Source: a virus. From it: DNA of 33,529 bases. This document shows positions 1 through 33,529 of the stretch, one piece after another (positions within the stretch are counted from its first letter, which is position 1; every line of letters begins with the position of its first letter). Under the pieces are notes generated by a model, which did not search any database, was not told the DNA's origin, and saw only the letters and a list, made by a program, of their open reading frames with translations. Location: positions 1 through 33,529 of the IMG/VR virus record IMGVR_UViG_3300027963_000024; one strand, 5' to 3'. Made by a program: the position numbers and the translations under genes.

Positions 1-127
1 GTGCCACCACCAGATACATTGACTGGATTAAACACAGAGTAATTACCTCTCCCATTGCCACCATCGGCATAAGGTGTAGGCGAGTCCAGCATGGAGTCAT
101 ACGTCACACCAGCAGTGATGCTGATGA
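1..127. repeat. Terminal direct repeat (left copy), contig circularity
   Basis: Bases 1-127 are identical to 33403-33529. The repeat lies inside a single tail gene that reads continuously across the join, so the molecule closes into a 33,402 bp circle. The length of 127 equals a common maximum assembler k-mer. It is therefore more likely an assembly overlap from a circular or circularly permuted genome than a true phage terminal repeat. Confidence 0.95.
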
Positions 128-857
128 TGTTGGGTGTCCAGTTGTTGCCGTTGCCAGAGTAGTCCTTGCCGATAGTGGCGGCAGTAGAAGCAGAGTTGTC
201 GCTGAAGTTCAGATAGAAGCCGTTAGTGCCGTATGTACCCGTGTACTTGGCTGGTTGCCATACGCCTGTTATTGCATTGGTAGAACCAAATGAAGATGGG
301 GTTAGGGCTTGTCCATCAATGAAGTTGACTTCGGTTAGGTAGCCGTCAAAATAATCTCCACCTGATGCGTTTGCACCCAAACCATGCGAATACGCCTGAT
401 TTAAAGTTCCGTTAGCACTTTGTGTTGGATAGTTTGCAGTACTAAATGCAGTTACTTGAACTCCATTTACATAAATTCTTAATCTGTTTGAGGCTGTTGC
501 ATTTGTACTATCAGCAACACAAACTATATGATACCAAGCACTAGGGTCACGATAAACAGCAGTTGTTATAAGTTGCCATTGAGAACCACCATTATATTCA
601 AATCTAAGTCTGATATTATCATTTGCAAAATCAATAAAACCTTCAACGCCAAATCCACCAGCACCAGAACTTTGAAATATTCTTGGCGATGTACCTAAAG
701 CACCTCTTTTAACCCAAGCACTCCATGTCCAAGTGGTTCTTGAACCAGAACCAAATGTCCTATTCAAATAAGCACTAGCACTAGAACGCAACCGAACACT
801 ACGGGCTATGGTGTAGCCACTAGGTCTAGTCAGCAGAGTATCTTTTGATGCAAACAT
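1..857 (-). CDS. Tail spike/fibre protein with LamG-like domain, N-terminal part (split by contig ends)
   Basis: An ATG at 857 overlaps the stop of the preceding tail fibre gene (ATG/TAA share a base), and the frame is open to base 1. It continues in the same frame at 33402, giving a 793-residue protein ending at 31878. The N-terminal part resembles a LamG/concanavalin-like jelly roll at residues about 35-190: a TWSAWVKRG strand (43-51), AWYHIVCVAD (107-116), RLRIYVNGVQV (125-135) and a closing DGYLTEVNFIDGQ segment (171-183). Next comes an NGFYLNF...DYSGNGNNWTP stretch common in phage tail proteins. LamG folds in tail proteins often bind glycans, so a receptor-binding role is inferred. No catalytic motif is visible. 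Confidence 0.85.
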   Translation of the reverse strand, partial: MFASKDTLLTRPSGYTIARSVRLRSSASAYLNRTFGSGSRTTWTWSAWVKRGALGTSPRIFQSSGAGGFGVEGFIDFANDNIRLRFEYNGGSQWQLITTAVYRDPSAWYHIVCVADSTNATASNRLRIYVNGVQVTAFSTANYPTQSANGTLNQAYSHGLGANASGGDYFDGYLTEVNFIDGQALTPSSFGSTNAITGVWQPAKYTGTYGTNGFYLNFSDNSASTAATIGKDYSGNGNNWTPNIISITAGVTYDSMLDSPTPYADGGNGRGNYSVFNPVNVSGGG

Positions 858-2518
858 TATGCAAACGCCTGTGCGTAAGTGCCGTACCAGTTAGTGCCGT
901 CAGCAACAAAGGTCAAGATGTCTCGTCCTGTGGTTGCCGTAGTGGTCAATGTTGGTGCTGTTCCATTAGGGAACTTGACCGATGTAAACACCGCAGTGCG
1001 TGAGCCTGTGCCATCTTGTGTGCAAATCAAAATGAATGACTTTCCAGCCGTTGCTGTTGGCATGGTGAACGTGCAGTTGCCTGTCATGGTGACTGTCTGC
1101 ACAGTACCGCTGGTTAACGATAAGGTCTGTGTCGTGCCAGAGTTACCAATGGCCACCACAGTTTCAACATAGTTAGTGACTGTGGGATTGGTCAGAGTCT
1201 TGCTGGTAAATGTTTCAGACCCGGCAAGGGTTGCCAATGTTCCAGTTGTAGGAAATGTGACGTTTGTTGCTGCTGTTAGAGTTCGCGTGTAGGCAAAGTT
1301 ACCAGACCCCGTGACAGTCATTGCCGCATTATTTAGTACACCTGAACCGCCATACGCTGCGCCTAGCGCTGTTGTTAATCCAGTTAATGCAGTGATGTCT
1401 GTGTTTGCACCTGATTTTGCTGCGCTTATATTTGATCGAGCTGTTGAAGCAGTAGCCGTCAACTCAGACAGATTGTTTGAAGATGACAAAAATCCAGTAC
1501 CTGAGACATAGGCAGCTACCCAAACAGAGCCTGTCCATAAACGCATCTCTGGCACCACGGTGTTGAAGTACAAAGCGCCAGCAAGCAGTGTGTTGCCGTC
1601 GTTGTCTAGCGTGGGGTTGCTGGCGTAAGGGCCAAGGTAGCGGTCATCAAAGCTGTCGTATGCCGCCAGCGCTGAATCTCTTGCAGCCTCGGCAGCAACC
1701 TTTGCAGTGTTTGCGCTGGTGGCAGAGCTTGCCGCATTAGTTGCCTGCGTAGTCGCAGTTGTCGCGCTGGTGCTTGCATTGCTGGCTGATGTGCTGGCCG
1801 CCGAGGCAGAGGCTGCGGCAGCTGTAGCAGATGTGGTCGCAGATGCCGCGTCTACCAGCAGCGTCCACTTGGCAGAGTCAGCGTTAGTGGTAATGGGCTG
1901 AGATCCACTTGATGTGTGTGCTGTGATTACTTGGAATATGTTGTTTGTGGTTGTGTCTTTGGCTATGTCTCGCACATAGTAGACAGTGCTGGCCGCCCAG
2001 TTGCCACGGTTGGTGCCAAGGGTTTCAGCCAAAGTTGGATTGCCGGTAGCATCAAAGCCAAGAGTCTTATTAGCTCGCAATGATGCAAGTGGCAACACCA
2101 TGTTGATGGTGGTTGGGTCTGTCTGTGGCGCACTCAGCGCACGCTGTAGACCCTCAGAGTTTTGCTGGGCAAAGATAGTCTGGCTATCAAGTTCGTCGTT
2201 CAACGTGTTGGCAAAGAAGTCGCCACCCGTGGTGAAGTCAGTAGTACGGGAGATGGTGCGGTTACCGACAATGGCGTACTGGGTTGGCGAGGTTGGTGAC
2301 AGCGCCAAGCCGGTCGCCGTGATGGTCACCGAGCCAGTGCCATTCGCGTTGATGGTTACCGTGTAGTGCGTGGTCAAGGTCAGCAGCGTGTCGTCTTTGA
2401 AGACGGCAATGTCGGTGTTGGCCAAGATCTCAAAGGTGAACGCATAGGGGCCAGCGCCGCCAGCGCCACTTGGCGCGTAGACTGTTCGGCGGGTTACGTT
2501 GCTGATTGGTACGGCCAT
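857..2518 (-). CDS. Tail fibre protein, T7 gp17-type N-terminus
   Basis: This 553-residue protein is a trimeric-fibre candidate. Residues 1-120 resemble the T7 tail fibre N-terminal attachment domain (TRRTVYAPSG..., ...NDELDSQTIFAQQNSEGLQRAL). Residues about 223-287 are an Ala/Ser/Thr-rich low-complexity stalk, probably coiled coil. A DDRYLGPYASNPTLDNDGN block at about 291 is followed by YFNTVVPEMRLWTGSVWVAAY, a signature common in phage fibres. The C-terminal third is Thr/Gly-rich beta structure. A strong Shine-Dalgarno (AGGAAGGA, spacing about 8) precedes the ATG at 2518. It follows the ejection protein genes and overlaps the next tail gene by one base. It probably anchors to the tail tubular proteins and carries the adhesin role with its neighbour. 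Confidence 0.88.
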   Translation of the reverse strand: MAVPISNVTRRTVYAPSGAGGAGPYAFTFEILANTDIAVFKDDTLLTLTTHYTVTINANGTGSVTITATGLALSPTSPTQYAIVGNRTISRTTDFTTGGDFFANTLNDELDSQTIFAQQNSEGLQRALSAPQTDPTTINMVLPLASLRANKTLGFDATGNPTLAETLGTNRGNWAASTVYYVRDIAKDTTTNNIFQVITAHTSSGSQPITTNADSAKWTLLVDAASATTSATAAAASASAASTSASNASTSATTATTQATNAASSATSANTAKVAAEAARDSALAAYDSFDDRYLGPYASNPTLDNDGNTLLAGALYFNTVVPEMRLWTGSVWVAAYVSGTGFLSSSNNLSELTATASTARSNISAAKSGANTDITALTGLTTALGAAYGGSGVLNNAAMTVTGSGNFAYTRTLTAATNVTFPTTGTLATLAGSETFTSKTLTNPTVTNYVETVVAIGNSGTTQTLSLTSGTVQTVTMTGNCTFTMPTATAGKSFILICTQDGTGSRTAVFTSVKFPNGTAPTLTTTATTGRDILTFVADGTNWYGTYAQAFA

Positions 2519-2551
2519 GATTCAATCCTTCCTATTGGAAATTGTACTTTT

Positions 2552-5425
2552 TTAATCGGGTTTGTAATAGAGGCCATTAGCTTTTCTAAGCTCTTTAAGC
2601 TCATCAATCTTGGCTTGCAGTCTTGGATCTTCAGACTTAAGCTGGTTCTTGGCTGCATCCATGAACTTGGAATGCACTCGCTGCACTGTCTTTTGCTGGT
2701 CATCAAGCGACAGTAGGTCAAATCCTGGGGTCTGCATGATGTTCAAGATCTCTTGCTTGGATGGCAGCTCCTTGCCATAGATGGTCAGCAGCCGGTTGTT
2801 CTGGAAAGCGTCAATCTCAACGCCGTCGATCTTGCGGTCTGGCATGCCGATGGGCGAGCCCATCCTGACCAGCTTGTCGTCAACCTCAGAGAATTGCTGG
2901 GGTGTCACTCGGGTCGGCAGCACCAGCTCGTAAGCGGCACCAGTGCCAGACTTGGTTGCGTCACCCCAAAGGTTTAATGTCTCTGGCAAGTCAGCATTGA
3001 AATACGGTATGCGGGACTTGTACTTGTTAAACGCTTCAATAAAGCCACGCACACCCATGGGCAAATCAGGACTGGCCCGGGTGTCTCGGTTGGTTGGGTC
3101 TGACAGGCGCTCAATACCAGCAAGCAATGAGCTGTAAGCGCCAGCTGGTGAGCCACCAATGACAAAGCCACCGAACTGCTTGACCAGACCGTCTACGATT
3201 TTCTTGCCATCTACGGCACCCTGTTGCCTAACACCAACCAGTTTGGCCACATCAGCCACACCTTGCAGGTAAGGTTGCTCTTTAAGGTATTCGTACAGGC
3301 CATAGGTTCCACCAAGGAAGACTTCTTCAATCTTGCTTGAATCTGTCTCATGCTTGGCGTACTCAGCATAGTCAGCAGCAATGGCCAAAAGGGCAGAGAC
3401 AGGCTCCATGCCGTTGTAGCTGTAGTAGTTGTCGCCAACCTTGATGGAGTATGGCTGCCAACCATCGCGGATTAACGCATCTCTGTCAGCTTTACGGTCA
3501 GGGCCACGCCCAGTGATGTTGCCCTCTGCGGCCATAGCGGCATAGGTGGCCAGCATTGCAGAGCCAAGCGTTACCTTGGCCAGAGCCATGTCGCGGAACA
3601 CGCCACCCTTGGCAATCTCCTCGCGCCACTGAGATGACAGCGGGGCGAACGGGGTGCGCTCAATGACTTGCAAGCCAATGTTGGCAGGGGTCTTGAAGAA
3701 CGGCACTACCACCTTAAGGGCAGGGTGGTTGAATGTCTGCTGTAGGTTTTTCAGTGCAGGCGGCAGTTCCGCAGTAAAGGTTCCTTTTTGCGCAAACAAG
3801 CTGGCTGCTTCATCCAGATCACGGGGTGGGTTTTGAAACAGGCTGACAACCTCTGCTTCACTCTTGGCCATTGCGTCAGCTTCTGTCATACCCGCATCCA
3901 AGGCATCGCGGTATACCGTCTTGCCGCGCCGAGTAATCTGGGTGTTGAGCTCCATGCGGTACAGCGCACCCTTAAAAAACTCATCCTCAGACATAAGCGC
4001 TCTGCCGGGCAAGGTGATGGCAGTACCGTAATAGTCCAAAGCTTTACCAAGCCACTTGTCTTGCTCAATGCCAAAGGCAGCTGAGCTGATGGAGGGCAGG
4101 GTGGTACCACGCTGCGCCTCAATCTTGCTCATTAGGTCATTGGGCTGGTTGTTCTTGAACGCAGTGCTGGCCAGATCAAAGCCTTCAACCAACCCATTGC
4201 GCAAAGACTGCACCATGGTCAATGCTTCGTCGTAGGCAATCTTGTCAGCAGCAGAGCCGGGAAGCAAAGCATTCCATGAGCGCACCCCTTGCGGCAGTGT
4301 GTTGCTGTAGAAAGATGCAATCAAGCGCTCTGGGATCTGATACAAACCCATCATAGTGTTGCCAACAATGTTCTTGGCATGCGACACAGGGCTGGACAGC
4401 AAGCCGTTGATGTAGGTTGTGAACCAGACATCCTTAACGCCAGACATGGTTGATTTCTCCACCATGGAGTTGCGAGCTGCGCGTGACTCCAGCGTCAGGT
4501 AGGACTTGGCCATGTCGGACAGCGCCGCGTCACCGCCGTACTCATCAATGACTTGGCGCACCGCAGCAGCATTGCCATCGCGGGGAATGCGGAACACAGC
4601 CAGCGATCTGGCAGTCTCAGTCTGGATGCCCTTGACACCGCGCTGGATCAGGCCATGGAAGGCGATCTGCTGGCGCAGCACTAGCTTGTCAACGTCAGTG
4701 GCCATGCCAGAGTCAACCATCTTGAACAGGCGGTCTAGCTCGTTGGCACTGGACTCCAACACCTCAAGCGCTTTGTAAGTCTCAACGGCGTTGGCCATCA
4801 TCTTGCCATCGCTGCCAATCAGGCGGGACAAGAAGCCCTCGCTGATACCGGACTCTGCGGCCTTGTCCTTGATCTCTTGGAAGGTGACTGCCTTGGTTCT
4901 GATATTGAGTGCATCAGCCACACCACCCACAATGGATGCGGCATCCTCGGTCTGGTAGCGGGACAGGTTGAACGGCTCAACCGGTACGCCAGCTTTGACC
5001 TCGGCTGCGGTGGGGCTTGGCTTGCCAAGGTTTGGTGCCTTGGCTTGGCGAGTTTTGACGGCAGCGCCAATTGTGTCTGTCAGCACTTGATCAGCTTCTG
5101 GGATCAGCTTAAACCTGCCAGCCTTGGCTGCGTCAGGCAGTTCACCGGGCAAAGCACGGGCAGCCTCTGGCACCAATGCTTTTTCAGCCTTTGCACCTTG
5201 CTTTTTAATTAGCTTGCGCAGTGCAGCATCAATGGGGCCAGCGACTTGAATGCCTTCATCCATGCTTGGCGTACCAAGCTCAGTAGGCGCAGACATATCA
5301 GGCTCAGCGCTTTGGTCAGCACCGGGCATGGGCTCAAGTTGGATATCTTCAGCAGGTGTGCTGGCGGCAGCACCCGGCAGGATTTGACCTAGTCGTTGTT
5401 CAAGAGGCTTTTGTGTAATAGCCAT
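2552..5425 (-). CDS. Large internal virion / DNA ejection protein (gp16-position)
   Basis: At 957 residues this is the longest gene here. It is the third of three large consecutive genes between the tail tube genes and the fibre, the position of T7 gp14, gp15 and gp16. The first 140 residues are acidic, Pro/Ala-rich and probably disordered. The central part (WFTTYINGLLSSPVSHAKNI, about residue 330, and FFKTPANIGLQVIE further on) resembles large phage polyvalent-protein domains of the LPD38 kind; this family name is from memory. An Ala/Met-rich segment (LGSAMLATYAAMAAEG) could insert in a membrane. I see no transglycosylase motif like that at the N-terminus of T7 gp16. Its start overlaps the preceding stop by a TAATG junction. 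Function is inferred from position and size. Confidence 0.75.
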   Translation of the reverse strand: MAITQKPLEQRLGQILPGAAASTPAEDIQLEPMPGADQSAEPDMSAPTELGTPSMDEGIQVAGPIDAALRKLIKKQGAKAEKALVPEAARALPGELPDAAKAGRFKLIPEADQVLTDTIGAAVKTRQAKAPNLGKPSPTAAEVKAGVPVEPFNLSRYQTEDAASIVGGVADALNIRTKAVTFQEIKDKAAESGISEGFLSRLIGSDGKMMANAVETYKALEVLESSANELDRLFKMVDSGMATDVDKLVLRQQIAFHGLIQRGVKGIQTETARSLAVFRIPRDGNAAAVRQVIDEYGGDAALSDMAKSYLTLESRAARNSMVEKSTMSGVKDVWFTTYINGLLSSPVSHAKNIVGNTMMGLYQIPERLIASFYSNTLPQGVRSWNALLPGSAADKIAYDEALTMVQSLRNGLVEGFDLASTAFKNNQPNDLMSKIEAQRGTTLPSISSAAFGIEQDKWLGKALDYYGTAITLPGRALMSEDEFFKGALYRMELNTQITRRGKTVYRDALDAGMTEADAMAKSEAEVVSLFQNPPRDLDEAASLFAQKGTFTAELPPALKNLQQTFNHPALKVVVPFFKTPANIGLQVIERTPFAPLSSQWREEIAKGGVFRDMALAKVTLGSAMLATYAAMAAEGNITGRGPDRKADRDALIRDGWQPYSIKVGDNYYSYNGMEPVSALLAIAADYAEYAKHETDSSKIEEVFLGGTYGLYEYLKEQPYLQGVADVAKLVGVRQQGAVDGKKIVDGLVKQFGGFVIGGSPAGAYSSLLAGIERLSDPTNRDTRASPDLPMGVRGFIEAFNKYKSRIPYFNADLPETLNLWGDATKSGTGAAYELVLPTRVTPQQFSEVDDKLVRMGSPIGMPDRKIDGVEIDAFQNNRLLTIYGKELPSKQEILNIMQTPGFDLLSLDDQQKTVQRVHSKFMDAAKNQLKSEDPRLQAKIDELKELRKANGLYYKPD

Positions 5426-7674
5426 TATTCAGCTCCAGAGGTTGGAGCTGCATTGCCCCGAATTAAGCTTGCGCGTTTTCTTGCGGGAGCTCTTTGGGTT
5501 CCGATAGATCCACTGGCAGCTTGAGTTGTGCCAGTTGATTCCAGAGATCCAGCTCCGCTGGCGGTATTGATTTTGGTGCCGAAGGTTGCGGCAAGTTCGT
5601 CGATTCGTTCACGGTTGACTCCCGGCCATGAGTACCACGGTTTTCCGAAGTAAGGGTTTACGCTGCCATCAGGTAGCGTGTCTTTGCTGAAGTATTTTAC
5701 TCCCGGAAAGTCTTTTGGAACAACTCCATTTTTCTTGTCCATGACTTGCTCAAACATGGCATCAAGTCCCGGCTTTGTAAATTCGTAGTTCTCACCATTA
5801 GCTGCCGGAAAAACAAATTTATTTCCACCCTCTGGGGTTCGCTGATAGCTGATACCAAATGCCTTTTCATGCATGCGGCCTTCTTTGACAGGCACATTTG
5901 TAAATGGGTTGGCTTCACCTTTGGCAGACTTAACAATAGTCTCTAATGTTGGATGGGCGACTTCTTGTCCAGATGACAATACCCAGCTTTCCCAGTGATA
6001 GCGACCTAAGCTTGCTTTGTCTGGCCTTCCAACACTGGCATACAGCTCATTTACGCGAGCGCCAAGTGAGCGTTCTAAGCCTTCATAGATGGCCAGCCCG
6101 GGGCCGCCATCAAACAGGTGGGCGACATTGTCATAGATCTTTTCGCCGCCAGCAAACAAGCGGTTGATCTGGATTCGATCCAGCACCATTACATCTTCTC
6201 GGCCAGATACCAATAAAGCAAAGGACAACACTTTATTCTTGATGCCAACATCTTGCGCTAAGCCAAAGAAAGCTCGACGTATTTCTGGCCCAGTCATATT
6301 TGGATCAGCAATCATGTCGTGCAAAGCTTGCAGCTTTGTACGGTTGTCTGGCAGTTTTTCTGACATCTTTGGCAAGAATGTGCGCAAGAAGTCATTGGCA
6401 TTGGATGTAACCATATTGCCGGGGCTACCAGATGGAATTGTCTGCTTGATCATTTGCAAACCAGCATCAATGTCAGCTTGGCCATATTCACCGCGCAATG
6501 CTTTTTGAATCAATGGGGTCATGGACTCAGCCAGATCAAGGAACCCTGACTCATGCGGGTATGCAGATGCCCGGCGTGAGAGCATGGCCCACATCATTAA
6601 GCGGCCAGTAGTCTCTGGGCTTGCCGTTCCATCACTGTAGATTTGCTTGAATTTATCCACGACAGCAAAGCCACGGTCAGCCTCATCTAATTGACCTTTA
6701 GTCATTTGGCCAAACCAGCTAGACCACTTTGGCATATCGTTTGCATGTTCAATCATCCAACGCGGCGGGATTGGAACCTCATTGGAGTTGTAAACCGTGG
6801 CCAACATGGCAGAAAATTTCTCTGGAGATTCAAGCGGATCTGGAAATGATTGAGTAAGTCCATCCAACCGAGCCACCGTTTCATCGTAATTGCCGGGGTT
6901 AACTGCATTGGTAATGTTCTGCGTCTTTCCATCTGGCGTATAGGCACCAGTAATCTTGACGCGATACTCAGGCGCAAGCTGTAACTCTTGTCCTTTAGTA
7001 ACCTTGTCTGATAACTTAACCTTTCCAGCATCTACTTTTGCAGCGGTGTTGGCTGTGACACTCGACCACTTTTCTAAGGGCACCACACCCATAACAGGAG
7101 TTCCCAGCACATCCATACTGTTTAACAACATCTCTCCCGCTTTAGGCAACAATGGCTTGGAAGCTTTAATTGTTCCCGCAGCGCCCGGCACAAGTCCAAG
7201 TAAAGCGCCACCAGCTTGCATTGCAGCGGTTCCGTAATTACCTTGCTTGGCTGATTGAACAGCATCGCCACCCATGTTCACTGCCTCTTCAGTCTGCAAG
7301 CCTGTACCCAAATAAGGCACAAAGTCAGCCAGCCCGGTATCCAATGGCAAATTGCTACTGGGGCCACCAATTAATGTCTGCGCATTTTGGCGAGCTTTGT
7401 AGCGATCCATCCCTAATTTTTCAAAGCTTGATTGCAAATAATCAGCCAAGCGCTGCCTAACTGTCGGGTCGAAAGCCTTCATCTCATCTTTCGGCCCAGC
7501 ATTGAGTTGCGCCTGTCGTGGGCTGTAGCCTTCGTATGAGCCGCGACCAGCGCCAGCATCAGCCAGCATGATGTCACCCTCTTGTCTGCCGGGCATAGTC
7601 TGCTCTGGCATGTCAGGAAACTGGACAGCAGTCAGATTCGACAGGTACTTGTCTTCAAGTTGACTGTATGCCAT
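5425..7674 (-). CDS. Internal virion / ejection protein (gp15-position)
   Basis: This is a 749-residue protein of unknown fold between two other putative ejection proteins. It has an amphipathic Gly/Ala-rich stretch (AAMQAGGALLGLVPGAAGTI, about 150-170) that could touch membranes. A mostly helical middle (GRLMMWAMLSRRASAYPHES; KNKVLSFALLVSGREDVMVLDR) is followed by an Arg-rich tail with RKRASLIRG near the end. That tail resembles the C-terminal motifs of two proteins encoded at 17.3-18.4 kb. The start and stop overlap the neighbours by TAATG junctions, so it is translated in step with them. T7 relatives carry their channel-forming core proteins here; sequence alone does not prove this role. 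Confidence 0.65.
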   Translation of the reverse strand: MAYSQLEDKYLSNLTAVQFPDMPEQTMPGRQEGDIMLADAGAGRGSYEGYSPRQAQLNAGPKDEMKAFDPTVRQRLADYLQSSFEKLGMDRYKARQNAQTLIGGPSSNLPLDTGLADFVPYLGTGLQTEEAVNMGGDAVQSAKQGNYGTAAMQAGGALLGLVPGAAGTIKASKPLLPKAGEMLLNSMDVLGTPVMGVVPLEKWSSVTANTAAKVDAGKVKLSDKVTKGQELQLAPEYRVKITGAYTPDGKTQNITNAVNPGNYDETVARLDGLTQSFPDPLESPEKFSAMLATVYNSNEVPIPPRWMIEHANDMPKWSSWFGQMTKGQLDEADRGFAVVDKFKQIYSDGTASPETTGRLMMWAMLSRRASAYPHESGFLDLAESMTPLIQKALRGEYGQADIDAGLQMIKQTIPSGSPGNMVTSNANDFLRTFLPKMSEKLPDNRTKLQALHDMIADPNMTGPEIRRAFFGLAQDVGIKNKVLSFALLVSGREDVMVLDRIQINRLFAGGEKIYDNVAHLFDGGPGLAIYEGLERSLGARVNELYASVGRPDKASLGRYHWESWVLSSGQEVAHPTLETIVKSAKGEANPFTNVPVKEGRMHEKAFGISYQRTPEGGNKFVFPAANGENYEFTKPGLDAMFEQVMDKKNGVVPKDFPGVKYFSKDTLPDGSVNPYFGKPWYSWPGVNRERIDELAATFGTKINTASGAGSLESTGTTQAASGSIGTQRAPARKRASLIRGNAAPTSGAE

Positions 7675-9443
7675 TACTGCTCTCCATTTGCTTGACGTAA
7701 TAATTGTTTAATGCGGTTTAACTCTTGTAGCTTTTTCTTGTCAGTGCCTGCTTTGCGCTCCAACGCTGGCAATGAATCATTGGTAATTGGCCCGTTAACC
7801 CAGTCTGACTTCTCATACACCTCAAGCGATTTCCTTGCGGCTTTTGCAGACTCTGTATTGCGAGTCTTTGCAATGTTGTCTTCTAGCTGGGTCAAGATTT
7901 GACGCGGTGTCAGCGTCTTACCTTCAGCCGCAGCCACAGCTTGAATTTGCAAAGCCTCTGACTGCAACTTGGTGCGGCGCTTAAACTCCTCGCCCTTGGG
8001 ATCAATCACCACCACGCTGCCGGGTATTACAGGAATGCCAGCAAGCTGAGATATGCCGCGATCAAGCATTGAGCTGTCTCGGCGATCTTCGCTTTGCAGC
8101 AGCTTGAGCGCTGTTACAGCGTCTTTGCCGGTGATGCCTTTACCAACCAGACCCCATATCTGATCTGGTCGTGTAATCGTGTTGTTGTAGATGCCAGACA
8201 GCAAGTTAAAGTTAACGGCTGGGTTACCTTCTCCGCTTGGTGCCAGTAGATCCTTGAGCGTCCCAATAGGTACAGATCCTGGGGGCAGGGCGGTAAGCTG
8301 AGCAATTAGCTGTTTCCTCTTGGGGCTTGTATCAGGCAGCGGAAAGATTTGCTCAAGTAGGTTGATGGCATCGGCCTCACCAGCTCGTTTAGTATCTGCA
8401 ATCTTGGCATCAGCAATTGACTTGCGGTTGTTTACGGCCACCATGTAGTTCGCAGTTACCTTGGCCACAGCATCAAAGTCATTGACAATCATTTGTTGCA
8501 GCACCGGGCTCATGTTGCCAAGGTCGCCGCCACGCAGTTTTTTTAATGTGAGCTCTGGATCCATCATATTGGCATCAGTGATCAAAGCCTTGGTAACTGC
8601 ATTAATCTTGGCCGTGCGCAGCGCTGTTTCAAACTTAGTGCTGTATTCCATCTGCAAAGCTTTGTCACCAATTAGCAGAGACTGTGTCAGCACGTTCTTG
8701 CGAAACACATCAGCCAACTCATCAATGGAACGCTGCTGGCCATTAGCATCAGTCCAGCTGCCCTGTGATATTGTTTGCTCAAGCAGCCTTGTGCTGTTGT
8801 CAAAGTCAGAGTCAAACTTAGCAATGTTTTGAGCCTTTGCTCTGTCAAGCTCAGCTTTGTACGCGGCATTGAGAACTGTATTTCCATGTGTAGCCATGGT
8901 TGCGCGAAACTTGATTGAGGCCTCTGGGTCAATGTTTGCCAATGACTTTGAGTAGCCGTCCGACATAGTCTTTATTTTGTCGCCTACCTGCGCAGATGTT
9001 GCGCGCCCAGCTTCAACGTCAGACAGTAACTTAACCAGCTCGTTGCGCCCCTCAATTTCAAAGTGGCCAGACAGCTCAAGGCTGCGAGCTTTGGCTACAG
9101 CTTGCCCAAAAAATCCAGCTGCGTTTGTGGTCGGTATTTGTGCTGACTGACCATCTGGCCCCATGAACCAACCCTCTGGGTTGACTCCTTCTTTGGCGTA
9201 TCGCACCTGCTCAGATGTCAACGGGTTTTGCGCAGCAAACTGTAGACCCTCTTGCTGGCGCATACCAGCCGCAGTTTGAAATGCATTGGCACTCATGCGG
9301 TCAAGGATCTGCGATAACTGGCTGGCACCTTGCGCAGCTACCCGTGGCCCAATATAGTCAACCTGCTGTTCTTGAGCCTGCACCATTGGCACATTACCAG
9401 CACCGCGCAATTGCATTTGTCCTGATTCGATTCGTATGGCCAT
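7674..9443 (-). CDS. Internal virion protein, helical (ejection apparatus)
   Basis: The 589-residue protein is rich in Gln and Ala and largely helical. Its N-terminal part (QLSQILDRMSANAFQTAAGMRQQEGLQFA) resembles the internal core proteins of podoviruses that assemble a periplasm-spanning channel during DNA ejection. No enzymatic motif is seen. It follows the smaller core-protein candidate with only 3 bases between and has no obvious Shine-Dalgarno of its own, so it may rely on ribosomes arriving from upstream. The stop overlaps the next start (TAATG). The ejection role is inferred from order in the cluster and composition. Confidence 0.65.
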   Translation of the reverse strand: MAIRIESGQMQLRGAGNVPMVQAQEQQVDYIGPRVAAQGASQLSQILDRMSANAFQTAAGMRQQEGLQFAAQNPLTSEQVRYAKEGVNPEGWFMGPDGQSAQIPTTNAAGFFGQAVAKARSLELSGHFEIEGRNELVKLLSDVEAGRATSAQVGDKIKTMSDGYSKSLANIDPEASIKFRATMATHGNTVLNAAYKAELDRAKAQNIAKFDSDFDNSTRLLEQTISQGSWTDANGQQRSIDELADVFRKNVLTQSLLIGDKALQMEYSTKFETALRTAKINAVTKALITDANMMDPELTLKKLRGGDLGNMSPVLQQMIVNDFDAVAKVTANYMVAVNNRKSIADAKIADTKRAGEADAINLLEQIFPLPDTSPKRKQLIAQLTALPPGSVPIGTLKDLLAPSGEGNPAVNFNLLSGIYNNTITRPDQIWGLVGKGITGKDAVTALKLLQSEDRRDSSMLDRGISQLAGIPVIPGSVVVIDPKGEEFKRRTKLQSEALQIQAVAAAEGKTLTPRQILTQLEDNIAKTRNTESAKAARKSLEVYEKSDWVNGPITNDSLPALERKAGTDKKKLQELNRIKQLLRQANGEQ

Positions 9444-9446
9444 GGT

Positions 9447-10133
9447 TTATTTATTCGTTATTGTTTTGTAAGCTGGGGCAAAAGAATTGACCAAAGTTGC
9501 ATCGGCAAGAATGCCGCCGGTCTTGCGAGCAGATGAGCCAGCAAAGGCGAGCTGGCCAGCTTGGCCTCTTGCGCTGTACAGGTTAAGCATGTTCTGGTAG
9601 TCAGTGGACTCCAACATGGCGCTGGCATCCTCAAAGCCCATCACCCGCGCAGTCAGCGCGTTCAGGTCAGATATACCAACATCGCGCATGGTTGCAGCCA
9701 CGTTTTCTCGCTGCACTCCAAAGTTTGATCCCTCGCCAACCACAACGCCGCTTGCAGCAGCTCTTGCACGTATAGCTGCATTTGTAACCCTCATGTTCTT
9801 AAGCAAACTATTGCCAGCAATGGTGTAGTTTTGTGCTTCCATGTCTGCGCGTTTTAATGTGCGTCCAGCTTGGACAGCGGCATATTGCTCAGACATGTCA
9901 GCGCGAACTTGAGCCACGGCCAGCGTGTCACGGGACTGAAGCAAGTAACTTGTTTGCTGATTAATTGCAGCAGCTTTTGCCGCTTCAGATGCGCCATATG
10001 CAGACAGTATCCCGGCTCCAGCTACTACTTGACCCGCAGATGGCAGATAGCCCGGCTTCATAGCTGGATCAAACCCGCTTGTTGCGTAGGGGACTAAACC
10101 GTAAGAAAGTGAGTTTGATGTATCTACAGCCAT
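9447..10133 (-). CDS. Small internal virion protein (gp14-like)
   Basis: The ATG at 10133, two bases past the upstream stop, has an AGGG about 8 bases before it; the frame stays open further but without a better signal. The 228-residue product has a Gly/Ala-rich N-terminal segment (GQVVAGAGILSAYGASEAAKAAA, split across about 34-56). A long helical region with AVQAGRTLKRADMEAQNYTI and ASGVVVGEGSNFGVQ follows. That pattern of hydrophobic segment, Gln-rich helix and GxxxGxGSN turn is common in T7 gp14-type internal proteins, which seed the channel in the outer membrane. Position directly after the tail tube genes supports this. Confidence 0.7.
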   Translation of the reverse strand: MAVDTSNSLSYGLVPYATSGFDPAMKPGYLPSAGQVVAGAGILSAYGASEAAKAAAINQQTSYLLQSRDTLAVAQVRADMSEQYAAVQAGRTLKRADMEAQNYTIAGNSLLKNMRVTNAAIRARAAASGVVVGEGSNFGVQRENVAATMRDVGISDLNALTARVMGFEDASAMLESTDYQNMLNLYSARGQAGQLAFAGSSARKTGGILADATLVNSFAPAYKTITNK

Positions 10134-10134
10134 G

Positions 10135-12120
10135 TCATGTCCCTGAGAAAACCGCGACGCGGTAGTCCAATCCAAGCAGGTTCATCTTGACCGGCAAGTC
10201 TTGGGATACCTCAATGAATTGCTCGCGGCTGTAGCCAAGCACACCGTTAACGCGCTTGATGCCTGTGAACTCTGGTATGGGATCATCCAGCATGGGGTTG
10301 TCAAAAAGTCTGAAAGCCACCGGCTGGTTGTTGATGATCATGTTCTGAGTCTCATTGACAACCGCACTGATCTCCACAATGCGCTTCTTAAACGACACCC
10401 GGCTGCCGGTCTGTAGCTTTACCTCGGCAGGCATGGTCTTGACGTAGACCGTGATGGGCAAGCCAACCTCGTAGCTTGTTGTGCTTGATCTGTCAAACGT
10501 AACGCTGCCGCCACCGCTTACAGTCTCGTCGCCTTGCGGCGATCCATCGCAAATCACGTTTAGCACTTCAGCTACATGCGGCAGGCCGCTGGCGGTTGCT
10601 GCGGCACCGCCAACAAAAGCGCAGTCGGTAAAGTACTCATAGCCAAACAACTCAATAAAGTATCTTGTTGTGCCATTGAACACGCGCTGGGTTACCGCAT
10701 AGATGACGTTCACATCTACACCCACATCAATGAAAAGTCCATCTGTGGTGAACTCTGACGGGCTGGTCACCTGCTGACTGCGCATGATGCTGAACACTGC
10801 CATGCTGCCGTCATCGGTGTTTGTCATCAGCAACAGGTCTGCTTCCTCGGTGCTTGATGCTCTGCGCAAAGCAATGCGCTGCGGCCCCTTGAGTAGGTGG
10901 CCAGACAGCAATGAAATTCGCTGGGTGATGTAGGTGAGCTGGGTGTCAGAGAACACAAACTCGTTAAGCGACTTGCCTTGGCGCTGTATGTAAATTGAGC
11001 CAGATTCCACAGACTGCACCCGAGTGCCGGGCTTGATGCCGTTTCTGGACACGTTCTTGAATGTGAAGGTGAGGGGGGTTACTGGGTCGGTGCCGGTCTG
11101 CGGGATATAGAACTCGCCGCCGGTGGTGAACACTTGAAAGTCCCGCGAGCTAATGATGTCGGTGATCACGTTCAAGTCACTGGTGTCAAGAGTCGCCTCA
11201 ACGGCATCATCATCCAAAGACTCTGTTGGGACAAAGTCAAAGAACAGACCGATCTTGGAACCCCAGATGGTTGATGGACGCGACTTGCTGCCACCAAAGT
11301 ACAAGCGGCCTTCGTGAAATGACACGCTACTCGGCCACCCTTTGGCAGAGCTCCACACATCAACATACCCAGCCTCAAGCTCCCAATTGCCTGATGCAAC
11401 TGCTGTGGTGTCAAAGAAAGGGTATTCGGTAATTGCCTTGACTACAGTGGTGCTGATGTACTCAATAATTCTTGCCCGACCTTGGGTGGCGACATTGACA
11501 TACTGATTGACACTACCCGCTGAAAATGCAGACGCTCCAGCTGTCAGAGTTATGTTGCCAGACACGGCGCTGGGTGTGAGCGTAGCTGCTGGGTTGGTGG
11601 CTGTTAGGGTGTACGCATATTTAGGAATAGTGTCAAAAGTGATCGTGCTTGCTGTCCACAATGAGTCAGACGCGCCGCGCACAATCTTTACCGGCTGCAA
11701 GTCGGGGTGGACAACAATCAACGTGTCAGCAGACTGAGTCCAGCACATGTCGTCCACCATAGCGCTGGTGATTGATGTGGTCAGGTAGCTGTTGCCAGTA
11801 CCGTTGATGTTGGTAACGATTGCACCATTCTTGACAACGTGCATGCGGTTATGCGTAAAGCACAGCATGTAGCTGTCAGTCACTGAAAACTGAAAAGACA
11901 CCAGCCGCACACCATTCCCAGCACTGGGAGTGCTGCTGTTTGGCAGCTCAAAGATATGCTTGGTGCCGGGTCTGCGGCGCAGGCCACCTTGGGGCTGGAT
12001 CAGTACGTTGGTGGCCTTGGCCAGTGCATTGCCGTAGGCAGCTAGGTCAACCCTTGAACGAAGCAAAGGGTCGAGCTCGCCTGTTGCGAAGTTGGTGGTG
12101 AACTCAACAAAGCGTGGCAT
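10135..12120 (-). CDS. Tail tubular protein B / tail nozzle
   Basis: The 661-residue protein begins with FTTNFATGELDPLLRSRVDLAAY and then ATNVLIQPQGGLRRRPGT. This N-terminal block is typical of podovirus tail nozzle proteins (T7 gp12 and BPP-1-type relatives). A later SSVSFHEGRLYFGGSKSRP block, about residue 264, is also characteristic. It forms the distal tail tube and the platform for the fibres. The start overlaps the stop of the tail tubular protein A gene (TGATG-type junction). Full length for the family and no truncation is evident. Confidence 0.9.
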   Translation of the reverse strand: MPRFVEFTTNFATGELDPLLRSRVDLAAYGNALAKATNVLIQPQGGLRRRPGTKHIFELPNSSTPSAGNGVRLVSFQFSVTDSYMLCFTHNRMHVVKNGAIVTNINGTGNSYLTTSITSAMVDDMCWTQSADTLIVVHPDLQPVKIVRGASDSLWTASTITFDTIPKYAYTLTATNPAATLTPSAVSGNITLTAGASAFSAGSVNQYVNVATQGRARIIEYISTTVVKAITEYPFFDTTAVASGNWELEAGYVDVWSSAKGWPSSVSFHEGRLYFGGSKSRPSTIWGSKIGLFFDFVPTESLDDDAVEATLDTSDLNVITDIISSRDFQVFTTGGEFYIPQTGTDPVTPLTFTFKNVSRNGIKPGTRVQSVESGSIYIQRQGKSLNEFVFSDTQLTYITQRISLLSGHLLKGPQRIALRRASSTEEADLLLMTNTDDGSMAVFSIMRSQQVTSPSEFTTDGLFIDVGVDVNVIYAVTQRVFNGTTRYFIELFGYEYFTDCAFVGGAAATASGLPHVAEVLNVICDGSPQGDETVSGGGSVTFDRSSTTSYEVGLPITVYVKTMPAEVKLQTGSRVSFKKRIVEISAVVNETQNMIINNQPVAFRLFDNPMLDDPIPEFTGIKRVNGVLGYSREQFIEVSQDLPVKMNLLGLDYRVAVFSGT

Positions 12121-12734
12121 CAGTTTCTCACCGCAATCAGGCTGTAGTCTTCGATTACGCGCACAGGATTGTTCTGGCCGTCGATATTCATGGCTGTGCG
12201 CAAAAAGCCGCCTCGACCATTCTCAGATGGGTCGCCTGTAGCCACACGCTGCCACTTGACAGACTTGTCTTGCTGCTCGGTAATAGCCTCGGCAATGTGC
12301 CACGCAACCATGTACTTGAGCAGCTGCACAAAGTACTGCGGCATGGCGTACTCAGGGACGCTGAACTGGTAATCAATGTAGACGCTGGTCAGGTTGGTGA
12401 GCAGCTTGTCACCTTGAATCTCCCAGTCCTTTTGCACTGGACTACCGGAGTTGGCGCTGTTGTAAACAGCGCGGGGGTTGGCCAATTTGTCGCCCGGCAG
12501 CTGATACTCATAGCGCCAGACAGTTGTTGGGGTGGTAATGAGCTGAGCCAGCTGCACCTTTTGCATACCAAAAGACCACGGGTACATGACCAAGGTGGAG
12601 TCGCGGATATCTGGATAGAGTCGGTCGCAAACGCTTGACTCGTCGGTGCCGTCATTAAAAGACGAAATAGCCTTGGCACCAATCAGGAGCAAGGCATCAG
12701 AGCAGATCGATACACCAGTGTCGCCAGCAGCCAT
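12120..12734 (-). CDS. Tail tubular protein A / adaptor (gp11-like)
   Basis: The 204-residue protein opens with SICSDALLLIGAKAISSFNDGTDES and continues with DSTLVMYPWSFGMQKVQLAQL. Both blocks are hallmarks of the podovirus tail adaptor family (T7 gp11). It forms a dodecameric ring between portal and nozzle. The length matches T7 gp11 (196 residues). The start has GAGG six bases upstream and lies just after a rho-independent terminator, so this gene opens the tail transcription unit. It is coupled to tail protein B by overlap. Confidence 0.9.
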   Translation of the reverse strand: MAAGDTGVSICSDALLLIGAKAISSFNDGTDESSVCDRLYPDIRDSTLVMYPWSFGMQKVQLAQLITTPTTVWRYEYQLPGDKLANPRAVYNSANSGSPVQKDWEIQGDKLLTNLTSVYIDYQFSVPEYAMPQYFVQLLKYMVAWHIAEAITEQQDKSVKWQRVATGDPSENGRGGFLRTAMNIDGQNNPVRVIEDYSLIAVRN

Positions 12735-12750
12735 TTAGACCTCTCAATGT

Positions 12751-12788
12751 AAGAAAGGCCATCCTCCGAGAATCCCCAGAAGATGGCC
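12751..12788 (-). terminator. Rho-independent terminator after capsid-decoration pair
   Basis: On the minus strand a stem GGCCATCTTC / GAGGATGGCC (10 bp with one G-T pair, 12-base loop) is followed directly by TTTCTT. It lies between the stop of the probable decoration gene and the start of tail tubular protein A. In T7 the main terminator sits at the same place, after the capsid gene. Confidence 0.8.
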
Positions 12789-12807
12789 CTGTTGCAGCGA
12801 TTCCGAA

Positions 12808-13089
12808 TTAATCGGTATCGGTTGCGGTTACTGTCACACCGTCAGTGATGTCAACCACAGTACCTGTGTTTGAATTCACATAAGCGGTAGACATTACAGG
12901 GGTGCCACCCGTTGCTGAGTAGCAAAAAATCAGATCGCCAACCTTGAGGATGGATGCAATCGTATTGAAATACCCAGAAGCGCGGATCACACTTTGTGCG
13001 TCAGTGCTGGTGTAGGTATAAATAGCGGGTGCATTGCCAGCCTTGGATTGGCCACCAATTGCGTTAAAGCCTGTAGATGAATATGCCAT
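12808..13089 (-). CDS. Probable capsid decoration or small head protein
   Basis: The 93-residue protein starts MAYSSTGFNAIGGQSKAGNAPAIY and contains SGYFNTIASILKVGDLIF, a pattern I recognise from many phage genomes directly downstream of the capsid gene. It is predicted to be all beta, Ser/Thr-rich and lacking charged helices, fitting a cement or decoration protein. BPP-1 has its cement protein next to the capsid protein. A strong AAGGAGA lies 6 bases before the ATG. Translated at high level with the capsid and cut off by the terminator that follows. The decoration role is inference. Confidence 0.65.
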   Translation of the reverse strand: MAYSSTGFNAIGGQSKAGNAPAIYTYTSTDAQSVIRASGYFNTIASILKVGDLIFCYSATGGTPVMSTAYVNSNTGTVVDITDGVTVTATDTD

Positions 13090-13103
13090 GTCAATCTCCT
13101 TGA

Positions 13104-13946
13104 TTAAGTTTCACGGCAGGTGATCTTGACGATACCTTCATCGTCAATCGCAACAGCGCCAGCACTGAAGACCTCGTTCACCAACCAAGATGTTTTCTCA
13201 GCGATGTAGTTGATCTCGGTTCTCATGGCAATGCCTTCACCGTAGCCAACTGCATCCTTGTGGAATGCGAAGCAGCTGCGGTCAAGTGAGCCGTCGATAG
13301 CCAAGCCGCCTTCGGAGCGATCACCCATCATGTGGAACTGGAATCCCAAGAAGGTGTTTAACTCGCCTTGCACCAGCGCTTTAACGCTGTTGAAGTCGGA
13401 GCTTGTCACGCTGGTTTCGGACAACAAGTTGGCCAAGCCATTACCGTGGATGATGATGTGGCGACCATCAGGTGGCACGTTATTCTTGTCCATCAAACGC
13501 TTAACTTCACGCAACTTTGTGATGTTCATGTTTGAGTCTGTGCCACCAATGTCATTGCTGACGGTCAAACTGGTGCTAGATGCGGTAAGTGCATCCAGAA
13601 TCATCTGATCTTGGCGACGACCCATCGCGCCAGCTACAACTTGCACCAATTCTTGGCGCTCATCGAAGTTGACCTTGGCTTGGCTGAAAATGTCAGAGTA
13701 CTCTGCTGCGTTGTAATCAGACAAAGTCAAAGTGACTGAGCTGAAAGAAACATTCAGAGGAGTGACATCGGTCTGGGGTACGCGAATAGTCGCAACACCC
13801 TTACCTACTTTAGGGAACTTAACAATTGAACCTTCGACTCCACGACGCTGGCGAACCGCCGGAACCAACATTGCCTTACCTTGAAAGGCTTGTTTGACTT
13901 CCGCGTCGAAGAGAGTAACGAAGGCATTGCTTAAAGAAATGCTCAT
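13104..13946 (-). CDS. Major capsid protein
   Basis: The 280-residue protein has the composition and order of a small HK97-fold major capsid protein. An N-terminal helix (SNAFVTLFDAEVKQAFQ) leads to an E-loop-like region around IVKFPKVGKGVATIRVPQTDVTP. A spine/P-domain helix follows (AGAMGRRQDQMILDAL, about 106-121), then DGRHIIIHGNGLANLL and a C-terminal A-domain ending in VAIDDEGIVKITCRET. It follows the scaffold gene across a terminator and a roughly 190-base leader, giving it a separate transcription unit with the next gene. No protease gene or cleavable pro-domain is seen, fitting a scaffold-dependent T7-type head. Confidence 0.88.
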   Translation of the reverse strand: MSISLSNAFVTLFDAEVKQAFQGKAMLVPAVRQRRGVEGSIVKFPKVGKGVATIRVPQTDVTPLNVSFSSVTLTLSDYNAAEYSDIFSQAKVNFDERQELVQVVAGAMGRRQDQMILDALTASSTSLTVSNDIGGTDSNMNITKLREVKRLMDKNNVPPDGRHIIIHGNGLANLLSETSVTSSDFNSVKALVQGELNTFLGFQFHMMGDRSEGGLAIDGSLDRSCFAFHKDAVGYGEGIAMRTEINYIAEKTSWLVNEVFSAGAVAIDDEGIVKITCRET

Positions 13947-14139
13947 TGGGATACCTCATTCGGTTATGAAAAAAACAGGGTTCTCGCGCCGGTAAGCCTG
14001 TAAGTCAGGGCCGATTGCTTGCTGGTATCGCCAGCCAGTCGTCTGCTTCTCGCAGTGGTTAGGGTCGGTTGCCCGGTAGGCCTTGGCCGGATTGTATGAC
14101 TTTTTTAAGAAAAGCAATAGGGGTGATTGATTGTTGTAC
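13947..14139 (-). promoter_or_regulatory. Capsid leader region with candidate promoter
   Basis: This gap of about 190 bases precedes the capsid start. On the minus strand a candidate sigma70 promoter reads TTGCTT (14112-14117), 15-base spacer, TACAAT (14091-14096); the spacer is short. GAGGT lies just before the capsid ATG. A frame ending in ...NPVFFITE at 13956 stays open through the gap but has no convincing start, so I do not call a gene. An ACAGG/CCTGT pair followed by T7 lies near 13970-14000 and may be a weak attenuator. Confidence 0.4.
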
Positions 14140-14163
14140 AAAAAAGACCCAGCCGAAGCTGGG
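14140..14163 (-). terminator. Rho-independent terminator between scaffold and capsid
   Basis: On the minus strand CCCAGC-TTCG-GCTGGG, a six-pair stem with a stable TTCG tetraloop, is followed by TC and six T residues. It ends the transcript coming from the portal-scaffold block, so capsid expression should depend on read-through or a local promoter. Confidence 0.88.
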
Positions 14164-14190
14164 CCAAAGGGCAACTGCTTGCCGTGAGAA

Positions 14191-14967
14191 TTACTTAAAG
14201 GAGTGGTCAAACATCTTTTCGACCTTCTGGCGGTAGCCTGTATCGGTCTTGTAGCGCGGATCGTTGACCATCTGATAGAGCTCATCCTTGCTGGGTGCGC
14301 CTTCAAGCGGTGCGCTTTGGGTTGGCACCCTGCCTTCATAGGCTTCGCGCACCTTCATCAGCGCGGTGATGCCGCGAGCGGTGCCGCCCATGATCTTGAA
14401 CTCTTCAAAGTCATCCTTTGACCAGACACCCTTGTTGACCAAGCCGCGAGCCCAGTCCACCATGCCGTTGACTATTGCGCCACCGTTGGGGCCGAGCTGC
14501 TTCATTTCCACCGCTGGATCGACCATGTCGCCTTGCATGATTTCTTTGGCTTGGGTTTGCAGGTTGTTGGCCAAATCATCAAACGCGGCTTGGGACAGGT
14601 TGTTTTCCTTGGCCCATGTAGACAAGGTGTTGGCTATCGGGTTGGACTCGCCTTCTTCGCCAAAGGATTTGAGGTCGTACTTGCCATCGGCTGGCGCTTT
14701 GTGTTTGCCTTGGCTGATTTGCTTGCGCAGATCCGACCAGGATTTTGCAATGCCTTCCATGTCTGGCTCGTTGGAGTCCTTCTTCCAGAAGTTCTCAGGC
14801 CAGTAGTCGGGCCGCACAAGCGGTTCATCCGGTGTCGGCGCGTCAGCTTGTACTGCCTTGTGGTCAATTTCAACCGATTGTGGGTTTATGGGTTTGGCTT
14901 CGTCACTCACTTGCACGTTGTCAAGTAGGCCGGTTGCACCGGGCTCAACTGTTGCTGTGTCTGTCAT
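14191..14967 (-). CDS. Scaffolding / capsid assembly protein
   Basis: The 258-residue acidic protein sits directly before the capsid gene. The first 60 residues are rich in Pro, Glu and Asp (disordered). Then come RPDYWPENFWKKDSNEPDMEGIAKSWSDLRKQI and ADGKYDLKSFGEEGE, both typical of T7 gp9-type scaffold proteins (the PDYxPExFW block). The C-terminal end is helical and basic (DTGYRQKVEKMFDHSFK), as expected for the capsid-binding tail of scaffolds. It acts inside the prohead and leaves before DNA filling. The start overlaps the preceding stop by ATGA. Confidence 0.88.
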   Translation of the reverse strand: MTDTATVEPGATGLLDNVQVSDEAKPINPQSVEIDHKAVQADAPTPDEPLVRPDYWPENFWKKDSNEPDMEGIAKSWSDLRKQISQGKHKAPADGKYDLKSFGEEGESNPIANTLSTWAKENNLSQAAFDDLANNLQTQAKEIMQGDMVDPAVEMKQLGPNGGAIVNGMVDWARGLVNKGVWSKDDFEEFKIMGGTARGITALMKVREAYEGRVPTQSAPLEGAPSKDELYQMVNDPRYKTDTGYRQKVEKMFDHSFK

Positions 14968-15227
14968 AGTTTCCTTGCTGTGTTGATCCGCACCTCAATG
15001 TCCCTGACCACTGTCCTTTGCCCTTCAGCAAAGAAAGCATGCGAGGGGTCTGTGCCCGGTACGGCGATGGGCACATTCACATACATGTCTCTGAGCCACT
15101 GGAGGAGCTTCTGGCCATCTTCAGAGCCAAACACCCGCAGTGTCAGCTTGGCCAAGTCTTCACGCTTTTGGTCAACCTCGCGGATATCGCTTGGTTGGCC
15201 AATGGCTTCTAGTTCGTCCCAGCTCAT
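14964..15227 (-). CDS. Bbp19-like conserved head-region protein
   Basis: The 87-residue protein contains EDLAKLTLRVFGSEDGQKLL, WLRDMYVN, and DPSHAFFAEGQRTVVRDIE. This pattern is conserved in short proteins between portal and scaffold in BPP-1-like podoviruses (Bbp19-type family, from memory). Predicted to be helical and cytosolic. Its exact role is unknown; linkage suggests head assembly or packaging. It overlaps both neighbours by ATGA junctions. Confidence 0.7.
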   Translation of the reverse strand: MSWDELEAIGQPSDIREVDQKREDLAKLTLRVFGSEDGQKLLQWLRDMYVNVPIAVPGTDPSHAFFAEGQRTVVRDIEVRINTARKL

Positions 15228-15550
15228 TTGGTAGGCGGCGGTGTAATTTCATCAGGCCCAGCAAAGGGCGACATACCTGATTTCATGCGGGATTGCGCAT
15301 GCTCATAGGCTTTGTCCATTATGGATGGCGGCATGTTGTTGAAAAAGCTTTTGCCTTTTATGTCTGTGCTTAAAAGGTAATTCAGCTCTTTTTTGGTAAG
15401 GGTTGGAACAATCAAAGGTATGTCCATCTCTTTGCCATCAATGCCTACGCCCACTGATATTTCTGTTGACACGTTGCCATCTGGGCGCTTGAGCTCACCA
15501 AAAAAACCCATGCCTTTTGCTGAGCCGTCAGGTCTGTTGCCGTAGTCCAT
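15224..15550 (-). CDS. Conserved phage protein downstream of portal
   Basis: The 108-residue protein carries GMGFFGELKRPDGN, STEISVGVGIDGKEMDIPLIVPTL split over residues about 29-52, and SRMKSGMSPFAGP near the end. These segments recur in many phages, alone or fused to larger virion proteins. No enzymatic residues are evident. It begins at a TAATG overlap with the portal stop and ends in an ATGA overlap with the next gene. A head-related accessory role is inferred from position only. Confidence 0.6.
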   Translation of the reverse strand: MDYGNRPDGSAKGMGFFGELKRPDGNVSTEISVGVGIDGKEMDIPLIVPTLTKKELNYLLSTDIKGKSFFNNMPPSIMDKAYEHAQSRMKSGMSPFAGPDEITPPPTK

Positions 15551-17166
15551 TACATTGCTCCTTGTGGTGCTGGCAGCGCAGGCATACCACCTGCACCGGC
15601 TTGTGCCTGCATGGCCATGGCTTGTGCAATTGCTTGCTGCTGCTGTTGATTGCGCATCTCTTCCATCAGAATGGCTCGCTCGGCTGCGGTGTTGCGCACA
15701 GCGGCAGGCACACCCAGCTTGTCAGCCAAGTAATCCACCAGTACGTCAGTCTTGATTGCAAGCTGGCCATCGGTGCCCAAGCTCTGGCTGATCTGCATGT
15801 ACTGCATGATTGAGTTGACCTCTTCCATGTTCTGAGCCATGGCCAGCGGAGCCACCGGGGTGACTTTGACTTCTAAGCCGTTGACCCGCAACGGCATGTC
15901 AATCAGGCCGCGCTCGTTCATGACTTCCAAGATCTTGGCCGTGACGGGGATCATGGTCTCGTTGATCAAGCGGCCAAAGGCAGAGCCAAGGTTCTGGGCC
16001 AGCTCCTTCATGCGCTCGACAATCTCGGTGGCAGACCGTGCAGACATGTTGTCGGGTGGCAGCGACTCATCCAGCAAGATCCGCTTAATACTTGCCGTCA
16101 TGTCGTTGATCACCAGCTGGCTGATATTGAAGTCGCCAGAGCGGGGCAGAGCCAGCAGGGCAGGGCCTTGGGATCCACCATTGCGAGCCACTGGGATGAT
16201 GGCACCCGGCACAATCTTGACCGTGTTGGGATTAAGCACCCCATCATCGGCGGCGGTATAGACACCGGCTACGGCTAAGGATGCGTTCTTGAGCAGCAGC
16301 TCTTTGACCTTGTTTAACGTCTTGATGTCTGGCAAAGCAGTCATCAACGGGCCACGACCGTAGATCTCGCCAGCCACTTTCATGTACCGGCTGATCACCC
16401 ACGGGCTCATCTTGCGACGGCGGTAGACAATCTCTGTCTTAGATACCTTATCAATAACGTGGTAGCAGTAGTCGCCGCGCTTGTGGTCATAGATCGTGGC
16501 CTCAAGCAATTCAATGTCATCAGTCGGCTTGTTCTCTATGCGGCGCTTTAGATCGTCTGATATATCCGCGTCTGGCCACTGGCGCTGAATGCTCTCACCC
16601 TTCATGCGCATGCGACGGTAGACGTTGTCCACTTGACCGTTGGCACCTTCCTCGTAGCTCACCAAGAACAGGGGCACGGGGATGAAGTTAAGTGGCTGCA
16701 CATCGTCGCCGGGCTGCACCATCATGCAAGCGGTGCCAACGGCCAAGTCCAGAAGAAACTCACCCATGGCGATGTCAAAGTTGGACTGGTTCAGCATGGT
16801 GAACATCTTGTCTTGGTAGACCTCAAGCACTGCTTGGGCTTGCTGCTTGCGCTCTGGCGGGATATCTGAGCCAGCTTCTAGCTTGGCCCACTTACGCTGC
16901 GGCGGGAACACCACAGACTGCAAGCGGTTGGCAAAACGCTGGGTAGAGTTGATGGCGGTAGAGTCAAAGACACGCTGCATCTTCTTAGAGCCCGTAGCGC
17001 CGCCTTCCCACACACCGTATAGCTGGCGCTGGGGCAGGGCAAACTCATAGGCATCTTGATAGAGCTGCTGGAATTCATCCTTCTTTGCTTGGGCGGCGAC
17101 CTGCCGTTTCAAGATCTGCTCTGGGGTCAGGCGCATACCGCCAAATGTGTTTTTGTCGTATTCCAT
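15550..17166 (-). CDS. Portal (head-tail connector) protein
   Basis: At 538 residues this matches the T7 gp8 / head-tail connector family in length (536 in T7). Recognisable stretches are YEFALPQRQLYG, FDSTAINSTQRFANRLQSVV (about 67-86), FPPQRKWAKLE and LLDLAVGTACMM, typical of the N-terminal and clip regions. A Gln/Ala/Met-rich tail (QQQQQAIAQAMAMQAQAG) follows. It forms the dodecameric ring through which DNA enters and leaves. I take the ATG at 17166, two bases after the upstream stop; a GTG at 17172 overlapping that stop would add two residues. Confidence 0.92.
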   Translation of the reverse strand: MEYDKNTFGGMRLTPEQILKRQVAAQAKKDEFQQLYQDAYEFALPQRQLYGVWEGGATGSKKMQRVFDSTAINSTQRFANRLQSVVFPPQRKWAKLEAGSDIPPERKQQAQAVLEVYQDKMFTMLNQSNFDIAMGEFLLDLAVGTACMMVQPGDDVQPLNFIPVPLFLVSYEEGANGQVDNVYRRMRMKGESIQRQWPDADISDDLKRRIENKPTDDIELLEATIYDHKRGDYCYHVIDKVSKTEIVYRRRKMSPWVISRYMKVAGEIYGRGPLMTALPDIKTLNKVKELLLKNASLAVAGVYTAADDGVLNPNTVKIVPGAIIPVARNGGSQGPALLALPRSGDFNISQLVINDMTASIKRILLDESLPPDNMSARSATEIVERMKELAQNLGSAFGRLINETMIPVTAKILEVMNERGLIDMPLRVNGLEVKVTPVAPLAMAQNMEEVNSIMQYMQISQSLGTDGQLAIKTDVLVDYLADKLGVPAAVRNTAAERAILMEEMRNQQQQQAIAQAMAMQAQAGAGGMPALPAPQGAM

Positions 17167-17168
17167 GA

Positions 17169-17327
17169 TCACTTCTTATCTCTGGCTGCTGCCATGTTGT
17201 CAATCAGGTTGGGATAGGGTCGGCCTGCTTTGGCAGCACGACGCATAGCGTTGCGCTTCTCGGTTGATGACATTTCCTTTGGCTTGCCAAGATCTTTGGG
17301 CCGAGGCTTGTCCCAGACTTCCTTCAT
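17169..17327 (-). CDS. Small basic conserved protein upstream of portal
   Basis: This 52-residue ORF has GGAG 8 bases before its ATG, and the ATG overlaps the previous stop (ATGA). The product is Lys/Arg-rich with AMRRAAKAGRPYPNLIDNMAA, a short motif seen in small proteins beside podovirus portal genes. It has no Cys, no membrane segment and no enzymatic motif. It might bind nucleic acid or portal, but that is a guess. Its conserved-looking motif, spacing and Shine-Dalgarno make it a real gene. Confidence 0.7.
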   Translation of the reverse strand: MKEVWDKPRPKDLGKPKEMSSTEKRNAMRRAAKAGRPYPNLIDNMAAARDKK

Positions 17328-17953
17328 GGTTTTGCTCCTGAGAGAAGTGGTCTTGCGTTTCTACGGGACACGGCACTTATTTTTGACGCTCGGCGCTCGC
17401 CTATCTCACGCTTTAACGCGCTCCCTGCTTCAGTTTTTCTGGCTTCATACTGAGTTGAGTCAAATGCAGCAATCTCTGGAGCTACTGGTATGTCGGGCGT
17501 TTTAGGTGCTTTGTCTGTAAATTTAGGAATTGGTCTTTCTTCGTAATAGGTATACGGTCGCTCAACAAATCCATACTGCATCCCAGCACCGGCACCACCT
17601 GGCCCTAAATGTGGTGAAGATGGCAAAGGCACAGGCTCAAGACGGGTTCCCTGCCTTTCAATCAAAGGATTTTTTTCTATCTCTGCAAGCAATACGTTGT
17701 AGTCATCAAGCTTCTTTTTATATGCAGTCTTCTGTGTTTCATAAGTTGGCAGCAGCGAATCTTTATAAGCTGCAATCTGCGCTTCATAGGGCTTCATTTG
17801 CTCAGTCACGCCAGCTTGGTAACCTGTGAATGCTGTTTGATATTCACCCGTAATTGAATCTAAGTTTGATTTGTATTGCTTAGCCAGCTTGCTGATATCA
17901 GATGTGCTGCGCCGAGCGATCTGGCGTTGTTTGTATTGGGGTAGTGTGGCCAT
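17324..17953 (-). CDS. Coiled-coil structural protein with C-terminal RPLLSG motif
   Basis: The 209-residue protein is Tyr/Lys/Gln-rich. Its helical region (residues about 15-95) has repeated Tyr-containing turns and probably forms a coiled coil. A Pro-rich linker (PVPLPSSPHLGPGGAGAG) follows, then a second linker and a basic end with RRNARPLLSGAKP. The R-x-x-L-L-S-G ending recurs in the next gene (RRSLLSG). Such C-terminal tags suggest docking to a shared partner in the head or ejection apparatus. No enzymatic feature is visible. Confidence 0.6.
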   Translation of the reverse strand: MATLPQYKQRQIARRSTSDISKLAKQYKSNLDSITGEYQTAFTGYQAGVTEQMKPYEAQIAAYKDSLLPTYETQKTAYKKKLDDYNVLLAEIEKNPLIERQGTRLEPVPLPSSPHLGPGGAGAGMQYGFVERPYTYYEERPIPKFTDKAPKTPDIPVAPEIAAFDSTQYEARKTEAGSALKREIGERRASKISAVSRRNARPLLSGAKP

Positions 17954-18399
17954 TACATCAACCTCATTCCACCGTTACTCAGATCAGTAGCGACACCCAG
18001 CTCTGCGTCCATACGCTCACCTGACAACAATGATCTGCGGCCACCACGGGTGCGAGCTTTGAGCGCAGATGCTTCGGCAGCTGCTGCCTTGCGGCGCTCT
18101 TCGTCGGCTGCGGCTTGCACTTCCTTGGCTTTGTTCTCCATCTCCAGCTTGTTGGTCTGGTAATTTTGCTGAGATGTCGCAAACTGCTCGCGAGCGGTAT
18201 TAGCTTGTTGCTCAAGGGATGCGCCTTGCTTGGCATACTCAGCGGTTTGCTTGCTCAGCTCAAGTCGCATGGCTGCTTGGTCAGAGGACTGCTGCGCCAG
18301 TAATTTGCGTTGATCTGATTCGGCTTGACGGCGCGACTTTCGCGCTTCGTCAGCGGTGTAAGCTGAACTCAAAAGAATAGAAGCTGCAATCCAACCCAT
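17953..18399 (-). CDS. Coiled-coil virion protein with RRSLLSG motif
   Basis: This is a 148-residue protein. The first 14 residues are hydrophobic (GWIAASILLSSAYT) and could be membrane-active. Residues 18-105 are a continuous Gln/Glu/Lys/Ala coiled coil. The end is basic with RTRGGRRSLLSGERMDAELG. Composition resembles small ejection proteins of podoviruses. It starts 2 bases after the cupin gene with a GGAG-type site, and its stop overlaps the next start (TAATG). A role inside the virion is inferred, not shown. Confidence 0.6.
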   Translation of the reverse strand: MGWIAASILLSSAYTADEARKSRRQAESDQRKLLAQQSSDQAAMRLELSKQTAEYAKQGASLEQQANTAREQFATSQQNYQTNKLEMENKAKEVQAAADEERRKAAAAEASALKARTRGGRRSLLSGERMDAELGVATDLSNGGMRLM

Positions 18400-18401
18400 A
18401 A

Positions 18402-18713
18402 CTAACTCCTAATTAAAATTTCATCAATGTTGTCTAAGTCTGTTTCATCAGTTGCGTGAATGCAAAACCAAACACTGTCTTCATGCGCTGTGATGATGTG
18501 ATGATGCCCAGCAAGAATATTGATACAAGCAGGTGCCTTGTATTCAGTTCTCACCCCTTCAACTTCCACCGTCACATCACCCTTGGCCAAGATACTTAAA
18601 TGGTCATAGGCATGCGCATGACTAACTGCATAGTGCTTTGCTGGCAACAGCATCTGCTTTGCATACAAGCCAGCAGAAAAGTGATGCACCACGCCCAGAT
18701 CAATATCTATCAT
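18402..18713 (-). CDS. Cupin-fold phage protein
   Basis: The 103-residue protein has a single cupin barrel. A SHAHAYDHLSILAKGDVTVEV strand pair contains His32, His34 and His38. Then come YKAPACINILAGHHHII (His70-72) and DSVWFCIHAT. The His pattern could bind a metal as in cupins, but no enzyme activity can be assigned. It is first in the head block, just behind a gap with a candidate promoter and tandem box motif. Small cupins beside terminase or portal genes are common in environmental podoviruses, with unknown role. Confidence 0.7.
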   Translation of the reverse strand: MIDIDLGVVHHFSAGLYAKQMLLPAKHYAVSHAHAYDHLSILAKGDVTVEVEGVRTEYKAPACINILAGHHHIITAHEDSVWFCIHATDETDLDNIDEILIRS

Positions 18714-18774
18714 TCAAACGATTCTATTGAAATTTGTACAGAGTGCAAGTGACTGATATCAGAGTGATATCAAC
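18714..18774 (-). promoter_or_regulatory. Candidate late promoter with tandem TGATATCA boxes
   Basis: On the minus strand two 8-bp palindromic boxes TGATATCA, separated by CTC, occupy 18754-18772. They are followed by a sigma70-like TTGCAC (18743-18748), 16-base spacer and TAGAAT (18721-18726), seven bases before the cupin start. The -10 matches consensus in 5 of 6 positions; the -35 is weak. The tandem box is nearly identical to one at 24917-24935, suggesting shared regulation. Confidence 0.45.
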
Positions 18775-20328
18775 TCATGCAAATACATCAAAATCTGTGC
18801 TGGCGCTGGACTGGCCCATGGGTCTGCCACCGAGCTGGTGGGTGCGGGTCATTCGGTTATATTCGCCGCCGCCAAGCATCAGGTAGCCAAAGGAATCGCC
18901 AATGTGGGAGTGCTCATTTTTGTTTGGCGCGTCCCGAAACCGCTCTTGGCCAGCGCCAACTGCCACCCGCTTAAAGTGATAGCCACCAGCAAGCGCTTTG
19001 CGCAGCAGCTTGCACTCGCGGTTAACAATAAGCCCCGGCTTGCCAGCAATAAGTCGCTGCATGGGGGCGGCAGAGGCCTCACGGCGCACCTTGAAGTCGT
19101 TGCTGGCGGTTGGTTGTGCGCGCAGCCCCAAGGTTTTGAGGTAATCAAAGGCTGTGACCTCGTAAATTGCATCTCTGGCCATACCCGCCGGGTCACCCCA
19201 GACCAAAACTTGGTGGTTGGGGTAGCGCTGGTTCAGTTCAGCCAGCAGCTGGTGGCCAAAGCGCTCCAAGCCCATGTCAAAGGTCACGATTTCTTGGTGA
19301 ATCAGCCACCTACCGTTGGGCAAACGCTGGCCAATGGTGGCAGCAGGGGTCAATCCGAAGTCAAGCCCTACCTGTATAGGCACATTGGGGTCAATTTCAG
19401 TCTCACCGGACATGGTTGAGTCTTCATACTCTGGCCAAACAGGCCGTCCTTCCTGCACATAGGTGTACTCACCCCCCGCATAGCACCTGATCCAGTCCAG
19501 GTTCTTGCCAAGCAGCATTTGCTGGTAGTACCCGGGCGGGAGGTTGTGGATATTCTCAGCCTTGGGGTTGACCTTCCACCACTTGCCACTTGCAAAGATG
19601 TGATCGTTGGCTTCTGGCATGTCGGGCAGGTTCTCAACGTCAACAGGCACCACGCCGCCGGGCTGTCGAAAGAACTTCCACGCATAGGCCCCACTCATCT
19701 TCTCCTTCTCGGCCATCCTGTGCCACCAGTGGTCGTCATCGCAAGGGTTGGTGTCCATCCAGATGCCGTGCCAAGTAGCGCCACCATCACGCTTGGTGGG
19801 ATACCGGCCAACCCGGTGGGTCAAGCCATCAATAACAGCCTTGGGCAGCTCACGCGCCTCGTTTACCCAAGCACCTGTGAGCTCCAAGGACAGCAACTTG
19901 CGCACATCCTTGGGTTGATCAAGGGCAAGGAACATGACCTCGCAGTCAATCCCAGCTGCACCCTCACGGGCAGGCAAGCGGATGTGGTGTGTGATGGGAG
20001 GTGTCCACAACATAGGCCCAAACGTGCCCTCTGGGAACAGGTCAAGCCATGTCTTGATGGTCGTCGTCTTCAGCATGGGGTAGCTGTTCCTGACAATCGC
20101 CCAGCGGGAATACCTGACGTTGTCAATGGGACTGGCTTTTTGCTGGACAGCTTTGATGAAGATCTTTGCCGCGCAGCCGTAGCTCTTGCCCGACCCCACC
20201 GGCCCCATGATCCCTTGCACAAAGTTCTTGCTCTGGATAAAGTCGTAGATTACCGGCGACTCGCTGAAGTCTAGGTTCAGACCAGCCATCGGCACCGTCT
20301 TGTCGGACATCTCTTTGGTACGGCTCAT
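18775..20328 (-). CDS. terL: Terminase large subunit
   Basis: The 517-residue packaging motor has an N-terminal ATPase with Walker A GPVGSGKS (42-49), a Walker B/catalytic region GAWVNEAREL with Glu157, and the coupling motif DTN (192-194). The C-terminal RNase H-like nuclease has acidic residues Asp323 (VGLDFG), Asp379 (VWGDPAG) and Asp478 (HIGDSFGY). It cuts and pumps DNA through the portal. TGGAGT precedes the ATG by 8 bases. The small subunit gene lies upstream with three small genes between. Complete, with all key residues present. Confidence 0.95.
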   Translation of the reverse strand: MSRTKEMSDKTVPMAGLNLDFSESPVIYDFIQSKNFVQGIMGPVGSGKSYGCAAKIFIKAVQQKASPIDNVRYSRWAIVRNSYPMLKTTTIKTWLDLFPEGTFGPMLWTPPITHHIRLPAREGAAGIDCEVMFLALDQPKDVRKLLSLELTGAWVNEARELPKAVIDGLTHRVGRYPTKRDGGATWHGIWMDTNPCDDDHWWHRMAEKEKMSGAYAWKFFRQPGGVVPVDVENLPDMPEANDHIFASGKWWKVNPKAENIHNLPPGYYQQMLLGKNLDWIRCYAGGEYTYVQEGRPVWPEYEDSTMSGETEIDPNVPIQVGLDFGLTPAATIGQRLPNGRWLIHQEIVTFDMGLERFGHQLLAELNQRYPNHQVLVWGDPAGMARDAIYEVTAFDYLKTLGLRAQPTASNDFKVRREASAAPMQRLIAGKPGLIVNRECKLLRKALAGGYHFKRVAVGAGQERFRDAPNKNEHSHIGDSFGYLMLGGGEYNRMTRTHQLGGRPMGQSSASTDFDVFA

Positions 20329-20345
20329 CTTCTAACTCCAGTTGT

Positions 20346-20633
20346 TCAGCTATTTGTCTTTTGCGCCACATGGTTCTTTAGCTTGAGTTTGGCTTCAATT
20401 GTTCTTAAAAACGGGTGAAAGTCAGCATCTTCAATTTTCCAATAGTTTCCGTTCCATTTTCCTCCACACTGTATAAATGTGTTTTCCATTTCATCATCTG
20501 TCAGCCCTACCCATGTGCGCTGTGCCAATAGCTTGCCAATAATTCCGTAGCAAGCGGCATGAAGATTGTTTGCTTCTTCGTAATTGCGTGTGCCAGCCTG
20601 ACACCGTTTCATGATTTGCTCTGCTTCAGTCAT
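20346..20633 (-). CDS. Small conserved phage protein, unknown function
   Basis: The ATG at 20633 overlaps the previous stop (ATGA), which favours it over the open frame further up. The 95-residue product has a helical first half (EAEQIMKRCQAGTRNYEEANNLHAACYGIIGKLL, two segments) and a VGLTDDEME turn followed by an aromatic-rich end. Such short proteins lie in the early or packaging region of many phages. No function can be assigned. Confidence 0.6.
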   Translation of the reverse strand: MTEAEQIMKRCQAGTRNYEEANNLHAACYGIIGKLLAQRTWVGLTDDEMENTFIQCGGKWNGNYWKIEDADFHPFLRTIEAKLKLKNHVAQKTNS

Positions 20634-20893
20634 GACTTCACCCCACAAACTTTTTCCATGTACGCCACATAACACTGGTCGGACGTTTCAAATGCTCTGC
20701 TGTCGCCATCAACAAACCAATATCGTTTGCCTTTACCCCATACACCAGTGCGCTTGTTTCGGTCGGTGTACACCTCAACTTGAAGGCCGTGTTTGTCATT
20801 GCGATACATTCTTTGTGCGCCAGTATCAAAAGTAATTCCCGTTCTGTATTCAATCTTGAGTTCACAGAATTCTTCAAATGTCAGTTCAGTCAT
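20630..20893 (-). CDS. Hypothetical protein, basic and aromatic
   Basis: The 87-residue protein has a short acidic helix (TELTFEEFCELKIEY) and then alternating charged/aromatic strands (GLQVEVYTDRNKR, RYWFVDGD), predicted as a small alpha-beta fold. It overlaps both neighbours by ATGA junctions, so it is translated as part of the pre-terminase cluster. I do not recognise a family. Confidence 0.55.
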   Translation of the reverse strand: MTELTFEEFCELKIEYRTGITFDTGAQRMYRNDKHGLQVEVYTDRNKRTGVWGKGKRYWFVDGDSRAFETSDQCYVAYMEKVCGVKS

Positions 20894-21114
20894 TCTTCAC
20901 CTCTGGCTCTGATGGCAAGAGCAATTGTGCTACCGACAGCGCCAAAGCTGTGTTCAGCAACCTTTGCACAGGCTTCACGTTCTTTGGCGGCTACAAGTTT
21001 TGCAAAGGCTTCAAAGCATTTGGCTCTGTCGTTAAACCAATGAGGATCAACCCAACCCTCGCCAGAATCCTTCCATGCTTCTTTAGCCATCTCAATGATT
21101 TCATCTTGTGTCAT
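20890..21114 (-). CDS. Small phage protein of the EREACAKV type
   Basis: The 74-residue helical protein contains CFEAFAKLVAAKEREACAKVAE and ends AIRARGEE. This arrangement is very common in short hypothetical proteins of Proteobacteria phages and has no known function. Both ends overlap neighbours by ATGA. It sits between the terminase small subunit and other small genes. Confidence 0.6.
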   Translation of the reverse strand: MTQDEIIEMAKEAWKDSGEGWVDPHWFNDRAKCFEAFAKLVAAKEREACAKVAEHSFGAVGSTIALAIRARGEE

Positions 21115-21545
21115 GCTTCTCCCCTTGGTGCAACAACATTGATATCAATCACAGACGGCTTCTCGCTGCCGTCATCCGGGTTGTCAAGCAGACCACTTGC
21201 CTTAGCCAGCAGACGCAAGACACCCACCTTGTCATATAGCTCAATGTCCAGCGTGGAGTACACATTGCCGTCGGAGTCTTTCTTGCTGTTGACCTTGACA
21301 GACTTGATCGCATGCAGCGCATGCTCTGGGATATCGCTAGACCTCTTCACCGTCACGTTGCCCTGCTCATCCCAGCTCATGATGTCTGTCAGCTTGGTGT
21401 TGGCCATGCTCAGCAGCGCATAAGCCACAGCCTCTTTGTTGGCCATGATGGTGCTTGAGCGCTCCAACCTGCGCTGCACAGACCTCACCCCACCCCAGTT
21501 GGTCAAGGGAGGGATCACGGTTGACTTAACCCTTGCCCTAGTCAT
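21111..21545 (-). CDS. terS: Terminase small subunit (Terminase_2-like)
   Basis: Residues about 38-121 match the C-terminal oligomerisation part of Terminase_2 small subunits: YALLSMANTKLTDIMSWDEQG, then PEHALHAIKSVKV, then LDIELYDKVGVLRLLAKASGLL. Small subunits bind the packaging site and present DNA to the large subunit. The 37 residues before this domain (basic, with RRLERS) are shorter than the usual helix-turn-helix arm of about 60-80 residues, so DNA binding may be reduced or differently built. The ATG at 21545 overlaps the preceding stop (ATGA). Family call is firm, the N-terminal shortness is a caution. Confidence 0.75.
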   Translation of the reverse strand: MTRARVKSTVIPPLTNWGGVRSVQRRLERSSTIMANKEAVAYALLSMANTKLTDIMSWDEQGNVTVKRSSDIPEHALHAIKSVKVNSKKDSDGNVYSTLDIELYDKVGVLRLLAKASGLLDNPDDGSEKPSVIDINVVAPRGEA

Positions 21546-21832
21546 CAGAATGGAATGTCATCATCAAGGTCTGGCACCACAGCCTTGGGACTCGGCTGGG
21601 CAACAGCAGCACCATACTCAGGCACAGCAGCAGCAGCCATCTTAGGCTTGCCCACCTTGAGCTTGAACCAAACCCCGCCGTCAGGCTTCTTGTTGACGTA
21701 GACATCAAGGAAGTGCTTCGTGCCATCAGGCATCACAAACGTGCCCTTGTAGTCACCATGCCATGTCTCAGTCTTGTCAGCGTTCTTCCAAGCCTTGCCC
21801 TCACTGGGCTTAATCTCGCGGTCATCTTGCAT
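21545..21832 (-). CDS. Probable single-stranded DNA-binding protein (SSB-like tail)
   Basis: The 95-residue protein has a compact beta domain (WHGDYKGTFVMPDGTKHFLD, VYVNKKPDGGVWFKLKVGKPK, residues about 24-64). An Ala/Pro linker and the acidic tip DLDDDIPF (88-95) follow. Such DDxIPF tips are the hallmark by which SSB proteins recruit host repair and replication proteins. The fold is smaller than bacterial SSB, matching a family of short phage proteins annotated only loosely. AAGGAG lies 8 bases before the ATG at 21832, and the gene follows a terminator and long gap. Its stop overlaps the terminase small subunit start. Confidence 0.65.
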   Translation of the reverse strand: MQDDREIKPSEGKAWKNADKTETWHGDYKGTFVMPDGTKHFLDVYVNKKPDGGVWFKLKVGKPKMAAAAVPEYGAAVAQPSPKAVVPDLDDDIPF

Positions 21833-21867
21833 TGCAAATGCTCCTTTTGGTTATTGTCCTACACATG

Positions 21868-21892
21868 AAAAAAAAGGGAAGGTCTAACTTCC
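21868..21892 (-). terminator. Candidate terminator upstream of SSB-like gene
   Basis: On the minus strand GGAAG-TTAGAC-CTTCC, a 5-bp stem with 6-base loop, is followed by C and eight T residues. The stem is short but the T-run is good. It lies 36 bases before the SSB-like ATG, so it would act as an attenuator or end the initiator transcript. Confidence 0.5.
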
Positions 21893-22211
21893 GGGGAAAA
21901 AGCGGGGAAAATTTTAGATAGACCCCCACTCGCTACGGTGAGGGGGTGGGGGGAAGGGTCGCGATTCCGGGCACGTCACCGAGCGCGGGTCGCCTGCGCA
22001 CATGCTGGCGCATATAGGAAAGCCCAGCCGCCAAGGAGTAGACACCCCTTGCTGGCCCTGCTTGTACAGAATCCATACGTTCGTATGCCATTTGGACAGG
22101 CTGACTACAGCGGCCTACAAGGCGCTGAAGGGCTTGGTGGCTACCTGTGGCCTAGACCAGCATGCTGTCGTGGCTGCATAGCACCAACCAAGGGCTTGGC
22201 GGGGCATCCAG
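21893..22211. other. Non-coding gap between initiator and SSB-like gene
   Basis: About 320 bases hold no convincing gene on either strand. Visible are a C-rich/G-rich segment (21932-21957) that can fold with arms CCCCCAC and GTGGGGG on the minus strand; a 14-base palindrome-like site CATACG-TT-CGTATG (22074-22087); and a TTCTGTAC motif (minus strand, 22063-22070) like two others in the control region. A minus-strand 52-codon frame starting MAYERMDSVQ (from 22089) has no Shine-Dalgarno and I do not call it. A plus-strand frame from 21938 has an unnatural Arg/Pro-rich composition. Functions as a leader, small RNA or regulatory region are possible. Confidence 0.5.
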
Positions 22212-23156
22212 TCATCGGGTGTCTGCCACCAGTTGTCTGATCCCTGCCATCAGGACGTGGCTGCTGGGTGTGATGCCCTCAGCTCGGTACAGCGGCAGCA
22301 GGGTGTCGAGCGCGTCCTTGACCTGCTGTGCTGTCATGCCGTCGCTGACAAGTTGTGCGATTTCTTGGTTGTTCAGAACAAACAAGTCTGCATCTTCTTT
22401 TTTAAAGTTATCCACATCACAAGAAGACAACCCTTGTTCTTTGTGTTCTCTACAACCTTTAGAGGTTGTGCCACAAGTGCCCAAAGGTTGTATCTTAAAT
22501 AAGTTATCCACAGCCTCTGGTTGTGCTTGTTTGCTGTCTGGTTGTACAACCTCTGGAGGTTGTGCCTGTGATCCCTTGGCTTGTGCCTTTTTGATGGCTG
22601 CTTTCATGTTCTTGACTGTGACTGTTTCGCCTTGTTTGGGCATAGTTTTGTACCTTGGTTTGGGTTGCTTGAGTACTTTGCTGATTGCTTGGGCGACTCT
22701 GGCTTGGCCCTCTTTGTCTGCTTGTTCTGCTTGCATGGCTTGCTGTTCCTTCATGTAGGGTGGTCTGGTGTCTTCGATGGAGCTGGTGATACTGACTGCG
22801 TCCTCGGCACTGATGGTTGGGTCGAAGATGACACGCCATGTGGTGTGCCTTGCGCCCGGCATAGGCTTCTTCAAGATCTCTAGGTAGCCTGCCTTAGTCA
22901 GCTTGACAAGGTGCTTGCTGATGGCTTGCTGACTGATGCCAAGCCTGTCTGCCATGGTCTTTTGGCCAACCCAAGTGATGCCTGACCTGTTTATGTAGCT
23001 GCATATCAGAATGAGCGACTTGAGCATGCCGTGGGTTAGCAGCGGGTCAGTGCATGCCCTGATCGGTATGACCGCGATCTTGCGCTGGTCAGGCAAAGGA
23101 TCCTTCTCGTAGATCCTTGGCTTCTTTGGCATGTTGAAGTTGACAGGCTCAGTCAT
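22212..23156 (-). CDS. Winged-helix replication initiator (lambda O-like architecture)
   Basis: The ATG at 23156 lies 5 bases after the upstream stop; product 314 residues. Residues about 41-111 form a winged helix: LKSLILICSYINRSGI, TMADRLGISQQAISKHLVKL (68-87) as the helix-turn-helix, then KAGYLEILKKP and a TTWRVIF wing. The middle (about 130-220) is Gln/Lys/Ala-rich linker. The C-terminal part is helical (MTAQQVKDALDTLL). The coding DNA for the linker contains two perfect DnaA boxes and paired palindromes (22408-22563), as lambda ori lies inside gene O. That strongly favours an initiator over an ordinary transcription factor. No helicase or loader gene follows, so the host must supply them. 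Confidence 0.65.
   Translation of the reverse strand: MTEPVNFNMPKKPRIYEKDPLPDQRKIAVIPIRACTDPLLTHGMLKSLILICSYINRSGITWVGQKTMADRLGISQQAISKHLVKLTKAGYLEILKKPMPGARHTTWRVIFDPTISAEDAVSITSSIEDTRPPYMKEQQAMQAEQADKEGQARVAQAISKVLKQPKPRYKTMPKQGETVTVKNMKAAIKKAQAKGSQAQPPEVVQPDSKQAQPEAVDNLFKIQPLGTCGTTSKGCREHKEQGLSSCDVDNFKKEDADLFVLNNQEIAQLVSDGMTAQQVKDALDTLLPLYRAEGITPSSHVLMAGIRQLVADTR
22408..22563. other. Origin-like cluster: two DnaA boxes plus paired 18-bp palindromes
   Basis: TTATCCACA, the canonical strong DnaA box, occurs exactly at 22408-22416 and 22504-22512, same orientation, 96 bases apart. Each is followed 42-44 bases later by an 18-bp palindrome ACAACCTYTRGAGGTTGT (22452-22469 and 22546-22563). Extra GGTTGT half-sites lie at about 22486, 22519 and 22540. 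AT-rich stretches abut both DnaA boxes. The repeated module inside the initiator gene has the layout of an iteron-type origin. Confidence 0.6.
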
Positions 23157-23161
23157 TGCGT

Positions 23162-23455
23162 TCACTTGGATGCCTTCCAGAGTTGTCTGACAATGTCTGC
23201 CAGCGCATTGGCTGCGACATGGCCACGCCTGTCCTGTACCGCCAAGATGTAGTCCCGCCTGCTGATCTGCGGTGTCTTCTTGCGCCGGGTGTTGACCGTG
23301 ACTGGCAGCACCTCGAAAACCCACTTGGCCTCTGTGTAGGCGCGGTAGGCTTCGCTGTAGCTGCCCACGCTGGTCCCGTCTGGCAGCGTGATGAGCTTGG
23401 CATCTGGGTGCACCTTGCCGCAGCTGTGGCAGGCCAGCTCATCTACCGAAGACAC
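23162..23455 (-). CDS. Hypothetical protein with CxxC motif
   Basis: A GTG at 23455 opens a 97-residue protein that overlaps the upstream gene by 17 bases; no better ATG exists in frame. The N-terminal ACHSCGKVHPD resembles half of a zinc ribbon (two Cys and a His). The rest is mixed, with SGYSEAYRAY-type Tyr repeats and a basic patch TRRKKTPQISRRDY, then a helix (GHVAANALADIVRQLW). It could bind nucleic acid. It lies directly before the replication initiator and is probably co-expressed. Family not recognised. Confidence 0.55.
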   Translation of the reverse strand: MSSVDELACHSCGKVHPDAKLITLPDGTSVGSYSEAYRAYTEAKWVFEVLPVTVNTRRKKTPQISRRDYILAVQDRRGHVAANALADIVRQLWKASK

Positions 23456-23630
23456 GGTTGATGATCCTTAAGCCGATACTTGATTGCTTCTGTTTGTCCC
23501 GGCTTTCTTGCAGCAGGCTTCGCAGCCACTTTGTGGCACCAAGCCTTGTCCACTCTTGGTACTCAGATTCAGTCATCCTTACGCCAATTGCTCTGCCGCT
23601 CTTGGTCATCTCACTCTTGGGTCTTGGCAT
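23439..23630 (-). CDS. Small RHH-like basic protein
   Basis: The 63-residue protein has a strand-like GRAIGVRMTESEYQEW followed by RLGATKWLRSLLQES. A short strand ending in T-x-x-E/D then a helix is typical of ribbon-helix-helix (CopG/MetJ-type) DNA-binding proteins, though only one long helix is clear. It overlaps the upstream gene by 20 bases and the downstream by 17. If RHH, it would be the second such protein in this operon; regulation of early genes is then possible. Confidence 0.5.
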   Translation of the reverse strand: MPRPKSEMTKSGRAIGVRMTESEYQEWTRLGATKWLRSLLQESRDKQKQSSIGLRIINRVFGR

Positions 23631-23847
23631 GTGTGTCTTTCAATATCTCTTCGTTTAGCTCAAACGCAATCCTGCGCACTGAGTTCAGCAACTCATGCAG
23701 GTCGGTGACGGTGTTCATCTCCCGCTCAAGCGCTTGTTTGAGCAGATCAATCTGGTAGTGCAGGTTGCGGAACTCGCCGTTGGCTTCCTGCGTGTCACGT
23801 ACGGTGCCCTCGTCGTCCCGGTACAACTTGACGTAGCTGATGTGCAT
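23611..23847 (-). CDS. Helical early protein, unknown function
   Basis: The ATG at 23847 has GGAG 8 bases upstream and overlaps the stop of a 32-residue membrane protein gene (TGATG). The 78-residue acidic product begins HISYVKLYRDDEG and continues as a long helix with heptad-like Leu spacing (LHYQIDLLKQALEREMNTVTD, about 29-49), suggesting a coiled-coil dimer. No known family is recognised. It is in the replication operon downstream of the RuvC-like gene. Confidence 0.6.
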   Translation of the reverse strand: MHISYVKLYRDDEGTVRDTQEANGEFRNLHYQIDLLKQALEREMNTVTDLHELLNSVRRIAFELNEEILKDTHAKTQE

Positions 23848-23945
23848 CACTTGATCTCCAGAAACTTGATCAAAGCCCACAGGACTACAAGCGTGATTAA
23901 TGCGCCAATCAGCATGAGCGCAACGCAAACAAGAAAACTCATCAT
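23847..23945 (-). CDS. 32-residue single-span membrane protein
   Basis: The short gene starts at an ATGATG overlapping the RuvC-like stop (ATGA) and ends overlapping the next start. The product is almost wholly a transmembrane helix (SFLVCVALMLIGALITLVVL, residues 3-22), then WALIKFLEIK with a positive end. Both neighbours are genuine genes and the spacing is exact, so translation is very likely. A role in the inner membrane, such as anchoring replication or modulating the host, is only a guess. Confidence 0.6.
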   Translation of the reverse strand: MMSFLVCVALMLIGALITLVVLWALIKFLEIK

Positions 23946-24403
23946 GTGTGTTTCTCCAGTGACCAGTAGAGGAGGGCGAGCGCGTCTGCTTCGTTGTCGT
24001 CTGTGACTGGATGGCCACGCAGCTGCATGGCCTCGACCATGTCCTGCTTGCCAGCGTTGCCCTTGCCGGTTGCATGCTTCTTGATGGTGCCCACCGGCAC
24101 ACCTTGGTAAGGGATCTTGTGGTGCTCACACCAGCTGGTCAGAGTGGCCATCAAGCCGCCGTAGGTATGCGCTGAGTCGGTGCTGGCATGCCTGCGCACT
24201 TCCTCAAAGTAAACCGCTTGGATGTCGCCGACCGTGCCCTTGAGCTCGGAGAGCCACTGCTTAAAGCGCAGATAACGCATGCCGCCGCCTTCGTACCTGC
24301 CGGGCTTAAAGCTTGCCCAGCCGTGCACAATGCCGCCGTCCATGGGCCTGCATGCCCAGCCGGTGGTGGTGCCCAAATCTAGGGCCAGGATTGTTTCGTT
24401 CAT
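23942..24403 (-). CDS. RuvC-like Holliday junction resolvase
   Basis: The 153-residue protein has the RNase H-like fold of RuvC: LALDLGTTTGWA with Asp9, a second acidic at Glu67/Glu68 (YFEEV), RHASTDSAHTYGGLMATL, and a C-terminal DDNEADALALLYW with Asp136/Asp140. RuvC cleaves four-way junctions in recombining DNA; phages use such enzymes to clear branched DNA before packaging. Length is slightly below E. coli RuvC (173). It lies in the early operon with ATGA overlaps on both sides. Together with the exonuclease and RecT on the other strand it completes a recombination set. Confidence 0.85.
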   Translation of the reverse strand: MNETILALDLGTTTGWACRPMDGGIVHGWASFKPGRYEGGGMRYLRFKQWLSELKGTVGDIQAVYFEEVRRHASTDSAHTYGGLMATLTSWCEHHKIPYQGVPVGTIKKHATGKGNAGKQDMVEAMQLRGHPVTDDNEADALALLYWSLEKHT

Positions 24404-24576
24404 ATGGCACCACCCTCAAGCAGCGCCTGTATGAAGTCATCAAGCTCGGTTGTGGCCACAAAGACGTACTCAAGCATGTCGCCAGTCACGCTCAAAGCGC
24501 TGTTGACAACTTCCTGCGTGTGCTGGGCACCGTCCTTGACGCTGTCAAGCAGCTTGTGTGCTTCCTCGGCAGTCAT
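24400..24576 (-). CDS. 58-residue acidic helical protein
   Basis: An ATG at 24576 overlaps the stop of the RHH gene (ATGA), and the stop overlaps the RuvC-like start (ATGA). The product, beginning MTAEEAHKLLDSVKDGAQH, is acidic and helical with an ELDDFIQALLEGG end. I do not recognise the family. The perfect coupling at both ends supports it as a gene. It might interact with the RHH protein or RuvC-like enzyme. Confidence 0.6.
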   Translation of the reverse strand: MTAEEAHKLLDSVKDGAQHTQEVVNSALSVTGDMLEYVFVATTELDDFIQALLEGGAI

Positions 24577-24770
24577 GCTTTGCCGATCATGTTGTTCAGC
24601 CGCGAGTTGATGTCCGAGTAGTGCGTCGTCAGCACCTCTTCCAAGATCTGGTCAACCAACGTAGAGCGGCTGCGCTGCTGTGCCTCGCATGCGTCGTCAA
24701 GCAAGTCTCGGGTTCGTGGCCGCAGCCTGATGAAGATCGCAGCCTTGGCTTCTTTCTGTGGTTTGTACAT
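24573..24770 (-). CDS. Ribbon-helix-helix (Arc/CopG-type) regulator
   Basis: The ATG at 24770 gives 65 residues; a TTG at 24803 in the same frame lies inside an inverted repeat and is less likely. The RHH layout is clear: strand AAIFIRLRP (10-18), helix RTRDLLDDACEAQQ (19-32), helix RSTLVDQILEEVL (35-47). Such proteins dimerise and insert the strand pair into tandem DNA sites. It is the first gene of the minus-strand block, facing the serine recombinase. A perfect inverted repeat lies 11 bases upstream and tandem 8-bp boxes lie further across the gap. It probably represses itself and the divergent operon. Confidence 0.75.
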   Translation of the reverse strand: MYKPQKEAKAAIFIRLRPRTRDLLDDACEAQQRSRSTLVDQILEEVLTTHYSDINSRLNNMIGKA

Positions 24771-24780
24771 GGTCTTTTGT

Positions 24781-24809
24781 GTATGATTGCAAACAGATAG
24801 CAATCATAC
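24781..24809. promoter_or_regulatory. Perfect 10-bp inverted repeat, candidate operator
   Basis: GTATGATTGC (24781-24790) and its exact complement GCAATCATAC (24800-24809) flank 9 bases. The right arm contains TATGAT on the minus strand, a near-consensus -10. It lies just before the RHH regulator ATG. As DNA it fits a dimeric repressor site for autoregulation; as RNA it would form a hairpin in the leader. Confidence 0.6.
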
Positions 24810-24829
24810 CAATTGAATTCTGTACATGT

Positions 24830-24860
24830 ATCATAAACATAGGGAAAGCACTTAGAAAAT
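24830..24860 (-). promoter_or_regulatory. Candidate promoter for minus-strand early operon
   Basis: On the minus strand TATGAT (24830-24835) matches the -10 consensus in 5 of 6 positions. The hexamer 17 bases upstream (TTTCTA) matches the -35 poorly. The predicted start near 24823 would give a leader of about 50 bases containing the inverted repeat. Confidence 0.35.
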
Positions 24861-24876
24861 AATACAGAAAGGGGGG

Positions 24877-24935
24877 TTTACACGACAGATGGGTTCTGTA
24901 CTAGAATAGCGGCAAGTGATATCAATCTGATAGCA
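24877..24935 (+). promoter_or_regulatory. Candidate recombinase promoter with tandem-box operator
   Basis: TTTACA (24877-24882), a 19-base spacer and TAGAAT (24902-24907) form a sigma70-like promoter, spacer slightly long. Starting about 10 bases downstream, TGATATCA-ATC-TGATAGCA (24917-24935) matches the tandem box near 18.76 kb in 17 of 19 positions. A site just behind the start would repress the recombinase operon when bound. Confidence 0.45.
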
Positions 24936-24969
24936 CTACCCCGAACCACCGAGAAACTGGAGTTCTACC

Positions 24970-25665
24970 ATGACCCCCCACACAGGCAAATTCATAGCCT
25001 ACTACCGAGTCTCTACAGACAAGCAAGGCGTATCTGGCCTTGGACTGGCCGCCCAGCGCGATCTGGTCAATACATTTCTCAATGGCGGCAAATGGTCAAT
25101 CATCGGCGAGTTTACCGAGATCGAATCTGGCACCCGTAAAAGACTCAAAGACCGCCCAAGCCTACAAGCAGCGCTTGATTTGTGCAAGAAGCAAAAAGCC
25201 ACGCTGGTGGTCGCCAAGCTTGACCGGCTCGCCCGTGATGTCCAGTTCATCGCCACACTGCTCAACGGCAAAGTCAATTTTGTCTGCGCAGACATGCCAG
25301 AAGCCAACCGTACTTTCATGCAGATGATGTCTGTCATGGCAGAGCATGAAGCCCGTGTCATCTCTGAGCGCACAACCCAAGCGTTGGCTGCACTCAAGCG
25401 CAAGGGTGTCAAGCTTGGCAGCCCAACACCAGAGATCGGCTCAGTCGCAGGCATCAAAGTCATCGTGCAAAAAGCAGATGACTACGCCAACCGCATAGAG
25501 CCAATTCTTAACGACATCACAAAAAAGACTGGTGCAACCACTCTGCGCGATATCGCCACAGCTCTCACCGCCCGAGGCATAGCAACACCACGCGGCAACA
25601 CCACATGGCACCCCTCACAAGTGAGTAATTTACTACGCAGAATGCGGGGGGGGGGGGTGAATTGA
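24970..25665 (+). CDS. Small serine recombinase (resolvase/invertase family)
   Basis: The 231-residue protein has the resolvase catalytic domain: YYRVSTDKQ with nucleophile Ser15, KLDRLARD (83-90) with conserved Arg86 and Arg89, and MSVMAEHEARVISERT (120-135). A C-terminal helix-turn-helix (TLRDIATALTARGIATPRG, about 191-209, and WHPSQVSNLLRR) binds DNA. It lacks the large zinc-ribbon/coiled-coil region of phage serine integrases, so it resembles resolvases or invertases. It might resolve multimers, invert a segment or integrate. GGAG lies 8 bases before the ATG. The last codons run through a 12-G tract, so the C-terminus is uncertain. Confidence 0.9.
   Translation: MTPHTGKFIAYYRVSTDKQGVSGLGLAAQRDLVNTFLNGGKWSIIGEFTEIESGTRKRLKDRPSLQAALDLCKKQKATLVVAKLDRLARDVQFIATLLNGKVNFVCADMPEANRTFMQMMSVMAEHEARVISERTTQALAALKRKGVKLGSPTPEIGSVAGIKVIVQKADDYANRIEPILNDITKKTGATTLRDIATALTARGIATPRGNTTWHPSQVSNLLRRMRGGGVN
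25646..25657 (+). repeat. 12-base G homopolymer in recombinase 3' end
   Basis: Twelve G residues encode three Gly near the recombinase C-terminus. The present length gives ...RRMRGGGVN. One G fewer stops three residues earlier. One G more reads on without a stop through the next 29 codons to 25751. It could be slippage-prone or hold a sequencing error. Confidence 0.9.
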
Positions 25666-25751
25666 ATACTGAAGAACTAAGCAATCATTCCCCATCAAAA
25701 GACGCAATCCTTATTGGCCAGCGTCTGTTTACAAAGGTCGGTGCCAAATGA
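25662..25751 (+). CDS. Possible 29-residue ORF or frameshifted recombinase tail
   Basis: A TTG overlapping the recombinase stop opens 29 codons (NTEELSNHSPSKDAILIGQR...FTKVGAK) and ends at a TGA that overlaps the next ATG. The G-tract just before could serve as a crude ribosome site. The same frame is open upstream through the G-tract, so this may instead be the true C-terminus of the recombinase. Low confidence as an independent gene. Confidence 0.3.
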   Translation: MNTEELSNHSPSKDAILIGQRLFTKVGAK

Positions 25752-26089
25752 TGACAAAAACTGGGTTCGACGCAGTCAAACCGCTGGACAGCATCAGCGG
25801 CCTTGAGCGCAAGCAGCTGGCCAAGTACTTCGGTCGCATCGGTCGCGGCGTGAATTGCAGGCTCGACGTGCCCGTGCTGGTCATCGGTGACATCAAGTGG
25901 GCAGCCAAGATCTTTGGCGAGCTCTCAGCCAAGCTGGAGCACCTTGGCTTCAAAGATGAACGCAGCGACATCTGGCGAATCATGGCAGCCAGATCGCACA
26001 TGGAACAGGCCCGGTCTGACTTGGCCATTGTTAACAAGAAGGTAGAGGCCACAGCGGTCTACAAAAAGCTAAACCCGAAAGTCAAATGA
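25748..26089 (+). CDS. Unknown protein of the recombination operon
   Basis: The 113-residue basic protein starts at an ATGATG overlapping the preceding reading frame, with AAAGG about 10 bases upstream. Notable stretches are LERKQLAKYFGRIGRGVNCRL and KWAAKIFGELSAKLEHLGF, then a helix IWRIMAARSHMEQARSDLAI. Predicted alpha-beta and cytosolic. No family recognised. Its position right after the recombinase suggests an accessory role, such as a directionality or DNA-binding factor, but no helix-turn-helix is obvious. Confidence 0.6.
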   Translation: MMTKTGFDAVKPLDSISGLERKQLAKYFGRIGRGVNCRLDVPVLVIGDIKWAAKIFGELSAKLEHLGFKDERSDIWRIMAARSHMEQARSDLAIVNKKVEATAVYKKLNPKVK

Positions 26090-26091
26090 GC

Positions 26092-26109
26092 GCTACCTGT
26101 AGTGGTAGC
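26092..26109. other. Small stem-loop in recombination operon
   Basis: GCTACC-TGTAGT-GGTAGC, a 6-bp stem with a 6-base loop, begins 2 bases after the stop of the 113-residue gene. No T-run follows, so it is not a standard terminator. It may stabilise the mRNA or bind a regulator. The gap to the next start (26169) is about 80 bases. Confidence 0.4.
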
Positions 26110-26168
26110 TCGCGCATTGACCTTTGGTCTGTGTATTCTTTGAAAAACAACAGATGAAGGGATTGGAA

Positions 26169-26531
26169 ATGAGAACTTTAAATGTACGGACAGTTAAATT
26201 TAATTGTCCTAGTAGTAGCGCTTCACAGCAGTTGAGTACTATCATGGCAAAATTTCAGATGAAACCCACTTTATACGATGCATATTGTGATTATCCAGAG
26301 GCACACACTACCGGTAGTGTAAGTAATTTAGAGCGAAAAAGACCCTTCAATACGGGCAAAGTGGTGATTGGTGGTGCCTATGTGCCCACCCAGCGCCAGC
26401 ATCCAGACGCTGACGAAATACTCATCCAGAGGGCGCTTCTAAGCAAGCGCCAGCGTGTCCAGTACCCGTTTGATCTGGCCATATATGGCCTTGCCGTGGT
26501 CGCCGTGGTCGTCATCATCTGGGTGGCTTGA
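26169..26531 (+). CDS. Tail-anchored membrane protein, unknown function
   Basis: I choose the ATG at 26169, which has GAAGGGA about 6 bases upstream, over a TTG further up. The 120-residue product has a Ser/Thr/Gln-rich N-terminal part, a middle with KVVIGGAYVPTQRQHPDADE, basic residues SKRQRVQ, and a C-terminal membrane helix (FDLAIYGLAVVAVVVIIWVA, the last 20 residues). This topology places the N-terminal domain in the cytoplasm. The 5' half is more AT-rich than its neighbours. Role unknown; a membrane-bound factor among recombination genes is unusual. Confidence 0.6.
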   Translation: MRTLNVRTVKFNCPSSSASQQLSTIMAKFQMKPTLYDAYCDYPEAHTTGSVSNLERKRPFNTGKVVIGGAYVPTQRQHPDADEILIQRALLSKRQRVQYPFDLAIYGLAVVAVVVIIWVA

Positions 26532-26533
26532 TC

Positions 26534-26836
26534 ATGGCAAACACTCAATCAGCAGCCATTGGCCGGGCCTTGCGCGACAGCCAGCTGGACATGTTTGAAC
26601 TCAGAGACACAGAGTTCCTGAGTCACTGTCGGCAACTAGCAGTAGCGGTTGCCCGCCAACAAGGCACCGTGTGCATCAATGACGTAAGAGCACAGGTCAC
26701 CTTGCCACCAAACCTGCACCCATCAGTCTTCGGTGCGGTTTTCAAGTCATCTCAATTTGAGGTCTGCGGCATCACCAATGCCACGCATGCTTCAGCTCAC
26801 GCCCGAATGATTCGGGTTTACAAACTGGCTAAATAA
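26534..26836 (+). CDS. Small winged-helix-like phage protein
   Basis: The ATG at 26534 gives 100 residues (a TTG at 26528 adds two). LAVAVARQQGTVCINDVRAQV and LHPSVFGAVFKSSQFEVCGI followed by HARMIRVYKLAK match a recurring pattern of small phage proteins with HPxxxGAxFxxxxFxxxG and an R-x-W/Y-L end, which looks like a winged helix. It may bind DNA next to the exonuclease/annealase. Translation couples with the upstream gene, whose stop lies within a few bases of the start. Confidence 0.55.
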   Translation: MANTQSAAIGRALRDSQLDMFELRDTEFLSHCRQLAVAVARQQGTVCINDVRAQVTLPPNLHPSVFGAVFKSSQFEVCGITNATHASAHARMIRVYKLAK

Positions 26837-26848
26837 TAGGAGCAATAA

Positions 26849-27811
26849 ATGGTCAACAAAGTCACGCCCGACACAATGATGTCGGCATCTCGGTTGCCAT
26901 CAATCATGGGTCTGTCGAAATATCAGACCCCGAATGATGAGCTTGAATTTTCAATCAACGCACTTCGGGGCTTGGAGCGCCCCGACATTGGCAACGAAAG
27001 CATGGCATGGGGAAATACCCTAGAGCCATTAATCCTGGCCGAAGCTGCCAAGCGCTTGCAGCTAATTGACTTGGTCACCGATCACGACAAAGCTTTCTTC
27101 CATGATGAGATGCCCTTATGTTGCAGTCTGGATGGGTCAGCCTACAGCCTTGGCCAAGTGGTCACCACCGACACTGAGGCAGGCATCTACGTCATTGGCC
27201 AAGACTCAATCCAGCTTGACGGCATGGGTGTCATTGAGGCCAAGCTGACCGGCATGGATGCCGAGGACATTCCACCACTGTGGCGCGGCCCCATCCAGCT
27301 GCAAGCTCAGATGGACATTGTCAAAGCGAAGTGGGGTTGCTTGGCCACCCTGTACCGTGGCACCCAGCTACGTCTGTTCCTGTTTGCCCCGCACCAAGGC
27401 ACTCTTAATCGAATTCGTGATGTCACGATTGATTTCCAGCTGCGGCTTGAGAACTGGAAAGAGACTGGGTCTGTTGAGTACTACCCACCCCAAGAGGGCG
27501 AGCGCTGGCCAGATACTCGCGGCATTTATCCTGTTGACGAAGAGGTCATTGAGCTGGATGCGTCTGCAACAAAACTTGCCCAGCGCATCTTAGATGCAAA
27601 GCTCACTTTAAAAATTACCGAGCAAAACATAGCTGATACTGAACAAAGCCTAAAAGACCTTATTGGGGTATTTACTACGGCAAAGGTTGGCAACTTTATT
27701 ATTAAATGGCCAGTCCGGTCCTACAAAAGCCAGCCAGAGAAGGTAGTACCAGCCAAAGAAGCATATTCAATTCGTCAATCAAATTTAACAATCAAGGAGA
27801 CAGTCAAATGA
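26849..27811 (+). CDS. YqaJ-type viral exonuclease (PD-(D/E)XK)
   Basis: The 320-residue enzyme begins MMSASRLPSIMGLSKYQTPNDE, like YqaJ/lambda-exonuclease relatives. Catalytic residues are Glu59 (WGNTLEPLIL), Asp95 (CSLDGSAY) and Glu130/Lys132 in GVIEAKLTG. QLQAQMDIVKAKWGCLATLYRG follows as the conserved Gln motif. It resects double-stranded ends 5' to 3' to give single strands for the RecT-type partner encoded downstream. AGGAG lies 6-7 bases before the ATG. The stop overlaps the next ATG (ATGA). Length fits the family. Confidence 0.88.
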   Translation: MVNKVTPDTMMSASRLPSIMGLSKYQTPNDELEFSINALRGLERPDIGNESMAWGNTLEPLILAEAAKRLQLIDLVTDHDKAFFHDEMPLCCSLDGSAYSLGQVVTTDTEAGIYVIGQDSIQLDGMGVIEAKLTGMDAEDIPPLWRGPIQLQAQMDIVKAKWGCLATLYRGTQLRLFLFAPHQGTLNRIRDVTIDFQLRLENWKETGSVEYYPPQEGERWPDTRGIYPVDEEVIELDASATKLAQRILDAKLTLKITEQNIADTEQSLKDLIGVFTTAKVGNFIIKWPVRSYKSQPEKVVPAKEAYSIRQSNLTIKETVK

Positions 27812-27969
27812 CTAAACAGCAACAAGTGCAGAACGCACACGCCATAGCAACTGTCGCAATCCTTGAGGCAATGCCAGACTTGAGCATTGACCAAGCTGGA
27901 AAAATTGTTGAATCTATTGCCACACTGGTTTTTGAAACCTTGCGCGCAAATTTAGACGGGGAAGAGTAA
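27808..27969 (+). CDS. 53-residue helical protein between exonuclease and RecT
   Basis: An ATG at 27808 has AAGGAGA 7 bases upstream and overlaps the exonuclease stop (ATGA); the stop overlaps the RecT-like start (TAATG). The acidic, helical product (HAIATVAILEAMPDLS, IDQAGKIVESIATLVFETL) has no recognised family. Its strict location between two partner recombination proteins suggests a modulator of that pair. Confidence 0.65.
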   Translation: MTKQQQVQNAHAIATVAILEAMPDLSIDQAGKIVESIATLVFETLRANLDGEE

Positions 27970-28952
27970 TGCAGCTGACAACTACAAGCCAGCGTGGCTT
28001 TGCGCCAGCAACGCTGACCGAGGCCATTACCTTTAGCGAGATGTTGTCCAACAGCAACATGGTGCCCAAGGCCTACCAAGGCAAGCCTCAAGACATTCTT
28101 GTCTGTGTGCAGTGGGGCATGGAAATGGGATTGGCACCCATGCAAGCCTTGCAAAACATTGCGGTGATCAATGGCAAGCCATCGGTCTACGGCGATGCCA
28201 TGATGGCGCTGGTGCAGGCCAGCTCTGTCTGCGAAGACGTTGAAGAGTACTTTGAGAACGAAGGCACACCTAACCCCATAGCTGTTTGCATTGCCAAGCG
28301 CCGTGGCCGCAAGCCTGTGACTGTGAAGTTCTCACGCGAAGACGCGCAGCGAGCTGGTCTATGGGGCAAGCAGGGGCCGTGGACGGCATACCCTCGGCGC
28401 ATGCTTCAGATGAGGGCAAGGGGTTTTGCGCTGCGGGACTGTTTCCCAGATGTCCTCAAAGGCTTGATCAGCGCCGAGGAAGCGCAAGACTACCCGGATG
28501 AGGCCAAGCCAAGGCCGGTGGCCAAGCCAGCTAACCCGCTGGACATGGTGACCAAGCCTGAGCCTGTGGCCATCCCAGTTGTGGCCAGCGAGCCAGACAT
28601 TTTTGACGCTGAGCTAATTGACAGGGTTAAGCCAGAGCTGGTTGAGGTGTTGGCTGATATCCCGCAGCCGGTTGATGACAGCGTCCAGCCCGTTGGCTTT
28701 GCTTTGCTGGTGCCCGGCAAAGAGGAGCCATTCTCATTGCATCAACAGTTGGATGAGTGGCAAGATGCCTACGAAGATCTGGCCGACAAAACAGCTAGAG
28801 CTGGCAAGCGGCCAGCCCGTGAGCGCATGACCGCTTTAAAAGAACTACGCTTGGCCAACGAAGACACCATCGGGCGCATTGATCAAGTCAAGCGGATCAG
28901 GCACACAGCCAACTACACCCTGCGCATCAAAGCGCTGGGCGCAGCTCAGTGA
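27969..28952 (+). CDS. recT: RecT-family single-strand annealing protein
   Basis: The 327-residue protein has MVPKAYQGKPQDILVCVQWG, MEMGLAPMQALQNIAVINGK and PSVYGDAMMALV (residues 31-82). GLWGKQGPWTAYPRRMLQMR (130-149) and ALRDCFPDVLKGL follow. These are signature blocks of RecT annealases, which coat single strands made by the exonuclease and pair them with a homologous strand. The C-terminal 150 residues are a Pro/Val-rich linker and a helical charged end. It is last in the plus-strand operon, and its stop abuts the endolysin stop. Confidence 0.9.
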   Translation: MQLTTTSQRGFAPATLTEAITFSEMLSNSNMVPKAYQGKPQDILVCVQWGMEMGLAPMQALQNIAVINGKPSVYGDAMMALVQASSVCEDVEEYFENEGTPNPIAVCIAKRRGRKPVTVKFSREDAQRAGLWGKQGPWTAYPRRMLQMRARGFALRDCFPDVLKGLISAEEAQDYPDEAKPRPVAKPANPLDMVTKPEPVAIPVVASEPDIFDAELIDRVKPELVEVLADIPQPVDDSVQPVGFALLVPGKEEPFSLHQQLDEWQDAYEDLADKTARAGKRPARERMTALKELRLANEDTIGRIDQVKRIRHTANYTLRIKALGAAQ

Positions 28953-29417
28953 TCAAGCCACCAAGCCCGGCAGGTAGGTTGTCTTGCCTGCTACCTTGGT
29001 GGCCGTCAACACTTGAGCCTTTAAAGCCTGTGGATTAAATGAGGCATGCACCCACCCCGAATCAGGGATTCCGGGTTGAAAAAATTCAAGGATCAATTGG
29101 CTGAATTGCAAGTTCTCTTGCACCCACAGCGCCAGCTCATCATTTGACACACCGTCAATTTCAAAGTCAACTGCTTGGCCTTTGCAATGATCTGAGGTTG
29201 CAGATCCACCCGTGAGCCGGTTCAATTCTGCACAGCGAAATGCACTATTGATCCGCACTGGTTTGCCATAGTGATCTCGCACTGGCTGCAATATGTTTTC
29301 GCAGAGCAAGCGCAGTGATTCAATCTGCTCTTCGTTTGGCTGGTTGTCAACGTCATGGCGTATTGCCGTTTCCGACTTGGTGAGCTCACGCAGGGTGAAG
29401 TTTGCTGACAAATTCAT
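28953..29417 (-). CDS. Endolysin, M15-type peptidase
   Basis: The 154-residue protein has the zinc site of M15_3 peptidases: SDHCKGQAVDFE with His77 and Asp84, and WVHAS with His124. INSAFRCAELNRLTGG (56-71) is a typical preceding block. It cleaves peptide cross-links of peptidoglycan. There is no signal peptide or membrane helix, so it needs the holin to escape. AAAGG lies 6 bases before the ATG, which overlaps the Rz stop. It is last in the lysis cassette. Confidence 0.9.
   Translation of the reverse strand: MNLSANFTLRELTKSETAIRHDVDNQPNEEQIESLRLLCENILQPVRDHYGKPVRINSAFRCAELNRLTGGSATSDHCKGQAVDFEIDGVSNDELALWVQENLQFSQLILEFFQPGIPDSGWVHASFNPQALKAQVLTATKVAGKTTYLPGLVA
28958..29002. other. Inverted repeat at the convergent operon ends
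   Basis: CCACCAAG (28958-28965) and CTTGGTGG (28995-29002) are exact complements, with an inner GCAGG/CCTGC pair. The structure lies inside the last codons of the endolysin gene, just past the RecT stop. No T-run follows on either strand. It may slow or block convergent polymerases. Confidence 0.4.
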
Positions 29418-29881
29418 TTGATACCTTTCTGCGATTCAATCGCTGAGTTATAAAGATCAATACATGCGTTTAGTTTTTGTACTGCGCGATCACCCTCATC
29501 AGTCAGGGCGAGAGCAGCTTTAATAAACGCTCGCTCAGATTCGGCTGATGCTTCTCTTGCACTATCTCCGCTGGCAGGGGTGGAATCTGTGGCGGTATGT
29601 ACGGGGCAGGCGGCTTGGATAGGAACCCGCAGCTTGATACTGCCACTGTCAATAGCAGCATCGCGCTGCTTTGCCATAGTCTTTGCTTTTTCATTTGATG
29701 ACCTCAATGCGGTTGCAGTTGTTGTAACGGCAGCGGCCAGCGCTACTTCCTTGGCCCGTGCTTGTATGTTCAGCCGATCAACCTCGGCCTGCTGTGCTTT
29801 GGCCTCATAGTGTTTACCAGTCCAGTAGCCACTGCCAAACACCAGCACCAAGGCAAACAAGCCAGATAGCAAACCGTTCAT
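29414..29881 (-). CDS. Rz: Rz-like inner-membrane spanin
   Basis: The 155-residue protein has an N-terminal membrane anchor (LLSGLFALVLVFGSGYW, 4-20). A long Ala/Gln-rich periplasmic coiled coil (about 22-80) follows, then RVPIQAACP (85-93) and a C-terminal AALALTDEGDRAVQKLNACIDLY, the usual Rz-family ending. With an outer-membrane partner it fuses the two membranes in the last step of lysis. The partner gene is nested inside in another frame. Overlaps the holin and endolysin genes by ATGA. Confidence 0.82.
   Translation of the reverse strand: MNGLLSGLFALVLVFGSGYWTGKHYEAKAQQAEVDRLNIQARAKEVALAAAVTTTATALRSSNEKAKTMAKQRDAAIDSGSIKLRVPIQAACPVHTATDSTPASGDSAREASAESERAFIKAALALTDEGDRAVQKLNACIDLYNSAIESQKGIK
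29503..29694 (-). CDS. Rz1: Rz1-like outer-membrane lipoprotein, nested in Rz
   Basis: This 63-residue frame lies wholly inside Rz in another reading frame. Its ATG at 29694 has GAGG 7 bases upstream. A signal peptide ends in a lipobox (AVSSC, Cys22), and the mature part is Pro-rich (KPPAPYIPPQIPPLPAEI), exactly the Rz1 pattern. It would sit in the outer membrane and bind the Rz C-terminus across the periplasm. Confidence 0.8.
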   Translation of the reverse strand: MKKQRLWQSSAMLLLTVAVSSCGFLSKPPAPYIPPQIPPLPAEIVQEKHQPNLSERLLKLLSP

Positions 29882-30198
29882 GGTTTAGGTGGCTCGTCGT
29901 AATCGTTGGCTTCAGCCTTTGCAATAGCTTTTGCAACCGCTTTGACACCAGACCGGCCAGCAACACCACCCAGTACACCTGTGATGAACACCATGATCGT
30001 GCTTATTTGAGCTGTGTAGACTTTGTCAATTGGAGCCATGCCAGACATTGGCTGAGTCACCCATGTCACTGAATACAGGAACATGGCCATAGCTCCAAGC
30101 AAGATCAAAACAAGGGAGATGATTACAAAAGCCCAGACACGAGCTTCTATTTCCTCTGGTGTCAGGCGGCTTGATTTATTCATCACAATAGTTGGCAT
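29878..30198 (-). CDS. Probable holin with two membrane helices
   Basis: The ATG at 30198 has AAGGAG 8 bases upstream and overlaps the preceding stop (TGATG); a GTG three bases earlier is possible. The 106-residue product has TM1 at about 22-46, TM2 at about 63-81 (TAQISTIMVFITGVLGGVAG) and a charged tail. Size, two spans and place before Rz/Rz1 and endolysin fit a small holin that times lysis. Holins vary too much for sequence proof. Confidence 0.7.
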   Translation of the reverse strand: MPTIVMNKSSRLTPEEIEARVWAFVIISLVLILLGAMAMFLYSVTWVTQPMSGMAPIDKVYTAQISTIMVFITGVLGGVAGRSGVKAVAKAIAKAEANDYDEPPKP

Positions 30199-30383
30199 CA
30201 CTTTTTCTCCTTCTCAGGTGCTACAAGTTGATCTGGGCATGTTCCGGTTGCTGAACATATTGGCGGCTTGCATTCGGTGTTATTCCAATTCTTTGGGTCT
30301 TGGCAGGGATAGCGAAACCGATCATCACAGCCAGTCAACAAGACCAGCAAAATTGATATGCCCCAAATGCAGTAAATATTCAT
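30198..30383 (-). CDS. Small Cys-rich lipoprotein
   Basis: The 61-residue protein has a signal peptide and a clear lipobox LTGC (Cys19). The mature part holds four further Cys (27, 38, 43, 49) within DDRFRYPCQDPKNWNNTECK and PPICSATGTC, so disulfides are likely in the periplasm. I recall similar lipoproteins beside lysis genes in environmental phages. It is separate from Rz1, so the phage makes two lipoproteins. Superinfection exclusion or a spanin-like role are options. Confidence 0.7.
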   Translation of the reverse strand: MNIYCIWGISILLVLLTGCDDRFRYPCQDPKNWNNTECKPPICSATGTCPDQLVAPEKEKK

Positions 30384-30544
30384 TTGTCTTTTTCCCTTTG
30401 TTGCTGTTCCACTTGCCGTCTGAGCTTCTCTACTTTTTCCACTTGCGCATTGACCTCATGCTTTGCTTCCAAGATATCGAGGTACAACATTGCACCAAGC
30501 GGCAGGATGAACGCTGCAAACACAACCAAAAGAATCGCAGCCAC
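30380..30544 (-). CDS. Small membrane protein with cytosolic or periplasmic coiled coil
   Basis: I choose the GTG at 30544, which shares a base with the upstream stop (TAGTG) and has a GGGGGA site before it. An upstream ATG at 30667 would overlap the previous gene by 124 bases. The 54-residue product is a membrane helix (AAILLVVFAAFILPLGAMLY, 2-21) and then a charged coiled coil (HEVNAQVEKVEKLRRQVEQQ). This is i-spanin-like in design, and the next gene is a lipoprotein. A second spanin-like pair is possible but unproven. Confidence 0.55.
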   Translation of the reverse strand: MAAILLVVFAAFILPLGAMLYLDILEAKHEVNAQVEKVEKLRRQVEQQQREKDK

Positions 30545-31242
30545 TATGTCTTCCCCCACCGATTTATCAGCAGGAGCCACAGCCATAGGTAGAGGAGGAA
30601 TAGGGTAGTCACTACTACTGCTGCCAACTTTGCTTGTAGGTTTCTTTCCTCTTGCCTGAGTTGCCATGCCTCTTGCCTTTTTGTTGCCTCTTGTTTCAGT
30701 CTTGCTTTTTCCTGTTCCTCTGCAATTACTTCTCTCATCTTGAAAACCTCGCTGTACAAGGCACCCATGCCCGGGGTCTGGTACACCATGATCTCTCTGA
30801 TCTCAACCTCAAGCTCAGACATCTGCTGCAAGGCAAGCACTCTGTTCATGGCCGCGATGTTGTGGTTCTGATCTGGGTCGTAGACTGTCTTGCTCTGCTC
30901 CTCTTCAAGTCTGATCTTGGCCGCTAGCTTTTCTTGAAGCGTGAAAAACTCGCTGATATGTTTGACAATATCTGCTTTGATTTTTGTCTCATCAACAGCA
31001 ACATACTTAGACTTATTCTTTGAACGTGCAGCCACAGGAGGTGGCTTTGCAGGCTTACTTTTTCCCTTGAAAAATGCAATGATTGGGCCAAGGAACCCGT
31101 GTACTTCTTGAGCAATGCCAGCAGCTTGGTCATACGTTTCCTTTATTTCGACAAAAGATTCTTTTGCCTGCTTGTAAAGCTCGCACCCTTCTCGGATGTT
31201 CTTCACCAAGGCTACAGCGGCCAGTGCAATGGTGAGCGGCAT
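30544..31242 (-). CDS. Membrane-anchored helical protein, unknown function
   Basis: The 232-residue protein begins PLTIALAAVALVKNIREGCEL, a hydrophobic amphipathic helix, then FFKGKSKPAKPPP. A long charged helical region contains SELEVEIREIMVYQTPGMGAL, a block I have seen in environmental podoviruses. The C-terminal membrane helix is AAVVVTTLFLLYLWLWLLLI (207-226). It lies between tail and lysis genes. Membrane remodelling or lysis control may be guessed; no family function is known. Confidence 0.6.
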   Translation of the reverse strand: MPLTIALAAVALVKNIREGCELYKQAKESFVEIKETYDQAAGIAQEVHGFLGPIIAFFKGKSKPAKPPPVAARSKNKSKYVAVDETKIKADIVKHISEFFTLQEKLAAKIRLEEEQSKTVYDPDQNHNIAAMNRVLALQQMSELEVEIREIMVYQTPGMGALYSEVFKMREVIAEEQEKARLKQEATKRQEAWQLRQEERNLQAKLAAVVVTTLFLLYLWLWLLLINRWGKT

Positions 31243-31248
31243 GATGCA

Positions 31249-31404
31249 TCACAGCTTCAGCACCAACGTCATCAACATGCCAATGATGGCGGCGCAGCTG
31301 CCGATCAGAATCTGCTCAATGCGCTTGAGCCGAGCGTTGATACTGTCGTAGCGAAACTCGCAGACCTGTTCGTGCGTATCCAGTCGGGCTTCTGTTGGTG
31401 TCAT
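31249..31404 (-). CDS. 51-residue membrane protein next to lysis cassette
   Basis: An ATG at 31404 overlaps the preceding stop (ATGA). The product, MTPTEARLDTHEQVCEFRY..., has a short charged helix (INARLKRIEQIL) and a C-terminal membrane helix (GSCAAIIGMLMTLVLKL). This layout is common in small phage proteins near holins and may be an accessory holin-like or stator component. Too short for certainty. Confidence 0.6.
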   Translation of the reverse strand: MTPTEARLDTHEQVCEFRYDSINARLKRIEQILIGSCAAIIGMLMTLVLKL

Positions 31405-31874
31405 GCTGGCCATCCTTGTGCAGTCACCACAGCAATCAAAGCAGGCACATCAGCAGCGCCAGCAATGGCAGTCACAAGCCTTGTGCATTCGGTAATTACC
31501 GCTGCCCTGTAAGTTACAGTGTCAGCAGAAATAGCCACATTGCGCTCTACCTTGCGGATCACCATCCAGTCAGACTGAAACAACAGCTTGTTGGCGGTGT
31601 CTTTAACTGTGGCAGTCCACTGGTGTTTGAGTCCATGCTGTGTGTATGGGTCACCTTGTTCGGGCGTGACTGTGATGTCTTCCAATTGTTTGGGATTGTC
31701 TACACCCCAATAGAAGCGGTCATCGTATGTGACTTGTGTATCTGCCACCTCTGTGATGCCAACAGCGTTCTTCTCTGCAATAGAGGTAAGACGTAGCCAG
31801 TTGGCAGGGTATGACGTTCCATCTATCTGAAAGGGTGTGTCAAGTGGTAATGGATTGCCGTTGAGTAAAAACAT
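31401..31874 (-). CDS. Tail-associated protein downstream of spike (fibre assembly-like)
   Basis: The 157-residue protein starts MFLLNGNPLPLDTPFQIDGTSYPANWLRLTS split here for reading as two blocks around residue 20, a pattern seen in small proteins that follow tail fibre genes. ITEVADTQVTYDDRFYWG and SDWMVIRKVERNVAIS are its other conserved segments. Such proteins resemble fibre chaperone or tail accessory families (DUF4376-type, recalled, not proven). GAGG lies 6 bases before the ATG. It starts 3 bases after the spike stop. Confidence 0.6.
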   Translation of the reverse strand: MFLLNGNPLPLDTPFQIDGTSYPANWLRLTSIAEKNAVGITEVADTQVTYDDRFYWGVDNPKQLEDITVTPEQGDPYTQHGLKHQWTATVKDTANKLLFQSDWMVIRKVERNVAISADTVTYRAAVITECTRLVTAIAGAADVPALIAVVTAQGWPA

Positions 31875-31877
31875 GTG

Positions 31878-33529
31878 TTACCTCGCTAAAGAATTTTTGA
31901 ATGGGTTTTCGGCAAAACAAGCGTAGATGTATGTACCACCGCTGGCATTCCACTCGGCATAAGAGCCACGCAGCTTAAAGCCATTAGACAAAATATCCAT
32001 ACCGTTTGCAGCACTGCCTTCTGCATTAGCTAAGTTAGGATAAATTTCTGTTTGTGTTGCGTTGATTGGTTCACGAGCAGTATCAATAATTCGCCAAGAC
32101 GCAACAGCGTCTGTTCTTTTGAACATCACAAATCTTGGCCGAAACCCTGTGAACACAAAAGGCCCATCGGTACTTAAATTGCCTGTGTAGCTGCCGAACT
32201 TGGAGTAGCCTGCGACTTCGCTGAAGCAGTAGGCGACATAAGTTCCTGTATTTGCGTTTGTTTCAGAACTTGTACCAACACTAAAAACAGTTGATGTTGG
32301 TGTTGTGCTGTTCCAAATCGCTGTATCTGTATTTGATGCGTTTGTAAGATTTAACAGTACACGATTAGCAGCACCAAGTGATATGTGGTAAACCATCCAG
32401 TTTTCAGTACCGCCACCATTTCTGCGTTTAACAATAATCATCTTAGGTGCAACACCCAAACCATGACCCACAGTAGCGTTAGCACCTGTGCCTGTATAAG
32501 TCACCACGCTAAACCCAGCAGTGGCATTTGCTCTTACTTGCGCTGAAATAGAGCCGCTGGTGTTGGTTACTGTTGAGCCGCCAGCGTTCCATTGCCAAGC
32601 AACATAGGTAGCCGCACTGGTGTTCATCTGAGCCAGCGCACCAACAGTAAATCCTGTACTACCAAATGCAGTTAAGCCTGTTGTTTCTGTTGTCTCTGCC
32701 GTTGTTGTGTTGCTCTCCAATTGTTTTTGCACACCACGCACAGCGTCATATAACGCATGGTCAGTAGCCGCAGATCTAGACTTTACCCATACCCAATCAG
32801 GCTGGAATGATGCGCTACCAACTGTGTTTGCAACAGTTAACGCTGACCCTGTGCCTGTGTAAGTCGTAGCCGCCATGTAACTAGCACCATTGCTAATAGT
32901 AGGTGTTGGTAGGTTCTGCGTGTTCAGTGCAACAAAACCTGTGGGCGGGGTGTAGCTAAACGGGCGTTGACCAAAGTTGATTGCGTACTGAGGGTTTGTT
33001 CCACCACCTGAACCAACTGCCGCATACTTTGTTCCAGAAAAACCTGTGATTGCACCTTGGCTTGTATTGTTTTTATAAAACGTGATGCTTCCTGCATCCG
33101 CATCATAAGCAACGCCAATAATGTCGTTTGTAGTGTAGGTCGCTCCATATGCAGTACCTGAATTGTTGGTGTATTTGTTGCCGCTACTTTGATATGAAAG
33201 CTCACCAGACACACCCCCAAGACCAAAACTTGCTGAAGGAGCAGTTCCATCACCGATGCCAATATTGCCAGCACCACCAATAGCAGTAACCAAAACTTCC
33301 CAATACCATTTTCCTGTTGACATACCAACACTGCCAAGAATTTTTCCATAAGTTGTGGTTGAGCCAACAGAAGTAGCAAGATTGCCGTCTGTAATTGTTG
33401 TTGTGCCACCACCAGATACATTGACTGGATTAAACACAGAGTAATTACCTCTCCCATTGCCACCATCGGCATAAGGTGTAGGCGAGTCCAGCATGGAGTC
33501 ATACGTCACACCAGCAGTGATGCTGATGA
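31878..33529 (-). CDS. Tail spike/fibre protein, C-terminal part (SPRY and three repeat domains)
   Basis: This is the 3' part of the junction-spanning gene that begins at 857; the GTG at 33509 is not its start. In full-length numbering an SPRY-like domain lies at about 280-415 (GKWYWEVLVTA, NIGIGDG, IIGVAYDADAGSITFYKNN). Three tandem repeats follow at about 460-565, 580-685 and 686-793. Each has a P-x-[WMF]-[VI]-x-[VIF]-K-R/S strand (FQPDWVWVKSR, VAPKMIIVKRR, FRPRFVMFKRT) and a closing TYVAWQW/TYVAYCF/TYIYACF strand. They look like the DUF7483 type of phage tail repeats. The whole is a receptor-binding candidate. Confidence 0.85.
   Translation of the reverse strand, partial: ISITAGVTYDSMLDSPTPYADGGNGRGNYSVFNPVNVSGGGTTTITDGNLATSVGSTTTYGKILGSVGMSTGKWYWEVLVTAIGGAGNIGIGDGTAPSASFGLGGVSGELSYQSSGNKYTNNSGTAYGATYTTNDIIGVAYDADAGSITFYKNNTSQGAITGFSGTKYAAVGSGGGTNPQYAINFGQRPFSYTPPTGFVALNTQNLPTPTISNGASYMAATTYTGTGSALTVANTVGSASFQPDWVWVKSRSAATDHALYDAVRGVQKQLESNTTTAETTETTGLTAFGSTGFTVGALAQMNTSAATYVAWQWNAGGSTVTNTSGSISAQVRANATAGFSVVTYTGTGANATVGHGLGVAPKMIIVKRRNGGGTENWMVYHISLGAANRVLLNLTNASNTDTAIWNSTTPTSTVFSVGTSSETNANTGTYVAYCFSEVAGYSKFGSYTGNLSTDGPFVFTGFRPRFVMFKRTDAVASWRIIDTAREPINATQTEIYPNLANAEGSAANGMDILSNGFKLRGSYAEWNASGGTYIYACFAENPFKNSLAR
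33403..33529. repeat. Terminal direct repeat (right copy)
   Basis: This is the exact second copy of bases 1-127. Removing one copy gives the unit genome. Any gene call ending or starting here is an artefact of where the circle was cut. Confidence 0.95.

Follow-up and report, generated by a model that had tools for sequence, protein, structure and literature searches.

A recurrent, length-variable poly-G run at the end of a phage serine recombinase gene as a candidate slippage-prone frame gate

The recombinase gene and the operon behind it

The stretch of DNA analyzed here, called the window, comprises the whole 33,529 bases of IMG/VR virus record IMGVR_UViG_3300027963_000024. Its first and last 127 bases (positions 1-127 and 33403-33529) are identical. 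A length of 127 is that of a common assembler k-mer. We read this terminal identity as the overlap of a circular assembly, and the record is probably a complete circular phage genome map. A megablast search with window positions 15000-33529 gave no match to known phages in the phage collection. The structural and lysis genes that could be recognized are on the minus strand. A plus-strand operon extends from about position 24970 to 28952 and has a serine recombinase gene as its first member and genes for RecE-like and RecT-like proteins as its last.

The recombinase gene (24970-25665, plus strand) encodes 231 amino acids as assembled. The protein is a small serine recombinase of the resolvase/invertase type, with matches to Pfam PF00239 (E 6.3e-27), weakly to PF07508, and to the DNA invertase family PHROG 125. 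Residues R13 and S15, which we take to be catalytic, are invariant in 31 aligned recombinase sequences. All 300 recombinase matches in the phage collection were below 60% identity, with values of 36-39% among the 40 matches listed. No invertible segment with a flanking pair of sites was recognized among the repeats in the window. A perfect 18-nt inverted repeat links positions 19606-19623 in the terminase gene to 25291-25308 in the recombinase gene, and by eye either copy would be read as DMPEAN within its respective gene. When this pair was sought in nine loci, only L050 spanned both places, and it has neither copy; four other loci show one copy. As a test for a site pair this comparison is weak.

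The second gene of the operon (25748-26089, plus strand) encodes a 113-amino-acid protein with relatives in 44 viral loci and no PHROGs or Pfam family match at a threshold of 0.001. It is followed on the same strand by an ORF of 23 codons (26086-26157) with ATGA overlaps on both sides, a 125-amino-acid ORF (26154-26531), a 100-amino-acid ORF (26534-26836) weakly matching PHROG 27658 of unknown function, the RecE-like exonuclease gene (26849-27811; PHROG 434, Pfam YqaJ) and, at the operon end, the gene for the RecT-like annealing protein (27969-28952; PHROG 561, Pfam RecT). The chain around the 23-codon ORF is kept in contigs L004 and L005 with 1-3 amino-acid differences, and its upstream overlap is absent in L135. 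The first-pass annotation of this DNA had described overlapping genes throughout the operon. This is accurate for the ATGA sequences at 26086-26089, 26154-26157 and 27808-27811 and for the TAATG at 27967-27971, but there are gaps between 26531 and 26534 and between 26836 and 26849. Upstream of the 113-amino-acid gene in the window we found by eye only an AAGG, about 10 nt from the ATG. With such a weak ribosome site, coupling to translation of the recombinase gene would matter. In L008 and L009 a fair ribosome site (AAGGAT, by eye) precedes the corresponding gene, and coupling would matter less there.

Reading outcomes of the G tract and the end of the recombinase

Near its 3' end the recombinase gene contains an uninterrupted run of 12 G (25646-25657, plus strand), a candidate slippage-prone frame gate. 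It is the longest single-base run in the window, the runner-up having 8 bases, and from the dinucleotide frequencies of the window about 0.00045 G runs of at least 12 are expected. The first-pass annotation had proposed three different protein ends depending on the number of G residues, and both the tract and all three endings proved exact when the window was re-read with other G counts. With 12 G the recombinase ends in RGGGVN after 231 residues and with 11 G in RGGG after 229 residues. With 13 or 10 G it is 260 or 259 residues long, respectively, and ends in NTEELSNHSPSKDAILIGQRLFTKVGAK. In the latter two cases the stop codon is at 25749-25751 and the ATG of the next gene begins at 25748, which gives an ATGA overlap. 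For the clade of the window these outcomes follow a phase rule: 3k G give an end in GGGVN, 3k+2 a stop directly after the glycines and 3k+1 the tail. Both non-tail frames terminate at most 8 bases behind the run. The tail frame, ELNTEELSNHSPSKDAILIGQRLFTKVGAK followed by a stop (25659-25751, plus strand), is thus in frame with 10, 13 or 16 G, and it is in frame in L004. By the genetic code, tract length sets whether the predicted recombinase stops or continues with an extra tail that reaches the start of the next gene; the altered protein product is deduced by translation only. A recombinase C-terminus called from one assembly at this locus is therefore one of three, which is a warning for annotation.

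The recombinase core, including the DNA-binding C-terminal domain, appears complete before the tract, as judged from an AlphaFold model and from where homologues end. The core ends at about residue 225, just ahead of the tract. In the model of the tailed L004 form (mean pLDDT 74, pTM 0.48) helices span residues 192-201 and 215-225, the second being the last core helix. Values of pLDDT below 50 occur at residues 228-260 and in a short stretch at 54-56; the tail is predicted to be disordered in this model, for which only the query row of the alignment carried the tail. The homologues include, from one scan, the best 80 of 325 recombinase relatives. Among 98 viral contigs with the recombinase, three end before the site (L007, L015 and L112), seven have the run and 88 do not, so that a poly-G run is present in 7 of the 95 contigs with a readable 3' end (the window and L135 are outside this count). 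The end was measured in 87 of the 88 tractless contigs, L042 being missed by the motif. In 83 of these 87 there is no tail and at most 3 residues separate the last helix motif from the stop, and the remaining four extend 7, 7, 21 and 130 residues further.

Because nearly all tractless homologues stop near the same point, the tract decides only what comes after a complete recombinase. The run should accordingly not switch the recombinase on or off but only choose its appendix. The suggestion in the first-pass annotation that the intact gene has another G count thus finds no support in its simple form, and we rejected the idea of a broken recombinase on the same grounds. Whether homologues end at the same residue, which had been named as a possible refutation, has a divided answer: nearly all tractless relatives do, and the tract-bearing ones do not. 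In the close relatives L010-L014 both tract and tail are missing and a TAATG joins the recombinase directly to the next gene, so neither is essential to the recombinase family. Another arrangement occurs in tractless L016 (5679-5775) and several of L066-L101, where an ORF starts directly at the recombinase stop via TGATG or TAATG; it has about 30 codons in L016, and elsewhere its start resembles a small membrane peptide by eye.

In a tree of 39 rows all run-bearing recombinases belong to a single clade of 13 rows with 98/99 support, and this clade also includes the tractless members L057 and L059-L061. This topology would fit one gain of the tract with losses, or a regain in L065. The tree labels L054 (the L007 contig) and L062 (the L015 contig) as having no tract, and both end before the site; the L054 label contributes one of three changes on the tree, so only two are real. 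A scan of genome contigs for prophage copies gave three distant loci with 48-52% identity, and the two that are readable at the recombinase end are both tractless.

Recurrence of the tract and constraint on the tail

Scans with the recombinase, with its 3' end plus G9 and with the next gene showed that eight more viral contigs, all from uncultured bacterial viruses, have a run at this position. The assembled counts are 12 G in L135, 13 in L004, L008, L009 and L045/L065, 14 in L006, 15 in L005 and 18 in L043. In all nine contigs, the window included, the run is uninterrupted, and this holds while the flanking DNA of the window is only about 68-78% identical to that of the L050 and L045 tract lineages. 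Where tract-bearing contigs continue beyond the run, their flanks are homologous to those of the window and lie in the same order; these contigs come from several datasets. Besides these tracts, the only G or C run found was one of 9 C in L042 (runs of at least 8 in L004-L050 and of at least 9 in L051-L131). An integration or inversion junction at the tract was considered and is unsupported, as the flanks have the order of the window and identity to L004 and L005 is unbroken at the tract.

The clearest length difference is between contigs L044 (L005) and L046 (L043), two partial genomes from two datasets with assembly counts of 15 and 18 G. They are otherwise identical: their 6,466 shared bases, of which 115 precede and 6,351 follow the run, contain no mismatch. 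Both frame states occur among the contigs. In L004 the recombinase carries the tail because the run has 13 G and is read straight into it, whereas the tail is out of frame in the other four window-clade contigs with a reliable tail (the window, L005, L043 and L135). With 12-18 G neither length nor phase is fixed, the 3k+2 case in the window clade being L006 alone, of which the contig end is apparently corrupted. L135 and L006 have the same dataset number and 12 and 14 G, respectively, and we gave the L006 count no weight because of that contig end. Behind its G run (L006:4783-4827) 8 of 45 bases differ from L135; all eight have become A or T (G>T, C>A, T>A) and are probably read errors behind the homopolymer. 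Both L007 and L135 terminate about 5 bases away from the G tract, as expected from mixed lengths or hard-to-read DNA. The first-pass annotation had cautioned that homopolymers of this size are error-prone in sequencing, and counts in G runs are described as error-prone in the cited part of PMC9187656. The presence of the tract in eight other contigs answers this concern for the tract itself, but the exact count in each assembly remains uncertain. Its proposal that length variation toggles the protein tail is supported by the 15 and 18 G in otherwise identical contigs, by the occurrence of both frame states and by the codon-level constraint described below.

Four distinct tails are available in the window clade (window, L004, L005 and L135). 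Ten of their 13 variable columns are at third codon positions (binomial p = 0.0016), and pairwise comparison gave 3-7 synonymous changes per approximately 21 sites and 1-4 nonsynonymous changes per approximately 69 sites. In the other two frames behind the run nearly all changes would be nonsynonymous, and both contain stops. The third-position bias indicates that the tail has been read as protein, and from this codon pattern the tail is probably translated at times. The test covers 13 sites in four sequences; L043 was left out as its tail is identical to that of L005, L006 because of its corrupted-looking end, and L008, L009 and L065 for want of an end-to-end alignment of their tails. Three of the four tested contigs do not read the tail from the recombinase (window 12, L005 15 and L135 12 G). 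The L008 and L009 tails differ at five sites, and third codon positions of the LNTE frame are not in excess among these. Between tract clades the tail is kept only as LNTE or LKTE, and the L065 tail is not recognizably related. In L008/L009 and L065 the frame that reaches the next ATG also ends by ATGA (YLNTEVLNPLKDKP, YLKTEVLIPSKDKS and LTNKSSNKENGAPV), and the assembled G counts are out of this frame. Synonymous divergence of the tail exceeds that of both flanking genes in the three pairs among the window, L004 and L005; in pairs with L135 it is not clearly above that of the next gene. No variable column occurs in the four tails over the 24 bases that directly follow the run (window 25658-25681; chance 0.013), synonymous sites included, and this invariant segment may hide a further signal.

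The mechanism that we propose operates on the DNA. Slippage during replication of phage DNA would change the number of G residues at the 3' end of a complete recombinase gene. With 3k+1 G the protein would gain the 30-residue tail and the ribosome would terminate right at the start codon of the gene that follows, while with other counts ribosomes would be released 80-90 bases upstream of that start. A phage population would then contain a mix of short and tailed recombinase with an untouched core, together, probably, with both weakly and strongly coupled translation of the early operon with its 113-amino-acid protein, small ORFs and RecE-like and RecT-like proteins. Three parts of this scheme are inferred, namely slippage of the DNA itself in the living phage, a functional role of the tail and an effect of coupling on the expression of downstream genes. 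The whole reading, in which part of the population gains the tail and translational coupling to the next gene through a frame gate, seems to us about evenly balanced between right and wrong. A bolder extension is doubtful: the unstable run would be a stochastic translational valve by which one slippage event alters the C-terminus of a site-specific recombinase and also connects or cuts off the ribosome flow into the homologous-recombination operon (RecE/RecT), so that the virions of a burst are pre-set to different recombination programmes.

The same tail constraint could arise without a change in the DNA. Recoding at the RNA level, by a -1 ribosomal shift or by slippage of RNA polymerase on the G run, would produce a fixed share of tailed protein whatever the DNA length, and would account for a tail that is constrained as protein although the window, L005 and L135 all have 3k G, from which one -1 shift reaches the tail. 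As far as the cited text goes, low-level frameshifting occurs on a run of 7 G in a viral mRNA (PMC5009743), and RNA G-quadruplexes can stimulate -1 frameshifting (PMC3919603). Folding of six sequences gave no stable RNA structure behind the tract (z 0.03 to 1.57, each sequence being no more stable than its shuffled versions on average; G-quadruplexes are outside the model). Furthermore, the tail is reached without a shift in L004 (13 G), the shift would have to go in the opposite direction in L008 and L009, and the assembled DNA length varies to an extent that a tuned recoding site would not tolerate. We consider recoding unlikely, though it deserves to be taken seriously. Alternatively the tail could be a small gene of its own, for which the G run acts as a Shine-Dalgarno-like site and tract length is irrelevant. 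A possible TTG start in the tail frame is located 4 nt behind the tract in the window (25662-25664, plus strand) and its clade, 3 nt behind in L009 and 2 nt in L065. The 23-codon ORF at 26086-26157 is another very short chained ORF in the operon, the tail constraint is independent of the recombinase frame, and the lack of variable columns in the 24 bases behind the tract points the same way. On the other hand, L008 has CTG instead of TTG, ribosome binding does not need a pure run of 12-18 G, and this reading offers no reason for an uninterrupted run in all nine contigs. We regard an independent small gene as improbable. Sequence alone does not separate these two readings from a gate at the DNA level; we prefer the latter because there is no RNA structure, because L004 is in the tail frame without a shift and because the run is pure and variable.

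Two further explanations dispense with a translated tail. The 3' end of the gene may simply tolerate frame changes, with a chance expansion of G and a meaningless tail. The tractless close relatives, the recombinase core that is complete without the tail and the L008/L009 tails without coding constraint all agree with such neutrality. The third-position excess in the window-clade tails conflicts with it, as does a run that stays uninterrupted although its flanks have diverged so far between lineages, and we find it as improbable as a separate small gene or slightly more so. Finally, the run could result from sequencing or assembly, by poly-G read ends or a miscounted homopolymer. Many runs of 14 G were found at locus ends among the matches listed, with at least 30 runs more than 300 bases from a locus end, and the corrupted-looking end of L006 and the reported errors in G-run counts (PMC9187656) point the same way. 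In contrast, about 7.9 kb separate the tract of the window from the closer contig end, contigs of several datasets reach past the tract into homologous flanks in the same order, and no second such run was found in the scanned loci L004-L131. We therefore reject an artefact for the existence of the tract and judge it highly improbable overall, the exact counts per contig being arguable.

Comparison with known systems

A literature search limited to open-licence papers turned up no publication that describes a recombinase gene with a terminal poly-G run. The catalytic domain (PF00239) and the invertase family (PHROG 125) are those of Gin-type invertases and resolvases, but the G run, present in the 7 of 95 readable contigs, sets this group apart from other small serine recombinases. 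Runs of 14, 14 and 15 G were also observed in an apparent C-5 cytosine DNA methylase gene in L175 (1452-1465), L186 (4846-4859) and L233 (5323-5337), which is not part of this operon; the assignment is based on Pfam PF00145 before the run in L175 and on sequence likeness in L186 and L233. This methylase is a candidate phase-variable phage methyltransferase.

Slippery sites for programmed frameshifting are usually of fixed length. The poly-G locus has in common with the slippery runs of phages and IS elements that one N-terminus is combined with two C-termini, as described in the cited parts of PMC5009743, PMC3711429 and PMC1088944. The downstream frame is kept as protein in the window clade, but here the run varies in DNA length and phase and no stable structure follows it.

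The locus resembles poly-G simple-sequence-repeat phase variation more closely, with a long pure run, a length difference in identical contigs and, by translation, an altered product. In sortase-pilus operons of Bifidobacterium breve, G-tract length likewise decides whether translation of the first ORF continues in a second frame. According to the cited sections of that work, pilus-like structures were made by strains in which the G tract had been brought in frame, and its authors infer that translation runs on into the second ORF and that downstream genes are affected (PMC9187656). That operon is cellular and encodes a surface pilus, and its out-of-frame product is truncated, whereas the first protein of the phage operon appears complete in every state. 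Hypermutable poly-G tracts are also known from Campylobacter phages (Sorensen et al. 2021, Cell Rep 35:109214, as cited in PMC11868660 and PMC10579305). Both there and here a phage carries a poly-G run of which a length change alters a phage protein. In those accounts the switch acts on expression of a receptor-binding protein, while the gene described here encodes a serine recombinase and only its tail and the junction with the next gene would be affected. Poly-G switching in phages has been documented for a host-recognition protein; a run that recurs and varies in length at the end of a recombinase gene would extend such switching to DNA-processing genes. It would also extend it to the junction between two operon genes, which would be controlled while the first protein is retained.
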